Shown here: positions 1-64,000 of the stretch, piece by piece | Layout of the letters: the number at the start of each line of letters is the position of its first letter | How positions within the stretch are numbered: position 1 is the stretch's first letter | Assembly: GCF_023546765.1 (NCBI RefSeq) | Contig: NZ_CP097484.1 | Span: 2,760,001-2,824,000 of the forward strand | Source of the DNA: Methylobacterium tardum | Lineage (GTDB): Bacteria > Pseudomonadota > Alphaproteobacteria > Rhizobiales > Beijerinckiaceae | Reading direction: 5' to 3' | Length of the DNA stretch: 64,000 nt | Notes under the pieces: model-generated | Database searches by the model: none | What the model saw: only the letters and a program-made list of their open reading frames with translations | Told to the model about the DNA's origin: nothing | Program-made: the position numbers and the translations under genes

Positions 1-576
1 GATCGCCCCGGCCAGATCGCCGCCCGCAACCTCGCTTAAGGCGAAGCGCCCCGTGGAGATGTCGACGGCCGCGAGGCCGTAGGCAACGGCGCCCTCCCCG
101 GTCTTGCGGCGGCCGATCGCCAGGAGGAGGTTGGCCCTGGCCGGGTCGAGGAGCCGGTCCTCGGTGATCGTCCCCGGGGTCACGAGCCGCACGACCTCGC
201 GGCGCACCACCGATTTCGGGCCGCGCTTCTTGGCCTCGGCCGGATCCTCGGTCTGCTCGCAGACGGCGACGCGGTGCCCGAGGGCGATCAGGCGGTTGAG
301 GTAGTCGTCGGAGCGCTCGACCGGCACACCGCACATCGGGATCTCGCTGCCCGCGTGCTTGCCGCGCTTGGTCAGCACGATGCCGAGCGCCCGAGACGCG
401 ATCTCCGCGTCCTCGAAGAACAGCTCGTAGAAGTCGCCCATCCGGTAGAACAGCAGGCAGTCCGGATTGGCGGCCTTGATCTCGATGTACTGCGCCATCA
501 TCGGCGTCGCGCCGGCCGGATCCAGGCCGGGGGCGGGCGTCATGTCGGCGGCGGGGCGGACGGCGGTACGGGCCAT
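1..576 (-). CDS. mutS: DNA mismatch repair protein MutS, N-terminal part (cut by window edge)
   Basis: MutS recognises base mismatches and small loops and starts mismatch repair. Only the first 192 residues lie in the window. They contain the mismatch-recognition domain I with the [11 protein letters not shown] motif, whose Phe wedges into the mismatch, followed by the typical IPMCGVP and RVAVCEQ segments and the start of the connector domain. The ATG at 574-576 gives a 26-residue N-terminal tail before the MMAQYIEIK homology block. The gene runs off the left edge, so integrity of the ATPase domain cannot be judged. Identification rests on strong family motifs. Confidence 0.96.
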
Positions 577-620
577 GCCGCCTCTTAGCAGAGCGCCGCC
601 CGCGAATCAGGACACGCACA

Positions 621-649
621 CCGACGCGGCTGGGGAGAAGCCGCGTCGG
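621..649 (-). terminator. Strong stem-loop, probable terminator
   Basis: An 11-bp perfect stem (621-631 paired with 639-649) closes a 7-nt loop. It lies in the gap between the His-rich secreted protein gene and mutS, downstream of the former on the minus strand. There is no clear T-tract, so the terminator role is inferred from position and stem strength. Confidence 0.5.
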
Positions 650-726
650 CGGTGGATGGGTTCATCGCGGACGAGGGACCGGCACGGCGAACGCGTCCAC
701 GGCCGGCGTCGAAGACCTGCCGCGCC

Positions 727-1035
727 TCAGTAGCGCGGGCCGTTCGTGGTGCCGCCCAGGTTCTGCTGGTAGCCGCGCAGGGCGGGATTCTTCGCGTTCG
801 GGTTGCCGTGACGCATGGTGTTGAGCCGGCGCATCCGCCGCTCGTGCCGCGTGGTGTGGTGCCGGTGCATTCGGTGGTGATGCATGCAGTAATGGCGATG
901 CATCACGACGGACTCGACCATGTCGTGGCCGGCGAGGCCGGGCTGAGGCATGGACGGTGCCGCCTGTGCGGTCGCCGCGCCGGCCATCAGGCCGCCGATC
1001 AACAGGCCTGCCGTCAGAAGAGAACGCATAGACAT
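727..1035 (-). CDS. Small His/Met/Arg-rich secreted protein of unknown function
   Basis: A 102-residue protein. Residues 1-25 form a clear Sec signal peptide (MRSLLTAGLLIGG...ATAQA). The mature part has a cluster of His, Met and Arg (MHRHYCMHHHRMHRHH) around residues 45-60 and then a basic tail ending in NGPRY. It has no recognisable enzymatic domain. The His/Met cluster could bind copper, nickel or zinc in the periplasm, but that is inference. It stands alone between two genes and has a stem-loop downstream. Confidence 0.75.
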   Translation of the reverse strand: MSMRSLLTAGLLIGGLMAGAATAQAAPSMPQPGLAGHDMVESVVMHRHYCMHHHRMHRHHTTRHERRMRRLNTMRHGNPNAKNPALRGYQQNLGGTTNGPRY

Positions 1036-1268
1036 GTACGAGTAACTCCGATCCTACCGTATGAGCCACCACCTAAGAGAATGGTCGCAGGGAAGTTCCG
1101 GAGCGTGCAGGAAAAATGAAGCTGTCGATTTCGTCTCTGACGTGGAATGAATTATCGCGTGACGCGTGGTGCCGACATTCGGCGCGGGGGAATTTATAAC
1201 TTAAAAGCGAAGCCAGATGCTTTGTGCAATCTGGCAGCGTATGCCTCTGTCGCGTTCGCCCGTGCTGA

Positions 1269-2126
1269 TCAGGACAGGAAACGCGTCAATTCCAAGTTGA
1301 CGGAATCCGGCTCCTCGTGCGCGAGCCAGTGGCTGGCGCGCTCGTACCAGCGGATCCGGCCCGCGTCGCAGAAGGCGAGGCTCGCCTCCGCGAGGCCGGA
1401 TTGAAGGGCTGTGTCCTGCTTGCCCCAGAGGATGAGGGTCGGGACCCGGACCTGGGCCGGCTCGTCCCGCGGCAGACGCACCAGGGCCCGGTACCAGTTC
1501 AGCATGGCGGTCATCGCGCCGGGCTGGAGCCACGCTTCCACGTAGCGGTCGAGATCGGCAGCCGAGAACGCGCCCGGCCGGCTGGTTGAGGTCAGCGCGT
1601 GCCGGAGGGCGCGGCACCGGTCGGCCGTCAGCAGCCGCTCGGGAAGGCCGGGGAGCTGAAACAGGCCGACATAGACGCTGCGCAGCCACTGGCCGGGATG
1701 GTGCCGCATATACGCGCCGACGATGCCGGGATGCGGCGCGTTGAGGATCGCGAGCCGCTCGATCCGCTCGGGATGGCGGCTGGCCAGCCACCACGCGACG
1801 AGACCGCCCCAATCATGGCCGACGAGCCGGATCGTGGGGAGGCCGTAGGCATCCGCCAGTGCCAGCACGTCGCCGGCCAGCCTGTCGAGGTGGTAGGCGG
1901 AGAGGCCTTGCGGCCTGTCACTGCGATTGTAGCCGCGCTGATCCGGCACGATCACCCGTAAGCCAGCCTCGGCGAGCGGCCCGATCTGGTGGCGCCAGCC
2001 GAACCAGAACTCGGGGAAACCGTGCAGCAGGATGGTCGGCGGGCCGCTCTCCGGACCCGCCTCGGCCACGTGCAGGCGCACCTCCGGCAGAGCGACTTGG
2101 CGAAAGTTCACACCCGCAACGTCCAT
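1269..2126 (-). CDS. Alpha/beta-fold hydrolase, epoxide hydrolase/dehalogenase type
   Basis: A 285-residue soluble hydrolase. The oxyanion-hole motif HGFPEFWFGWRHQ is followed by the nucleophile elbow GHDWGG, where the nucleophile is Asp rather than Ser. That is characteristic of epoxide hydrolases and haloalkane/haloacetate dehalogenases. A C-terminal RASHWLAHEEP segment supplies the catalytic His. The start at 2126 (MDVAGVNF) is preferred because upstream in-frame sequence is Arg-rich and not protein-like. Substrate is unknown. Confidence 0.88.
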   Translation of the reverse strand: MDVAGVNFRQVALPEVRLHVAEAGPESGPPTILLHGFPEFWFGWRHQIGPLAEAGLRVIVPDQRGYNRSDRPQGLSAYHLDRLAGDVLALADAYGLPTIRLVGHDWGGLVAWWLASRHPERIERLAILNAPHPGIVGAYMRHHPGQWLRSVYVGLFQLPGLPERLLTADRCRALRHALTSTSRPGAFSAADLDRYVEAWLQPGAMTAMLNWYRALVRLPRDEPAQVRVPTLILWGKQDTALQSGLAEASLAFCDAGRIRWYERASHWLAHEEPDSVNLELTRFLS

Positions 2127-2185
2127 CCGCTTCGGCGCTCCCTGCTGATCGGCGGAGAACGCCCGCACCCGTGTGGGCGATCCGC

Positions 2186-2353
2186 TTAGAATCCGAGCGC
2201 CGCGCAGGCGCCGGCTTCGGCGGACAGCTGGTCGCGCAGCTCGTCCGGCGAGCTGCGGGTCCACAGGCAGAGCAGCACGAAGGCCGCGCCGTGCAGCAGG
2301 GTCCGGGAGGGCGCGGCGGGGGCCTCGGCCGGAAGGGTGGCGAACTGGGTCAT
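2186..2353 (-). CDS. Small hypothetical protein, 55 aa
   Basis: A short reading frame with a good ribosome binding site (AGGAG, 9 nt before the ATG at 2353). It encodes a central hydrophobic stretch (LLHGAAFVLLCLW) followed by an acidic/basic tail (SPDELRDQLSAE). No family is recognised. It lies between the frameshifted patatin gene and the hydrolase, all on the minus strand, with 101 nt to the patatin stop. The clean RBS and lack of internal stops support it being real. Confidence 0.55.
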   Translation of the reverse strand: MTQFATLPAEAPAAPSRTLLHGAAFVLLCLWTRSSPDELRDQLSAEAGACAALGF

Positions 2354-2454
2354 GGCGCTGGTCTCCTGATTCCGTCTCTGACGGGAGATCGGCGCCCGGC
2401 GCCCGGGGTTACAGGGGCTTGGGACATGCGCGTGCGCTGCCGCACGGGGACACG

Positions 2455-4189
2455 TCAGCGCAGCGGATCGAGCCAGCGCGCCAGGGTGCCGGCGTCGAGG
2501 CCGGCACGCGTCTCGCGGTAGCCGAGCTCGGCCGATTCCCGGAAGCGCGACCACGCCCGCAGGTCGATGCCGGAGAGCTGCGGCTTGAGCACGGCGGTCG
2601 CGTGGGCCGCCGCCATCAGGCTCTGCGCGTCGCTCGAGACCGTCGCGGCGCGCAGCAGCAGCGGCGCGAGGCCGGGCATGGCCAGCGGCGAGCCGATCAG
2701 CTTGCGCACGAGCCGGCCCCTCCAGCCGCGATGGGGCATGTCCTGGAAGGCCCGGTCGCTGCCGACATCGACGGCGAGCACCGGGCCGCGCTCCAGCCCG
2801 GCGGCGACGTCGGCCGGAAGGTTGTTCATCATGCCGCCGTCGACCAGCACGCCCTCGTCGCACAGGACCGGCGGCAGGAGCCCGGGGATGGCGATGCTGG
2901 CCCGCAGCGCCTTCGGCAGGTCGCCCGAGCGATGGACCATTGTGTTCCCGGTGGTCAGGTTCGACGACACGCAGAAGAACGGCAGCCACAGATCCTCGAT
3001 GCGCACGCCGCCGTAGCGCGCCGCTAGGCCGGCATCGACCTTGGCGCCCCGGGTCAGGGCATGGAGCGGCAGGGTGTAGTCGTTGAGCGGGTTGCTGGTG
3101 GCGAAGAATGCCTCGATCTGCGACTGGATCTCCGAGATGGGCCAGCCCATGGCGAGGCTCGCCGCCATGATCGCGCCCATGCTGGTGCCGCCGACGAAGT
3201 CCGGCGCGCAGGCGACCTCGTCCGAGGGCCTTCAGCACCCCGAGATGGGCGAGGCCGCGGGCGCCGCCGCCGCCGAGCACCAGACCCCGGGCCGCGCCGC
3301 TGGCGAGCCGGGCCAGACGGTGGAGGTCGTCCTGCCGTCCGTGGCGGACCTGGATCCGCATCGCGGCCGGCAGCGCCGAGACGGCGGGATGGAGCGGTTT
3401 CGGGCGCCGCACATCGGGATCCTGCCGGATCACCAGGTCCATGCGGATCCAGTCGGAGCGCACCCGCTCTAGGTATTCCGCCGCCCCCGGTCGCGGCGGG
3501 GCGCCGGGCTCGGCGAGCAGCAGCACGTGGTCGCCCCGGCGCTGGCTCTGCCGGCACCAGGGACAGTCGATCTCATGCGCCGCGAAGATCGTACGCGCGT
3601 GCTGGCCCTCGAAGGTCTGGAACCACGCCTCGTCGGCGCCCTCGGGCCAGTCCGTGAGGCAGCCGGTCTCGCCCGGCAGGAGCGCGTCGAAGGCGGCCGC
3701 GAGCTGCCGGGCGAGGATTTCTGGGTTCGGCCCTTCGGTCACCGCCAGGATCGTGAAGATCCGGGGCGCGTGATGCACCGAGTAACCGTCGTAGATCGCC
3801 CGCAGCCGGTCGGCCAGCATGCGGGCGAAGTAGAGGAGCGTCTGCGGATGCTCGGCGATCACCGCCTCGAAGGCGTCGCGGGTCAGCTTCAGCAGATGGG
3901 AGTCGCGCAGGGCCATCACGGTCGCCGCCCGGGGGGCCTCCGACAGCAGGGCCATCTCGCCGAAAGTCTCGGGCGGGCGCAGGCGCGCGATCCGGGTGGG
4001 GCTGCCGTTGTGGTCGCGGGCCGAGACGCCGATTGCCCCGGAGACCAAGGTGTAGAGCGCGTCTCCCGAGGCGCCCTGCTCGAACAGGATCTGGCCGCCC
4101 GGCACCGCGACCGGGACCATGCGGGCCCGGACCGCCGCGGCGGCCGCGGCATCGAGACCGGACAGGAACGGGATCTCGGGCGCGCTCAC
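2455..4189 (-). pseudogene. Cyclic-nucleotide-binding + patatin-like phospholipase (NTE family), frameshifted
   Basis: The N-terminal part is a cNMP-binding domain (GGQILFEQGASGDALYTL, then FGEMALLSEAPRAAT). A linker leads to a patatin domain with the oxyanion loop GGGGARGLAHLGVLKAL. Immediately after that the frame is lost. The next frame continues with DEVACAPDFVGGTSMGA, holding the GTSMG nucleophile motif, and the later DGGMMNNLP motif with the catalytic Asp. Removing one C at 3222-3223 joins both halves without a gap relative to the family. Start is uncertain: GTG at 4189, or ATG at 4285. Either a sequencing error or a recent null mutation. The family hydrolyses lysophospholipids. Confidence 0.85.
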
Positions 4190-4403
4190 CGGTGCACCGC
4201 CGGAGACGCAACGCGGCGCAGCTCTGCCGTCGGTCTCCGCCGCATCGTTCCGTCCCCTCCACGCTCTCCCATTTCGGGCCACCATAGCGCGCCCGCCGTC
4301 AAGCGGGCGCCGCGTGACCGAGCCGCGCATCTGAAACGCCGATGCCTTCGCGCCGCGACGGCCATCCGCTACAGCCGGGCGACAACAAGGCCGGGAGGAG
4401 CGC

Positions 4404-5156
4404 ATGTCGGAAGCAGGTCGGATCGCGATCGTGACCGGGGCGGGGACGGGGGTCGGCAAGGCCGCGGCCCTGGCGCTGGCCGGAGCCGGCTGGCGCGTCG
4501 TGCTGTCCGGGCGGCGGCCCGCGCCCCTCGACGAGACAGCGGCCCAGATCGGCGGTGACCGGGCGCTCGTGGTGCCCACCGATGTGACCGATCCCGATTC
4601 GATCGCCAACCTGTTCGCCCGCACGCGGGCGGAATACGGGCGGCTCGACCTGCTGTTCAACAATGCCGGGATCGGAGCCCCGCCGGTGCCCCTCGAGGAC
4701 CTGCCGCTGGAGACATGGCGGCAGGTGGTCGACACCAACCTCACCGCCCTGTTCCTGTGCACGCAGCACGCCTTCCGGATCATGCGCGACCAGGATCCCC
4801 GCGGCGGCCGGATCATCAACAACGGCTCGATCTCGGCACACGCCCCGCGGCCGAATTCCATCGCCTACACGGCGACCAAGCACGCCGTGACCGGCCTGAC
4901 CAAGGCGACGTCCCTCGACGGCCGTGCCTACGACATCGCCTGCGGGCAGATCGATATCGGCAACGCTGACACGCCCATGGGGGGAAAGATGAAGGCGGGC
5001 GTCCGCCAGGCGGACGGGTCGCTCCGGCCCGAAGCCGTGATGGATCCGGATCACGTCGGACAGGCGGTCCTCACGATGGCGAGCCTGCCGCTCGAAACCA
5101 ACGTGCAGTTCATGACCATCATGGCGACCAAGATGCCGTTCGTCGGACGCGGCTGA
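4404..5156 (+). CDS. SDR-family NAD(P)-dependent oxidoreductase
   Basis: A 250-residue short-chain dehydrogenase/reductase. It has the cofactor motif TGAGTGVG near residue 12, the NNAG structural motif near residue 88, and the catalytic Ser, then YTATK (Tyr-x3-Lys) near residues 153-157. It is complete and of normal classical-SDR length. It is divergent from the patatin gene, so the two probably have separate promoters in the 215-nt gap. Substrate cannot be deduced. Confidence 0.92.
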
Positions 5157-5767
5157 GCCGCCGCTCCTGTCCCGCTATGCGGACCACATGATCCGCATAG
5201 CGATGCTTCCCGGGCTGCCGCCGGGCCCTTGAATCCGGGCCCGTCCGGCCCGTTCATCCCGACAGGTTTGAGATTCGGGCGAGCAGTCCCGACTCGACAA
5301 CCGGCGGCTTGCACAAATCCCGAACCGCGAACGTCCCGGTCCAGCCGCACGCTGATCACGGGCGCGCCGACCCGCGTCAGACGCCATCCACAGGCGGCCG
5401 CTGCGAGGCCAGCCCCGCATGCCCACGATTGACGACCGTTTTCATAACTCATACAAATAAGAGAACGAAGAACGGTCGGGACCCAACCCGGTGTCATCGG
5501 AGAGGGAAAACGCCGACTGCACACCGTCTCAACCGGCAATGCTGCACCGTGCTGATGTGTGCGATCGACGATTTGCGACGATCTTCGTGAATATATCTGC
5601 TGTCGATGTAAGTCGTTCTGCAGAGAAGAGCGCGTATATAACGATAAGTCTGGGGCGCGTGATGATCGATCTCGGATTTTAACCGAGTGTCCAAGTCGGC
5701 GTTGATCCGGTCGACGGTTCTGAAGTTTTACCGCAGGTCCGGAAAAGACAGCAAGAACGGGGGAGCC
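5157..5767. other. Intergenic leader region upstream of chvE
   Basis: A 611-nt gap. No convincing gene was found: the short open frames lack ribosome binding sites and protein-like composition. The right third (about 5570-5680) is distinctly AT-richer than its surroundings, so it is the likely promoter/operator region of the chvE operon. No specific regulator site was recognised. Confidence 0.4.
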
Positions 5768-6841
5768 ATGATCGCCAAACCAATGTTTCTCAAGTTCGTC
5801 CTGGGCGTCTCACTCCTGAGCGCGCTGGCCGCGCCGGCGGCGCGGGCGGCCGGTGGTGATCCGATCGGCGTCGCCATGCCGACCAAATCGTCGCAGCGCT
5901 GGATCGACGACGGCAACAACATCGTGAAGTTGCTCCAGGCCAAGGGCTACAAGCCGGATCTGCAACATGCCGACGACGACATTCCGACACAGCTCGCGCA
6001 GATCGAGAACATGCTCACGAAGGGCGTGAAGCTGCTGGTGATCGCCTCGATCGACGGAACCACGCTCAGCGATGTGCTGGCAAAGGCGAGCGAGCGCGGC
6101 GTGAAGGTCATCGCCTACGACCGCCTGATCAAGGGAACACCGAACGTCGATTATTACGCCACGTTCGACAACTACAAGGTGGGGGTTCAGCAGGCGACCT
6201 CTATCGTCGACGCGCTCGGCCTGAAGGACGGGAAGGGACCGTTCAACATAGAGCTGTTCGGTGGCTCGCCCGACGACAATAACGCATACTTTTTCTACGA
6301 CGGCGCCCTGTCGGTGCTGAAGCCCTACATCGATGCCAAGACGCTCGTCGTGCGCTCGGGCCAGTTCGGCATGGACAAGGTATCGACGCTGCGCTGGGAT
6401 CCCGCGACCGCGCAGGCCCGGATGGATAACCTGCTCTCGGCCTATTACGGCAACGCGCATCTCGACGCGGTGCTCTCGCCCTATGACGGCATCTCCACCG
6501 CCATCATCTCGTCGGTGAAGAGCGTCGGCTACGGCTCCGGCAATGTGAAGCTGCCGGTGGTCAGCGGCCAGGATGCGGAGCTGCAGGCGGTCAAGTCGAT
6601 CATCGCGGGCGAGCAGACGGCGACGATCTTCAAGGACACGCGCGAACTAGCCAAGGTGACGGTCGCGATGATCGACGCGATCGAGGCCGGCCGGCAGCCC
6701 GAGATCAACGACGCCAAGACCTACAACAACGGCAAGAAGGTCGTCCCGTCCTTCCTGCTGACGCCGGTGATCGTCACCAAGGCCAATTGGAAGCCGGCCC
6801 TCGCCGACACCGGCTACTACACCCTCGACCAGCTCAAGTGA
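5768..6841 (+). CDS. chvE: Multiple-sugar-binding periplasmic protein ChvE
   Basis: A 357-residue periplasmic-binding protein of type 1 (ribose/galactose-binding fold). It has a Sec signal peptide in residues 1-27 ([18 protein letters not shown]). The mature protein begins with [14 protein letters not shown], the conserved start of ChvE-type aldose binders. A GGGGGAG ribosome site just before the ATG at 5768 supports this start over an ATG-like codon at 5687. It delivers monosaccharides to the GguA/GguB importer encoded downstream. In Agrobacterium ChvE also senses sugars with VirA; no such partner is seen here. Confidence 0.93.
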
Positions 6842-6936
6842 GCGCGGCGGCCTGCGCCACCCCGTCCGAACCTGTCTCCGCGCCGGTGCCGCCGGCGCGG
6901 GCAGAATCCTGTGCAGACCGAGCCGGAAGGGGTCGC

Positions 6937-8472
6937 ATGCAGCCCGTCCTCGAAATGCGGGGAATATCCAAGACGTTTCCCGGCGTCAGAGCCCTCAACG
7001 ACGTCAATCTGAGCATCGCACCGGCCGAGATCCACGCCCTGGTCGGCGAAAACGGCGCCGGCAAGTCGACGCTCATGAAGGTCCTGAGCGGAGTGTATCC
7101 GCACGGGTCCTACGAGGGCGAGATCACCTACGAGGGACAGCCCGGCCAGTTCCGCGACATCTCCGACAGCGAGCGCCGGGGCATCGTGATCATCCATCAG
7201 GAACTGGCTCTGGTCCCGTTCCTGTCGATCGCCGAGAACATCTTTCTCGGCAACGAGCCCGCCCGCTTCGGCATCATCGACCAGGACCGGGTCTATGCCC
7301 GGTCCCGGGAGCTGCTGGCCATGGTCGGCCTTGCCGAGAATCCCGACACCCTCGTCACCCATCTCGGCGTCGGCAAGCAGCAGCTCGCCGAGATCGCCAA
7401 GGCGCTGTCCAAGAAGGTCAAGCTGCTCATCCTCGATGAGCCGACCGCGAGCCTGAGCGAGACGGACAGCGAGGCGCTGCTGCAGCTACTCCTCAGCTTC
7501 AAGGCCCAGGGCATTGCGTCGATCCTGATCTCGCACAAGCTCAACGAGATCTCCAAGGTCGCCGACCGGATCACCGTGCTGCGCGACGGCACCACTGTCG
7601 AGACCCTCGACTGCCGGAACGGCGGCATCGGCGAGGATCGGATCATCCGCGGCATGGTCGGCCGCACGATGGCCAACCGCTACCCGGTCCGCGAGCCGCG
7701 GATCGGTGACGTGCTGATGGAGGTGGAGGGCTGGACGGTCCACCACTCCGTTCATGCCGAGCGGGCGGTCGTACGCGATGTCAGCCTGTACCTGCGCAGG
7801 GGCGAGATCGTCGGGATCGCCGGCCTGATGGGATCCGGCCGGACGGAACTCGCCATGAGCGTCTTCGGCCGGTCCTACGGCCAGGGCACCAGCGGGATTG
7901 TCCGCATCGAGGGCCGGGAGGTCGATGTCTCGACGATCGACAAGGCGATCGCGGCGGGCATCGCCTACGTCACCGAGGACCGCAAGCAGCTGGGGCTCGT
8001 GCTCGGCGAGGACATCACCAAGAACACCACGCTCGCCAACCTGCCCGGAGTCTCCACCGCCGCGGTCATCGGCGAGGATGCGGAGCACCGAGTCGCGAAT
8101 GCCTACCGCTCGAAGATGCGCATCCGCTCCTTCGGCGTGGGCCAGCAGACCGTGAACCTGTCGGGCGGAAACCAGCAGAAGGTCGTGCTCAGCAAATGGC
8201 TGTTCACCCAGCCCAAGGTGCTCATCCTCGGCGAGCCGACGCGCGGCATCGATGTCGGGGCCAAGTACGAGATCTACAGCATCATCAACGAGCTGGCCGA
8301 GGGCGGCCGGGGCGTCCTGATGATCTCGTCCGAGATGCCCGAGCTGCTCGGCCTGTGCGACCGCATCTACGTCATGAACGAGGGGCGGTTCGTGGACGAG
8401 TTCCAGCGCGCCGAGGCCAGCCAGGAAGCGATCATGCGCGCGATCATGCGCTCCAAGGAACTGAACGGATGA
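6937..8472 (+). CDS. gguA: Monosaccharide ABC transporter ATP-binding protein (GguA/MmsA)
   Basis: A 511-residue protein with two fused ABC ATPase domains, as usual in sugar importers of the CUT2 class. Domain 1 has Walker A GENGAGKS (residues 37-44) and Walker [12 protein letters not shown]. Domain 2 has a degenerate Walker A (GLMGSGRT), the signature LSGGNQQK and the Walker B region [11 protein letters not shown]. The Gly where Asp is usual in that last motif is a single-base difference (GGC for GAC) and deserves checking. It is in an operon with chvE (95 nt upstream) and overlaps gguB by 4 nt. Confidence 0.93.
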
Positions 8473-9698
8473 GCGAGATCTCTGTGAGCAAGGCCATGAT
8501 CCGTCTGACCGAACCCCTTCCGGGCACCAAGGCCGCGGGCGAGCCGCAGGTCCGGCGCGGGCGCTTGGCGATGGCACAGCTGCGCGATTACGGCCTGGTC
8601 TTCGCCCTGGCGGTGATCACCCTGTTCTTCGAGTATGCCACCGGCGGCGTGCTGTTCCAGCCGCTGAACCTGACCAACCTCATCCTGCAGAACAGCTACG
8701 TCGTCGTGATGGCGCTGGGAATGCTGCTGGTCATCGTGGCCGGCCATATCGACCTGTCGATCGGCTCGGTGGTCGGCTTCGTGGGCGCGCTCGCGGCCCT
8801 TCTGATGGTCCGATTCGGCTTCGATCCATTCACCGCCACCGTCCTGTGCCTGGCGGTCGGTGCGGCGATCGGCGGGCTGCAGGGCTACTTCGTTGCCTAT
8901 CTCGGCATTCCGAGCTTCATCGTCACGCTCGCCGGCATGCTGGTGTTCCGGGGCCTGACGCTGGCACTCCTGCAGGGCGCCTCGATCGGGCCGTTCCCGG
9001 AAGTGTTCCAGCTTCTCGCCAAGGGCTTCCTCGCCAACTTCGCCGGCCCCTGGACCGCCCTGCTCATCGCGCTCGCCCTGTCGCTGATCCTCGTCGGCCT
9101 GAACGGGCGCCGCCGGGCCGCGCGGCTCCGCAACGGCGGTGAGGCCGAATCCTGGGCGGCGTTCATCTTCCGCAACGGCATGACCACAATCGTGATCCTC
9201 GCCTTCGCGTATCAGATGAGCGCCTATCGCGGCCTGCCCAACGTGCTGTTGGTGATGTTCGCGCTGGTGATGCTCTACCGCTTCGTCACGACCCGCACGA
9301 CGATCGGGCGGCGGATCTACGCGCTCGGCGGCAACATCAAGGCCGCACGGCTTTCAGGCATCAGGACCGAGCGGCTGACCTTCCTGACCTTCGCCAATAT
9401 GGGCGCGCTGGCAGGCCTCGCGGGCATGATCTTCGCCGCCTGGCTCAACACCGCGACGCCGAAGGCCGGCGTCGGGTTTGAGCTCGACGTGATCGCGGCC
9501 TGCTTCATCGGCGGCGCCTCGGCGTCCGGCGGCATCGGCAAGGTCTCAGGCGTCGTGATCGGCGCGTTCATCATCGGCGTGATGAACAACGGCATGTCCA
9601 TCCTAGGCATCGGCGTCGATTACCAGCAGGTGATCAAAGGGATCGTCCTGCTCGCCGCCGTTTGCCTCGACGTCTACAACAAGAACAACCGAGCCTGA
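8469..9698 (+). CDS. gguB: Monosaccharide ABC transporter permease (GguB/MmsB)
   Basis: A 409-residue inner-membrane permease of the BPD_transp_2 family. It has about ten hydrophobic segments starting at residue 40 ([19 protein letters not shown]) and the family motif [17 protein letters not shown] near residue 95. A long cytoplasmic loop rich in Arg interrupts the middle, as in GguB/XylH proteins. Its ATG overlaps the gguA stop (ATGA), so the two are translationally coupled. It forms the channel for sugars delivered by ChvE. Confidence 0.93.
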
Positions 9699-9711
9699 GG
9701 GCCTGCACAAT

Positions 9712-9744
9712 CCGATCCCGTCCGCTTCGCGCGGATGGGATCGG
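9712..9744 (+). terminator. Stem-loop after gguB, probable terminator of the chvE operon
   Basis: A GC-rich inverted repeat (CCGATCCC...GGGATCGG, extended inward by GTCCGC/GCGGAT) starts 14 nt after the gguB stop. No T-tract follows. Position and stem length support a transcription stop. Confidence 0.55.
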
Positions 9745-9918
9745 CACAGCGCAGATACGTCTTTGCGAGCGAAACGACACGATCCAGCGGCGCCAAGTCC
9801 CTGTAATGCTGCGTTCCCCGGACCGCTTCGCTCCGCGCTATGAACCCATCGGCGAGAACGCCGGGGATGATCCGGCGGCCCCTTGAACCGTCGGATCGGG
9901 CGCCGCCGGCCGAACCGC

Positions 9919-10890
9919 TCAGGTCTTGCGCGCGACCGTGAAACGGGCGGCATCCCGCAGGATGGCGGCACCCTCACCCCAGGATGCGACCGCATCTTCG
10001 CAGACACCGACGAGGCGGTCGCACTCGGCCCGAGCCCCATCGATGCCGAGGCGGTCGACCAGCGTGGCCTTGCCGGCATCCTTGTCCTTGCCGGTCGCCT
10101 TGCCCATGGCCTCCGGCGAAGCCTCGCGGTCGAGGATGTCGTCGGCGATCTGGAAGGCCTGGCCCAAGGCGAGACCGTAGCGCAGGAGGGCGGCCCGCTG
10201 ACCCTCGTCGGCGCCGCCGACGATCGCGCCGGCCTCCACCGAGAAGGCCAGGATCGCTCCGGTCTTCATCGCCTGCATCCGCAGGGTGTCGTCCACATCC
10301 ATGTTGGCCGCGCCGAACCGGCCCTCGGCGGTGAGGTCGAGGAGCTGGCCGCCGACCATGCCGCCCAGGCCCGAGGCCCGGGCGAGGCCGAGCACGAGGT
10401 CGGCCCGGATCCGGGCGTCCGGCTGCCAAGTCGGGTCGGCGACGATCTCGAAGGCGAGCGTCTGGAGCGCGTCGCCGACCAGGATGGCCGTGGCCTCGTC
10501 GTAGGCCTTGTGCACCGTCGGCTTGCCGCGGCGCATGTCGTCGTCGTCCATGGCCGGCAGGTCGTCGTGGACGAGGCTGTAGCAATGCACCAGCTCGACG
10601 CCGGCGCCGGCGGCGAGCGCCGCCGCCTCGGAGCCGCCGAGCATCCGGGCGGTCTCGATGGCGAGGAAGGGCCGGAGGCGCTTGCCGCCGCCGAGCACGG
10701 CGTGGCGCATGGCCTCCATCAGGCGGGGCGGCCGCGCGATCTCGCCGGGGCCGAGATCACGGCCAAGGCGTTCGACCAAGAAGGTCTCGACCATGCCGGC
10801 GACTTCAGCCAGCCTGTGGGAAAACGCGACGGCCTGCGTGTCAGCCTTGACCGAACCGGTCGGTGCCTGCGTTGAGGGGGTCGGGGTCAT
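9919..10890 (-). CDS. ispA: Polyprenyl synthetase (farnesyl/geranylgeranyl diphosphate synthase)
   Basis: A 323-residue trans-isoprenyl diphosphate synthase. It has GGGKRLRP near residue 70, the first Asp-rich motif DDLPAMDDDD near residue 109 and the second motif QIADDILD. It condenses isopentenyl diphosphate with an allylic diphosphate to give C15 or C20 products for quinone, hopanoid or carotenoid synthesis. Chain length cannot be set with certainty from sequence; the IspA-like motif spacing favours C15. It is divergent from mtgA. The start is the ATG at 10890. Confidence 0.88.
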   Translation of the reverse strand: MTPTPSTQAPTGSVKADTQAVAFSHRLAEVAGMVETFLVERLGRDLGPGEIARPPRLMEAMRHAVLGGGKRLRPFLAIETARMLGGSEAAALAAGAGVELVHCYSLVHDDLPAMDDDDMRRGKPTVHKAYDEATAILVGDALQTLAFEIVADPTWQPDARIRADLVLGLARASGLGGMVGGQLLDLTAEGRFGAANMDVDDTLRMQAMKTGAILAFSVEAGAIVGGADEGQRAALLRYGLALGQAFQIADDILDREASPEAMGKATGKDKDAGKATLVDRLGIDGARAECDRLVGVCEDAVASWGEGAAILRDAARFTVARKT

Positions 10891-10914
10891 CGGGCGCTGC
10901 GTCCGGTCCTGGCC

Positions 10915-11697
10915 TTGCGAAAACCAATCGAGTGTCAGTTGAGCGGGAACGAGATCGCGGTGGGCGAGGCAGGACGCAGGCGGGGAGCGGCGGGTCGTGA
11001 CCTTCCGCTCGCGCGCCCGCGGCGCTCCCGCCCGGTCCGCCAGATCGTCGGGGCAACGATCCTGCTCCCCGCCGTCGCGTTCGTCGTCGTACTGACGCTG
11101 GCGCTCGTCTATAGCGCGGTGATGCCGCCGTCGACCCTGATGCTCGGGCGGTGGTTGACGCTTCAGCCTGTGAGCCGCGATGCCGTGAGCCTCTCGGAGA
11201 TTGCGCCGGCGCTGCCGCAGGCGGTGATCGCCTCGGAGGACCAGCGCTTCTGCCTCGACCACGGCGTCGATCTCGGGGCAATCCGCGAGGTGGTCGAGGA
11301 TGAGGATTCGCCGAGCCGGGGCGCCTCGGCGATCGCGATGCAGACCGTCAAGAACGTCTTCCTGTGGCCGGGCCGCTCCTACATCCGCAAGGCGGTCGAA
11401 ATCCCGCTGGCGCTGGCGCTCGACACCCTGTGGGGCAAGCGCCGCATGATGGAGATCTATCTGAACGTCGCCGAATGGGGCGACGGGATCTACGGCGCGC
11501 AGGCCGCCAGCCGCCATTGGTTCAACAAGGATGCGAGCCGGCTGACCCGCGGCGAGGCCGCCCTGCTCGCCGCCGTCCTGCCGAACCCGATCACGCGCAG
11601 CGCCGGGCGCCCCTCCCCCGGCGTCCGCCGCCGCGCCGCGCAGATCCAGGCCATGATGGGCCAGATCGAGGGTTTGACGGGCTGCGTGCGCCGGTAG
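10915..11697 (+). CDS. mtgA: Monofunctional peptidoglycan transglycosylase MtgA
   Basis: A glycosyltransferase-51 enzyme that polymerises lipid II into glycan strands. It has a basic N-terminus, one membrane anchor (IVGATILLPAVAFVVVLTLALVYS, about residues 44-67) and then the family motifs SEDQRF (catalytic Glu), RGASAIAMQTVKN and NVAEWGDGIYG. No transpeptidase domain follows, which separates it from class A PBPs. The start is uncertain: the longest frame begins with TTG at 10915, while GTG at 10960 is also possible. Only 24 nt separate it from the divergent ispA. Confidence 0.9.
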   Translation: MRKPIECQLSGNEIAVGEAGRRRGAAGRDLPLARPRRSRPVRQIVGATILLPAVAFVVVLTLALVYSAVMPPSTLMLGRWLTLQPVSRDAVSLSEIAPALPQAVIASEDQRFCLDHGVDLGAIREVVEDEDSPSRGASAIAMQTVKNVFLWPGRSYIRKAVEIPLALALDTLWGKRRMMEIYLNVAEWGDGIYGAQAASRHWFNKDASRLTRGEAALLAAVLPNPITRSAGRPSPGVRRRAAQIQAMMGQIEGLTGCVRR

Positions 11698-11872
11698 GCG
11701 GCACGGGAGTGTTTCAGCCGACGGCCGTGTGGGCGTCACGGGTCGCAGCTAATGCCCGGCTGGCTGCCGGCCGGACTGAACACCAAGAACATCGGGCCCG
11801 GTCCGCCGGTAGCAGCGGCCGCCCCGCCTCTGTAAGACGGCCTTCAGAGCCAGAGTCCGGGACCGATATTCG

Positions 11873-12523
11873 ATGAGCGACGCCGTCTACGACCTCACCC
11901 TGGAGCGCATCGCCCTGATCCGGCGGATGGTCGTCGCCTGGGGTGGTGCCGAGCCCGGCGCGCCGACCGTCCACCCGGACGCGCCCTATGGCAGCCTCGA
12001 CCGCGACGGCGACATCGCCAATGTCACGGGCGATGACGAGGGGGCCGAGGAGGAGCATCGAGCGCTGGAGGACGGCCTCGCGGTCTTCGCCCAGAACGCC
12101 CTGCTGAAGCCCGGCCGCTACCAGTACCACAACGGGCTGGCCAAGCTCGACCACGGCGAGGTCGGCGATGTCTTCCGGGATGCGCAGACCGGACAGACAC
12201 CCGAGCACATAACCTTCGCGGTGACGGCGGAGCACCTCGCGCTGATCCCGCGCCTCGCCTATGGCTGGGATGCGGCGCGGAACGTGCCCTGCGTGGACCC
12301 GAAGCAACCTTACGGCGGCACAGGACCCTACACTGCCGCCATGGCGGACCTTCTCGCCGCCGTGCCTGAGACGGCCGCCAACGATGACGAGGACGGCGAG
12401 ACGCACCGGATCCGGCTCCACCGCGAGATGCAGCCGGCTCTTCAGATCTTCCTGCGCTACGCCGATCTCGGGCCGGGCGCGTTCCGGCGTCCGGCTCCGA
12501 CCTCGGATTGGCAGCCGGCCTGA
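11873..12523 (+). CDS. Orphan protein made of two tandem copies of one module
   Basis: A 216-residue soluble protein without a recognised domain. Residues about 8-84 and 116-204 are diverged copies of one unit. Each begins with a helix (ERIALIRRM / EHLALIPRL), followed by an aromatic-Gly turn, a Pro-rich segment ending in PYG (VHPDAPYGS / VDPKQPYGG), an acidic stretch, and a final helix before PGRYQY / PGAFRR. It converges on argG with 4 nt between stops. The clean ATG start and biased codon use support a real gene. Function unknown. Confidence 0.8.
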   Translation: MSDAVYDLTLERIALIRRMVVAWGGAEPGAPTVHPDAPYGSLDRDGDIANVTGDDEGAEEEHRALEDGLAVFAQNALLKPGRYQYHNGLAKLDHGEVGDVFRDAQTGQTPEHITFAVTAEHLALIPRLAYGWDAARNVPCVDPKQPYGGTGPYTAAMADLLAAVPETAANDDEDGETHRIRLHREMQPALQIFLRYADLGPGAFRRPAPTSDWQPA

Positions 12524-12527
12524 GGGC

Positions 12528-13766
12528 TCAGCCCTCGCGCTTCCTGCGCTGTGCCAGGGTGCGCAGCCGCAGGGCGTTGAGCTTGATGAAGCCCGCCGCG
12601 TCGCGGTGGTCGTAGGCGACGGCGCCCTCCTCGAAGGTCACGAGGTCCTGGTCGTAGAGCGAGTGCGGGCTCTCGCGGCCGATCACGTGGACGCCACCCT
12701 TGTACAGCTTCAGCCGCACCGTGCCGGTGACCTTCTCCTGGCTCTTGTCGATCAGCGCCTGGATCATCTCGCGCTCCGGCGAGAACCAGAAGCCGTTGTA
12801 GATCAGCTCCGCGTATTGCGGCATGAGCTGGTCCTTGAGGTGGGCGGCGCCGCGGTCCAGCGTGATCGACTCGATGGCGCGATGCGCCGGCAGCAGGATC
12901 GTGCCGCCCGGCGTCTCGTACATGCCGCGGCTCTTCATGCCGACGAACCGGTTCTCGGCGAGGTCGAGCCGGCCGATGCCGTTGGCGCGGCCGAGCTCGT
13001 TGAGCTTGGCCAGCAGGCTCGCGGGTGAGAGCTTCTCGCCGTCGATCGAGACCGCATCGCCGCGCTCGAACCCGATCGTGATGATCGTCGGCTGGTCCGG
13101 CGCCTCCTCGGGAGAGAGCGTGCGCGAGTAGACGTAGTCCGGCACCTCAACGGCGGGATCCTCCAGCACCTTGCCTTCCGAGGAGGCGTGCAGGAGGTTG
13201 GCATCCACCGAGAACGGGCTCTCGCCGCGCTTGTCCTTGGCGATCGGGATCTGGTGCTGCTCGGCGAAGGCGATGAGCTGCTCGCGGGAGCGCAGGTCCC
13301 ACTCGCGCCACGGGGCGATCACCGTCACGTCGGGCTTGAGCGCGTAGTAGCCGAGCTCGAACCGGACCTGGTCGTTCCCCTTGCCGGTGGCGCCGTGGCA
13401 GACCGCATCGGCGCCGACGCGTTCGGCGATCTCGATCTGCTTCTTGGCGATCAGCGGTCGCGCGATCGAGGTGCCGAGCAGGTAGACGCCCTCGTAGACG
13501 GCGTTCGCCCGGAACATCGGGAAGACGTAGTCGCGAACGAATTCCTCGCGCAGGTCCTCGATGTAGATGTTCTCCGGCTTGATGCCGAGGAGTTCGGCCT
13601 TGCGGCGGGCCGGCTCCAGCTCCTCCCCCTGGCCGAGATCGGCCGTGAAGGTCACGACCTCGCAGCCGTAGGTGGTCTGCAGCCACTTCAGGATGATCGA
13701 TGTGTCGAGGCCGCCGGAATAGGCCAGCACGACCTTCTTCACGGGGCTCTTCGCGGGGACGGACAT
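12528..13766 (-). CDS. argG: Argininosuccinate synthase
   Basis: A 412-residue enzyme of the arginine pathway that joins citrulline and aspartate with ATP. The N-type ATP-pyrophosphatase loop AYSGGLDTS lies at residues 14-22, and the family segments [16 protein letters not shown] and [15 protein letters not shown] are intact. The start at 13766 ([11 protein letters not shown]) matches the usual family N-terminus; the upstream frame is not protein-like. It is monocistronic in this window. Confidence 0.97.
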
Positions 13767-13967
13767 GCGGCTTCCGGAACTGAGGCGGGGCGTCTGCGGC
13801 TTATCGCGGGTGTCACCGGCCTGCAACCGGCGCGCCGTCTCGCGCGTAGGCCAGATGCCGGAAGATCGGCCGCGTTTCGCCTCACGGCGGCCTTGCGGCC
13901 GTGCAAGAAATGGCGCGGGCGTTGCCAGTCGTCATCGCCGCAAGAGTGCATCGGAGAAGCGAAGTCT

Positions 13968-14594
13968 ATGGCGCGCCAGCCGATTCTGGAGTTCTGGTAC
14001 GAATTCGCCTCCACGTACTCCTACCTCGCGGCGATGCGCATCGAGGCGGCGGCGGCCGAGGCCGGCGTCGCGATCCGGTGGCGGCCGTTCCTGGTCGGGC
14101 CGCTCTTCGCCTCGCAGGGCTGGACGACCTCGCCGTTCAACCTCTACGCGGCCAAGGGCAAGAACATGTGGCGCGACGTCGAGCGCGAGGCCGCGCGCCT
14201 CGGCCTGCCACCGGTGACGCGCCCGGCCCAGTTCCCTCAGAACAGCCTCAGCGCGGTGCGGGTCGCCATCCTCGGCCAGGACCAGGATTGGCTGGTGCCG
14301 TTCTCGAAGGCGGTGTTCACCGCGAGCTTCGCCGAGGGACGCTCCATCGCGGAGCCGGCGGCGGTGGCCGAGATCCTCGATTCGCTCGGGCTTGACGGGA
14401 CGCAGACCGTTCGGGCCGCGGCCGCCGAGGCCAACAAGACCAAGCTGCGGGTCAGCGTCGAGGAGGCGCGCTCGCGCGGGATCTACGGGGCGCCGACCTT
14501 CCTGGCGGTTGACGGCGAGCTGTTCTGGGGCAATGACCGCCTGGACCAGGCCCTGGCCTGGGCGACGGGCGACCGGCCGAAGGGGCTGCGGTAG
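13968..14594 (+). CDS. 2-hydroxychromene-2-carboxylate isomerase family protein (DsbA-fold)
   Basis: A 208-residue thioredoxin-fold protein of the HCCA isomerase/kappa-GST group. The N-terminal motif FWYEFASTYSYLAAMRIE has Ser where DsbA has the CxxC motif, as expected for the glutathione-dependent isomerase group. The C-terminal GIYGAPTFLAVDGELFWGNDRLD with the cis-Pro loop is typical. Members isomerise naphthalene-pathway intermediates, but many act on unknown substrates and no catabolic genes are nearby. It is divergent from argG. Confidence 0.88.
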   Translation: MARQPILEFWYEFASTYSYLAAMRIEAAAAEAGVAIRWRPFLVGPLFASQGWTTSPFNLYAAKGKNMWRDVEREAARLGLPPVTRPAQFPQNSLSAVRVAILGQDQDWLVPFSKAVFTASFAEGRSIAEPAAVAEILDSLGLDGTQTVRAAAAEANKTKLRVSVEEARSRGIYGAPTFLAVDGELFWGNDRLDQALAWATGDRPKGLR

Positions 14595-14701
14595 GGCCGC
14601 GTTCACGACGTTCGGCCATCAAACCGACTCGACCCCCTGGTTCTGGTCCGGCTCCGCTTCGGCGCGGCCGGAGCGGGACAGCGATGCCCCGGACGAGTCC
14701 C

Positions 14702-15388
14702 ATGCCTGTTTCGCGACGCCTTCTCCTCGCCGCAGCCGCCACCCTCGGGGCCGGCTTGAAGCCTGTCTGGGCGCAGTCCTACGGCCAGCGCGTCGCGGTC
14801 ACCGGCGACGACGGCAAGGCGGTGGCGAACTCGATCCTGCCCGGCGAGATCACCGGACAGATCCCGGCCCTGCGCGGGGTCACGTATGTCGGACCGCGGG
14901 ACGCCGGAACCACGCTCTACGAGTTCTACGACTTCAACTGCCCGTACTGCCGGAAGGCGGCCGCCGACGTGGTTGCCTTGCACGACAGCGACCCGGAGCT
15001 GCGGATCGGTCTTGTCCACAATCCGATCCTGTCGCCCCAATCGGCCCAGGCCGCCAAGGTGATGCTAGCCGTCCAGCGCAGGCTCGGCTCGGAGGCTGCT
15101 TGGCGCTTCTATCAGACGCTGCTCGGCAAGCCCGGACGGATCGACGGGCCCGGCGCCCTCGCCGCCGCGGCCGCGCTGGGCATCCCGCAGGCGGAAGTCG
15201 AGGAGATCGCCGACAGCGAGGAGGTGCGCGCGGCGCTCAAGAGCCAGATGCGCATGGCGGCGGATCTCGGTCTCTACGCGACCCCGTCCTACGTCCTCGG
15301 CAACAGCGGCATCCTCGGTCATCCGGGTGCCCGCGCCATGGCCAAGATGATCGCCAGCGTCCGGCGCTGCGACCGGCTCGCCTGCTGA
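14702..15388 (+). CDS. Exported DsbA-family thiol oxidoreductase
   Basis: A protein of about 228 residues with a signal peptide starting SRRLLLAAAATLGAG and ending near AQS. The Arg pair makes Tat export possible. The thioredoxin fold carries an active-site CPYC (FYDFNCPYCRKAA) near residue 80 and a cis-Pro loop (YATPSYVLGN). An in-frame ATG at 14684 would add six residues. It follows the isomerase-family gene at about 107 nt on the same strand. The role is probably disulfide formation or repair in the periplasm; the substrate is unknown. Confidence 0.87.
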   Translation: MPVSRRLLLAAAATLGAGLKPVWAQSYGQRVAVTGDDGKAVANSILPGEITGQIPALRGVTYVGPRDAGTTLYEFYDFNCPYCRKAAADVVALHDSDPELRIGLVHNPILSPQSAQAAKVMLAVQRRLGSEAAWRFYQTLLGKPGRIDGPGALAAAAALGIPQAEVEEIADSEEVRAALKSQMRMAADLGLYATPSYVLGNSGILGHPGARAMAKMIASVRRCDRLAC

Positions 15389-15605
15389 GGCGGGTCCTGC
15401 GTCACACTTCCGCCGTCCTGACGCGCAGCGAGGCGCGCCTGCCGTGTTGCGCGCGGCCATGCTGGCATGCTAGGCGGTCGCCGCGCCGCGAGGACAGTTC
15501 TCGACCCTGTCCGTTGCCGGCGCGATCCCACGTCCCGAACGGTCACGCACCGCGCTCCTGCCGGAGCGCGCGGAGCGGGCGGGCAACCAGAGAAGAGAGC
15601 GACGG

Positions 15606-16178
15606 GTGGCGCAGAACGGTTCCGAGGCTGGTCCCCTGGTCGCAGGCGTGGCGGGCCGGTACGCTTCCGCCCTGTTCGATCTCGCGCGCGACGAGCGCCA
15701 GGTCGACGCGGTCGCCGACTCCCTCAATCAATTCGACACGCTGCTGAAGGAGAGCGCGGATCTTCGCCGCCTCGTCCGCAGCCCGGTCTTCAGCGCCGAG
15801 GAGCAGGAAACCGCCATCGGCGCCGTGCTGGACAAGGCCGGGATCGGCGGCCTCGCCGGCAACTTCATCCGCCTCGCGGCCTCGAACCGCCGTCTCTTCG
15901 CGCTCCCCGACATGATCGACGCGTTCCGGACCCTGGTCCAGGATTCGAAGGGGATCGTGCGCGCCCAGGTCCGGGTGGCCGAGAAGCCCTCCGACACCGT
16001 GATCGAGGAGATCAAGGCGTCGCTGCGCGATATCGCCAAGGCGGATGTCGACGTCGACCTGGTGATCGACCCGAGCCTGATCGGCGGCCTCGTCGTGAAG
16101 ATGGGCTCGCGCATGGTCGACGCCTCCCTCAAGACCAAGCTCAACGGTATCCGCCTCGCGATGCGGGCCGCGCCGTAA
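15606..16178 (+). CDS. atpH: F1 ATP synthase delta subunit
   Basis: A 190-residue OSCP/delta subunit that links F1 to the peripheral stalk. The N-terminal VAGRYASALFDLA motif and the C-terminal DPSLIGGLVVKMGSRMVDASLKTKL motif are diagnostic. It uses a GTG start at 15606. It is the first gene of atpHAGDC; in alphaproteobacteria the Fo genes are encoded elsewhere, which fits their absence here. It is separated from atpA by 54 nt. Confidence 0.96.
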   Translation: MAQNGSEAGPLVAGVAGRYASALFDLARDERQVDAVADSLNQFDTLLKESADLRRLVRSPVFSAEEQETAIGAVLDKAGIGGLAGNFIRLAASNRRLFALPDMIDAFRTLVQDSKGIVRAQVRVAEKPSDTVIEEIKASLRDIAKADVDVDLVIDPSLIGGLVVKMGSRMVDASLKTKLNGIRLAMRAAP

Positions 16179-17762
<1,584 letters not shown>

Positions 17763-17769
17763 GGCATGT

Positions 17770-17882
17770 CCCCCTCCCCTTGCAGGGAGGGGTCAGGGGT
17801 GGGGGTGGTGCAGGAGGCACCGTACCGCTCCAGCCTGTACCACCCCCACCTCCGGCTCCTCCCCGCAAGGGGGAGGAGAGGC
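17770..17882. repeat. Palindromic intergenic repeat, copy 1 (atpA-atpG spacer)
   Basis: About 113 nt made of three nested inverted segments: a CCCTCCCC/GGGAGGGG hairpin, a long GGGGTGGGGG versus CCACCCCCAC pair, and a CTCCTCCCC/GGGGGAGGAG hairpin. It closely resembles the block at 20,311-20,426. It looks like a dispersed REP-like element inserted inside the operon. It may stabilise or attenuate the mRNA; this is inference. Confidence 0.8.
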
Positions 17883-17910
17883 CCTTTCAAATGGACCTGG
17901 ACCTCACCCG

Positions 17911-18801
17911 ATGGCGAGTTTGAAGGACCTGCGCAACCGCATCACCTCGGTGAAGGCGACGCAGAAGATCACCAAGGCCATGCAGATGGTCGCCGCCGCC
18001 AAGCTGCGCCGCGCGCAGATGGCCGCCGAGGCGGGCCGTCCCTACGCCGAGAAGATGTCGGCGGTGCTCGGCAACCTGGCCGGCAACCTCGTCGGCGGCG
18101 TCGGCGCCCCGCGGCTCCTGTCCGGGACCGGCTCGGAGCAGACGCATCTCCTCGTCGTCTGCACCGGCGACCGCGGCCTCGCCGGCGCGTTCAACTCGTC
18201 GATCGTCCGCCTTGCGGTGCGTGAGCACGCGCAGAAGCTCGCCGCCGAGGGCAAGACCGTCAAGATCATGACGGTCGGCAAGAAGGGCCTCGACGCGCTG
18301 CGCCGGCAATACCGAGACCAGATCGTCGAGAGCATGGACATCCGCGGCAACCGCCCGGTGGATTACGACTTCGCGGCCTCAATCGCCGACAAGATCCTGA
18401 CCCGCTTCGAGAACGGCGAGTTCGACGTCGCGACCCTGTTCTACTCCGAGTTCCGCTCGGTCATCTCGCAGATCCCGACCGCGCAGCGCCTGATCCCGGC
18501 CGAGCTGCCGCCGGCCGACGCGACCGCGAAAGCGACCGCCGGCAACGCCGCCCTGGAGTTCGAGCCGTCCGAAGAGGCGATCCTGGAGACGCTGCTGCCG
18601 AAGAACCTCACGGTGCAGATCTACCGGGCGCTCCTGGAGAACGCCGCGTCCGAGCAGGGCGCGCGCATGAGCGCCATGGACTCGGCCACCCGCAACGCGG
18701 GCGAGATGATCAAGAAGCAGACGCTGATCTACAACCGCACGCGTCAGGCCATGATCACCAAGGAACTCATCGAGATCATCTCGGGTGCGGAAGCCCTCTG
18801 A
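17911..18801 (+). CDS. atpG: F1 ATP synthase gamma subunit
   Basis: A 296-residue central-stalk subunit. The N-terminal [20 protein letters not shown] and the C-terminal [10 protein letters not shown]...[16 protein letters not shown] regions form the coiled coil that rotates in F1. Both are intact and the length is normal. It lies between atpA and atpD in the standard order, with 42 nt to atpD. Confidence 0.97.
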
Positions 18802-18840
18802 GGCACCGCGACCCGACCGCAAAGCTTGAAGGGTAGGTAA

Positions 18841-20298
<1,458 letters not shown>

Positions 20299-20310
20299 GA
20301 GGCCGTGCTT

Positions 20311-20426
20311 CCCTGCCCTCCCCACTTTGGGGAGGGGTCGGGGGTGGGGTCGGTTCAGGATGAAGCGCCCCGGTGCCTTCTGCACCACCCCCATCTCCAC
20401 CTCCTCCCCGAAACGGGGAGGAGAGC
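20311..20426. repeat. Palindromic intergenic repeat, copy 2 (atpD-atpC spacer)
   Basis: About 116 nt with the same three-part inverted architecture as the block at 17,770-17,882: CCCTCCCC/GGGGAGGG, GGGGTGGGG versus CACCCCCATC, and CTCCTCCCC/GGGGAGGAG. The sequence of the arms is shared and the middle differs. It ends 27 nt before the atpC ATG. Confidence 0.8.
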
Positions 20427-20453
20427 CTGTCGCGGATCCGGGATCGTCCTGAG

Positions 20454-20855
20454 ATGGCCACCTTCCACTTCGATTTCGTCGGCCCCGAGCGGACGCTGTA
20501 TTCCGGCGAGGTGACCGCCGTTCAGCTGCCCGGCACCGAGGGTGAGATGACCGTGATGCCGGGCCACGCGCCCGTGCTGACCTCTCTGCGCGTCGGCGTC
20601 ATCGTGGTCACCGAGAGCCAGGGCAGCGGCAAGCGGATCTATGTCCGCGGCGGCTTCGCCGATATCGGGCCGACGTCCGTGACCGTGCTGGCCGAGCGCG
20701 CGGCCCCGATCGAGGAGCTGACCCACGAATCCCTCGACCGCGACATCGAGGCGGTCGAGATGCAGCGCGATGCCACCGAGGACCTTCAGAAGCGCGAGGA
20801 GCTGAACGGCCAGATCGTCCAGCTGCAGGAAACCAAGGCGCTCCTGAAGCTCTGA
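20454..20855 (+). CDS. atpC: F1 ATP synthase epsilon subunit
   Basis: A 133-residue epsilon subunit with the N-terminal beta-sandwich (TFHFDFVGPERTLYSGEV, then GTEGEMTVMPGHAPVLTSL) and a C-terminal helical region that regulates ATP hydrolysis. The ATG at 20454 matches the family start. The upstream in-frame sequence belongs to the palindromic repeat. It is the last gene of the operon and converges with cca. Confidence 0.96.
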   Translation: MATFHFDFVGPERTLYSGEVTAVQLPGTEGEMTVMPGHAPVLTSLRVGVIVVTESQGSGKRIYVRGGFADIGPTSVTVLAERAAPIEELTHESLDRDIEAVEMQRDATEDLQKREELNGQIVQLQETKALLKL

Positions 20856-20862
20856 CCGCGCT

Positions 20863-22100
20863 TCAGCGGGCGCTGTCCAGCGCCCGCGCCAGCAGGTCGG
20901 CCCGCGCCGCCGCGCCCGTCGGGCAGCCGCGTTCCAGCCAGACCTTCCGAGCCGCGGCGAGTCCGCGGCCGATTGCGGGACCGGGCGCGATGCCCGCCGC
21001 CACCAGATCCGCGCCCGCCAGCGGAAAGACCGGCGAACCGCCCTCCCCGCCGAGCGCGTCGAGAACGCTCCGTGCGTCCCCGGTCAGGGCAGGCCGCGGC
21101 TCGCCGGCGACGATCGTCAGGGCGTCGACCAGCGGCGCCAGGCCATGCTGGGCCGCCAGGGCCCGCAAAGCCGCGCCGTCGAGCGCGGCTCGATCGTGCA
21201 GCACGGCGAGAACCTTCGCGTAGTCGGTGAGCTGCGCGTGCTCGCTCTTGGACAGCCTCAGGCGGACCTGCAGGCGGTCGGCATCGTGACGGGCGCCGAC
21301 CGCGAGGGCCGCGAGGCGCAGGATCGGGGACAGCTTCGCGGCCGAGGCGCGTTCCAGTCGCCCGAGCTCGCCGACGCCGCCGGTGATCCGGAGCAGCAGG
21401 CCGGTACCGCTCAGGGTCGCCACCAGGGCCGCACCGCCGGAGGCCGCCAGCAGCTTCAGGAACTCCGCACGGACGCGCTCGCGCGACAGCCGGTCCAGGC
21501 TGTCGCGTGCGGCCACGCAGGCAGCGAGTGCTTCCGCGTCGGGGGGGCACCGCCGAACCGGGCGTGGAAGCGGAAGAAGCGCAGGATCCGCAGGGCGTCC
21601 TCGCGGATGCGGGTCGCGGGGTCGCCGATGAAGCGCACCCGCCCGGCTTCGAGGTCCGGAAGACCACCGACGGTGTCGTGCAGCCGGCCGTCCGGACCGA
21701 GCGAGAGCGCGTTTACGGTGAAGTCGCGCCGCTCGGCATCGCGGGCGAAATCGTGACCGAACCGGACGACGGCGTGGCGCCCGTCGGTCTCGACATCCTC
21801 GCGCAGGGTGGTGACCTCGATCGGTCCGTCCTCGGTGACGAGCGTGACGGTGCCGTGCTCGATTCCGGTGGGAACCGCCTTCAGCCCCGGCGTGCGCCCC
21901 GCGGCGGCGATCACTTCTTCGGGCAGCAGCGTCGTCGCGAGATCGATATCGGCTGACGGCGTCCCCAGCAGCGCATCGCGGACGCAGCCGCCGACCAACC
22001 GGGTCTCGGCGCCGGGTGCATCCAGGGCCGCGAGCGCCTGACGCACTCCCCGGCGATCGAGCAGGGCCGAGAGGCCGCCGCGTTCGAGGTCGCGCTTCAC
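20863..22100 (-). pseudogene. cca: CCA-adding tRNA nucleotidyltransferase, frameshifted
   Basis: The first half, starting at GTG 22100, is a class II poly(A)polymerase/CCA enzyme head domain: RLVGGCVRDALLG, then ADIDLATTLLPEE with the catalytic Asp pair, RRDFTVNAL and RFIGDPATRIREDALRILRFFRFHARFG. The frame is lost in a run of seven G (21541-21547, plus strand). Adding one base there gives GAPPDAEALAAC and continues smoothly into the C-terminal body to 20863. So a one-base deletion in a homopolymer, very possibly an assembly error. Its start overlaps the stop of the upstream DUF6111-like gene (GTGA). It repairs or adds tRNA 3' CCA ends. Confidence 0.9.
20866..20887. terminator. Perfect 10-bp stem-loop between convergent atpC and cca
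   Basis: GCGGGCGCTG and its exact complement CAGCGCCCGC are separated by two bases. It lies 11 nt after the atpC stop and overlaps the 3' end of cca. Its position suits a bidirectional terminator. It has no T-tract on either side. Confidence 0.5.
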
Positions 22101-22354
22101 CGGAAGCCACCCGGGACGAGCCGGCCGTTCTCCATGTGGGTCGGGACGTAACCGCCGGCGCGCCGCTCGGAGAACAGGCCTTCGTAGACGAGCGTGCCGA
22201 TCACCACCGCCAAGCCGGCGAGGATGAGGCGCCAGAGATGAGCGTCCCAATGCACCCGGCGCAGCGGATTGCGCCCGGCCAGGACGAGATAGATCAGGAA
22301 CAGCGCGAAGGGGATGAGGAAGAGGCCGAACTCTTCGAGGACGCGACGCAGCAT
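22097..22354 (-). CDS. Small membrane protein, DUF6111-like
   Basis: An 85-residue protein with two hydrophobic segments (FGLFLIPFALFLIYLVLAG near residues 9-27 and LWRLILAGLAVVIGTLVYEGLF near 41-62) and a Gly/Pro-rich end (RAGGYVPTHMENGRLVPGGF). This arrangement matches small alphaproteobacterial proteins annotated as DUF6111; the family call is from memory. It is translationally coupled to cca (4-nt overlap) and lies 13 nt after the NUDIX stop. Confidence 0.8.
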   Translation of the reverse strand: MLRRVLEEFGLFLIPFALFLIYLVLAGRNPLRRVHWDAHLWRLILAGLAVVIGTLVYEGLFSERRAGGYVPTHMENGRLVPGGFR

Positions 22355-22367
22355 GGCGATTCGTAGC

Positions 22368-23039
22368 CTATCCCGCCGACCGGCGGACCTGACTCGGCTC
22401 CGGTTCCGGGTAGAGCCGCTCCCGCAGGTTGTTGAGGATCCCGGCGGTGACGCCCCAGATCAGACGTTCTCCGAAGGGGAGAGCGTAGAACCATCGGGTA
22501 CGGCCCTGCCACTCCCGCGACCGCAACCGGTAGCGCTCGCGATCCATCAGCACCGACAGGGGCACCTCGAAAACGTCCGCAACCTCACTGGGGTTCGGCC
22601 GGAAGGTCGCCTCTTCGGAGACCAGACCGATGACCGGCGTCACGAGGAAGCCGGTGCCGGACAGGTAGGGGTCAATATAGCCGAGCAGGCGCACCGATTC
22701 GGGAAGGAGGCCAATTTCCTCGAAGGCCTCCCGCAGGGCCGCATCCGCCGGTCCCGGATCCGACGGATCGATCTTTCCGCCGGGCAGCGCAACCTGACCG
22801 GAATGATCGCGCAGGTTCGCGGCGCGCTGCGTCAGCACGAGGTTCGGCCCGGCGGCACGGAAGACCACCGGGACCAACACCGCGGCCCGCCGGTGCGGTG
22901 GGGGCGGGATCAGGGCCGCGCCGTCCGGATCCAGGCTGTGGTCACCGCGCGGATTGGAGGTCGGATCGTCCGGTCCGGGTGGATGCGGCGACAGACCGGA
23001 TGCGGCCCGGGCCAGAAAATCGGCGAGGGAATCGCTCAC
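22368..23039 (-). CDS. NUDIX hydrolase, CoA pyrophosphatase type
   Basis: A 223-residue NUDIX protein. The NUDIX box is present as GGKIDPSDPG...ALREAFEEIGL near residue 100, preceded by LTQRAANLRDHSGQVALPGG, the extra motif found in CoA/acyl-CoA pyrophosphatases (NudL/YeaB type). It probably hydrolyses CoA derivatives to phosphopantetheine. The GTG start at 23039 overlaps the stop of the DUF1285 gene (GTGA), so it is read as part of that operon. Confidence 0.88.
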   Translation of the reverse strand: MSDSLADFLARAASGLSPHPPGPDDPTSNPRGDHSLDPDGAALIPPPPHRRAAVLVPVVFRAAGPNLVLTQRAANLRDHSGQVALPGGKIDPSDPGPADAALREAFEEIGLLPESVRLLGYIDPYLSGTGFLVTPVIGLVSEEATFRPNPSEVADVFEVPLSVLMDRERYRLRSREWQGRTRWFYALPFGERLIWGVTAGILNNLRERLYPEPEPSQVRRSAG

Positions 23040-23623
23040 GCGGCGGAGGCCGGAGCTATGCGGTGGAAGACGCCGCCGGCCCAGAGACCGAGCCAGGGTT
23101 GCCCGTCGATCACGCGGTCCTCGGCAAGATCCACGAGGTCGTAGGTCAGCGCCCGGGTGATCAGCGCCCATAGGCCGCCCCGGACGTGAAGGTAAGGCTT
23201 GAGCGCGCCGTCGGGCCCCTCCTCGAAGCGCAGGGCGTGGTCCGCGTCGACGCTCACCAGCTCGCCGACGTTGGTGCGGAACGCGATGCGCCGCGCCTCT
23301 CCCGTGCCATCGACCGCCATCTCGACGGCCACGAACACCGCATCCTCGACGGTGATCCCGACGCTCTCCACAGGCGTGACCAGAACAATGCGCCCGTCCG
23401 GCTCGCGCCGCAGGATCGTGGAGAACAGCTTGACCAGCTTGTTGCGCCGGATCGGCGAGCCGTTGTGGTGCCACGTGCCATCGGCCGCGATGCGGATGTC
23501 GATCGCGCCGCAATAGGGCGGATTCCACCGCTCGACCGGCGGTAGCCCGCGCTTCGGCAAATCCCCGAGAGCCGCACTGAGCCGGCTCAAGGTGGGGTCG
23601 TCTGATAGGGAATCCGCGGTCAT
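23036..23623 (-). CDS. DUF1285 domain protein
   Basis: A 195-residue soluble protein. It contains the DUF1285 signature CGAIDIRIAADGTWHHNGSPI, followed by RNKLVKLFSTILRREPDG and the conserved VTPVESVGITVEDAVFVA. The family is widespread in proteobacteria and has no established function. It is first in a minus-strand set: DUF1285, NUDIX, DUF6111-like, cca, joined by short overlaps or gaps. That grouping recurs in related bacteria as I recall it and suggests a shared nucleotide or RNA housekeeping role. Confidence 0.88.
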   Translation of the reverse strand: MTADSLSDDPTLSRLSAALGDLPKRGLPPVERWNPPYCGAIDIRIAADGTWHHNGSPIRRNKLVKLFSTILRREPDGRIVLVTPVESVGITVEDAVFVAVEMAVDGTGEARRIAFRTNVGELVSVDADHALRFEEGPDGALKPYLHVRGGLWALITRALTYDLVDLAEDRVIDGQPWLGLWAGGVFHRIAPASAA

Positions 23624-23724
23624 GCCCGCTACAGATAGCGCTCCGCCGTGTCGTCAGCCATGGCCGACGACACGGTCTCACCGGCGCAGACCTGCGCCGG
23701 AGCCGCAGGATGCTCCGACGACGT

Positions 23725-24948
23725 CTAGGCCGGACCTGCGCCCTGGGTGTTCACCGTCAGGGCATAGATCGACTGGCTGGCCGCCATGAACAGGCGGTTC
23801 CGCTTCGGGCCGCCGAACGTGAGGTTGCCGCAGACCTCCGGCAGGCGGATCCGCCCGATCAGCGTCCCCGCCGGACTCCAGACCGTGACGCCGTTGTAGC
23901 CGACCGCCCGGCCAGCGTTGCTCGACACCCAGAGGTTGCCGTCGACGTCGGTCCGCAAACCGTCGGGCGCGCATCTGACGCCATCGACGACGCAATCCGC
24001 GAACAGGCGCTTGTTCGACAAGGCGCCGCCGCTCCCGATATCGAACGCGTAGATTTCGCCCTTGCCGCCGGGGCCCGTGTCGCCGGGGCCCTTCCCGGTG
24101 GAGCAGATGTAGAGCGTCCGGTGATCGGGCGAGAAGCACAGGCCGTTCGGATCCGGAACCTGATCGTCGGTGAGGACCCGATCGATCCGGCCGGCGGGAT
24201 CGATGCGGTAGACGGCATTGGGCAGGACGCGCCGCGCCGTCACGACCCCGGCCGGCTGCCCGAGCCGCGGATTGAGATGGCCCTTCGGGTTCGAGGGGCC
24301 GCCCGCCTCGTCCGGCAGCCCTTCGTAGAGCTGGCCGCCGTAGGGCGGATCCGTGAACCAGTACGATCCGTCGATATGCTGGACGACGTCGTTGGGCGCG
24401 TTGAAGGGTTTGCCCTCGAAGCTGTCGGCCAGCACCGTTGCCGAGCCGTCGAGTTCGTAGCGGACCACCCGACGGGCGGCATGCTCGCAGGACACTTGAC
24501 GGCCCTGGCGGTCGAAGCTGTTCCCATTCGAGTTGCCGCTCGGCGCGCGGAACACCGAGACGTGCCCGTCCTCCTCCAGCCACCGCAACTGGCGATTGTT
24601 CGGGATGTCGCTCCACACGAGGAAGCGCCCGACGGCGTTCCAGGCCGGTCCCTCTGCCCAGAGCGCGCCGGTCCAGAGACGGCGAATGGCGCTGTTCGGC
24701 ACCACATACGCATCGAAGGCCGGGTCCACCGTGATCACGTCGGGATCGGTGAAATAGGTGGTCGGTGCCGCACCGGGTCGGAAGTCCCGCGGCGGATCGG
24801 TGATGGTGCTGGGCGGCGCCGGTCGAGCCGCTGCGCTGCCGGCTGTCGCGAGAACGGACCCGGCGGCCGCGAGAACGGCACGTCGCGACGGCGCGACGCG
24901 CCCGCCTGCGGCCCCTTTAACGGACGGATTCGTCTGCAAATCTGGCAT
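23725..24948 (-). CDS. Exported SMP-30/gluconolactonase-like protein
   Basis: A 407-residue protein with a Tat-like signal (SRRAVLAAAGSVLATAGSAAA, about residues 21-41) and a six-bladed propeller of the SMP-30/gluconolaconase/LRE group. Typical segments are EGPAWNAVGRFLVWSDIPNN, NAPNDVVQHIDGSYWFTDPPYG and DPNGLCFSPDHRTLYICST. The Glu, Asn and Asp of these segments usually bind the divalent metal. It may hydrolyse a sugar lactone in the periplasm. The ATG at 24948 fits the signal peptide. Confidence 0.9.
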   Translation of the reverse strand: MPDLQTNPSVKGAAGGRVAPSRRAVLAAAGSVLATAGSAAARPAPPSTITDPPRDFRPGAAPTTYFTDPDVITVDPAFDAYVVPNSAIRRLWTGALWAEGPAWNAVGRFLVWSDIPNNRQLRWLEEDGHVSVFRAPSGNSNGNSFDRQGRQVSCEHAARRVVRYELDGSATVLADSFEGKPFNAPNDVVQHIDGSYWFTDPPYGGQLYEGLPDEAGGPSNPKGHLNPRLGQPAGVVTARRVLPNAVYRIDPAGRIDRVLTDDQVPDPNGLCFSPDHRTLYICSTGKGPGDTGPGGKGEIYAFDIGSGGALSNKRLFADCVVDGVRCAPDGLRTDVDGNLWVSSNAGRAVGYNGVTVWSPAGTLIGRIRLPEVCGNLTFGGPKRNRLFMAASQSIYALTVNTQGAGPA

Positions 24949-25021
24949 GCGGCCCCCCAGCCTTTGCCCGCTCAAATCGGCGGCGCAAGCCGCGATACTA
25001 GGACTGATATCCTGATTCCGG

Positions 25022-25447
25022 TCAACCCGGATGCCGCCGCAGGATCTTCCAGACGCCGTCGGCCGAGGCCAGGAGGCGTGTGCCCTCACGAACGTCGCCC
25101 CGCATGAACACGAGGGAGCCGGTGCGCTTGACCACCTGCGGACGGATCTCGACCCAGTCGCCGAGACGCCCGACATCGATGAACTTCATCTCCAGCTGAA
25201 TGGTCACGCAATTGGCGCCGTCGGCGGCGCGCATGGCGGTCTCGCCGAGGGCGCGGTCGGCGAAGCTCATCAGCATGCCGCCATGGACGACGCCAATCAG
25301 GTTGGCGTGCTTCTGCTCGGCCCGGAACGCGTAGGCGCCGTCCGTGCCGCGGATGTGCAACGGGCCGACATGGGCGATGAAGCCTTCGTCCTGCACGAGC
25401 GTCCAGCCGGCTGCAGATGGGTCGAAGGCGTTCGTCTCGGTCGTCAT
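25022..25447 (-). CDS. PaaI-type hotdog-fold thioesterase
   Basis: A 141-residue single hotdog domain. The motif NLIGVVHGGMLMSFADRALG (residues about 49-68) is the PaaI/YdiI helix with the active-site Gly-Gly and Asp. VTIQLEMKFID follows. It probably hydrolyses aryl- or acyl-CoA thioesters. It stands 73 nt downstream of the SMP-30 start, and the following hrpB gene is on the same strand. Confidence 0.9.
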   Translation of the reverse strand: MTTETNAFDPSAAGWTLVQDEGFIAHVGPLHIRGTDGAYAFRAEQKHANLIGVVHGGMLMSFADRALGETAMRAADGANCVTIQLEMKFIDVGRLGDWVEIRPQVVKRTGSLVFMRGDVREGTRLLASADGVWKILRRHPG

Positions 25448-25491
25448 GGCGTCCTATCCGGATATCGGGAACGTGGAAGGGGCGGCCGGGG

Positions 25492-27944
25492 TCATGTCCC
25501 GCGCGGCTTAGCCCGGCGTGTCGGAGCTTCGCTGAGCGGATCTTCCGGCCAGGGATGGCGCGGGTAGCGCCCGCGCATCTCCGCGCGCACCGCCGCCCAG
25601 GAACCCCGCCAGAAACCCGGCAGATCGCGGGTGATCTGGATCGGCCTTTGCGCGGGCGAGAGCAGGTGCAGCACGAGCGGCCGACCGCCGGCGACGGGAT
25701 GACGGTCGAGGCCGAACAGCTCCTGGACCCGGACGGCCAGCACCGGTTCCTCGGCTCCGTAATCCACCGGGATGCGTGAACCGGTGGGCACCTCGACATG
25801 GGTCGGCGCCTCCGCGTCGAGGCGGGACCGGAGCTGCCAGGGTACGAGGCCCTGCAGGGCTCCCGCGAGGTCCTCGGCCGTGATCGCCGCGACGGAGGTT
25901 CGGCCGACGAGCGAAGGTGCGAGCCACGCACCCGCATCCCTGGTCAGGGCCTCGTCCGACAGGTCCGGCCAGCCATCGTCTTCTGCGGCGTGCAGGAACC
26001 GCACCCGGGCTCGCCACTGCGACAGCGCCGGCGTCCAGGGCAGCCTGTCGAGACCGAGGGCGGCGATGCCGTTCGCCAGGATCTCGGCGCTCTCCGGCTC
26101 CGCCGGGACCGGCAAGGGCCGCGCGCCCAGGTTGACCGCGCCCAGGCGCCGGACAGCCCGGGCCCGGAGGGCGCCGGCCGATGGGTCGAAGGTGATCTCT
26201 GTGCGGAATTCGATCCGGCCGGCGAAGAGCCGCTCGATCGCGTCCGGTTCGATCGCTGCGGCGGCGAGGATCCGGGCCTCTCCGGCCGCGCCGGCCAGCT
26301 CGGCGACGACCAGGTAGGTTTCCCGCGCGAGGGGGCTCGCCAGTCGAGGCGGCCGGCGCGGCCGCTCGCCATCACGAACTCGCCGTCCCGGCCGCGAGTC
26401 CGGGCGACACGGTCGGGATAGGCGAGCGCCAGGAGCGGGCCGGCCGATGCCGGCCGATCCTGCGGGCCGTCGCCGGCGATCCGCGCCCAGCCCTGCGCGA
26501 GCCGGCGCATGTCGGCGGCCCGGCCGCCGCGATCCTGCCGGAAGCGCTCGATCCGCGCGTCGAGGTCGATGCCGTCGCCGCCGAGCCCGCGCTCGACCAG
26601 CACGGCGGCGAGATCCGCGGCCGCGCGCGCCTCGCCCGCGGCGGCCGCGACCGTCACCATGCGGGCGAGGCGCGGCGGCAATGGCAGCGCGCGCAGGCGG
26701 CCCCCGGTTTCGGTGAGGCGACCGTCCGCGTCGAGCGCACCCAGATCGACCAGCATGGTGCGGGCCTCCGCCAGGGCCGGCGCCGGCGGCGGATCGAGGA
26801 ACGCCAATGTTCGCGGATCGGCCACGCCCCAGGCGGCGCAGTCGAGCAACAGGCCCGCGAGATCCGCCGCCAGGATCTCCGGTCGCGAGAACGGTTCGAG
26901 AGCCTTGGTCCCGGCCTCGGACCAGAGGCGCCAGCACAGCCCCGGCTCGGTGCGGCCGGCGCGGCCCCGGCGCTGGTCCACGGAGGCCCTGGATGCGCGG
27001 GCCGTGACCAGGCGTGTCAGGCCGAGGCCCGGCTCGTAGACCGGCACCCGCGCCAGCCCGGAATCGACCACGATCCGGACGCCCTCGATGGTCAGCGAGG
27101 TCTCAGCGATGCTGGTGGCGAGAACCACCTTTCGGGTTCCGGCCGGTGCCGGCGCGACCGCGCGATCCTGCTCGGCCGGCGTCAGCGCGCCGTACAAGGG
27201 GGCAACCTGAACCTCCGGATCGACCCGATCGGCCAAGAGGTCGGCGGTCCTGCGGATCTCCGCCTGTCCGGGCAGGAACACCAAGACGGATCCCGGATCG
27301 GCGCGCAGCGCCCGCAGCGTGACGTCGGCGACCGACTCCTCGATCCGCCGGTTCGGGTCGCGCTCGACGTAGCGGGTTTCCACCGGAAAGGCGCGGCCCT
27401 CGGAGGCGATCACCGGTGCCTCGCCCATCAACCGCGCGACCCGGGCGCCGTCGAGCGTCGCCGACATGACCAGGATGCGCAGATCCTCCCGCAATCCGCC
27501 CTGCGCGTCGAGCGCCAGCGCGAGCCCGAGATCGGCGTCGAGGGAGCGCTCGTGGAACTCGCCGAACAGGACAGCACCGATGCCGGAGAGTTCCGGATCG
27601 CCGAGGATCATGCGGGTGAACACCCCCTCGGTCACGACCTCGATCCGGGTGCGCGCCGAGATCTTCGAGCCCAGCCGGACGCGCAGGCCCACCGTGCCGC
27701 CGACCGGCTCACCCAAGGTCTGGGCCATGCGGGCGGCGGCAGCCCGGGCCGCCAGCCGGCGCGGCTCCAGCAGGACGACCTTGCGATCGGCGAGCCAGGG
27801 CGCGTCCAGCAGATCGAGCGGCACCCGCGTGGTCTTGCCGGCGCCCGGCGGGGCCACCAGCACGGCGCCATTCCGAGCGGCCAGGGCCTCGCGCAGATCC
27901 GGGAGCGCCGCCTCGATCGGCAGCGCGGTTGAGGGAGCAGGCAT
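25492..27944 (-). pseudogene. hrpB: ATP-dependent helicase HrpB, frameshifted
   Basis: A DEAH-box (here GEFHERSLD) helicase. It has Walker A APPGAGKTT near residue 32, SATLDG, LVFLPGQAEIRR, DQRRGRAGRTEPGLCWRLW and then the HrpB C-terminal domain. The first frame runs from ATG 27944 to about 26342 (FVMASGRAGRLDW). The C-terminal part (SPLARETYLVVAELAG to the stop at 25492) is in another frame. Adding one C at 26340-26341 restores an 817-residue protein of normal HrpB length. A one-base assembly error or a fresh mutation. Confidence 0.9.
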
Positions 27945-28105
27945 CGTCGCCGCTGATGGAACGGCCCGCCGCTCAGCGCAACCTTTCCGACCGGCCGGTG
28001 ACGGCGCGCGGGTTTCGGTACTGCTCCGGTCATCGAGGCCCTGGCCGATCGCGCGGGCAGACGCGATCGTGCCGCGCGAGAATAAGAAAGTTTGGGAGTG
28101 AAACG

Positions 28106-28741
28106 ATGACACGTCTTTGCCGCGCACTGGCGCTGGCCGCGCTACCGGTCGCCGTCCTGTCGACGCTCGCGGCGGCGCAGGCCCAGGACCGACTGCCGAC
28201 GATCCCGCCCCAGGATTACACGCCGGAGCAGAAGCAGGCCGCCGAGGCCTTCGCGCAGGCCCGGGGCAAGCCGCCCTTCGGCCCCTTCGAGCCGCTGATG
28301 TACTCCCCCGAGGTGATGACCCTGGCCCGGTCGATGGGCGATTACCTCCGCTACAAACCCAAGATCGGCACCACGCTCTCGGAGCTGGTGATTCTGATGA
28401 CCGCCCGACGCTGGACGCAGGATTACGAATGGTACGTGCACGCCCCGATCGCCCAGAAGGCCGGGATTGCACCCGAGATCATCGCGGCGATCCGGGACGG
28501 GCGGAGGCCGGCCCAGATGAGCGATGACGAGACGACCGTGTACGAGTTCACCTCCGAGCTGCAGGACACCAAGCGCGTCTCGGACGCGACCTTCGCCCGG
28601 GCCGAGGCCCGGTTCGGCAAGGCCGGCGTCGCCGATCTGGCGGCGATCTCGGGCTACTACACCTTTCTGGCGATGGAGCTGAACGCGGCGCGCTATGCGA
28701 TTCCCGCCGACGGTAAGCCCCTGCCGCGGATGCCGGAGTGA
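28106..28741 (+). CDS. Exported carboxymuconolactone decarboxylase-family protein
   Basis: A 211-residue protein with a Sec signal peptide (residues 1-26, LALAALPVAVLSTLAAAQA) and an AhpD/CMD helical fold. The segment SELVILMTARRWTQDYEWYVHAPIAQKAG holds the conserved Glu, Trp and His of the family, but the CxxC of AhpD is missing, so a peroxidase role is unlikely. Export of a CMD protein is less common. It has a GGGAG ribosome site. It is divergent from hrpB. Function unknown. Confidence 0.85.
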   Translation: MTRLCRALALAALPVAVLSTLAAAQAQDRLPTIPPQDYTPEQKQAAEAFAQARGKPPFGPFEPLMYSPEVMTLARSMGDYLRYKPKIGTTLSELVILMTARRWTQDYEWYVHAPIAQKAGIAPEIIAAIRDGRRPAQMSDDETTVYEFTSELQDTKRVSDATFARAEARFGKAGVADLAAISGYYTFLAMELNAARYAIPADGKPLPRMPE

Positions 28742-28890
28742 CCGGCCTTATCCACAGACGCGGGGGAGCTGGATCCCCGTTTTCCACAGGCTTCCGGCGG
28801 GCGATCGGGGAAGAGTCGGCGGCGTTGATCAAACGTTAACCATTGTGGCTTGTTCTCTTTTCGTTCGCGATCGCAACGAAGGAGGCCACG

Positions 28891-29124
28891 ATGCTGACCC
28901 AAGCCGCTGCCGCGCGGGACGACCATGCCTGTCCGGTCGAGGCGATCAGCGCCGCATATCTAGGCTTTGCCGGCGGCGATGCCGGGATTGCCCTGCGCTG
29001 CGCCATCGCCGACGCGCTGTCCGACCTGATGGAGGCCGAGCGGCGGACCCGGGAGCGCAGCCGTCTGATCTCCCGCGGCTATGTCCGCGCCCTGCCCGGT
29101 GCGGTCGGCGAACCGGCAAGCTGA
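28891..29124 (+). CDS. Small soluble hypothetical protein, 77 aa
   Basis: Its ribosome site AAGGAGG lies 6 nt before the ATG at 28891, which argues strongly for this start. The protein (AAYLGFAGGDAGIALRCAIADAL...EAERRTRERSRLISRGYVRAL) is mostly helical and basic at the end. It has no recognised domain. The preceding 149 nt hold an AT-richer tract (GTTAACCATTGTGGCTTG) that may be its promoter. Confidence 0.7.
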   Translation: MLTQAAAARDDHACPVEAISAAYLGFAGGDAGIALRCAIADALSDLMEAERRTRERSRLISRGYVRALPGAVGEPAS

Positions 29125-29190
29125 ACCGCAGCTGCAGAGCGACTTCAGGCGCGGTGCAGCGCGGTTATGGGATGGTCCGATCCGTGATCC

Positions 29191-29209
29191 GGGACGCCTT
29201 CGGCGTCCC
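29191..29209. terminator. Perfect 8-bp hairpin in the gap before the Gly/Tyr-rich secreted protein
   Basis: GGGACGCC and GGCGTCCC flank a TTC loop. It lies 66 nt after the stop of the 77-residue gene and 22 nt before the next ATG. It could end the upstream transcript or be a leader element of the downstream gene. Confidence 0.4.
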
Positions 29210-29231
29210 GCGCTTCCCTCGGAGACAGGTC

Positions 29232-29603
29232 ATGACACGCATCGCTCTGCTCTCGGCCGCCGCGCTGATCGGCGCGGGCACCCTGGCCTCCTCGGCCGCC
29301 GAAGCCCGCGGCGGCGGGGCCATCGCGGCCGGCATCATCGGCGGCCTCGCCGCCGGCGCGCTGATCGGCGCCGCCACCCAGGCCCACGCGGCCCCCGGCT
29401 ACGGCTATGGCTATGCGGATTACGGCTACGCGCCCGCTCCGGTGGTGGTGCGGCCGGCCCCCGCCTATAGCGTCTACGAGGAGGACGCTCCGGTCTACGC
29501 CACCCGGCGGACGGTGACCTACGAGCGGGTGCCCGTCGGCTACGGTCCGGCCCGCCACTGGCATCGGGATTGGGACGGTGGCGACGGCTATCGCGGCTGG
29601 TGA
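29232..29603 (+). CDS. Small secreted Gly/Tyr/Ala-rich protein
   Basis: A 123-residue protein. A signal peptide (IALLSAAALIGAGTLASSAAEA, residues 4-25) is followed by a Gly/Ala membrane-like stretch (AIAAGIIGGLAAGALIGAATQA) and a low-complexity GYGYGYADYGYAPAP tail ending in charged and aromatic residues. It resembles small cell-envelope proteins with Gly-zipper segments common in Hyphomicrobiales. GGAGA precedes the ATG at 29232. Function unknown. Confidence 0.75.
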   Translation: MTRIALLSAAALIGAGTLASSAAEARGGGAIAAGIIGGLAAGALIGAATQAHAAPGYGYGYADYGYAPAPVVVRPAPAYSVYEEDAPVYATRRTVTYERVPVGYGPARHWHRDWDGGDGYRGW

Positions 29604-29675
29604 GGCACCGGATGACTTGAAGGCTGCGGCGAGACCGGGCTGAATTCGGTCTCCCGCAACCAGACCGACGAATCC

Positions 29676-30374
29676 ATGCTGGTCCATGAAGGTGAGACGC
29701 GTACACCCGAGGCCGACCGGGCGCTCGCCCTGTCCCTCGCGGCGGTGGCCGGCGCGTTGAACACCGCGGGGTTCTACGCCGTCGGCCTCTTCGCCTCGAA
29801 CATGACCGGGAACGTCTCGGCGATCTCCGACCGTGCCGGCACGGGCGATCTCGCCCTGGCGGTCCAGGCCTGCCTGCTCGTCATCCTGTTCGTGCTCGGC
29901 GCGGCGTCCGCGACGCTCCTGATCCGTCGCCGCCGCCGGACGGCCGGACCGAGCGCCTACGCCTACGGCGTCTGCGCCGAGGCAATCCTGCTGGTCGCCC
30001 TCGGCCTGCTGGTGCTGCCGCTCCACGAGCCGGTCCGGAGCCACGCCCTGGTTCTCGGCCTGAGCTTCGTTCTGGGCCTGCAGAACGCGGCCGTGACCAA
30101 GATCTCCGAGGCGCGCGTTCGAACCACCCACGTGACCGGCATGATCACCGATATCGGCATCGAGCTCGCCCGCTGGCTCGACCGCGGCGCATCCGTCCCA
30201 GATCCGCTGAAGCCGCACGATCCCGAGCGGCTGCGGCTGCACCTTCTGACCGTCGCGGCGTTCCTGGTCGGCGGGGCGGTGGGCGTGGTGGCCTATCGCC
30301 TCATCGGCGTGGCGCTGCTGTTCGCGGCGGCCGGGATCCTGGCCTGCCTCGCTCTCCCCGCCCTCAGGCGCTGA
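29676..30374 (+). CDS. DUF1275 (YoaK-like) membrane protein
   Basis: A 232-residue integral membrane protein with about six hydrophobic segments. The DUF1275 hallmarks are present: LSLAAVAGALNTAGFYAVGL, then SNMTGNVSAISD, and LGLQNAAVTKISEARVRTTHVTGMITDIG. Function is not established for the family. Its 3' end overlaps the convergent small gene by 11 nt. Confidence 0.9.
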   Translation: MLVHEGETRTPEADRALALSLAAVAGALNTAGFYAVGLFASNMTGNVSAISDRAGTGDLALAVQACLLVILFVLGAASATLLIRRRRRTAGPSAYAYGVCAEAILLVALGLLVLPLHEPVRSHALVLGLSFVLGLQNAAVTKISEARVRTTHVTGMITDIGIELARWLDRGASVPDPLKPHDPERLRLHLLTVAAFLVGGAVGVVAYRLIGVALLFAAAGILACLALPALRR

Positions 30375-30612
30375 TGTCGAGGATCTGCCCCATCATGCGG
30401 TCGGCGGTCCTGGCCACCGCGGCGTTCAGCGCGAAGGCCGACTTCGATCCAATCAGGTCAGCGGCGGCCCCGGACAGGTCGAGCTGGGCGGCGGGCGGCA
30501 GGGCCGTGTCGCCGACCGGGGCACCGCTCGCCGCAATGGTCTCGGCGGCTTTCCCGAGCCGGTCGGTGGCCCGGGTCATGCCGGTCGCGGCGGTCTGAAG
30601 GGCGTCGATCAT
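30364..30612 (-). CDS. Small flagellar rod-like protein
   Basis: An 82-residue protein. The start (MIDALQTAATGMTRATDRLGKAAETIA) and the end (DLIGSKSAFALNAAVARTADRMMGQILDI) resemble the two terminal helices of flagellar axial proteins such as FlgC, joined by a very short middle. No flagellar genes are nearby. The rod-like reading is inference; the gene itself is supported by a normal ATG start and coding-like composition. It overlaps the DUF1275 3' end. Confidence 0.65.
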   Translation of the reverse strand: MIDALQTAATGMTRATDRLGKAAETIAASGAPVGDTALPPAAQLDLSGAAADLIGSKSAFALNAAVARTADRMMGQILDISA

Positions 30613-30708
30613 GCCGGAATCTCCCGGGCCCGACCCTGACAGGGAGACGACAAGGCCCGGTTTCGGCGATCGCTCAAATGCCGCCGATTCCCTGCGACGC
30701 GCGCTGCC

Positions 30709-30873
30709 TTAACCCTTGGGCGCGCACACCGTGATCGCGGAGGCTCCGCCATAAGGGCGGTCCGCGTGGGCGACCATCTGCGCGGCGGCCTCGCAGGCCT
30801 GCTTGCTGTTGAACTCGACGGATCCAACGGCGGAGCCCGATCCAGCCAGCATGATGATCAATACGTACACCAC
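30709..30873 (-). CDS. Very small membrane-anchored hypothetical protein, 54 aa
   Basis: Ribosome site GGAGG about 10 nt before the GTG at 30873. The N-terminus is hydrophobic (VVYVLIIMLAGSGSAVG) and two Cys residues follow (KQACEAAAQM, ITVCAPKG), which may form a disulfide in the periplasm. It lies just outside the left attachment site, so before island insertion it followed tRNA-Leu. Confidence 0.6.
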   Translation of the reverse strand: MVYVLIIMLAGSGSAVGSVEFNSKQACEAAAQMVAHADRPYGGASAITVCAPKG

Positions 30874-30949
30874 GCCTTGTCCCTCCGGCGCCCCGATCCA
30901 ACGGCGGCGCGGGGCAGAGTGTATCGGGCGGCGGATGGTTTGTGAGCGC

Positions 30950-31006
<57 letters not shown>

Positions 31007-31174
31007 AACTGCGCAGCGGGGTAACCCGGCCTAACAGTTCTCACGATTTTTGCGCCGCAAGCCGCTCCAGCGATTGGCATTTTGGCCGAAGACGCGCAAC
31101 ACCGCCTAACATTGCAATTCGGTCCTTAACGGGCCAAGCTGCATCCCCCGGTGTTACCCCGAAAGGCGCGTCTT

Positions 31175-32422
31175 GTGGCAGCAAAGGTGCTGACCGTGCA
31201 AAGCGTCGAACGCCACAAGCCACGGCCCGAGGCTCGTCTGGAAATCCCGGACGCGGCCCTGCCGGGCTTCTACCTGATCGTGCAGCCGTCGGGCTTCAAA
31301 TCGTGGGCGATACGCTATCGGATCGCCGGGAGGCCTCGGAAGCACACGATCGGCCCCTACCCGCTTTTCGACCTGGTCACCGCTCGGGCCCGGGCCCGGG
31401 AGGCGCTGCAGCTCGTCGCGCTCGGCCAGGATCCGATCCTGGTGAAGAAGGCCACGGCAGAAGCTGCGAAGGTGGCCGCCGAGGATCGCGTGGAGCGGGT
31501 CGTGACCCTCTACGTCGAGCGGCACCTGAAGCCGAACGGCAAGCCCGGCTACGCGGAGACTCAGGAGGGCTTACTTCGCAACCACATCGTACCGCGCTGG
31601 GGCCAGCGGCGGATCGGCGACGTGACCAAGCGTGAGGTGGTCGCTCTGATCGATGGCCTTACCGACGCTGGGATGACGACGGGCGCCAACCGCGTGTTCG
31701 CTGCGACTCGCGCCCTGTTCAATTTTGCTCTGCGGCGCGAGCTCATCGCCACCACGCCCTTCCTGGGTCTCAAGCCCCCGCTGGCCGAGACCAGCCGCGA
31801 CCGTGTCCTGACGGAGGCCGAGGTGCGTCTGGTCTGGCGTGCCGCCGATGCCATCGGCTTCCCGTTCGGACCGGCCGCGCAGCTGCTCCTGCTCACGGCT
31901 CAACGCCGCGACGAGGTGATCCGCATGGTCCGGAGTGAGGTCGACGGCGACCTCTGGACCCTGCCGGCCGAGCGCACGAAGAACTCGCTCGAGCACCTCG
32001 TGCCGCTGGCGCCCCCTGCCCTCTCAATCCTGAACGCCGTGCCGCGGATTGCAGGCGCCGCAGGGTACGTCTTCACTAGGTCCGGCGACGCGCCGATGTC
32101 GGACTACACCACCACCAAGGCGCGCCTGGACAAGGCCATGCTGGCGATCGCTCGCGAGGACGCGGAGGCGGCCGGCCAAGATCCCGGCAGTGTGGAGCTG
32201 AAGCCCTGGCGGCTGCACGACCTGCGGCGCACGGCCAGCACCGGCATGGCGCGCCTGGGGATCCCGCTCCACGTGACCGAGGCCGTGCTGAACCATCGGT
32301 CCGGCACGCTCGGCGGCCTCGCCGGCATCTACAACCGGTACGCCTACTTGGATGAGAAGCGTGCTGCGCTGGCGACCTGGGCGGAGCACGTCGAGGCGAT
32401 CGTGGGCGAGGCTGCTCGATGA
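31175..32422 (+). CDS. int: Tyrosine-type site-specific integrase (P4-like, DUF4102 arm domain)
   Basis: A protein of about 415 residues. The N-terminal arm-binding domain (ALPGFYLIVQPSGFKSWAIRYR...KHTIGPYP) is the DUF4102 type, followed by a SAM-like core-binding domain and the catalytic domain. The catalytic Arg is in LTAQRRDEV, the HxxR box in LHDLRRTAS, the second His in VLNHRSG, and the Tyr in IYNRYAYLDEKR. The start is uncertain: GTG 31175 has GAAAGG nearby, and GTG 31151 is also in frame. It is next to attL and fits integration into tRNA-Leu. Confidence 0.94.
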   Translation: MAAKVLTVQSVERHKPRPEARLEIPDAALPGFYLIVQPSGFKSWAIRYRIAGRPRKHTIGPYPLFDLVTARARAREALQLVALGQDPILVKKATAEAAKVAAEDRVERVVTLYVERHLKPNGKPGYAETQEGLLRNHIVPRWGQRRIGDVTKREVVALIDGLTDAGMTTGANRVFAATRALFNFALRRELIATTPFLGLKPPLAETSRDRVLTEAEVRLVWRAADAIGFPFGPAAQLLLLTAQRRDEVIRMVRSEVDGDLWTLPAERTKNSLEHLVPLAPPALSILNAVPRIAGAAGYVFTRSGDAPMSDYTTTKARLDKAMLAIAREDAEAAGQDPGSVELKPWRLHDLRRTASTGMARLGIPLHVTEAVLNHRSGTLGGLAGIYNRYAYLDEKRAALATWAEHVEAIVGEAAR

Positions 32423-33060
32423 GCGACCATGTCGACATCGCATGGATTCGTGACCGCCTCGCGAGCTCTGCGGGCATTTCGGATGCACAGGCCGGAGAGT
32501 TGATCCACGCCGCGATGATTAAGGGTGCGCTGCGGGCCGTGGCGGCTCACGCGACGCGCCGACCGGAAAGCTCAGCCGCGCACCATACAGACGAGGATTT
32601 CAGCGAGGAAGATTTCGTCATACCGCAGGTGTTTTGGGCGAGCGTGCAAGTAAGCTGGCATGACCGACACCCGTATTTTCGTTTCTTCCATAAGCGTCAA
32701 GTTTGGCTGACTTCATCACTGGCAGTGGACCGCCCGGCGGCGGTTGCATTCCTGCGGGCCAATGATCCGCTGCTCGCCATTGAGATTGTGCAGCCTGTTG
32801 CTGCACCAGCGGAACAAGGGCCGAGGATCGCCCTGCAGAAGAGCAAGGGCGGTCGCCCTGCCAAATATGATTGGGCGATGGCCGGCGGTGCATTGGCCGG
32901 GCACATGCATGGGACGGGCATTCAGGAAGGCTCCAAGCTGAAGGCGTTCATGCTCGACTGGTTTCGAGTCGAGCAGGGGCAAACCCCTGATGAGCGTGAC
33001 GTTGAGAGGTTCGTTGCGGCAGCCATAAGCGCCTTCGGTCGGGCAGTCTCCGAAGGGTAG
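32419..33060 (+). CDS. Island hypothetical protein, 213 aa
   Basis: The ATG overlaps the integrase stop (ATGA). The protein has an acidic N-terminal half (TDEDFSEEDFVIPQVFW), and a C-terminal part with the short motif KGGRPAKYDW that may be a basic DNA-contact segment, then a helical region with KAFMLDWFRVEQGQTPDERDVERF. No family recognised. Coupling to int suggests a role in integration or excision control, which is inference. Confidence 0.75.
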   Translation: MSDHVDIAWIRDRLASSAGISDAQAGELIHAAMIKGALRAVAAHATRRPESSAAHHTDEDFSEEDFVIPQVFWASVQVSWHDRHPYFRFFHKRQVWLTSSLAVDRPAAVAFLRANDPLLAIEIVQPVAAPAEQGPRIALQKSKGGRPAKYDWAMAGGALAGHMHGTGIQEGSKLKAFMLDWFRVEQGQTPDERDVERFVAAAISAFGRAVSEG

Positions 33061-33145
33061 TTTGCCCGGTTATTCCCGGTTTCCCCGGCGACAAACCCCA
33101 ACACCTGGCATCAATAGATAGCGTGTTCCTCAGAGGAGCGACGCA

Positions 33146-33361
33146 ATGAACCCTCGCATTCAGCGATCACCCGAAGACATGCTGCCGGCGGCCCAAGTCT
33201 TGGCACGCTATCAGGTCAGCGACATGACGCTCTTCCGCTGGCTGAAGGCCGCTAGACTGAGCTTCCCGCAGCCGATCCGCATCAACGGGCGCCGCTACTG
33301 GCGGCTGGCCGACCTGCAGGCCTTCGAGGCCCGGCAGGCTGCTCAGAGGGAGGCCGCCTGA
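33146..33361 (+). CDS. AlpA/MerR-like small regulator (possible excisionase)
   Basis: A 71-residue protein with a winged-helix pattern: LPAAQVLARYQVSDMTLFRWLK (recognition helix) and PQPIRINGRRYWRLADLQAFEARQ (wing). This is the AlpA/phage excisionase type that controls int and replication in P4-like elements and phage satellites. It has its own 86-nt upstream region and is the first gene of the overlapping set running to 36,131. Confidence 0.85.
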   Translation: MNPRIQRSPEDMLPAAQVLARYQVSDMTLFRWLKAARLSFPQPIRINGRRYWRLADLQAFEARQAAQREAA

Positions 33362-33362
33362 A

Positions 33363-33560
33363 ATGAGAAAACCCGCATCGCGGGGCGACACGGGTCTCTC
33401 GAATGCTGCTGTGGCGGCTAGCGTCGAGAGATTTACGTCGGTTCAGCCCCTTCGACAAGACCTGTTCCTGGCCCGCCGCTTCGGCCTCCCGCCCGCTACA
33501 GCGGCGGTGCTCGCCGAGCTTGCCTACCCGGCCGTCGACAGCTGGAGGGCGCGCGCATGA
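33363..33560 (+). CDS. Small island hypothetical protein, 65 aa
   Basis: It begins 1 nt after the AlpA-like stop. The protein ends in PATAAVLAELAYPAVDSWRARA and has no recognised domain. It overlaps the next gene by 4 nt (ATGA), which supports its being translated in the same operon. Confidence 0.6.
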   Translation: MRKPASRGDTGLSNAAVAASVERFTSVQPLRQDLFLARRFGLPPATAAVLAELAYPAVDSWRARA

Positions 33561-33907
33561 AGCTCCCCCACTATGGCCGGGCCCTCCGGGTGGCTTTTGA
33601 TGAAGCCGACATCGACGTGCAGCCCGAACAGGTCATCCAGGTACTGCGAGAAATGACGGCGGAGATAGGGGCCGCCGGCGCTGAAATCTTTGCGGCCGAG
33701 GCCGCCACTCATGCAGATGCTCCGCCGGATGCGATCCAGCTTGCGCGGCTCGCAGCCTGCAGCGAGATCGAGCGGGCTCTCAAGTGCGTCCTGACCGAAT
33801 GGGCGGTGCCGCACTCGGCCGAGACGGAGATCCTGATCGAGCTCGCCGAGGTCGCCTTCCACGCGAGGCTGGGCAGTCTGATGGGTAGCAGCGGAGGCGC
33901 TCGATGA
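33557..33907 (+). CDS. Island hypothetical protein, 116 aa
   Basis: A mostly helical acidic protein (FDEADIDVQPEQVIQVLREM...AEIFAAEAATHADAPPDAIQ...ALKCVLTEWAVPHSAETEILIELAE). It overlaps both neighbours by 4 nt (ATGA). No family recognised. It sits in the replication-side operon. Confidence 0.7.
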   Translation: MKLPHYGRALRVAFDEADIDVQPEQVIQVLREMTAEIGAAGAEIFAAEAATHADAPPDAIQLARLAACSEIERALKCVLTEWAVPHSAETEILIELAEVAFHARLGSLMGSSGGAR

Positions 33908-34182
33908 CCTGCCGCGACCTCGCTCCCGCGATCGTCCAATGCCTCGGGACGGGTTCCCCGGCGTTGCACCAGCTTATCGCTGCACACCTGTCGCGCCGCG
34001 ATCCAGCCCCGGCGATCGCGCAGGCGATTCTAGAACGATGCCTCCTTGAGGACTTCGGCCAAGCCGAGGTCTACCGCTGGATCCGCGCAATGTGGCCGAC
34101 CTCGACGTGCGAGGAGATGACCCGGGCCTACCGGATCGCCTCCGAGCTGTTCGCCGTCGACTTCCTCGCGCGGGAGGCCTGA
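33904..34182 (+). CDS. Island hypothetical protein, 92 aa
   Basis: A helical protein (LAPAIVQCLG...LLEDFGQAEVYRWIRAMWPTSTCEEMTRAYRIASELFAVDFLA). It has a 4-nt overlap with the preceding gene and 3 nt to the next. No family recognised. Confidence 0.65.
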   Translation: MTCRDLAPAIVQCLGTGSPALHQLIAAHLSRRDPAPAIAQAILERCLLEDFGQAEVYRWIRAMWPTSTCEEMTRAYRIASELFAVDFLAREA

Positions 34183-34185
34183 GCG

Positions 34186-34989
34186 ATGGCCGGCGACCTC
34201 GTGGATCGATTCCGGCTGCTGGTGGCGGCCTGCTGCGATCAGAGCCTGTCGCCGGCCGCGCGGGCCGTGCTGGCCCAGATCCTCGACCACTACAACAGCA
34301 AGACAGGGCAGTGCACGCCGTCACTGGACCGGCTCGCCCGTACCTCAGGGCTCGCGCGGAGATCAGTGGTGCGGGCCGTGAAAGAGCTGCGCGTGAAGGG
34401 CTGGATCGACCGCGAGCACGCGATCCGCGAGGACGGGCGTGCGTTCGCCTCGAACCATTTCCGGCCGGCGTTCGAGCGCGGCGACCTAGGGACAGAACGG
34501 TCCCTACCTAGGGACGAGGCTGTCCCTACCCCTGGGGACGAAACGGTCCCTAGGGTAGGGACCAAACGGTGCGCGGAGGTAGGGACCAAACGGTCCCCCG
34601 AACCTAGTAAGAAGAACCAAGGAAAAGGAACCAAGTCTGAATCGATCGACGATGCAGCCTTCGATCGCTTCTGGATGGTCTATCCCAGGAAGGTCGCGAA
34701 GGCTGCAGCCCGACCAGTCTTCGACCGGATCCTGAGCAAGGCGCAGGCTACTGCCGACGAGCTGGTGGCGGGAGCCGAGCGCTATGCAGCCGCGACGGCC
34801 GGCAAAGACCCCGAACACATCGCTCACGCCAAGACATGGCTGAACGGCGAGCGCTGGACCGATGAGCCGGCCCGTCATCGGAATCCCGATAACGGCAGCG
34901 CTGCCCGGCTGCACCAATCCGACATCAAACCCAACAGCGCCACGGCCTACCTGATGGAGCGCCGGGCCAGGAGGATGAGCCATGGCTGA
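34186..34989 (+). CDS. Phage-type replication initiator with helix-turn-helix and embedded origin
   Basis: A 267-residue protein in three parts. Residues about 8-90 are a winged helix-turn-helix (LSPAARAVLAQILDHYNSKTG, then LDRLARTSGLARRSVVRAVKEL). Residues about 100-138 are a low-complexity linker of repeated GTERS/GTKRS/GDETVP units that is the translation of iteron DNA. Residues about 155-225 (FDRFWMVYPRKVAKAAARPVFDRIL...HAKTWLNGERW) are the domain common to phage replication proteins. The organisation mirrors lambda O, whose gene contains ori. It overlaps the next gene by 8 nt. Confidence 0.85.
   Translation: MAGDLVDRFRLLVAACCDQSLSPAARAVLAQILDHYNSKTGQCTPSLDRLARTSGLARRSVVRAVKELRVKGWIDREHAIREDGRAFASNHFRPAFERGDLGTERSLPRDEAVPTPGDETVPRVGTKRCAEVGTKRSPEPSKKNQGKGTKSESIDDAAFDRFWMVYPRKVAKAAARPVFDRILSKAQATADELVAGAERYAAATAGKDPEHIAHAKTWLNGERWTDEPARHRNPDNGSAARLHQSDIKPNSATAYLMERRARRMSHG
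34485..34640 (+). other. Candidate replication origin: five palindromic iterons plus purine-rich tract
   Basis: Five copies of a 19-nt unit begin at 34488, 34510, 34534, 34557 and 34581 (spacing 22-24 nt, near two helical turns). The best copies read GGGGACGAAACGGTCCCTA and AGGGACAGAACGGTCCCTA, each with GGGAC/GTCCC dyad symmetry; copies 2 and 4 are the most degenerate. Directly after them, 34,603-34,635 is an AG-rich, lower-GC strand-biased tract that could be the unwinding element. All of it is inside the initiator gene. Confidence 0.75.
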
Positions 34990-35608
34990 TCACCCCCTGT
35001 CGCCGACCACGATTGTGCCGCTCGAGCAGCGCCCTGCGGCAACGGCCGATCCGAGAAAACTGCTCAAGATCGAGCACCTGCTGCGCGAGCACGGCAGATC
35101 GGTGGCCAGAACCTACTTCCCGACCCTGCGGGCGGGTGGGCTCAGAGATACGCCGGAGAGGCGGGCGCTGCTGGAGGCTGAGCATCGCGACGCCCTTGAA
35201 GCAATGCTTGCTGGCGCGGCCAGCATGTCGACGCTGGAGGCAATCAGCGATGCACTAGGCGCCGCCCTGGGTGCTGAGCCAGATGAAGGGGTGATCGAGG
35301 GGTGCTTGGCAGCGCTGATCGACACCCGGGTCAGGGTGCCTCACAACCTGCCGATCTACCTCGAGGCTCTAATCTACGATCTGCGAGATGAGGGATTTCC
35401 GCCGGCCGTCGTGGCAGCCGCGTGTCAGCGGATCCGGCGGGAGAGCAAGTTCCTGCCCGAGATCAGCGAGGTCCTGACCACCTGCCGAGAGACCCTGGCC
35501 CGCTACCGCGAGCAGCAGCAGCGCGTTTCGGAGGCGCTGGTGGCCCGCAGGAAGGCGGAGCGCTGGTTGTCCGATATGACCTGCACCGCTCAGGACCCGG
35601 TCCAGTGA
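34982..35608 (+). CDS. Island protein downstream of the initiator, possible helicase loader
   Basis: A 208-residue soluble protein. The C-terminal part (LRDEGFPPAVVAAACQRIRRESKFLPEISEVL) resembles segments seen in phage replication accessory proteins. Position directly after the initiator, with overlap, is where a lambda-P-type helicase loader would be. That role is inference; no loader motif is certain. It overlaps the next gene by 4 nt (GTGA). Confidence 0.65.
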   Translation: MADHPLSPTTIVPLEQRPAATADPRKLLKIEHLLREHGRSVARTYFPTLRAGGLRDTPERRALLEAEHRDALEAMLAGAASMSTLEAISDALGAALGAEPDEGVIEGCLAALIDTRVRVPHNLPIYLEALIYDLRDEGFPPAVVAAACQRIRRESKFLPEISEVLTTCRETLARYREQQQRVSEALVARRKAERWLSDMTCTAQDPVQ

Positions 35609-35823
35609 CGGGTTCTGCTTGGCAGCCGATGGCCGCCGCACCCCGAGACCGGCGGATCGACCTGCAGGCTGAGCGGTGGATGGCCGGGGGCGAGCGCCTG
35701 CGCGTCGAGGTGTTCGCCGGCTGCAAATGGAACCCGGGCGGCACGGTCCGGCATCCGGCGCCGTACTGGCGGCGGCTTCCGACGGGCTGGACCGCTACCG
35801 CGTGGCGTGAGGTGGCGCCGTGA
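35605..35823 (+). CDS. Small phage protein, 72 aa, DUF551-like
   Basis: It starts with GTG inside the previous stop. The sequence pattern WQPMAAAPRDRRIDLQAE ... YWRRLPTGWTATAWREV has the W-P-x-APRD start and the W/W end of small phage proteins of the DUF551 type. The family call is tentative. Confidence 0.6.
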   Translation: MTGSAWQPMAAAPRDRRIDLQAERWMAGGERLRVEVFAGCKWNPGGTVRHPAPYWRRLPTGWTATAWREVAP

Positions 35824-36131
35824 ACGCCGCCGAGCAGAGGGCCGAGCAGCTCGACGTCCTTGAGAAGTTGGAGAGCATGCGCGTCGCGCTCGACGAGGCG
35901 ATCAGCGTCCAGCGTCGGATGCTCGCCGAGACCGCCGTGACGATGCCGCCGCTGGCCGAGCCTGAGCGGCCGGAGTGGTTGCCGGTGAAGCTGGCCGCCC
36001 GTCAGTTGGGGATCGAGCCCATGGCCGCACGGCGTCGAGCGCAGCGTGGCCTGCGGTCTGGCCGGGCACGGAAGGTCGGGGGTCGCTTGCAGTTGCATAT
36101 GCCCAGCCAGCCGGAGCCGACCGATGGGTAG
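35820..36131 (+). CDS. Island protein with coiled-coil N-terminus and HTH-like C-terminus
   Basis: A 103-residue protein. Residues 1-40 (AEQRAEQLDVLEKLESMRVALDEA) are helical, probably coiled coil. Residues about 52-95 (WLPVKLAARQLGIEPMAARRRAQRG...RKVGGRLQLHMP) look like an excisionase-type helix-turn-helix with wing. It uses a GTG start overlapping the previous stop and is the last gene of this operon. Confidence 0.65.
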   Translation: MNAAEQRAEQLDVLEKLESMRVALDEAISVQRRMLAETAVTMPPLAEPERPEWLPVKLAARQLGIEPMAARRRAQRGLRSGRARKVGGRLQLHMPSQPEPTDG

Positions 36132-36132
36132 A

Positions 36133-36336
36133 TCAGCGAGGTCCGCCGACCCTCGGCTTCGTGTCGATCTCGATCGCTCGCAGGGCGTTCTCGAAGGCCT
36201 TGGCCTCGGTGGTGAAAGGCCGGTCCGAGCGCTCGATCAGCGTGCCGTTCCGGCGCAGCAACCAGCCGAATTGCCCTTCCGGCTTCTTCAGGGGCTCGAC
36301 GGTGATCGAATAGGGGTGCGGGACATCAGTCGTCAT
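36133..36336 (-). CDS. Small island protein on the opposite strand, 67 aa
   Basis: Starts at ATG 36336 (TTDVPHPYSITVEPLKKPEGQFGWLLRRNG). The pattern of a short beta-rich protein with EGQFGWLLRRNGTLIERSDRPFTTEAKAFENALRAIE is found in many small rhizobial proteins of unknown function. It converges on the replication operon with one base between stops, so it may mark the end of that transcription unit. Confidence 0.7.
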   Translation of the reverse strand: MTTDVPHPYSITVEPLKKPEGQFGWLLRRNGTLIERSDRPFTTEAKAFENALRAIEIDTKPRVGGPR

Positions 36337-36731
36337 GGCCGAGCTATGCAGTCCCGAGATGAGGCCTGCACTTACATGGCTCAATCACATGCCGCGGCGG
36401 GCGTGATCGGTGAGGTGCCCCGCTGCACCTCATTCCATCTGCTGACGGTCTTCGTGATCGTCCCCGGCTTGCTGATCCATCGCATGTCTCCGCCGGTGAG
36501 AACTGCAACGCCTGCGCCAGAGCGCGGCCGCAGGCACTTCAGTGGATGGCATCGTGGTTAACGAAAGCTTTCGCGCCGGTCCGGGACCCAGGCACTCCAC
36601 TGCCTTGCCGGGACGACGGCGAGGGAGGGTGCTCAGTTCTCTGGGTCCTTCTGGAGGGGTACCACCCCGGAGGTAACGCGCGAGGCTCGGGCCTTTCCCA
36701 GCGATGAAATTTGCATAGGGGGTTGTTGTTT
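36337..36731. other. Gap between the replication and packaging sides of the island
   Basis: A 395-nt stretch with no convincing gene. A 34-codon minus-strand frame near 36,400-36,505 (GTITKTVSRWNEV) lacks a ribosome site. The region probably holds divergent promoters for the small minus-strand gene and the terminase-side genes. Confidence 0.35.
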
Positions 36732-37256
36732 ATGTCCGATCATCGAGGACGCGCACTGAACCGCGCTGAACTGGCCGACTACACCGGCCGCAGCTTGCCC
36801 ACGATCGACGCGTGGGTGCGTGCTGGCTGCCCGTACAAAGGCCGCGGCAGCAAAGGCAAAGAGTGGATTTTCAACTCGGCCGCCGTGTTGGATTGGCTTG
36901 AGGCTCGGGCGGCCGCGCGCACAACCGTAGGCATACCGAAGGGCGATCTGGATCCGGCGCAGGAACGTGCGCGGAAAGACAGGGCGCTCGCCGAACAGAC
37001 CGAGATGAGGAACGCCGAGCGCCGGGGCGAGCTCGTCAACATCGAGGAGGTGGGCGTTGTCGTAGAGCGTGAGTTCTCGGTGGTCCGTGAGCGCTCGCTC
37101 AGCATCACCGGCCGGCTCAGCGGGAAGCTGTCGCCCGAGCAGCTTCGGTGGGTCGAGGACGAGATCCGAGAGGCGCTGTCCGACCTGTCCGCCGGTGAGG
37201 ACATCGAGCCAGTTCAGCAGGCCAGGGCACGTGGCGCAAAAGCTGGCAAGCGATGA
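36732..37256 (+). CDS. Phage terminase small subunit, Nu1-like
   Basis: A 174-residue protein. The N-terminal winged helix (LNRAELADYTGRSLPTIDAWVRAGCPYKGRG, then WIFNSAAVLDWL) is the Nu1 DNA-binding domain that recognises the packaging site. The rest is a helical oligomerisation region with a long charged helix (PAQERARKDRALAEQTEMRNAERRGEL). No large terminase gene follows, which is unusual for a complete prophage and expected for some phage satellites. Confidence 0.85.
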   Translation: MSDHRGRALNRAELADYTGRSLPTIDAWVRAGCPYKGRGSKGKEWIFNSAAVLDWLEARAAARTTVGIPKGDLDPAQERARKDRALAEQTEMRNAERRGELVNIEEVGVVVEREFSVVRERSLSITGRLSGKLSPEQLRWVEDEIREALSDLSAGEDIEPVQQARARGAKAGKR

Positions 37257-37294
37257 ACAGCGTAAGGGGGCGTCAGCAGCATGGCGAGCGACGG

Positions 37295-37339
37295 CCTCCC
37301 ACCATTTTGCGGCGAATCCGCAGCGGAAATGGTGGGAGG
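37295..37339. other. Long stem-loop downstream of the small terminase gene
   Basis: A 13-bp perfect outer stem (CCTCCCACCATTT with AAATGGTGGGAGG) encloses an inner 5-bp stem (TGCGG/CCGCA) with loop CGAAT and a 4-nt bulge. It starts 39 nt after the terminase stop. It could be a terminator or a packaging-related site. It has no T-tract. Confidence 0.6.
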
Positions 37340-37443
37340 TTTGCGCGTTACCGCTGAGGTGGGGCGCTCTGTGAGAGAATCCCGCAGGGTAACAACCACC
37401 TATTCGCAATTGTTCCCAACTCGATGTACTTTGGGGGTTTACT

Positions 37444-37791
37444 TTGCCTGCAAAACTTATCGCCTTCGATACACATGACAATAAATCAAGTGGTCGAGAA
37501 GCATTTGAGAAATCTCTCGAAAAGGTTGGATGGGTCAACTTCATTGTAAGAAATGACAAGTACATCAAATTGCCGGACACAACTCTGGTAGCCAATCGAA
37601 CAGTCAAGCAAACTCTTAGAGATATTAAGGCAGCGCAAAAGAAAGCTAAAGACAAAGACGACTCTTTTGAGCTAAAGAAGTGCATTGTTACAAACTATTC
37701 CGGCAGATTTGCCATAGATTCAGATAAGAAGGACGCAGACAAATCTCAAATTGTACTATACAGAATTGCCATGAGTGGCATGTTGCCGTAA
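37444..37791 (+). CDS. Low-GC island protein, possible Cas2/VapD-like fold
   Basis: A 115-residue Lys-rich protein with a TTG start at 37444 and GGGGG about 8 nt upstream. GC is far below the neighbourhood. The order of predicted elements (strand KLIAFDTHD, helix REAFEKSLEKVGWVN, strand KYIKLPDTTLVAN, helix RTVKQTLRDIKAAQKK, strand LKKCIVTNYSGRFAI) recalls the small ferredoxin-like nucleases/toxins of the Cas2-VapD type. That is a weak structural inference. It lies alone between phage genes and looks like a late insertion. Confidence 0.65.
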   Translation: MPAKLIAFDTHDNKSSGREAFEKSLEKVGWVNFIVRNDKYIKLPDTTLVANRTVKQTLRDIKAAQKKAKDKDDSFELKKCIVTNYSGRFAIDSDKKDADKSQIVLYRIAMSGMLP

Positions 37792-38006
37792 TGCTAAGCC
37801 GCAAAATTTCAGGGTAATTTGGCGGCAGCTTGTCGCGTTTTGTGACCCCCGCGACGGCCCATTGTCGCCTTTTGTGACCTCCCCGGGCCCGTAGCTCTCA
37901 CCGACACTGCTCCTCGTTGCGCACCGGAGGTCATGCCGGGCTGCGCGGCAGGAGCGGCGCCTTTCCTCGCGGGCTTGGCGCCGCTCCCCAGATCCGGGGA
38001 GCACAG

Positions 38007-39035
38007 ATGCTGGGACGACGGGACAAGGCGAAGGGCCTGGAGGCCGAGGTTCAGAGCCTGGAGGTGCGCCGCACGGGCGTGATGAACCGGCTCACCGACG
38101 CCACCACCCGCCACGAGGCCGCGATCGCCGAGCAGCGGCGCTTCCTCGTCGACACGGACGGCGCCGACGCCCGGCAGTCCAAGGCCGTCGCGGAGGCCTG
38201 CCGGAAGGCCGCTGACGACCGTGCAGCGCTCGAGGATGCGGCCCGCACGCTGGCCGGCTTGATCGAGGACGCGAAAGCTCGGCTGGCCGCCGAGCGCGAC
38301 CGGCGTGAGCGGGACCGGACCGCCGGCGAGATCGAGGCCGGCGCTGCCGCGATCGAGGCTGCCGCCGCCGAGCTGGACCGAGCCGCGACTGCCTTCGACA
38401 CCGCCCGCGAGCGGCTCGTAGCCGTCTGCCGCACCTCGGCCCCGCACGATCCGGTCCTGGGCTACGGTCCGGACGGCGGGATCATCACCGCCGCGGGCCG
38501 CCTCGCAGGTATCCTCTCCCGCGAAAACCCGATGGCCTACATGGGTAACGTCCACCACATCGGCGCCGTGCCGGCGGCGGCCGGCACCGTGGCGGCCATG
38601 CGCGAGAACGCCCGCGCGATCCGCCAGGGCTCGGCGCCGAGCGTGCTACCGCAGAAGCCCTTGGCGATACCGGCGCCGATCGCGTACCCGATGGTGCGGG
38701 TCTGTCTCGCCCAGCCGGCATATTACAAAGGCGCCTGGGGCCACCGGATCGACCTGTTCCCCGGCAATATCGAGCTGCCGGAGCCGGCGGCGCAGACCGC
38801 GATCGCGAAGGGCATCGGCTTCACGCCGAGCAGCGCGGCCGGCCAGACTATCACGCGGGCTCTCCGGATTGAGCCGAACGCCAGCTTCGAGACCGACGGC
38901 AACGGGTCGGTGCGCGTGGTGAAATTCAGCGGCGCCCTGGGCGAGGGAGGCAAGGGCCTGCCACCCGCGGCGCCGCCGGTCGACTTGGGCACGATGCCCG
39001 ACACGCTCGCCGCGCTTCCGGAGGCCGCCCAGTGA
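38007..39035 (+). CDS. Phage hypothetical protein with N-terminal coiled coil
   Basis: A 342-residue protein. Residues about 5-140 are long charged helices rich in Ala, Arg and Glu (AEVQSLEVRRTGVMNRL...AARTLAGLIEDAKARLAAERDRRERD), likely a coiled coil. The C-terminal half has LGYGPDGGIITAAGRLAGIL and IDLFPGNIELPEP and seems globular. No family is recognised. It overlaps the protease gene by 4 nt (GTGA). The arrangement suggests a morphogenesis accessory or scaffold, which is inference. Confidence 0.75.
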   Translation: MLGRRDKAKGLEAEVQSLEVRRTGVMNRLTDATTRHEAAIAEQRRFLVDTDGADARQSKAVAEACRKAADDRAALEDAARTLAGLIEDAKARLAAERDRRERDRTAGEIEAGAAAIEAAAAELDRAATAFDTARERLVAVCRTSAPHDPVLGYGPDGGIITAAGRLAGILSRENPMAYMGNVHHIGAVPAAAGTVAAMRENARAIRQGSAPSVLPQKPLAIPAPIAYPMVRVCLAQPAYYKGAWGHRIDLFPGNIELPEPAAQTAIAKGIGFTPSSAAGQTITRALRIEPNASFETDGNGSVRVVKFSGALGEGGKGLPPAAPPVDLGTMPDTLAALPEAAQ

Positions 39036-39651
39036 GGCGCTACTCCCTCGCGCGGTCGGACGGCGCGATCTGGATCAATGGGCCGATCTACCCGGATCGG
39101 GTCAGCGCGGCCGCCCTGCGCCGATCCTTCCTGGAGATCGATTCGACCGGCCCGGTGCGGGTCGTGGTCGATACGCCCGGCGGATCCTGCGCTGAGGGCT
39201 TGGCGATCTACACCATCCTGCGCGAGTGCGGCCGGCGGATAGAAGTGACGATCCGGGCAGCCTTCAGCATGGGCGCCATCGTCGCCGCAGCCGGCCACAC
39301 GGTTGCGATCGAGGCGACCGGCGCCATCGGCTTGCACGCGGCGGGCGTCGCCGGCGACCACTTTGCCGACGCAGGCACAGACCTTCCGCACCACGTCACC
39401 GCCGAGCAACTTCGGCGCCTCGCCCGCGGCCTGTGGTCGGCCGACGCGACCCGGGCGGACGCAGAGCGTGTGCTGTGCCGGCCGCGACCGCTGAGGCCGC
39501 TGACGCGACGCACCTCGACGTTCTGTCCCGCCGAACCGGCCTGCTGCGGCACGAGCTGACCGCCCTGCGCGCCGCCGAGACCGTTCTGACCGCCGAGCGG
39601 GCGATCGAACTCCGCTTCGCCGACTGCATCATCCCGACCCTGGAGACCTGA
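39032..39651 (+). pseudogene. ClpP-like prophage protease, frameshifted
   Basis: Resembles the ClpP/prohead-protease fold: WINGPIYPDRVSAAALRRSFLEI, VVVDTPGGSCAEGLAIYTIL, AFSMGAIVAAAGHTVAIEATGAIGLH with the catalytic Ser in FSMGA, and a later His. Near 39,470 the frame is lost. The other frame gives LSRRTGLLRHELTALRAAETVLTAERAIELRFADCI, a good ClpP C-terminus with the AERAIELRFAD signature. Inserting one G at about 39,472 joins the parts. Assembly error or decay. It would process structural proteins of the phage. Confidence 0.78.
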
Positions 39652-39652
39652 C

Positions 39653-39976
39653 ATGGCCGACGCCTACAACGACCTCGCGGCTTTGGCCGCCAAGGATCCC
39701 GCCGGCAAGGGCCGGCTCTGGTTCGTCCGCGATGCGAGTGCCTGGAGCTACGCCGGGTGCGCGATCGAGGCTCGCGCCTCGAACATCCGCGTGCCGATTG
39801 AGAGCGTGCCCGACAGCCGCGTCCAGGCCGCGCTGCAGGACGGCAGCTGGGTCGGCAGTGTCGCCGACACCTCCGCCACGCCGATCACGCTCCTGGCCGT
39901 GCAGAAGGCCCCGGATCCGGGCGTCGCGTTCCGCCCTCTGACCCGCGCCGACCTCGGCACCGCGGCGGCCGCCTGA
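39653..39976 (+). CDS. Small phage protein, 107 aa, unknown
   Basis: It begins 1 nt after the protease stop. The protein (KGRLWFVRDASAWSYAGCAIEARASNIRVPIESVPD...GSWVGSVADTSATPITLLAVQ) looks beta-rich. No family recognised. Its place between protease and tape measure would fit a small head or tail component, which is inference. Confidence 0.65.
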   Translation: MADAYNDLAALAAKDPAGKGRLWFVRDASAWSYAGCAIEARASNIRVPIESVPDSRVQAALQDGSWVGSVADTSATPITLLAVQKAPDPGVAFRPLTRADLGTAAAA

Positions 39977-40011
39977 CCGCCCGCCATCCGCCTGCCACGT
40001 AGGAGAGCGCC

Positions 40012-42768
40012 GTGTCCGATGAAGTCCTCCGCATGCAAGCCGAGGTGCAGGACCGCTACAGCGGCCCGCTGAAGGCACTGCGAGCCCAGCTGCTCGACAC
40101 CGCCCGCACCGGCAACAATCACAGCGAGACGCTGGCCAAGGGCTTCGGCGCCGTCGAGGGCGCGCTTCAGAAGACCGCTCGCACCGCGTCGAGCGTCGTC
40201 AACCCGGCCTTCGCCGCGCTCGGCGTGACCGGCCTCACGGCAGGCGCGGCCGTCGCCGGAATCTCGGCTGCGCTGAACAAGCTCACCACCAACATGTCCG
40301 GTCTGGGCCAGTTGAGCCGAGAGAGCGGAGTAGCGGCCAAGACGCTCCAAGAATTTTCGTCTGTGGCCGGCCGGTTCGGCATTGAGCAGGATGCTGTTGC
40401 CGCCGCGACCAAGAACTTCGCCGCTCAGATGCGGACGTTCTCGATCGGCACCGGTGACGCCTTCAACTGGGTGATCCGGCAGGGCCGTGATGCGGCTGGC
40501 CGCAAGGCGTTCCAGGATTTCGCGACCGACCTGCAGCACACCTCGGACGAGGGCGAGAAGCTCAAGAAGGCGCTCGCCTTCATGGAGACAATCCGTAACC
40601 CGGTTGAGCGGGGCATCTTCGCTCAGCAGTTCTTCGGGAATCAGGACCTCGGCCGCATCGCCGACGGCCATCTTGGACCAGTCCTGGAGCTGTTTCGGAA
40701 GGCGCGCGAAAAGCTCGGCGAGTTCAAGATCGAGGACGTCATTGACGCCGAGAAGTTCGACCGTTCGCTGAACAGCCTCAAGGGCTCGATGCAGCGCCTC
40801 GGCACGACGATCGCCCGGGAGGTGCTGGGCCCGGCCACGGACCTGACAACCTGGGCGGACGAGCTTGTATCGGGCCAGCGCGCCGACGTGACCAAATCGC
40901 TCCGTGAGGGCCTGCAGGGCGTCAAGAAGGAGCTCGGCGAGATCAACTGGAAGCAGTTCGGCGAGGACACGGTGAAGGGCCTGCAGGCCGGAACGGCGCT
41001 GGCCGGTTCACTCGCCAGGACGATGCACGAGATTGCAGAGGCCATCCACGCGATCCGCGGCGGTGAGTATGCTCAGGCTGCTCGTGGCCTCGACGGCGCC
41101 TCCGGGCCGCTCGCTCGCGCGCTGGCCCCACGGGTCGGCGACGATGAGATCGACGCTCAGGAGAACGTCGACCGCTTGCGCAAGATGAAAGAGGTCGCCG
41201 ACGAGGCGGGGCAGCACCTCATCGGCCGGACGCAGCAGCGCCTCGGCCTGCTCCCAGGCTCGGACCAGGCCGGCAAGGATCTTGAGGCAGCGGAAGCGCG
41301 CTTGAAGGCGCTCCAGGGCCGCACGCCCGAGCAGCGCCAGAAGGACTTCGAGGCGTCCGAGAAGCTCCGCAAGAGCGTGGACGGCCTCACCGACGAGATG
41401 AAGGCCAGTCGCGGCGGCGCCACCGTCCAGAAGCAGTCCATGGACACGCAGGGTGGCCTGTTCGGTGGCGCCACGGTGCAGACGGCTGCGTTCGGCGGCG
41501 GAGGCGGATTCCGACGGTTCGGCGGCTACGGCGGGGGTGCGAACCTGCCCGTGGGTGGTGATGACCCCGTCATTCACGGCGGCCCGCAAGGGGGCCACGC
41601 GACGGGTCCGCAGGTGGATCGCCCACGCCCGGCTGGCCCACAGGTCGAGCGCCGAGGCGGATCTGGGCCGGGCTACCGCGGTGAGCAGGGACTCGGCGGA
41701 CTTGCGGGGCGCAGCTTCGGCGGCGGCGGCCGGTTCAATGGCCTGGGCGGGACCCGACCCAGCATCCCGCCGATCGGGCCGCGGCCGGCAGTGCCGTCCA
41801 TTGATTTGCCGGGTGGCTACACGGGCAATGACGGGCGCAGGGCAGCTCGCAGCGGCATGACGACTGGCGGTCGTGAGCGCGTCGCGTCGTGGCTGGAATT
41901 CATGCAGCGCCCCATCGACCAGGGCGGAATGGGGTTCACCCGTGACGAGGCCTATGGCCAGATCGCGATGATGCAGGGTGAGAGCGGGCTCAACCTGAAC
42001 CCGGCGGCTGAGGGCGATCACGAGGACCCTATACGGAAGATCAACCCTCACGCCTTCGGCACCGTCCAGTGGAGTGACGCCCGCGGCAACAAGCGATTTC
42101 CGATGCTTCGGGCGCTCGCCGAGCGGATGGGCAAGGACTGGCGCGACGTAAGCGTGCAGCAGCAGATGTACCGGGCCGAGATGCTGCGGGAGGGACGTGG
42201 CGGCTACAGGCACGTCTACGACGCGATTAAGCGCAACGGCACGGGCGAGGGCTCGCTGCGGTTCGGCATCAACGGATACGAGAACCCGCAGAAGAAGGAT
42301 CTCGCTTACGCGATCCGCAAACCCTTCCTCGACCGACTACGTCGCGATCAGTCTGGCCCAACTGCCGAGCGCGCGGATGGTGACGGCACCGATCTGCTGC
42401 CGGGCGGCGCTCCTCGGCTCATACGGCCTAACAGCATGGGCGGTGCGCACGGCCTGACCATGGATCAGGCAGCCGCGATGCGCGAAGGCAAAGCCGACGG
42501 CGCCGGCTGGGCGGCACGGGAAGCCGCACGGAAGACGTTCGAGGCTCAGCAGGCCGAGGCGGCTGGCTTACGGACCGGCGGAGCGAGGGTAGCGGCGACC
42601 GCTGCGCGTGCCGGAGTCGTGGCGATGCCCAAGGTGGAGAACAACGGGAGCGTGGTCGTGAACGTTCTGGAGCCCGGCCCTAAGACCCGGGTGGCGACGA
42701 CGGCCAGCGGCAAGCTGTTCCAGGACGTCGTGCAACGCAGCGGCGCTCAGATGCGCCGGGCGGACTAA
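40012..42768 (+). CDS. Phage tail tape-measure-like protein with a C-terminal phage-tail lysozyme domain
   Basis: A 918-residue protein with a GTG start and an AGGAGA ribosome site. Residues 1-450 are helical and Ala-rich, with a hydrophobic segment (FAALGVTGLTAGAAVAGISAAL, about residues 68-89). Residues about 480-610 are Gly/Pro-rich low complexity (GGGGGFRRFGGYGGG). Residues about 620-735 match a phage-tail lysozyme (VASWLEFMQRPIDQGGMGF, IAMMQGESGLNLNPAAEGD with the catalytic Glu, FGTVQWSDARGNKRF). It would set tail length and cut peptidoglycan on entry. No tail-tube genes are nearby. Confidence 0.82.
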   Translation: MSDEVLRMQAEVQDRYSGPLKALRAQLLDTARTGNNHSETLAKGFGAVEGALQKTARTASSVVNPAFAALGVTGLTAGAAVAGISAALNKLTTNMSGLGQLSRESGVAAKTLQEFSSVAGRFGIEQDAVAAATKNFAAQMRTFSIGTGDAFNWVIRQGRDAAGRKAFQDFATDLQHTSDEGEKLKKALAFMETIRNPVERGIFAQQFFGNQDLGRIADGHLGPVLELFRKAREKLGEFKIEDVIDAEKFDRSLNSLKGSMQRLGTTIAREVLGPATDLTTWADELVSGQRADVTKSLREGLQGVKKELGEINWKQFGEDTVKGLQAGTALAGSLARTMHEIAEAIHAIRGGEYAQAARGLDGASGPLARALAPRVGDDEIDAQENVDRLRKMKEVADEAGQHLIGRTQQRLGLLPGSDQAGKDLEAAEARLKALQGRTPEQRQKDFEASEKLRKSVDGLTDEMKASRGGATVQKQSMDTQGGLFGGATVQTAAFGGGGGFRRFGGYGGGANLPVGGDDPVIHGGPQGGHATGPQVDRPRPAGPQVERRGGSGPGYRGEQGLGGLAGRSFGGGGRFNGLGGTRPSIPPIGPRPAVPSIDLPGGYTGNDGRRAARSGMTTGGRERVASWLEFMQRPIDQGGMGFTRDEAYGQIAMMQGESGLNLNPAAEGDHEDPIRKINPHAFGTVQWSDARGNKRFPMLRALAERMGKDWRDVSVQQQMYRAEMLREGRGGYRHVYDAIKRNGTGEGSLRFGINGYENPQKKDLAYAIRKPFLDRLRRDQSGPTAERADGDGTDLLPGGAPRLIRPNSMGGAHGLTMDQAAAMREGKADGAGWAAREAARKTFEAQQAEAAGLRTGGARVAATAARAGVVAMPKVENNGSVVVNVLEPGPKTRVATTASGKLFQDVVQRSGAQMRRAD

Positions 42769-42771
42769 GCC

Positions 42772-43335
42772 TTACTCCCGCTGACAGGCGTTCGGCGGGT
42801 TCTGCAGGGCATCTTTTGCCTTCGGATTGCCCTCAAAGGCACTCTTCACCAGCCGGCCACACCGGGACTCCGGCTTGCTAAGGTATTGGCCTGCCACATC
42901 ACCTACGCAGGCAGAGCAAAGCCCCATCTGCGATAGGGTGTCCTCCGTGTCGTACCGGCGGAGCTGCGCGGGCGTGAACTTCTCGCGGATAATGTCGACC
43001 GGATAGAAGGTGTCCTCGTCATCCTGGTAGTCGGACTTCGAGCCAATCTTGCAGTTGGTGAGGCGCAGCGCCTCGACCTTCTCGCCCTTGATCGTCACGT
43101 GCGTCGGGTAACAGTAGCCGCCATGGGAGCAGAACACGGCACGCTTCGTCGCCTTGCTGACCCGGTACTGGGTGATGGCCGCGTCGATGTCTCCCTTCGC
43201 CAGGATCGAGTCGGGAGCCTCGATGGCCGGGACATCGCGCAACGCGATCGCCTCACAAGCGTCCCAAGCCCAGGCCCTGTCGATACCCCCACCGGCAGCG
43301 ACGACGAGAGCGAGGGCGGCGAGGGCTGTGCGCAT
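42772..43335 (-). CDS. Secreted Cys-rich hypothetical protein, 187 aa
   Basis: A signal peptide in residues 1-23 (ALAALALVVAAGGGIDRAWA) precedes a mature part with seven Cys residues (DACEAIAL, AVFCSHGGYCYPTHV, TNCKIG, MGLCSACVGD, RCGRLV, NACQRE counting several pairs). Disulfides are likely in the periplasm. On the opposite strand to the phage genes, so it may be a separately acquired cargo gene, for example a superinfection or envelope factor. No family recognised. Confidence 0.75.
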   Translation of the reverse strand: MRTALAALALVVAAGGGIDRAWAWDACEAIALRDVPAIEAPDSILAKGDIDAAITQYRVSKATKRAVFCSHGGYCYPTHVTIKGEKVEALRLTNCKIGSKSDYQDDEDTFYPVDIIREKFTPAQLRRYDTEDTLSQMGLCSACVGDVAGQYLSKPESRCGRLVKSAFEGNPKAKDALQNPPNACQRE

Positions 43336-43461
43336 GGCGGTAGGATAGCTAAATTTTGCGAGCCGAAAAATGGGGAGAGATCCCTGAACTTAAGAGAAAG
43401 TCGAAGCTGTTGAGTCGTCCGTAAGGCGCGCGCTCCTCAATCCGCCTTGTCATAGAACGAC

Positions 43462-44214
43462 CTAGTTCGTGCACGGCATAGCTGCATCTACAGCTACTGC
43501 ATGGGCAATACCCATTGTGATCGTCCATTGCCCTTGCGCCTCAAGATAAGCCTTCAACTTGATGTAAATATCGCTCCCAGTCAGTATCGTGGACGCAGTT
43601 GCACTGTACTCCCTCGTAGGCCCACACTCATCAAGCAATCCTTCGATTGTCCGGGTCAGCCTTCGCAACGGACGCATCGGCCGAACAGCTCCTAACACTT
43701 GACGATATATAGTATCAGCGTCGAGCAATCTCTCGTTTATGGATTCTCCGATTTCGAAACGCACCTTCGTCATTCTAAGCGAGTTATTTAAATCCAATAC
43801 TTCAATAGTATTTTCACCTTCAGTGCTGAGGTGTTTAAAGCGATAATTCTTCAGACAGAGATGATCTTTCGGATTTGCCCGGGTTGGATCGACAATGTCA
43901 CCCTCGGCGATTACGTCGTAACCCCCTTTCTGAACATTGCAGCGCTTGCAGGATGGCAACAAATTGAACCAATCAACGACCAAATGTGCGTGATTGCTCT
44001 TACATAAAAAGTGGTCTACCTCCATGTACTTAGACTCTTCATTTACAATAGCCTCGCAATAAACGCATTTCGAATGAGACATGGCCATCAACGTGGATCG
44101 AATATAATCTTTGTTCCACACCGAGGCTTCGCTTCTCGCGAATTCTGCGATTAATTCTGTCTGCACTTGCTGGGTTAGTTCGGCGGGTGACGGAGCGCGG
44201 CTGACTCTGATCAT
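43462..44214 (-). CDS. ptuB: HNH endonuclease, PtuB-like (Septu defence)
   Basis: A 250-residue protein. The HNH/treble-clef motif is complete: CVYC (50-53), MEVDHFLCKS with His68, NLLPSCKRC with Asn84 and Cys89/Cys92, then CNVQKGG. This DHF..KS...DWFNLLPSC pattern is that of PtuB, the nuclease of Septu. Its start overlaps the ATPase stop (ATGA), so the pair is translationally coupled. GC is clearly lower than the host. The predicted action is cutting phage DNA when triggered by the ATPase. The assignment rests on motif pattern and gene pairing. Confidence 0.85.
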   Translation of the reverse strand: MIRVSRAPSPAELTQQVQTELIAEFARSEASVWNKDYIRSTLMAMSHSKCVYCEAIVNEESKYMEVDHFLCKSNHAHLVVDWFNLLPSCKRCNVQKGGYDVIAEGDIVDPTRANPKDHLCLKNYRFKHLSTEGENTIEVLDLNNSLRMTKVRFEIGESINERLLDADTIYRQVLGAVRPMRPLRRLTRTIEGLLDECGPTREYSATASTILTGSDIYIKLKAYLEAQGQWTITMGIAHAVAVDAAMPCTN

Positions 44215-45401
44215 TTATCCGCACCCAGCACGGGTGCGGCCTGAATTCTGACGAGCTTGCGCATATTGTTTCTTGGATGGAGCATGTGTTCAATCGCGTG
44301 CAGACTTGATCTCAGTCGCGCAATATCCTCATCATCTAAGGCTTCTTCAAAACTGCGAAATAGTTCTTTCTTTATTTCAGAGTCCGTATCCTCCATGCCC
44401 ATAACGTCTTCCAAGATTTCTTCGATAGTCCACCCTTGGAAGCCATAATCAGAATGTGGCAAGTCCGAAACACGAGGAAAGCCACCGTTAAAATTCACCA
44501 ATGCAATAACTTGATCGGATTTCGCGCTCTGAATCATATGAGGACTATGGCTCGTGACTATGATCTGAGCGTTTGGGAAAGTTCCTTGAAGCGCAAGAGG
44601 TATGTTTTTCTGCCACACAGGGTGGAGATGTAAATCAAGCTCATCTATTATTATAATCCCGGCGAACTCTTCGGCCGCCACTCCTAAGCTGCGGGCCTCG
44701 ATTTCTTTTATTATTCCCAGTAGTAAAGACAGCGACGCCCGAAATCCAGAGGAGAGCAACTCATACTGCACCAGGCCGTATCTTGTGTTAACCATTACAT
44801 CATATGTTTGAACGTTAACGTGAGACAGACTTACCGTTGGGTCCAGAAGAGAAAAACACTTCAAAGACAATTCCAGATTTTTCCTGTATTCTGGTGGCCA
44901 CGAGTCGCTCCTGGGCTCAAAAAGCCATCTATTGGCAAACCAATTTTTTATATCGTTGTATTGAATGCCTCTTTGCGCAAATTCATTATTCATATGCTCC
45001 TGGCGAATTTCTCCAGGACTGATGTGCGGAAGTCGATGGTACTGGAAATCTCTATTTGTGTTCAGGAAGATTACATTATTTGCTAAGCTACGCTGTCCAT
45101 ATGGCTGATCACCCCCTGCCGGGTCAGTGTTATTTACAAATCCCTGAGCGTTTATGATCCGATCGTTTTCTTGGACCTGATATACGATCTCGCCTGGCAT
45201 GCTCGCAGCAGTGTTGCGCCTGACCATTTGGTTTTGAAATGCACCGTTGAAGCAAGAAGAGGCTAGAAGCAGCAGAGAAGTTTTGCCGACGCCGTTGGTT
45301 CCACAAATCAAATTGTACCGAGGATTGAAATCAATCCGGATTTTATCGAAGCAAGCGATGCGCTCCGCTTTAATGAAATTGAGCCTGATACGATCTGCCA
45401 T
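44211..45401 (-). CDS. ptuA: AAA-family ATPase, PtuA-like (Septu defence)
   Basis: A 396-residue SMC/ABC-type AAA ATPase. Walker A GTNGVGKT (residues about 34-41), a signature-like SSGFRASLSLLLGI, Walker B GIIIIDELDLHLHP and the switch VTSHSPHMIQS are all visible. This set with an adjacent HNH nuclease defines Septu (PtuA-PtuB). The start is uncertain; the ATG at 45401 begins exactly at the domain (MADRIRLNFIKAERI), with other in-frame starts at 45428 and 45461. GC is low, pointing to foreign origin. No retron or TIR gene is adjacent, so it looks like the basic two-gene form. Confidence 0.85.
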   Translation of the reverse strand: MADRIRLNFIKAERIACFDKIRIDFNPRYNLICGTNGVGKTSLLLLASSCFNGAFQNQMVRRNTAASMPGEIVYQVQENDRIINAQGFVNNTDPAGGDQPYGQRSLANNVIFLNTNRDFQYHRLPHISPGEIRQEHMNNEFAQRGIQYNDIKNWFANRWLFEPRSDSWPPEYRKNLELSLKCFSLLDPTVSLSHVNVQTYDVMVNTRYGLVQYELLSSGFRASLSLLLGIIKEIEARSLGVAAEEFAGIIIIDELDLHLHPVWQKNIPLALQGTFPNAQIIVTSHSPHMIQSAKSDQVIALVNFNGGFPRVSDLPHSDYGFQGWTIEEILEDVMGMEDTDSEIKKELFRSFEEALDDEDIARLRSSLHAIEHMLHPRNNMRKLVRIQAAPVLGADK

Positions 45402-45498
45402 GGCACAATGATCCCAAAACTGGTTCATGATCCAACGATCTTGATGAGCGTCGGAAATCACGCAATTAAGTTATATTTAGCTGAAATGCTTGATCATA

Positions 45499-45723
45499 CT
45501 AGATTAAGTCCTGGCGTTTTGGCCTGGAGCCATGAGCGCAAAGCCAATCCGCTAGAATGTGTCGCACCGCTTCTGGGCGCGTAGGCTTGGGCTCCGGCTG
45601 ATCTGAGATCCAGGCGTCGAGCGGCGCCAACTGCTCAGGCGGCAGCCGCACGTTCACAGGCGTGGCGTCGATCCGAGGCCGACCGCGCGAAGATTTTCTA
45701 GCGCTAGCTATTGCGGCCTCCAT
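45499..45723 (-). CDS. Ribbon-helix-helix-like DNA-binding protein, 74 aa
   Basis: The segment RGRPRIDATPVNVRLPPEQLAPLDAWISDQPEPKPTRPEAVRHILADWL has the beta-strand (VNVRLP), helix, turn, helix pattern of the RHH (CopG/MetJ) family. It lies upstream of the Septu pair on the same strand and could regulate it. Two copies of a 14-nt operator-like repeat overlap its start, suggesting autoregulation. No ribosome site precedes the ATG at 45723. Confidence 0.7.
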   Translation of the reverse strand: MEAAIASARKSSRGRPRIDATPVNVRLPPEQLAPLDAWISDQPEPKPTRPEAVRHILADWLCAHGSRPKRQDLI

Positions 45724-45735
45724 TTTCTAGCGCTA
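45693..45735. promoter_or_regulatory. Operator-like direct repeat with palindromic core at the RHH gene start
   Basis: ATTTTCTAGCGCTA occurs at 45693-45706 and 45722-45735, a 29-nt period. The core TAGCGCTA is self-complementary. One copy overlaps the start codon side and one lies inside the first ten codons. This fits cooperative binding by the ribbon-helix-helix protein and could also control the divergent gene at 45,807. Confidence 0.6.
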
Positions 45736-45806
45736 ATAATAACGAGCCGACCGAGCGCTTGCAACACTCGATCGGCCCTGACCACGCACGTCCGTCGGAG
45801 ACGATC

Positions 45807-46073
45807 ATGGCTACCCGTCATTCTACAGCACCGGCGCGCGCCGGTGAACGCTCTCGCTCGCCCTCGGCACTTTACAATCGCGCCAAACCGCCGCTGGAGG
45901 CCGACGAGGCTGCGCCCGGCACCGTGGAAGCCTGGGAGGCCGTCGCGCCGATCCGACCCGACACGGCGCACGTCCGGGCCCCGCGCTTCCTCGACCTGGC
46001 CGGTGAGTTGCTGACCGCCACCCTCATCATCGCCGGGGGCGTGTTCGCCTACGGCTACCTGCCGGTCGCGTGA
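45807..46073 (+). CDS. Small island protein with one C-terminal membrane segment
   Basis: An 88-residue protein. The N-terminal 60 residues are polar and Ala/Pro/Arg-rich. Residues about 65-86 (LAGELLTATLIIAGGVFAYGYLPV) form one hydrophobic segment at the very end. It is divergent from the RHH gene across the operator repeats. Function unknown. Confidence 0.65.
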   Translation: MATRHSTAPARAGERSRSPSALYNRAKPPLEADEAAPGTVEAWEAVAPIRPDTAHVRAPRFLDLAGELLTATLIIAGGVFAYGYLPVA

Positions 46074-46083
46074 GGAGGCTGCC

Positions 46084-46908
46084 ATGAGGAAGCCAAACAC
46101 AGCGAAGGCCGCGGAGGCTCGAGACCTCCGCCAGCGCGCCGCCCAGGCTCGTGATGCCGCTGGGCGGCTAAGGACAGGCGGCACGCATCCCGATGCCGCC
46201 CTGTTTGCCCTTGGCGAGCAGTTCATGGCCGCCTGGGTGGCCGAGGAGGCAAACGGCGACGAGCCGGAGTACCGAGCTTGCTCGCGCATCGCCCGGAAGA
46301 TCGTGCATACCCCGGCTGTGACGGTTGCGGGGTACGGCATCAAGGCGCTGCTCCTGGCGCGCCTCGACAGTGACGCCTCCGGTCCACACGCGCCGATCGA
46401 GCCTCACGGTCCGGCCGACAGCTGGTGGAACGTGCTGCGCCAGGTGCAGCAGGGGGCGGCACGGCTGGTCAACGTGCGCGATGTGGGAATGCCCATGTCG
46501 GCAGCCTCAAACCGGGAAATTCCTGGTTTGCCCGTGACCGAGCCCGTGCCACCCAGATCCTGCGCCCCTTTCAAACCCGAGCTCAGCGGCTTCTCGGTCG
46601 AGCAACTCGCCCGCCTCTACCCTGTGCTGGTGCGCGCCAGCGAGGTGTTGAGCAGCGCTGAGAGCGCGCCGTGCTTCTGGTATGCGGATCAGACCCGAAC
46701 CGACGCCGGATGCATCATCAACTGGGAGACGGACCGGATGCATCGACTTGCTTCAGAGGTCGTCCTGGAGATCCGCCGCCGGCAACCCGTCGGCGATGAC
46801 GAAGCCGAGGAGCGGGCGAACACGCTGCTCTCGCACATGGTGCTGACCGGCGGCGTCGCCGAGCACCCCGAACTCATCGCCGAGATCAACGCCACGTGGG
46901 GAGCCTGA
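46084..46908 (+). CDS. Island hypothetical protein, 274 aa
   Basis: Good ribosome site (GAGGAGG) before the ATG at 46084. The N-terminus is a charged helix (AEARDLRQRAAQARDAAGRL). The remainder includes DAALFALGEQFMAAWVAEEANGDEPEY and a helical C-terminus (HRLASEVVLEIRRRQPVGDDEAEERANTLLSHM). No family recognised. It lies 10 nt after the preceding gene and just ahead of the next, so these form a small operon. Confidence 0.72.
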   Translation: MRKPNTAKAAEARDLRQRAAQARDAAGRLRTGGTHPDAALFALGEQFMAAWVAEEANGDEPEYRACSRIARKIVHTPAVTVAGYGIKALLLARLDSDASGPHAPIEPHGPADSWWNVLRQVQQGAARLVNVRDVGMPMSAASNREIPGLPVTEPVPPRSCAPFKPELSGFSVEQLARLYPVLVRASEVLSSAESAPCFWYADQTRTDAGCIINWETDRMHRLASEVVLEIRRRQPVGDDEAEERANTLLSHMVLTGGVAEHPELIAEINATWGA

Positions 46909-46910
46909 CC

Positions 46911-47156
46911 ATGAGCAACGTCATTCCGTTCCGGCGCCGCACACGACCGGTCATCCTCGACACCCGTGCTCGCATCGAGGGGGCCCTCGCCTTGGCGCTC
47001 GACACCGTCGACCACCTCGTGGCGGCCCTCGACATCATCGACGGCGATGCAGACCTCGAGGACGGCGGTGATTCGGAGCCGAGCCTTGGGGCGCCCGAGG
47101 GCCATGCCTCACAGGTGGTGTGGCTGAGAGGCGGCGATCGGGATTTGGAGGAATGA
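46911..47156 (+). CDS. Small island protein, 81 aa
   Basis: Begins 2 nt after the preceding stop. The protein has a basic start (SNVIPFRRRTRPVILDTRARIE) and then an acidic helical part (ALALDTVDHLVAALDIIDGDADLEDGG). No family recognised. It overlaps a possible next gene by 4 nt (ATGA). Confidence 0.6.
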   Translation: MSNVIPFRRRTRPVILDTRARIEGALALALDTVDHLVAALDIIDGDADLEDGGDSEPSLGAPEGHASQVVWLRGGDRDLEE

Positions 47157-47335
47157 TCCGAGCATCCACGCCCGCCCGGCAGTTGGTTCGGACTGAGAAG
47201 GCGGGCGTGGAGGTCAGCTGCGACACTGACCGTTCCCCTTGGAGCCGCGAACATGTCCGGTTGATGTCCGCCCCTCACGAACGCCGCTCGCGCGTCCGGC
47301 GCAGGCAGCCGAGAAGTGAATTGCTGAAATTTTGA
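47153..47335 (+). CDS. Possible very small basic protein, 60 aa
   Basis: An ATGA overlap with the preceding stop is the main support. The product is short and Arg-rich (RREHVRLM... not otherwise distinctive) and has no recognised feature. It could be a chance frame near the right end of the island. Confidence 0.3.
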   Translation: MIRASTPARQLVRTEKAGVEVSCDTDRSPWSREHVRLMSAPHERRSRVRRRQPRSELLKF

Positions 47336-47455
47336 GCAGCAGATCGGACCGCGCACGTGTCCCGAAGGCAGCTGCCGACCGATCGCGCTGGCCTGTGCTG
47401 TTACCCCAGATGATACCCCGACCGGTTCGGCCGGGTACCCTGAAACCTGCTAAGT

Positions 47456-47544
<89 letters not shown>

Positions 47545-47578
47545 ATGCCGCCTTCGGTAGCGGGCGCTGCGGGCCTGA

Positions 47579-48769
47579 TCAAGCGGGGGCGTCCAGCCGT
47601 AGAGCCAGGCGTAGCGGTCGCGCATGCCGTCTGGGCCGAGGCGGGCCATTACGGCGTTGCGCGCGAGCGAAACCAAGGCGCCGGCATGGTAGGTCCGGCC
47701 ATTGCTCCGCGCCGCCTTCTGGACCCGCCGCACCCGGGCGGTCCGGGCGTCGGAGAACGCGGCGAGCGCCGCCGGCACATCCGCCTGATCCGCAAGAACG
47801 CGCGTCAGGACAGCCGCATCCTCGATCGCAAGGGCCGCGCCCTGCGCGAGATAGGGTAGGACCGGATGGGCCGCGTCACCGATCAGCGCGATCCGGCCGC
47901 GGGCGAGCGGGCGCGCCACGGCCCGGTCGGCGAGCGACCAGACCAGCCAGGAATCCGGCAGGCGCAGGAGGTCGCGCAGGGGGCGCGCAGCCGCGGAGAT
48001 GCCCGCGCAGCACGGCCGGCTCGCCGAGGCGGCCCCAGCCCTCGTCGCCCACCGCCTCGGGGACCACGGCCACGACGTTGAGGAACTGGCGGTCCCGCAC
48101 CGGATAATGCACCACATGCCGGCCGCGGCCGAGCCACAGTCCTGTCGCGGCGCCGCGCAACAACTCCGGAGCCGCCTCCATGGGGACCAGCGCCCGCCGG
48201 GCCGCGGCCCGACCCGGGCGCAGCGGGGCCGCATCGAGGTGGGGCCGCAGGCGCGAGCGCAGCCCGTCCGCCCCGATGGCGAGATCGAAGGCGAGATCCT
48301 GGGAGCCGCTCGCCCCCTCCACCGTCAGGACGGCCTCGGACGGCGTCTCGGCGAGCGCCGCGACGGTGCGTCCCATCATCAGGCGGATCGCTGGACGGCT
48401 GCGCAGCGCGTCGAGCAGCAGCGTCTGCAGGTCGGCCCGGTGGATCACGTAATAGGGCGCGCCGAATCGCCTTTGCGCCTCCGCGCCGAAGGCGACGCCG
48501 CCGATGCGGCGGCCGCTGTCGAGGGCCCGCACCTCAACCCCGGGCGGCTCGCTCGCCGCCCGGCGCAGGGCGGCCGAAAGGCCCAAGGCGGCCAGTACCC
48601 TGCTGGCGTTCGGCGAGATCTGGATCCCGGCTCCGACCTCGCTGAAGCCCGTGCGGCGCTCGATCACCGTGACGGCGTGGCCGGCATCCGACAGGGCGAG
48701 CGCCGCCGTGAGACCGCCGATCCCGGCCCCGACGATCCCGATGCGCAGAGGTCGAAGGTCCGAGGACAC
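47579..48769 (-). pseudogene. FAD-dependent aromatic monooxygenase (salicylate hydroxylase-like), frameshifted
   Basis: The N-terminal half from ATG 48769 has the FAD motif GIVGAGIGGLTAALALSDAG and a DG motif (GADGLRSRLR). In a run of five G (47979-47983) the frame is lost. The other frame gives LRDLLRLPDSWLVWSLADR and the GD motif GDAAHPVLPYLAQGAALAIED, both typical. Removing one C (minus strand) restores it. The restored frame then has no stop before the tRNA. One extra C in a second five-base run (47585-47589) would give a family-like end GWTPPA and a TGA at 47579, so a second indel is suspected. Substrate unknown. Confidence 0.82.
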
Positions 48770-48782
48770 TGCGAGTGCGCGC

Positions 48783-49040
48783 CTACTCCGCCGCGAGCTT
48801 GGCGTCGTCCCGCCACACGCAGGCCTGCGGCTCCGCCTCGTCGGCCTTCAGGCCGGCGCGGTAGCGGTAGAGCGTCGAGCAGTACTGGCAGATGATTTCA
48901 GAGTCGGCGCCCATGTCGAGGAAGACATGCGGGTGGTCGAACGGCGGCAGCGCGCCGATGCACATGAACTCCTTCACGCCGACCGTGATCACCGGGACGC
49001 CCGGCTCGTTGTGGAAGTGCGGTACCGCCTTGCCTGCCAT
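48783..49040 (-). CDS. Zinc-finger protein, zf-CHCC (NDUFS6-like)
   Basis: An 85-residue protein with the CHCC pattern: Cys in EFMCIGALPPFDHPHVFLD, His in the same segment, and CQYC in EIICQYCSTLYRY. This is the conserved alphaproteobacterial family related to the complex I accessory subunit NDUFS6. It starts at ATG 49040, 13 nt upstream in order of the FAD monooxygenase. Confidence 0.9.
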   Translation of the reverse strand: MAGKAVPHFHNEPGVPVITVGVKEFMCIGALPPFDHPHVFLDMGADSEIICQYCSTLYRYRAGLKADEAEPQACVWRDDAKLAAE

Positions 49041-49238
49041 CCGGCCCTCGCCTGACCCGAACCCAATTGCGCGGCGACTCTGCCTGCGCACGCCCGGGTG
49101 CCTCGCGGCCGCTTATGCCGCCAGCCCCGCGACCGGCGCAAGCCTCGCCCGCCTCTGCCCGGGCCCCGCTTGGCCTGCTGCCTCCCAGACCGTACATAGG
49201 TCGCACGCCCGATTGATGACCCGCGAAAAGTCCCGACG

Positions 49239-50066
49239 ATGCAGCAGGAACAGGCCACCGCGCAGGGCACGCGCCGCGCCCCGGAGCCGCCGATCCACGG
49301 TCCCGAGGGCTTCGAGGGGATGCGCCGGGCCGGCCGCCTCACGGCCGAGGCCCTCGATCTGCTGATGGAGGCGACTCAGCCCGGCGTCACCACCGAGGCG
49401 CTCGACAAGCTCGCCTACGAATTCGCCATGGACCACGGCGCCTATCCGGCGTCGCTGCTCTATCGCGGCTACCCGAAGTCGATCTGCACCTCGATCAACC
49501 ACGTGGTCTGCCATGGCATCCCGAACGACAAGCCGCTCCGCGAGGGCGACATCGTCAACCTCGACATCTGCCTGATCCTCGACGGCTGGCACGGTGATTC
49601 GAGCCGCATGGCCTATGTCGGCGAGGTCCCCCGCAAGGCGCAGCGCCTGTGCGAGATCACCTACGAGGCGCTGATGCGCGGCGTCGCGGCGGTGAAGCCC
49701 GGCGGCTCGACCAACGATATCGGCCGGGCGATCCAGACCTATGCCGAGAGCGAGCGCTGCTCGGTTGTGCGCGACTTTTGCGGGCACGGGCTCGGGCGGA
49801 CCTATCACGACGCGCCCACGATCCTGCACTACGTCGAGGCGAGCTACGATGTTCCGTTCAAGCCCGGCCAGTTCTTCACGGTCGAGCCGATGATCAATCT
49901 CGGGCGGCCCGCCGTGAAGGTGCTGGGCGACGGCTGGACCGCCGTGACCCGCGACCGCTCGCTCTCGGCCCAGTTTGAGCACACCGTGGGCGTCACCGAG
50001 ACTGGCGTCGAGATCTTCACGATCTCGCCGAAGGGGCTGCACCAGCCCGTCAATCCCGCCGCCTGA
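49239..50066 (+). CDS. map: Type I methionine aminopeptidase
   Basis: A 275-residue enzyme that removes the N-terminal Met from new proteins. All metal ligands are visible: CHGIPN (His), NLDICLILDGWHGD (two Asp), GHGLGRTYHDAPTI (His), FFTVEPMI (Glu) and AQFEHTVGV (Glu). The N-terminus is slightly extended (MQQEQATAQGTRR). It is followed by radC after 6 nt, a common neighbour pair in this order. Confidence 0.97.
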   Translation: MQQEQATAQGTRRAPEPPIHGPEGFEGMRRAGRLTAEALDLLMEATQPGVTTEALDKLAYEFAMDHGAYPASLLYRGYPKSICTSINHVVCHGIPNDKPLREGDIVNLDICLILDGWHGDSSRMAYVGEVPRKAQRLCEITYEALMRGVAAVKPGGSTNDIGRAIQTYAESERCSVVRDFCGHGLGRTYHDAPTILHYVEASYDVPFKPGQFFTVEPMINLGRPAVKVLGDGWTAVTRDRSLSAQFEHTVGVTETGVEIFTISPKGLHQPVNPAA

Positions 50067-50072
50067 CCGGTC

Positions 50073-50819
50073 GTGATCCCCGGGGCGGACGACGGTGACG
50101 CGGGGCTGTTCGCCGACAGTGCCGTTCCGTCCCCTGTCGAGAAGGAGCCGCCTCACTATCACGGCCACCGCGACCGCCTGCGGGAGAAATTCGCGGCTGG
50201 CGGCGGCGACGCTCTGCCTGATTACGAACTGCTCGAGCTGGTCCTGTTCCGGGCGATTCCCCGGCGCGACGTGAAGCCCCTCGCCAAGGCCCTGGTCGCC
50301 CGGTTCGGCAGCTTCGCCGAGGTGGTGAGCGCCGAGCCGGCACGGCTCATGGAAGTGGAGGGTGTGAGTGCCGGGGTCGCCTCCGACCTGAAGGTGATTG
50401 AGGCCGCCGCCCGGCGCCTCGCCCGCGGTGCTGTTCGCGAGCGCGCGCTGCTCGACTCGTGGAGCGCCCTCCACGAGTACCTGCGCGCTACCATGGCGTT
50501 CGCGCCCCGCGAGGAATTTCGCGTGCTGTTCCTCGACAAGCGCAACCACCTGATCGCCGACGAGGTGCAGGGCCGCGGCACCGTCGACCACACGCCCGTC
50601 TATCCGCGCGAGGTCGCCCGCCGGGCTCTGGAGCTTTCGGCGACCGCCATCATTCTCGCCCACAATCATCCCTCCGGCGATCCGACGCCGTCCAGCGCCG
50701 ACGTGGCGATGACCCGCGAGATCGTGAGCGTGCTGGCGCCGCTGAAGATCGTCGTCCACGACCACGTCATCCTCGGCCGGAACGGTCATGCCAGCCTGAA
50801 AGGTCTGAAATTGATCTGA
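50073..50819 (+). CDS. radC: RadC-family JAMM protein
   Basis: A 248-residue protein with an HhH-like N-terminal region ([27 protein letters not shown]) and the MPN+/JAMM motif [14 protein letters not shown] near residues 198-211. GTG start at 50073. The name radC is historical; a repair role has not held up for the E. coli protein. The metal site is complete so hydrolase activity is plausible. Confidence 0.95.
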
Positions 50820-50915
50820 TCCTCCAGCCGCCTTGAGCGTTATCGCCTGCGGCTATAGCCATGAACGCGTGGCGCGCCTCTTGCCTCAAGAGCGGGAGCG
50901 TAGGGGAGGAGCGAG

Positions 50916-52355
50916 ATGGCGGTGACGGCCTTCGGCGAGATGAACGGATTCGGCGCCAGCGCCGCCGATCCGACCGCCGTTCGCGACGCTTACGGCCAGC
51001 TCAAGGCGTGGCTGGACTCGACGCCGCCGGAGCATTTCAACACCCGCCGCAGCCAGGCCGAGCTGCTGTTCCGCCGGATCGGCATCACCTTCGCGGTCTA
51101 CGGCGACAACGAATCGACCGAGCGCCTGATTCCGTTCGACATCATCCCCCGGGTGATCACCAAGCCGGAATGGGGCTTCCTGGAGCGGGGGCTGAAGCAG
51201 CGCGTCACCGCCATCAACCTGTTCCTGAAGGACATCTACGGCGCCCAGGAATGCATCAAGGCCGGCATCATCCCGGCCGACCTCGTCTACCGCAACGCCC
51301 ATTACCGCATGGAGATGCGCGGCTTCCGCGTGCCGCATGACCTCTACGTGCACATCGCTGGCATCGATATCGTCCGCACCGGCGAGAACGATTTCTTTGT
51401 GCTGGAGGACAACGCCCGGATCCCGTCCGGCGTCTCCTATATGCTGGAGAACCGGGAGGTGATGCTGCGCCTGTTCCCGGACCTGTTCTCGAAGCACCGG
51501 GTCGCGCCGGTGGAGAACTACCCGGACGCTCTGCTCGCCACCCTGCGCAGCCTCGCGCCAGGCTCGGCGACCCGCGACCCGACGGTCGTGCTGCTGACCC
51601 CCGGGCGCTACAATTCCGCGTTCTACGAGCACTCGTTCCTGGCCGACAAGCTCGGCGTCGAGCTGGTCGAGGCGTCCGACCTCTTCACCAAGGACGACGT
51701 CGTCTACATGCGCACCACCGAGGGGCCGCGGAAGGTCGACGTGATCTACCGCCGCCTCGGCGACGACTTCCTCGACCCGCTGGTCTTCCGCCCGGATTCG
51801 GTCCTCGGCGTGCCGGGGCTGATGAACGCCTACGAGCGTGGCTCCGTGACCCTCGCCAATGCGGTCGGGACCGGCATTTCGGACGACAAGGCGGTCTACA
51901 GCTACATGCCGGAGATCGTGAAGTTCTTCACCGGCGAGGAGCCGATCCTGCACAACGTGCCGACCTATCGCTGCCGTGAGAAGGACGCGTTCGCGTACGT
52001 GATGGACAACCTGTCCGAACTCGTCGTGAAGGAGGTCAACGGCTCGGGCGGCTACGGCATGCTGGTCGGGCCGCACGCGAGCAAGCGCGAGATCGGCGAC
52101 TTCGCCAAGAAGCTCAAGCACGCCCCGGACGGGTTCATCGCGCAGCCGACCCTGTCGCTCTCCACCTGCCCGACCTTCGTGGCCTCCGGGGTTGCCCCGC
52201 GCCACGTCGACCTGCGGCCCTTCGTGCTGTGCGGCGCCGACCAGATCCGCATCGTGCCGGGCGGCCTGACCCGGGTGGCGCTGAAGGAAGGCTCCCTGGT
52301 GGTCAATTCCAGCCAGGGCGGTGGCACGAAGGACACCTGGGTTCTCGACGCCTGA
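50916..52355 (+). CDS. Circularly permuted ATP-grasp protein (type 2)
   Basis: A 479-residue protein of the CP_ATPgrasp family (DUF404/DUF407 type). Typical parts are FDIIPRVITKPEWGFLERGLKQR, RNAHYRMEMRGFRVPHDLYVHI and VKEVNGSGGYGMLVGPHAS for ATP binding. It is first of the four-gene Anbu cluster, 66 nt ahead of the alpha-E gene. It is proposed to form amide bonds, for example on peptides; this is from published comparative genomics, not from this sequence. Confidence 0.92.
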   Translation: MAVTAFGEMNGFGASAADPTAVRDAYGQLKAWLDSTPPEHFNTRRSQAELLFRRIGITFAVYGDNESTERLIPFDIIPRVITKPEWGFLERGLKQRVTAINLFLKDIYGAQECIKAGIIPADLVYRNAHYRMEMRGFRVPHDLYVHIAGIDIVRTGENDFFVLEDNARIPSGVSYMLENREVMLRLFPDLFSKHRVAPVENYPDALLATLRSLAPGSATRDPTVVLLTPGRYNSAFYEHSFLADKLGVELVEASDLFTKDDVVYMRTTEGPRKVDVIYRRLGDDFLDPLVFRPDSVLGVPGLMNAYERGSVTLANAVGTGISDDKAVYSYMPEIVKFFTGEEPILHNVPTYRCREKDAFAYVMDNLSELVVKEVNGSGGYGMLVGPHASKREIGDFAKKLKHAPDGFIAQPTLSLSTCPTFVASGVAPRHVDLRPFVLCGADQIRIVPGGLTRVALKEGSLVVNSSQGGGTKDTWVLDA

Positions 52356-52420
52356 GGGCCCTAACGTCCGGACGTTCCGAGGCGCGGACATCGTGGTCCG
52401 CACGACTTGGCTGAAGACCG

Positions 52421-53368
52421 ATGCTTTCCAGGACTGCCGACAACCTCTTCTGGCTCTCGCGCTACGTCGAGCGGGCCGATTTCGTCGCCCGCATCCTCGA
52501 CGCGGCCCACCGCTTCGCGTCGCTGCCGACGAGCTACGGCGGCGGCGGCAGCAACGAGTGGGAATCGGCCCTCGCCTCGGCCGGCGATCCGGACGCGTTC
52601 AAGACCCATTACAGCGCGGTGAACGCCGACACGGTGTGCGACTTCCTGGCGTTCAGCCCGCACAACCCGTCTTCGATCCGCTCCTGCATCGAGGCGGCCC
52701 GCGAGAATGCCCGCTCGGTGCGCACGGCGCTCACCACCGAGATGTGGGACGCGATCAACGGCGCGTGGCTTGAGCTGCGCAATTATGCCGGCAAGGACCT
52801 GAACCGCGACGAGTTCGGCCGTTTCCTCGACTGGGTGAAGACCGTCTCGCTCACCTTCGACGGCTCGGCCTTCCGGACGATGCTGCGCAACGACGCCTTC
52901 TGGTTCACTCGGCTCGGCACGGCGATCGAGCGGGCCGACAACACCGCCCGCATCCTCGACGTGAAGTACCAGATCCTGCTGCCGCACGACGAGACGGTGG
53001 GCGGCAGCCTCGACTATTTCCAATGGACTACGATCCTGCGCGAGGTCTCGGCCTTCAACGCCTATCACTGGGTCTACCGGGAGAGCATCAAGCCGGTGCT
53101 GGTGGCCGACCTCCTGATGCTCAACAAGCAGATGCCGCGCTCTTTCGCGAACTGTTACGGCGTGATCGTCGAGTATCTCGACCTGATCGCCGACGCCTAC
53201 GGCCGCCGGGGCCCGAGCCAGCGGCTCGCCGGCAACATGCTCGCGAAGCTCGACGGCGAGGACATCAACCGGGTGTTCGCCGGGGGGCTGCACGAGTTCG
53301 TGGAGGCGTTCATCGCCGAGAACAACAGCGTAGGCGAAGCGATCGCCAAGCAGTATCTGGTCGGCTGA
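52421..53368 (+). CDS. Alpha-E domain protein
   Basis: A 315-residue all-helical protein of the alpha-E family. The start LSRTADNLFWLSRYVERADFVARILDAAHR is diagnostic, and the repeat-like region WFTRLGTAIERADNTARILDVKYQIL is present. It always accompanies the ATP-grasp gene in such clusters and probably acts as its partner. 21 nt separate it from the transglutaminase gene. Confidence 0.93.
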   Translation: MLSRTADNLFWLSRYVERADFVARILDAAHRFASLPTSYGGGGSNEWESALASAGDPDAFKTHYSAVNADTVCDFLAFSPHNPSSIRSCIEAARENARSVRTALTTEMWDAINGAWLELRNYAGKDLNRDEFGRFLDWVKTVSLTFDGSAFRTMLRNDAFWFTRLGTAIERADNTARILDVKYQILLPHDETVGGSLDYFQWTTILREVSAFNAYHWVYRESIKPVLVADLLMLNKQMPRSFANCYGVIVEYLDLIADAYGRRGPSQRLAGNMLAKLDGEDINRVFAGGLHEFVEAFIAENNSVGEAIAKQYLVG

Positions 53369-53389
53369 ACGAGACAGACGGGACAGCGC

Positions 53390-54217
53390 ATGCGCATCCG
53401 CGTGGTTCACGAGACCATCTACACCTACGAGCAGCCGGCCCGCGGGCTGGTGCAGGTCCTGCGCCTGACGCCGCGCGACCATGACGGGCAGTACGTCCGC
53501 ACGTGGCGGATCGACACCACCGTCGACGGTCGCCTGACCGCCCGGGAGGACGGGTTCGGCAACGTCGTCCACTGGTTTACCCCGGACGAGCCGGCCGACT
53601 CGCTCACCATTCGCGTCGCCGGCGAGGTCGACACCGACGACACGCACGGCGTCGTGCGGGGCACGGTCGAGCGCCTGCCGGATCCGTTCTACCTGCGCGA
53701 CACGGATCTGTGCGCGGCGAGCCCCGAGCTGCACGCCTTCGCCGAGCGCGTCGCGACGGAGGGTGACGGCGCGGTTCTGGCCCTGCTCCACCGGCTGATG
53801 GGCGCCGTCCAGGGCGCCGTCGCCTACGAGCCCGGTCCCGCGAGCAACGCGGTTCCGGCCGCCAAAGCGTTCGCGGCTGGCAGCGGCGTCTGCCAGGACC
53901 TCGCCCACGTCTTCATCGCCGCGGCCCGCCACATCGGCATCCCGGCCCGCTACGTCGCCGGCTACCGGGCCCGGGACGACGGCCAAGCGGATGTCGAGGC
54001 GCCCCACGGCTGGGTCGAGGCCCTGGTCCCGGACCTCGGCTGGGTAGCCTTCGACCCTTGCTACGACGTCAGTCCGGCGGACAATTACATCCGCGTCGCC
54101 ACGGGTCTCGACTACCTCGGCGCGGCGCCGATCCGCGGCAGCCGCACCGGGGGTGGCACCGAGACACTGGACGTGAAGCTTCGGGTCGAGCAAGGCAGGG
54201 CCTCCGCTCAATCCTGA
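53390..54217 (+). CDS. Transglutaminase-like cysteine protease/amidase
   Basis: A 275-residue protein with an N-terminal beta domain (RVVHETIYTYEQPARGLVQVLRLTPRD) and a transglutaminase-like core. The catalytic triad is visible: Cys in AAGSGVCQDLAHVFIAAAR, His in APHGWVEALVPDLGW and Asp in VAFDPCYD. It would cut or ligate isopeptide or peptide bonds. It lies 44 nt upstream of anbu. Confidence 0.93.
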   Translation: MRIRVVHETIYTYEQPARGLVQVLRLTPRDHDGQYVRTWRIDTTVDGRLTAREDGFGNVVHWFTPDEPADSLTIRVAGEVDTDDTHGVVRGTVERLPDPFYLRDTDLCAASPELHAFAERVATEGDGAVLALLHRLMGAVQGAVAYEPGPASNAVPAAKAFAAGSGVCQDLAHVFIAAARHIGIPARYVAGYRARDDGQADVEAPHGWVEALVPDLGWVAFDPCYDVSPADNYIRVATGLDYLGAAPIRGSRTGGGTETLDVKLRVEQGRASAQS

Positions 54218-54261
54218 TCGTTCAGACACCGGTCCGCCGACCGCACGAGGGCCCGAAGACG

Positions 54262-55014
54262 ATGACCTACTGCGTCGGTGTCCTGGTCGAGGAAGGATTA
54301 GTCATGGTCGCCGATACCCGCACCAATGCGGGGCTCGGCGACATCTCGACCTACCGCAAGCTCCACCATTTCAACGTGCCGGGCGAGCGGGTGATGATGC
54401 TCGCCTCCGCGGGCAATCTCTCGATCACCCAGTCGGTGCTCAGCCTGCTCCAGGAGGGCGTGCCCGGCGAGGAGGACGGCGAGCCGCCGCAGAAGCTCGT
54501 CGAGGCGCCGACCATGTTCCAGGCGGCGCAGTTGATCGGCCGGGCGATCCGGCGGGTGCGATCGATCGAGAAGGATGGGTTCGAGGCCGCCAATATCCGG
54601 TTCTCGATCTCGCTGCTGTTCGGCGGCCAGATCGGGAACGGCGAGATGCGGCTGTACCTGATCTACTCGGCGGGCAACTTCATCGAGTGCAGCACCGACG
54701 CGCCGTTCCTCCAGATCGGCGAGCACAAGTACGGCAAGCCGATCCTCGACCGGGCGGTGAAGTACACGACCGAGCTGTACGACGCCCTGAAGGTCAGCCT
54801 CGTCTCGATGGATTCGACCATGCGGTCGAATCTCGGCGTCGGCCTGCCGATCGACATCGCCCTGGCTCGCCGGAGCGCGCTGACGCTGGAGGTGAACCAC
54901 CGGATCGAGGCCGGCGAGGGCTATTTCCACGACCTGCGCGAGCGCTGGTCGGCGGCGCTCCGGGCCGCGCACCGGGCCATTCCGCGCCCGCCATATGGGC
55001 CTTCCAGCTCCTAG
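54262..55014 (+). CDS. Anbu (ancestral beta-subunit) proteasome-like peptidase
   Basis: A 250-residue Ntn-hydrolase of the Anbu/proteasome family. The start MTYCVGVLVEEGLVMVADTRTNAG puts Thr2 as the likely nucleophile after Met removal, and DTRTNAGLGDISTYRKLHHF carries the Asp and Lys partners. It differs from HslV by its long C-terminal half and by absence of an HslU gene. In other bacteria Anbu co-occurs with the three genes just upstream, as here. Natural substrate unknown. Confidence 0.92.
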   Translation: MTYCVGVLVEEGLVMVADTRTNAGLGDISTYRKLHHFNVPGERVMMLASAGNLSITQSVLSLLQEGVPGEEDGEPPQKLVEAPTMFQAAQLIGRAIRRVRSIEKDGFEAANIRFSISLLFGGQIGNGEMRLYLIYSAGNFIECSTDAPFLQIGEHKYGKPILDRAVKYTTELYDALKVSLVSMDSTMRSNLGVGLPIDIALARRSALTLEVNHRIEAGEGYFHDLRERWSAALRAAHRAIPRPPYGPSSS

Positions 55015-55093
55015 AGCAGTGACGTCACCGGCCGTCCTTGCTTCGCTGTGCTCGCAAAGACGGCGGATGTTTTTTACGTTGCCTCGGGGACCT

Positions 55094-55750
55094 TCAAGGG
55101 CTCGCCCGAGCCGCTGAAGTCTCCGCTGCGCTCCAGGCCTTCAGGAGCGCCCGTGTCGCGGCGGCCGGATCCGCGGCCCGCATCAGGCCGCCCATGACGG
55201 CGAAACCCGCCGCCCCTACCGCGCGACAAGACCCGACCGTCCCCGGGCCGAGACCGCCAAGCGCCACCACGGGCAGGCCGGCGCCGAGGCTGTCCGCGAG
55301 TCCCGTCAGGCCCAGCGCCGGTCCGTAGCCGGGCTTGCTCGCGGTTGCGTAGATTGGGCTGAGGGTCACGTAGTCGGCGCCGGCCTGCGCGGCGGTCACG
55401 GCCTCGCGCGGTGTGTGTGCCGAAACGCCGATCAACGCAGCCTCGCCCAATGCGGACCGCGCCGCCCCGATCGCCTCCGATCCCGAGCCGCCGCCGAGAT
55501 GCACGCCGTCGGCACCGAGGGCGCGCGCCAGCGCGACGTCGCCTCCGACCGTTAGGACGCCCTTCATAGCCCGCACGCGTCCGGCCACGGCTTCACCCAG
55601 GCGTTTCCGCGCCTCCGGCTCCAGATCCCTATCGCGGAACCAGATCCAGCGTCCGCCGCCGTCGAGGATCGCCTGCACGGTCTCGACGAGCGGCCGCGGA
55701 TGCCCGTGCCGGTCCGTCACCGCCAGCAGCGGCGACGGCAGCGCCCTCAC
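55094..55750 (-). CDS. thiE: Thiamine phosphate synthase (ThiE-type)
   Basis: A 218-residue TIM-barrel protein. Typical segments are [63 protein letters not shown] and [32 protein letters not shown]. It joins the thiazole and pyrimidine moieties of thiamine. GTG start at 55750 overlapping the thiG stop (GTGA). It is last in thiO-thiS-thiG-thiE. Some key residues are less conserved than in E. coli ThiE, so a ThiE/TenI relative is possible. Confidence 0.88.
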
Positions 55751-56550
55751 GAGCCGACGAGGCCGAGCTGCGGGCTCGACGGCTCGGCCCGGCCGCGGCG
55801 GGGGATCCGCCCGGCCAGATGCGCGTCGCGCCCAGCCTCCACCGCCCGGCCCATCGCGCAGGCCATCCGCACGGGATCGTCGGCCTTGGCGATTGCGGTG
55901 TTGATCAGGCAGGCGGAAGCGCCGAGTTCCATGGCGATCACCGCATCGGACGCGGTGCCGATCCCGGCATCGACCACCACCGGCACCTTCGCCCGGCGGC
56001 AGATCAGCTCGAGATTGGCCGGGTTGGCGACGCCCATCCCGGAGCCGATCAGCGAGCCCATCGGCATCACGGCGGCGCAACCGAGATCCTCCAGGCGCTG
56101 GCAGATGATCGGGTCGTCGTTGCAGTAGGGCAGGACCACGAAGCCGTCGTCCACGAGATGGCGGCAGGCCTCGATCAGTTCGGTGACGTCCGGGTAGAGC
56201 GTCTCCCGGTCGCCGATCACCTCGACCTTGATCCAGTTGGTATCGAGCGCCTCGCGGGCGAGTTCGGCGGTCATGATCGCGTCGCGGGCCGTCTCGCAGC
56301 CCGCGGTGTTCGGCAGGAAACGCTTGCCCTTCAGGATCTTGACCGTGTCCGAGCCGTGTCCCTGGAGCGAGACCCGGCGGATCGAGGCGGTGACCACGTC
56401 GGCGCCGCTCGCCGCGACGGCGTCGCGCATGATCGCCTGGGTCGGGTAGCCGGCGGTGCCGATGAATAGCCGGGACGACAGGCTCACCCCGGCGATGGTC
56501 AGGCTGTCGTCCCCGCTCTCCGGGCGCAGCGGCGTAAGAATTTGGTCCAT
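55747..56550 (-). CDS. thiG: Thiazole synthase ThiG
   Basis: A 267-residue TIM barrel that makes the thiazole phosphate from DXP, ThiS-thiocarboxylate and dehydroglycine. The motifs [42 protein letters not shown] with the Schiff-base Lys, LPYCNDDP and [12 protein letters not shown] are intact. It starts 2 nt after thiS and overlaps thiE. Confidence 0.96.
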
Positions 56551-56552
56551 GC

Positions 56553-56765
56553 TCAACCTCCCTGCATGGCGCGGACGATCTCGACGCGGTCGCCGTCCGC
56601 GACCGGGGTCTCGCCCCAGTCCCGGCGACGCAGCACCCGGCCGTTCAGCGCGATGGCGACGCCCTGCGGGCTCTCGATCCCGTTCTCCTCCGCCTCCAGG
56701 CGGAACAGGGCGTCCACGGTCTCGGCGGCGCACTCGCGCGGCTCGCCGTTGACGAAGAGCTTCAT
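56553..56765 (-). CDS. thiS: Sulfur carrier protein ThiS
   Basis: A 70-residue ubiquitin-like protein ending in the required GG (VRAMQGG), which is converted to a thiocarboxylate to donate sulfur to the thiazole. The internal [19 protein letters not shown] matches the family. Its ATG overlaps the thiO stop (ATGA). Confidence 0.95.
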
Positions 56766-57985
56766 GCCGAGACCCTCCGGGGCTCGGGGCGGCCGAACCG
56801 CGCAAGGGTGAACGGCCGGGCGACCTCAGGCAGCACGCCGTCCGTCACCAAGCCGGCAATGGCGTCGGCGGTGATCGGGGCAAGCAGGTAGCCGTTGCGG
56901 TGATGGCCCGTCGCGGCGACGAGCCCGGGGGCGATCACGTCGAGGATCGGCGCGTCGTCGTCCGAGGTGGGGCGGTAGCCGCTCCAGACGGCCTCGACCT
57001 CCATCTCCTCGATCCCGGGCAGCACCCGGCGTGCGCCCTCCAGCAGGGCGTAGAGGCCGCCCGCGGTGACGCCGGGCCGGAAACCGCAATCCTCCACGGT
57101 AGCGCCGACGATGAGCTGACCGTCGCTCTTCGGCGCCATGTGGACCTGCTCGGTCCAGATCATCCGGCCAAGCGTGCCGGTGCGCGGGGTGGTGCGCAGG
57201 GCCAGGGACTGGCCCTTGAGCGGCCGGACCGGCAGGGCGAGCCCTTCCGGCAGCAAGCCGCCCTCCCCGCTCCAGGCACCGGAGGCCAGCACCACGGTCT
57301 CGGCCGCGACACCGCGATCCCCGGCCCGGGCGCCCGCGACATGGCCGCCCGACCAGTCGAGGCCGGTGACGGGGGTCCGCTCCACCAAAATTACGCCGGC
57401 TCGGCGGCAGGCCTCGGTAAGGGCGTCCATGACCATCCGGGGATCGACCTGATGGTCCAACGGGCAGTGGATCCCGGCGGTGACCGAGGGGCGCAGGCCG
57501 GGCTCCAGCCGCCGCACCTCGCTGCCCGGCAGCCAAGCCGCCTCGAGCCCCGACCGGCGCTGCAGATCGAAGCGGAAGCGCAGACGCTCGACCTCGTCGC
57601 GGCCGACCGCCAGGACCAGGGTGCCATCTGGGCGGTAATCGATCATGCGGCCGGACTCGGCTTCCAGGGCGTCGCGGAACTCCGGCCAGAGCCGGAGCGA
57701 CGCCAAGGCGAGCGGCAGCAGCGGGTCGGATCCGGGCTCATGCTCCGCGGCGGGGGCCAGCATGCCGGTGGCCGCGAGGCTCGCGCCCGCGCCGATCGTG
57801 TCCCGCTCCAGCACGGTCACGGCACGGCCCGCCCGAGCGAGCCGCCACGCGATCGACAGGCCGATCAGCCCGCCGCCGATGACGGCGACGTCGGTCCGCG
57901 CCGGCAGGGCCGCGGGCGCGACACCGCCGTCGGGACTGCGGCGGCGGCCGATCGGTGAGGCGGGGCGGTCGAGGTGCACGGGCAT
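56762..57985 (-). CDS. thiO: Glycine oxidase ThiO
   Basis: A 407-residue FAD-dependent amine oxidase. The nucleotide motif [22 protein letters not shown] lies at about residues 34-55, and [22 protein letters not shown] and the C-terminal [32 protein letters not shown] are typical. It makes dehydroglycine for ThiG. It is the first gene of the operon and is preceded by the TPP riboswitch. Confidence 0.94.
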
Positions 57986-58067
57986 CTCCGCGGATTGCCG
58001 TCGCGGGAACCGGGCCGTGTGCTTCGGTGAGAAGCTGTGGCCTGCCTTTCGGGCGGCCGCGGTCCAA

Positions 58068-58181
58068 TCCCTACGCCGGTATGAGCCGGATCAGGTTCGA
58101 AGGATTTCCGCGCCGCAGGTCCTGACGGACGTGCCAGCGGTTTCTCAGCCCCTTGCCGGGGATCTCCCTGGAACGGGGATA
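58068..58181 (-). promoter_or_regulatory. TPP (THI-element) riboswitch of the thi operon
   Basis: On the minus strand the conserved TPP-aptamer sequences are present in order: GGGGCTGAGA in the pyrimidine-sensing part, a variable P3 stem (CCGTCAGGACCTGCGG), and CCTGATCCGG...ATACCGGCGTAGGGA for the pyrophosphate part. It lies about 85 nt before the thiO ATG. Binding of thiamine diphosphate would lower expression of thiOSGE. The 5' boundary is approximate. Confidence 0.92.
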
Positions 58182-58362
58182 GATTTGGTCGCCCTCGCCG
58201 CATCGGTCAACCCCGCCGCCGATCGGCATCACCCGGCGGACGGACATTCCTCGGACGCAGTCATCGCCCGGATACCAAGCCGGATGAAATCCGGCTGCCG
58301 GGCACCAGCCCTTCACGGATCCGGGCGAGAATTCACCACTCTGAAGGGCCGGGGCGGGAAGC

Positions 58363-58869
58363 GTGCGCACATTCGTGGTCGTCTGCACGATTGGCTTCCT
58401 GTCGGTGACGGCTTTCCAGAAGCTGCGCGAGCGGACCCGCTCGGATCCGGCTGCGCCGGCCTCCGCCGCGGCAACGACGCCGGTTCCCGACGGCGCGGTG
58501 GCCGGCGTTGCACTTCAGGCCGGGCGCAACGGCCACTTCTTCGTGAATGCCCTGATGGACGGTCGCGCTCTATCAATGATGGTCGATACCGGCGCGAGCT
58601 CCTGCGCTTTCTCGGAGGAGGATGCCGAGCGGATCGGGATCCGGGTCCGTGCGGGCGATTTCAGCCGTGTCTGGAACACCGCGAACGGGACGGTTCGGGT
58701 GGCGCCGATCCGGATCGCCGTCCTGCAGGTCGGTTCGATCATCGTGCGGGACGTGGACGCGGTGGTGATTCCGCGGGGGCGTCTCAGCACGAGCCTGCTC
58801 GGCATGTCGTTCCTGAAGCGCCTGCGCGACTTCACCGTCAGCGGCGGCACAATGACCCTGCGGGGTTGA
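58363..58869 (+). CDS. Membrane-anchored retropepsin-like aspartic protease (TIGR02281 type)
   Basis: A 168-residue protein. It begins with a hydrophobic anchor (TFVVVCTIGFLSVTAF) and continues with one aspartyl-protease lobe carrying MVDTGASSCAFSEEDAERIGI (the Asp-Thr-Gly catalytic motif) and LLGMSFLKRL. It would dimerise to form one active site, as in clan AA proteases of this family in alphaproteobacteria. GTG start at 58363. Function unknown. It is divergent from the thi operon. Confidence 0.88.
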   Translation: MRTFVVVCTIGFLSVTAFQKLRERTRSDPAAPASAAATTPVPDGAVAGVALQAGRNGHFFVNALMDGRALSMMVDTGASSCAFSEEDAERIGIRVRAGDFSRVWNTANGTVRVAPIRIAVLQVGSIIVRDVDAVVIPRGRLSTSLLGMSFLKRLRDFTVSGGTMTLRG

Positions 58870-59315
58870 GGCGTCACCGAGGCCCGTACCGACGCCGCGC
58901 CCGGATGCCCCTGGCAGACCGTCGGCCGAGGGAATCCGGCGGGCCGCCGCGTGGGACATCATCGAAGCGAACGCCTGCAACCCGGACCGGCCACAGGGAG
59001 GCCAGATCGCAGTGGCGCCTGCGTATGCCACGCTGCGCCATTTGGCCCGGAAAGGAAGCTTGTTTACCGTCGTGCTCGCAAACGCGCATCATTCAGATCG
59101 CCATATCTCATTATAGCAAGTTTAACAACTCGTAATTGTTGTAAAAATTGATGATCGGCACGATATTATTCGGTAGATCATTCCAATATTACGCGCGTCG
59201 TAAGCTGACAAGCGGTTTCTATTCTTTACGAGGCCACTTTGTGGCTACCTAATTTGATGCTACGCACGTGATCACTGTTCTACCGGTCATTCATATAAGC
59301 TTGAATATCGTTTCC
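58870..59315. other. Gap upstream of the glycosyltransferase pair
   Basis: A 446-nt stretch without a convincing gene. The right half (59,090-59,300) is strikingly AT-richer than the core genome around it. It likely contains the promoter of the first glycosyltransferase gene. No known motif was recognised. Confidence 0.35.
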
Positions 59316-60476
59316 ATGAACGCTTTTGGTCAGACCATCTGTTTGTCGATGATCGTCAAGAATGAAGCACATGTCATACGACGGTGCCTCGATTCTGTGC
59401 GGCCGTTCATCGATTATTGGATCATCGTGGATACCGGATCGACGGACGGGACGCAGGACGTCATCCGAGCGGCGGTGGCCGATTGTCCGGGTCGCCTCGT
59501 GGAACGACCGTGGGTCGACTTCGCCTTCAATCGGACCGAGGCGCTGAAACTCGCGCGTCCGCACGCCGACTACACGCTGATCATCGATGCCGACGACGAG
59601 CTTATCGTTCCGGAAGGCTTCGTTTTGCCGAGGCTGTCGGAAGCCGGGTATATGTTTGCAATCTTAGACGGGGCGACAGAATATTTTAGAATACAGATGA
59701 TAAACAATGGTTTCGACTGCCATTATCGCGGTGTGGTCCACGAATTTTTGCAATGTTCGGGGAATCCAGGCACGCCGATGCTGCCGGTATCGATGCGCCG
59801 CGGCGACGACGGCGCGCGTCACCGCGATGAAATGTCAGAATACCGCGATCTGACGACCATGGAGAAGGCGCTTTCCGTCGAGACCGACCCCTTCATGATC
59901 TCACGGTACACCTTCTATCTGGCGAGATCCTACCGTGACGTTGGTGATCTCGCTAAGTCTCTCCAGTTTTATCTAAAGCGAGCTGATCTCGGGTATTGGG
60001 AGGAAGAGGTATACCTCAGTCTGCTTAACGCCGCCCTTATCATGGAAACCCTGGGCAGGCCCGAGGAGGAGATTTCGACGGTCTATGATCGTGCAATCTT
60101 CGTCTGTCCCGCGCGAGCCGAGGCGCGCCACGCCGCTAGCCGGTATTGCAGGATCACAGGCAACTTCGCTGCCGGGTACCGCTATGCCGAGGCCGGCGTG
60201 CTGCTGCCAATGCCCCGCGAAGGGCTATCCCTGAATCCGTGGGTGTATGCATATGGTTTGCGAGATGAATTGGCGTTTCACGCTTATCACACAGGGCAAT
60301 TTCGAGTTTGTCTGTCTGTGTGCCTGAGCATACTCGAGCAATCGGAAGTTCCCGAGGAGGTTTGCTCGCGCGTTTGCACTTTGGCCCGACAGTCACTCGC
60401 CACCATGATCGACCCGGTCTGGGGGCTGCAGCACTCTGCTTACAGGTCGGAATTTACGCCTGTTTGGCAAGGATGA
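59316..60476 (+). CDS. Glycosyltransferase family 2 with C-terminal TPR-like region, paralogue A
   Basis: A 386-residue protein. The GT2 fold has ICLSMIVKNEAHVIRRCLDSV, VDTGSTDGTQDVI (nucleotide-sugar binding) and LIIDADDEL (the DxD metal motif, near residue 92). The region after residue 200 has helical pairs (ISRYTFYLARSYRDVGDLAKSLQFYLKRADLG) resembling TPR repeats. The ATG at 59316 matches its paralogue exactly; a longer frame from 59268 is less likely. The acceptor is unknown. Confidence 0.9.
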   Translation: MNAFGQTICLSMIVKNEAHVIRRCLDSVRPFIDYWIIVDTGSTDGTQDVIRAAVADCPGRLVERPWVDFAFNRTEALKLARPHADYTLIIDADDELIVPEGFVLPRLSEAGYMFAILDGATEYFRIQMINNGFDCHYRGVVHEFLQCSGNPGTPMLPVSMRRGDDGARHRDEMSEYRDLTTMEKALSVETDPFMISRYTFYLARSYRDVGDLAKSLQFYLKRADLGYWEEEVYLSLLNAALIMETLGRPEEEISTVYDRAIFVCPARAEARHAASRYCRITGNFAAGYRYAEAGVLLPMPREGLSLNPWVYAYGLRDELAFHAYHTGQFRVCLSVCLSILEQSEVPEEVCSRVCTLARQSLATMIDPVWGLQHSAYRSEFTPVWQG

Positions 60477-60679
60477 GCACGCCAAGCGGCGTCAACGCGG
60501 GTCAATCGCATCCAAGCGCAGCACCGAAGGTTCCGCACCAGTCCGGGTCGATCCAGCCTGCGTATTTCCGCGCGCGCACCCCAGCCTCACACCGTTCCAC
60601 GTCACGCAATTTTGGTGACGCAGGCGGCTTTTCATAGTCTCTGTGCGCGCCACTCAAAAACGATCGGCTTCAAATCGAC

Positions 60680-61840
60680 ATGAACAGCTTTGGACAAACG
60701 ATTTGCCTGTCGATGATTGTCAAGAACGAGGCTCATGTCATCCGTAGATGCTTAGATTCTGTTCGGACTCTTATTGATCACTGGGTGATCGTAGACACCG
60801 GATCGACCGATGGGACCCAGGATGTCATCCGGGCAGCGTTGGCCGATCTGCCCGGTGCTCTCGTGGAGCGACCGTGGGTCGATTTCGCCTTCAACCGGAC
60901 CGAGGCTTTGACGCTGGCGCGTCCGCACGCGGATTATGCGCTGATCATCGACGCCGATGACGAACTGATTGATGCGGAACGGTTCGTCGTGCCCAGGCTC
61001 ACCGAGGCCGGGTACAACCTCGAAATCGTGGATGGAGCCACGCGATACTGGCGGACACAACTCGTCGATAACCGGAAGGATTGGCGTTACCGCGGCGTTC
61101 TGCACGAATTTCTGCAGTGCCCTGAAAATCCCAGTCTGACGACCCTGCCGCTGGCGATGCGTCGCGGCAATGATGGGGCGCGGCATCGCGATGACGGGAC
61201 CCAGTCGCGCGACATCGCTGTGCTGGAAGGTGCCCTGGCCGTCGAGGACGATCCCTTCATGGTCGCCCGATACACATTCTATCTGGCGAACTCGTATCGG
61301 GACGGCGGAGAGCCCCGCAAGGCCGTAGAGTATTATCTGAAAAGAGCCGATCTAGGGTATTGGAGCGAAGAGGTTTACATCGGATTGCTGTGCGCTGCCG
61401 ACATCATGGAGGCCTTGAATGAGCCCGAAGGTGCTGTGCTGGCCCTGTACGATCGAATGATCCCGATCTGCCCGGCGAGGGCGGAAGCGCGGCTCGGCGC
61501 CAGCCGTTTTTGCAGACGGAGAAGGAAGTTCGCCGCCGGGTATCGATACGCTGAAGCTGGGCTTGCCCTGCCGCTACCGGCTGAAGGGATCTCCCTGCAT
61601 CCCTGGGTATACAGCTACGGGCTGCGGGAGGAATTTTCTGCTCATGCCTTCCACACGGGTCAGCTTCGCGCCTGTTTGTCGGCCTGTCTCGACATCCTGA
61701 AACAGCCGGACGTTCCGGGGGATGTTCTGTCACGGACGAGCGCGCTCGCGCGTCAAGCCCTCGCCGGGATGATCGATCCGGCCTGGGGCTGTCAGCCGTC
61801 ATCCTACCGGTCGGAGTTCCTCCCGTCCTGGCACTTGTGA
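60680..61840 (+). CDS. Glycosyltransferase family 2 with C-terminal TPR-like region, paralogue B
   Basis: Same length (386 residues) and same domain order as the gene just upstream, about two thirds identical in an ungapped alignment. The first 29 residues differ at only one position. The DTGSTDGTQDVI and DADDEL motifs are present. 203 nt separate the two, with no terminator seen. A tandem duplication is the obvious origin. It has evolved to a more host-like base composition than copy A. Confidence 0.9.
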   Translation: MNSFGQTICLSMIVKNEAHVIRRCLDSVRTLIDHWVIVDTGSTDGTQDVIRAALADLPGALVERPWVDFAFNRTEALTLARPHADYALIIDADDELIDAERFVVPRLTEAGYNLEIVDGATRYWRTQLVDNRKDWRYRGVLHEFLQCPENPSLTTLPLAMRRGNDGARHRDDGTQSRDIAVLEGALAVEDDPFMVARYTFYLANSYRDGGEPRKAVEYYLKRADLGYWSEEVYIGLLCAADIMEALNEPEGAVLALYDRMIPICPARAEARLGASRFCRRRRKFAAGYRYAEAGLALPLPAEGISLHPWVYSYGLREEFSAHAFHTGQLRACLSACLDILKQPDVPGDVLSRTSALARQALAGMIDPAWGCQPSSYRSEFLPSWHL

Positions 61841-61956
61841 GGGCCTGAAACCCGGCGCCGCACGTGCGTGCAGATTGCGCCGAGTCCCAGAGACGCTCTC
61901 CCCGCCCCCGGTTCGGAGGGCAGTTCCGGCCGATGGTCCGGTCGTCGCGTCGAACG

Positions 61957-63216
61957 TCAGTTCGGCTTGCGCGGACGCAGGAACTTCGGGCGGAACACCG
62001 CCATGGGCTCCGCGAAGCCGTTCAGCTGGTGCTCGCCGAGGGGGATCGGATCGCCCCAGAGGAAATCCACGAACGGCTTCGACATCAGCAGCGGCTCGCC
62101 GAGGATGCGGTTTAGCTGCGCGAGGCGGCTCGCGAGGTTCACGTCGCGCCCGATCACCGTGAAATCCAGCCGCGAGCCCGAGCCGACATTGCCGTAGGCC
62201 GCCTCGCCGTGATGGAGCGCGATGCCGGCGGCCACCGGGACCGGGAATTGGTGCAGGGCATTGGCCTCATCGAGGGCCGCCAGGGCGTGCTGGGCGGCCG
62301 TAAGTGCACCCTTGGCGGCGCCACCGAGATCGTCGCCGGACTCACGGAAGATCGCCAGCAGGCCGTCGCCGAGATACTTCAGCACCTCGCCGCCTTCCCG
62401 CTCGATCGGCGGCACGAGGCAGTCGAAGAACACGTTGAGCAGGCCGACCGCCTCCTCGGGGGTCATGTCGGCCGAGGTCCGGGTGTAGTCGCGCATGTCG
62501 GCGAACAGGATCGCCGACCGGATCCGCGTGACCTGACCCCGGCGGATGTCCCCCGCCAGAATCGCGCGGTGCGGCTCGTCGCCGACGTAGAGCCGCAGGA
62601 CGTGGTCGAGCTGCTTGTTGAGGACCCGCATCTCCGCCACCGCGGCGAGCGCCGGCATCACGAAGCGCAGGATCGCGATATCGTCCTCACCGAAGCCCTC
62701 CGGCGCGCGGGTGGCGAAGGTAATGCCGTTCTTGGTGCCGTTGGTGAAGAACAGCGGCGCCACGACGTAGTGCGTGTAGCCGCCCGCCTTCAGGTCCGGG
62801 ATGATCGCGTAGGCGTCGTCCGGCGTCTCGGAGAGGTCGAGGATCAGCCACTCCCCGGTTTCGTGGACCGTGTGAAATGGGCTGTTGAGATAGGCGTCCG
62901 TCGAGCGGGCGCCGTGCGGGAACAGCCGCACGGAGGTGCCGCCGTCCCGGGTCCAGATCCGGCCGACCCCGGCATATTCCGAGTGCAGGGTGTCGATCGC
63001 CGTGGAGGCGCGGTCCACCGGCACGCCGATGGAGATCAGCCGCTCGGCGAGGCCGGCGAGCATCTCCTCGGCGTTGGGCATCCGGGCCCCCTCGCCGAGC
63101 AGCCAGTCGCGGATGCCGACGGAGGGCTGGAGCGCGCCGAAGGGCACGTCGTCGGCCTCCGAGCCATCCGCGAAGGCCGTCGGCGATCCGGGCGTTGGCG
63201 GGCGGCGTTCGAGCAT
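61957..63216 (-). CDS. Adenylate/guanylate cyclase (class III) with N-terminal sensor region
   Basis: A 419-residue soluble protein. The first half has a GAF-like sensor (STAIDTLHSEYAGVGRIW...GYTHYVVAPLFFTNGTKNG). The class III cyclase domain begins near residue 235 with SAILFADMRDYTRTSADMT (metal Asp) and KYLGDGLLAIF (second metal Asp), and ends with VNLASRLAQLNRILGEPLLMS. It makes cAMP or cGMP. The cNMP-binding patatin protein elsewhere in this window is one conceivable target class. Confidence 0.9.
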   Translation of the reverse strand: MLERRPPTPGSPTAFADGSEADDVPFGALQPSVGIRDWLLGEGARMPNAEEMLAGLAERLISIGVPVDRASTAIDTLHSEYAGVGRIWTRDGGTSVRLFPHGARSTDAYLNSPFHTVHETGEWLILDLSETPDDAYAIIPDLKAGGYTHYVVAPLFFTNGTKNGITFATRAPEGFGEDDIAILRFVMPALAAVAEMRVLNKQLDHVLRLYVGDEPHRAILAGDIRRGQVTRIRSAILFADMRDYTRTSADMTPEEAVGLLNVFFDCLVPPIEREGGEVLKYLGDGLLAIFRESGDDLGGAAKGALTAAQHALAALDEANALHQFPVPVAAGIALHHGEAAYGNVGSGSRLDFTVIGRDVNLASRLAQLNRILGEPLLMSKPFVDFLWGDPIPLGEHQLNGFAEPMAVFRPKFLRPRKPN

Positions 63217-63294
63217 GGCGCCAGATTGGATGCCGCGGAGCGCCGTGGCAACGCGGTAAGCGGGAGAGCACCGCGGCCGGAGCCGCGGCGGGGC

Positions 63295-64000
<706 letters not shown>

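Follow-up and report, generated by a model that had tools for sequence, protein, structure and literature searches.

A probable lambda-type replication origin inside the initiator gene of a phage-derived, satellite-like island of Methylobacterium tardum

The window, by which we mean the whole stretch of 64,000 nucleotides of Methylobacterium tardum DNA that was analysed, contains an island of 16,506 bp (31007-47512) between 57-bp perfect repeats (100% identical) at a tRNA-Leu gene. One of the island genes encodes an O-like replication initiator, and the DNA for the linker of this protein carries an array of repeated dyads, or iterons. The features of the island are given here with their coordinates in the window.

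30950..31006, plus strand: left att repeat of 57 bp, 100% identical to 47456-47512
31151..32422, plus strand: tyrosine integrase of the island (Pfam Phage_integrase and Arm-DNA-bind_3; phrog_1, 3.1e-55)
33146..33361, plus strand: small HTH excisionase-like or AlpA-like regulator (phrog_4745, 1.7e-10; excisionase families phrog_66 and phrog_1553)
34186..34989, plus strand: O-like replication initiator gene, 267 aa, with a winged-helix N domain, a linker predicted to be disordered and a small helical C domain
34489..34504, no strand assigned: iteron 1, perfect dyad GGGACAGAACGGTCCC, frame 0
34511..34526, no strand assigned: iteron 2, perfect dyad GGGACGAGGCTGTCCC, frame 1
34535..34550, no strand assigned: iteron 3, perfect dyad GGGACGAAACGGTCCC, frame 1
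34558..34573, no strand assigned: iteron 4, imperfect, frame 0
34582..34597, no strand assigned: iteron 5, perfect dyad GGGACCAAACGGTCCC, frame 0
34599..34648, plus strand: A-rich and purine-rich tract of low stability with GAACC repeats, the presumed unwinding element
34982..35608, plus strand: gene overlapping the initiator end, 208 aa, candidate partner or helicase loader by synteny only
36711..37256, plus strand: terminase small subunit (phrog_57, 3.6e-26)
39032..39559, plus strand: head maturation protease-like protein of the ClpP family (phrog_94, 1e-12; Pfam CLP_protease, 4.1e-7)
40012..42768, plus strand: tape-measure-like protein with a phage tail lysozyme domain (phrog_8125, 1.1e-9; Pfam Phage_lysozyme2, 1.6e-10)
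47456..47512, plus strand: right att repeat, the 3' part of tRNA-Leu(TAA) (47458-47544, minus strand)

The regulator at 33146..33361 is one that we take to be AlpA-like; this label is our own.

Four perfect GGGAC-N6-GTCCC dyads, starting at 34489, 34511, 34535 and 34582, lie in the linker DNA of the initiator gene. The unit at 34558-34573 (GGGACCAAACGGTGCG), fourth in order, has an intact left arm and a broken right arm. The first-pass annotation of this DNA had reported five palindromic iterons recurring every 22-24 nt. Their place, four of the palindromes and the recurrence (22, 24, 23 and 24 nt from start to start) were found again, but the fifth palindrome was not, as the unit at 34558 is broken. 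The two arms of a dyad are separated by 11 bp, or about one helical turn, and successive units by about two turns. All four perfect copies of GGGACN6GTCCC in the window belong to the array, and genome-wide the perfect dyad occurs 14 times in 6.94 Mb, 4 of these copies being located within the 109 bp of the array. Four perfect dyads were obtained in none of 5000 synonymous-codon shuffles of the gene (mean 0.3). With one mismatch allowed, 47 of the 5000 shuffles reached four dyads, and it is therefore the perfect copies that are exceptional. The iterons occupy two reading frames (0, 1, 1, 0, 0) and are thus not explained by the protein. No DnaA box was detected at 33.0-36.5 kb with three patterns on both strands.

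The tract at 34599-34648 has a GC content of 44%, compared to 65.5% for the initiator gene, and consists of 68% purines, in agreement with the AG-rich, lower-GC stretch that had been noted directly after the units. The least stable 50-nt window of the initiator gene starts at 34600, and equally weak windows make up 1.5% of those in 31007-42700 and 3.5% of those across the whole island. GAACC is present at 34600, 34614 and 34628, that is, in exact 14-nt steps and in three reading frames. The extremes of the GC skew of the island (32347 and 43426) are located apart from the repeats.

The initiator matched HTH_36 in Pfam (3.9e-14) and, with both domains covered (residues 18-244), phrog_270, a family named 'replication initiation protein' (1.6e-35). 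Weaker matches were obtained to the O-like families phrog_391 and phrog_678; phrog_277, the lambda O family, was absent among the 20 families listed for the initiator at E <= 0.01, and there was no Rep_3-type domain among the Pfam matches. An AlphaFold2 model based on 54 sequences (mean pLDDT 80, pTM 0.49) showed a winged helix (about residues 1-94) and a helical domain (156-225), separated by a stretch of low confidence (about 99-150). The iteron DNA falls in this stretch, which is probably disordered and in which residues 99-109 and 111-137 have a pLDDT below 50; the model is thus consistent with the earlier description of a low-complexity linker between two globular domains. The linker peptide is partly repetitive (GTKR, DETVP). 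In fold searches, the best PDB matches were winged-helix regulators, none with an E value below 0.001, and those in a viral library were phage HTH, replisome-organiser and RepA-like proteins. The best solved relatives in a sequence-profile search included AdcR and DnaD (5e-4 to 1e-3).

The first-pass annotation had likened this arrangement to phage lambda O and its ori. In the lambda record NC_001416, O contains four annotated iterons (39034-39118), whose starts follow at 20, 24 and 23 nt and which occupy frames 0, 2, 2 and 1; the tract behind them has a GC content of 22%. Lambda ori and the island thus share iterons inside the initiator gene, a spacing of about two turns and a low-GC, purine-rich tract directly downstream, and in both cases the next gene overlaps the initiator end. 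In contrast to lambda, the iterons of the island number five rather than four and have different arm sequences. The next gene in lambda is P, whereas that of the island, 34982-35608, belongs to no recognised family. Lambda O matched phrog_277 (1.2e-152) and the island initiator phrog_270, although both matched phrog_391, phrog_678 and phrog_345. The layout would therefore work like lambda ori, but with an initiator that stands outside lambda O's own family. Iteron plasmids with RepA/Rep_3 initiators likewise have repeated binding sites at about two-turn spacing and an adjacent weak tract. The repeats and the weak tract of the island are alike, but its sites are located inside the initiator gene and the initiator has no Rep_3-type domain.

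The first-pass annotation had also placed the constraint on the DNA, a claim that would fail if homologues kept the amino acid linker and lost the palindromes. The nearest homologue of the initiator, in Methylobacterium sp. J-077 (locus L031), has 89% protein identity, and this record is identical over 3612 bases to genome G359 of the same genus. Among codons for identical residues, synonymous changes relative to L031 were found in 2 of 55 in the iterons and tract (34480-34647) compared to 48 of 176 in the remaining codons of the gene (Fisher p = 4e-5); restricting the segment to the iterons gave 2 of 39 (p = 0.001). The comparison uses a single close pair and a segment picked once the repeats had been seen, and a local exchange could yield a similar patch of low divergence. 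None of the three nucleotide differences within 34480-34647 touches an intact arm: 34520 lies in the spacer of unit 2, and 34569 and 34575 lie within the broken half of unit 4 or immediately behind it. In more distant homologues, four units, three of them perfect, were found in L002 (62-63% protein identity) and five units, four of them perfect and with the spacing of the window, in L266, on a 31,760-bp viral contig (53-54% protein identity). Dyads at 22-25 nt spacing are thus kept in L031, L002 and L266, which, together with the two reading frames and the codon shuffles, bears out a constraint on the DNA. All four aligned sequences (window, L031, L002 and L266) have a defect in one arm of the next-to-last unit, namely in the right arm in three of them and at one left-arm base in L266.

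A search for the dyad pattern with 2 mismatches in 111 genomes of the genus gave mostly scattered single sites and was informative only for G359 and G008, the reversed-pattern control being as frequent or more so in many of the genomes. As a separate observation, contig C1 of G307 (about 5786263-5787131, L067) carries an initiator relative that is split into two frames near the iterons, whereas the downstream partner gene is open.

The gene at 34982-35608 was found in 7 of the 111 genomes, always directly downstream of a near initiator relative, and a 17-kb viral contig carries an initiator relative together with a gene of this type. Its product showed no recognisable homology to helicase loaders and had no PHROG match up to E 1, no Pfam match, no PDB match and no match in phage records. 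Weak Pfam matches were obtained for some of six relatives of the product, the best being DUF4164 (0.0078) in one of them, and a structure model based on three sequences was too poor for use.

Taken together, these sequence features make it very likely that the initiator gene of this phage-derived, satellite-like island harbours, at 34489-34648, a lambda-type replication origin. The N-terminal winged-helix domain would bind the GGGACN6GTCCC dyads as dimers, and the bound array would open the adjoining weak tract, in which the three GAACC in 14-nt steps would mark one strand. The C-terminal domain would then recruit the replicative helicase, perhaps via the 34982-35608 product. Since the linker is predicted to be disordered, the protein would accept any peptide that the origin DNA dictates, which would make this a clear case of a DNA function dictating a protein linker. 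The origin would serve the 16.5-kb island integrating at tRNA-Leu. The locus is a concrete candidate for the origin of a mobile island, and its presence suggests that the island, after excision, multiplies as a replicon of its own.

For the insertion site, 59 genomes were searched for the right junction, and the 20 best loci, including that of the window, were read. Four of the 19 loci of relatives (L288-L291) have a contiguous empty site. In L288 (G348) the flanks of the window are contiguous at 92 and 94% identity with the 57-bp core shared, and in L289-L291 the same flanks are contiguous at 83-90%. The left flank was near with a gap in 7 of the other loci and was not found within the locus in 8. 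The island is therefore precisely inserted at a site that is empty in relatives, which makes excision followed by replication plausible. The 3' part of tRNA-Leu(TAA) (47456-47512; L288-L306) looks like a busy integration site across the genus. Some genomes are empty at this site, and others have a second att-like copy, as in G337, where one lies about 33 kb from the tRNA.

Phage-inducible chromosomal islands are, as a rule, elements of 10-20 kb with an integrase, a small HTH regulator, a replication gene and a terminase small subunit, and without virion structural genes. With 16.5 kb, a tyrosine integrase, a small HTH regulator, its own initiator and a terminase small subunit, the island resembles them; unlike them, it has head protease-like and tape-measure-like genes. 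It is possibly a satellite that alters the particle of a helper. No replicative helicase gene was recognised on the island, and the whole island as query gave no near match in phage records.

An unlikely alternative, yet one to be weighed seriously, is that the origin is of lambda type by descent only and no longer fires, the island being a decayed remnant. A PHROGs scan of 19 island ORFs recognised neither a portal nor a capsid or large terminase gene, and iteron 4 is broken; both observations would fit such decay. However, unit 4 is imperfect in all four aligned sequences and hence not freshly decayed, the initiator frame is open, the iterons are under constraint and the att repeats are intact. 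In addition, the J-077 element has an integrase, the initiator, the next gene, the protease and the tape measure in the same order as the island, so that the initiator, the next gene and the protease-like and tape-measure-like genes (the latter two in L031 11258-15782) recur there. Among its 10 ORFs scanned, one gave a weak match to a major head protein (9.4e-4).

The dyads could also be operators only, through which the winged-helix protein represses or activates its own operon, with no function as an origin. The winged-helix domain does resemble regulators such as MarR-type proteins and CodY, and the repeats are located inside the operon. We nevertheless consider this reading improbable, as an array in mid-gene at two-turn spacing with a repeated tract of low stability is the plan of lambda ori and recurs in related initiators. 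Relatives in phrog_270, the family named for replication initiation, come from Arthrobacter, Lactococcus, Pontimonas and Vibrio phages and from phage-plasmids (the phrog_270 match itself was checked for L082, L087 and L266). They share with the island initiator the winged-helix N domain, repeat-bearing linker DNA and the C-domain motifs FxxFW..YP and WLNxxRW-like, and differ from it in the repeat sequence, which varies by lineage. Two circular phage-plasmid records, from Sulfitobacter (46.4 kb) and Microbulbifer (43.5 kb), contain phage structural genes and an initiator relative adjoining a gene for a DnaB-like or replicative helicase. No other replication initiator is named among their 72 and 56 listed genes, many of which are hypothetical, in PLSDB tables that are incomplete. 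Autoregulation could coexist with the function as an origin.

A survey of the initiator family was carried out. Relatives were found by genome, related-locus and DNA-similarity searches using the window protein or alignments containing it, and the set is for this reason not a random draw of phages. The viral contigs came from two alignment searches, of which the best 80 of 553 and the best 80 of 502 confirmed loci among the matches listed were taken; the initiator as lone query found no viral contig. From 276 loci, 177 with an open frame and the C-domain motif were retained (178 frames), of which 174 frames matched the family profile and 147 did so from within its first 60 positions. Culling to below 70% mutual identity left 87 genes, 65 from viral contigs, 15 from genomes (that of the window included) and 7 from annotated records. 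The linker was taken as the 75 codons preceding the FW motif, which cut some long linkers short.

Repeats in the linker exceeded those in synonymous shuffles in 70 of the 87 genes (p <= 0.05), in 63 of them at p <= 0.01, and showed no significant excess in 17. Repeated dyads were significant in only 31 genes, and three or more copies were present in 11; perfect palindromes are therefore not a rule of the family. In distant relatives the layout is kept and GGGAC is replaced by GTGTC, GTGCAC, CGGCA, GGGGTGAC and others. A first peak of the lags between repeats lay at 22 nt (36 genes; shuffle mean 3.8) and 23 nt (46 genes; shuffle mean 4.3) and recurred as harmonics at 44-47 nt. A second peak was found at 12-17 nt (13 nt in 16 genes; shuffle mean 1.8), and some other lags, such as 8, 10, 11, 29, 35, 39, 42 and 49, exceeded the shuffle maximum slightly. 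Of the 87 linkers, 64 had lags of 22, 23 or 25 nt, compared to 10.5 in shuffles; the same lags were present in 7 of the 87 N domains (shuffle maximum 6, a slight excess) and in 4 of the 87 C domains (maximum 9). The control lags of 28, 29, 31 and 32 nt were also in excess (14 of 87 linkers, maximum 9), so that a minor share of the lag signal reflects general repetitiveness.

These data bear on the view that the linker functions as a repetitive peptide and the DNA repeats only follow from it, which we regard as very improbable. The repetitive GTKR and DETVP stretches are in fact partly kept in L002 and L266. On the other hand, one DNA unit is read in different frames, here and in relatives; the repeats beat peptide-preserving shuffles in most of the surveyed genes; and the linker is predicted to be disordered in the AlphaFold2 model. 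Furthermore, in the range of 20-26 nt, lags not divisible by 3 outnumber those that are, at 100 versus 45 gene counts, whereas shuffles gave 13.5 and 19.4.

Indirect support for a binding of the iterons by the N domain comes from covariation. In 95 genes with iteron repeats, retained after 90% culling, repeat similarity correlated with N-domain identity when C-domain identity was given (partial r 0.184, reached in 0 of 1000 permutations), whereas the converse value for the C domain given the N domain was 0.028 (231 of 1000 permutations). The small r is due to most gene pairs sharing nothing. Pairs were also compared with an identity above 0.5 for one domain and a difference above 0.15 to the other. 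At these equal thresholds, repeats were shared by 24 of the 68 pairs with mainly N-domain similarity and by 4 of the 253 with mainly C-domain similarity; a first pair count with unequal thresholds had given 24 of 68 versus 3 of 485, and an identity floor of 0.6 gave 24 of 56 versus 3 of 46. The repeat sequence thus follows the DNA-binding N domain and not the C domain, although the proximity of the iterons to the N domain means that physical linkage may add to the covariation. The last 60 nt track both domains (0.240 and 0.224, each 0 of 300 permutations).

That the dyads act as RNA hairpins in the transcript, for example by pausing or attenuating the operon, is hardly credible: the arms of each perfect unit could pair into a hairpin of 5 bp with 6 nt in the loop, but many relatives have repeats without significant dyads (31 versus 70 of 87 genes), the spacing is held near 22-23 nt while the repeat sequence changes, as expected for DNA phasing, and the repeat sequence tracks the DNA-binding domain.

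Beyond the origin proposed for the island, the survey points to a regularity in the order of the two kinds of repeats. In 45 of the 53 genes having both, the 22-24-nt repeats are located upstream of the 11-17-nt ones. The core of the second array is AACC, often GAACCA, which is the most enriched 6-mer repeated within linkers (present in 17 of 87 genes, with 2.0 expected and a maximum of 6 in 100 shuffles). We tentatively propose, as a generalisation that may or may not hold, that the O-like initiators of many phages follow a design with two rulers. An array of about 22-24 nt would vary with the winged helix, and an array of about 12-17 nt in the weak tract, shared more widely, would provide a strand-specific signal for loading or melting. 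The linker would then exist to hold the origin, and origins would be readable from initiator genes in phages and satellites. The repeat layout would in this case allow origins and initiator specificities to be predicted from sequence. The single case described here is another instance of the known lambda-type plan, and the regularity of the two rulers is the more interesting part.

The remaining observations concern the cargo of the island and the rest of the window. PtuB (4.6e-75) and PtuA (1.4e-119) are encoded at 43462-45461 on the minus strand and form a Septu-type defence pair. This stretch has a GC content of 46%, compared to about 66% for 31-41 kb. A 21-nt direct repeat, 95% identical, is present at 34982-35002, the start of the post-initiator gene, and at 45101-45121 in the PtuA gene region. 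An ordinary TPP riboswitch is located at 58050-58178 on the minus strand (56.0 bits).
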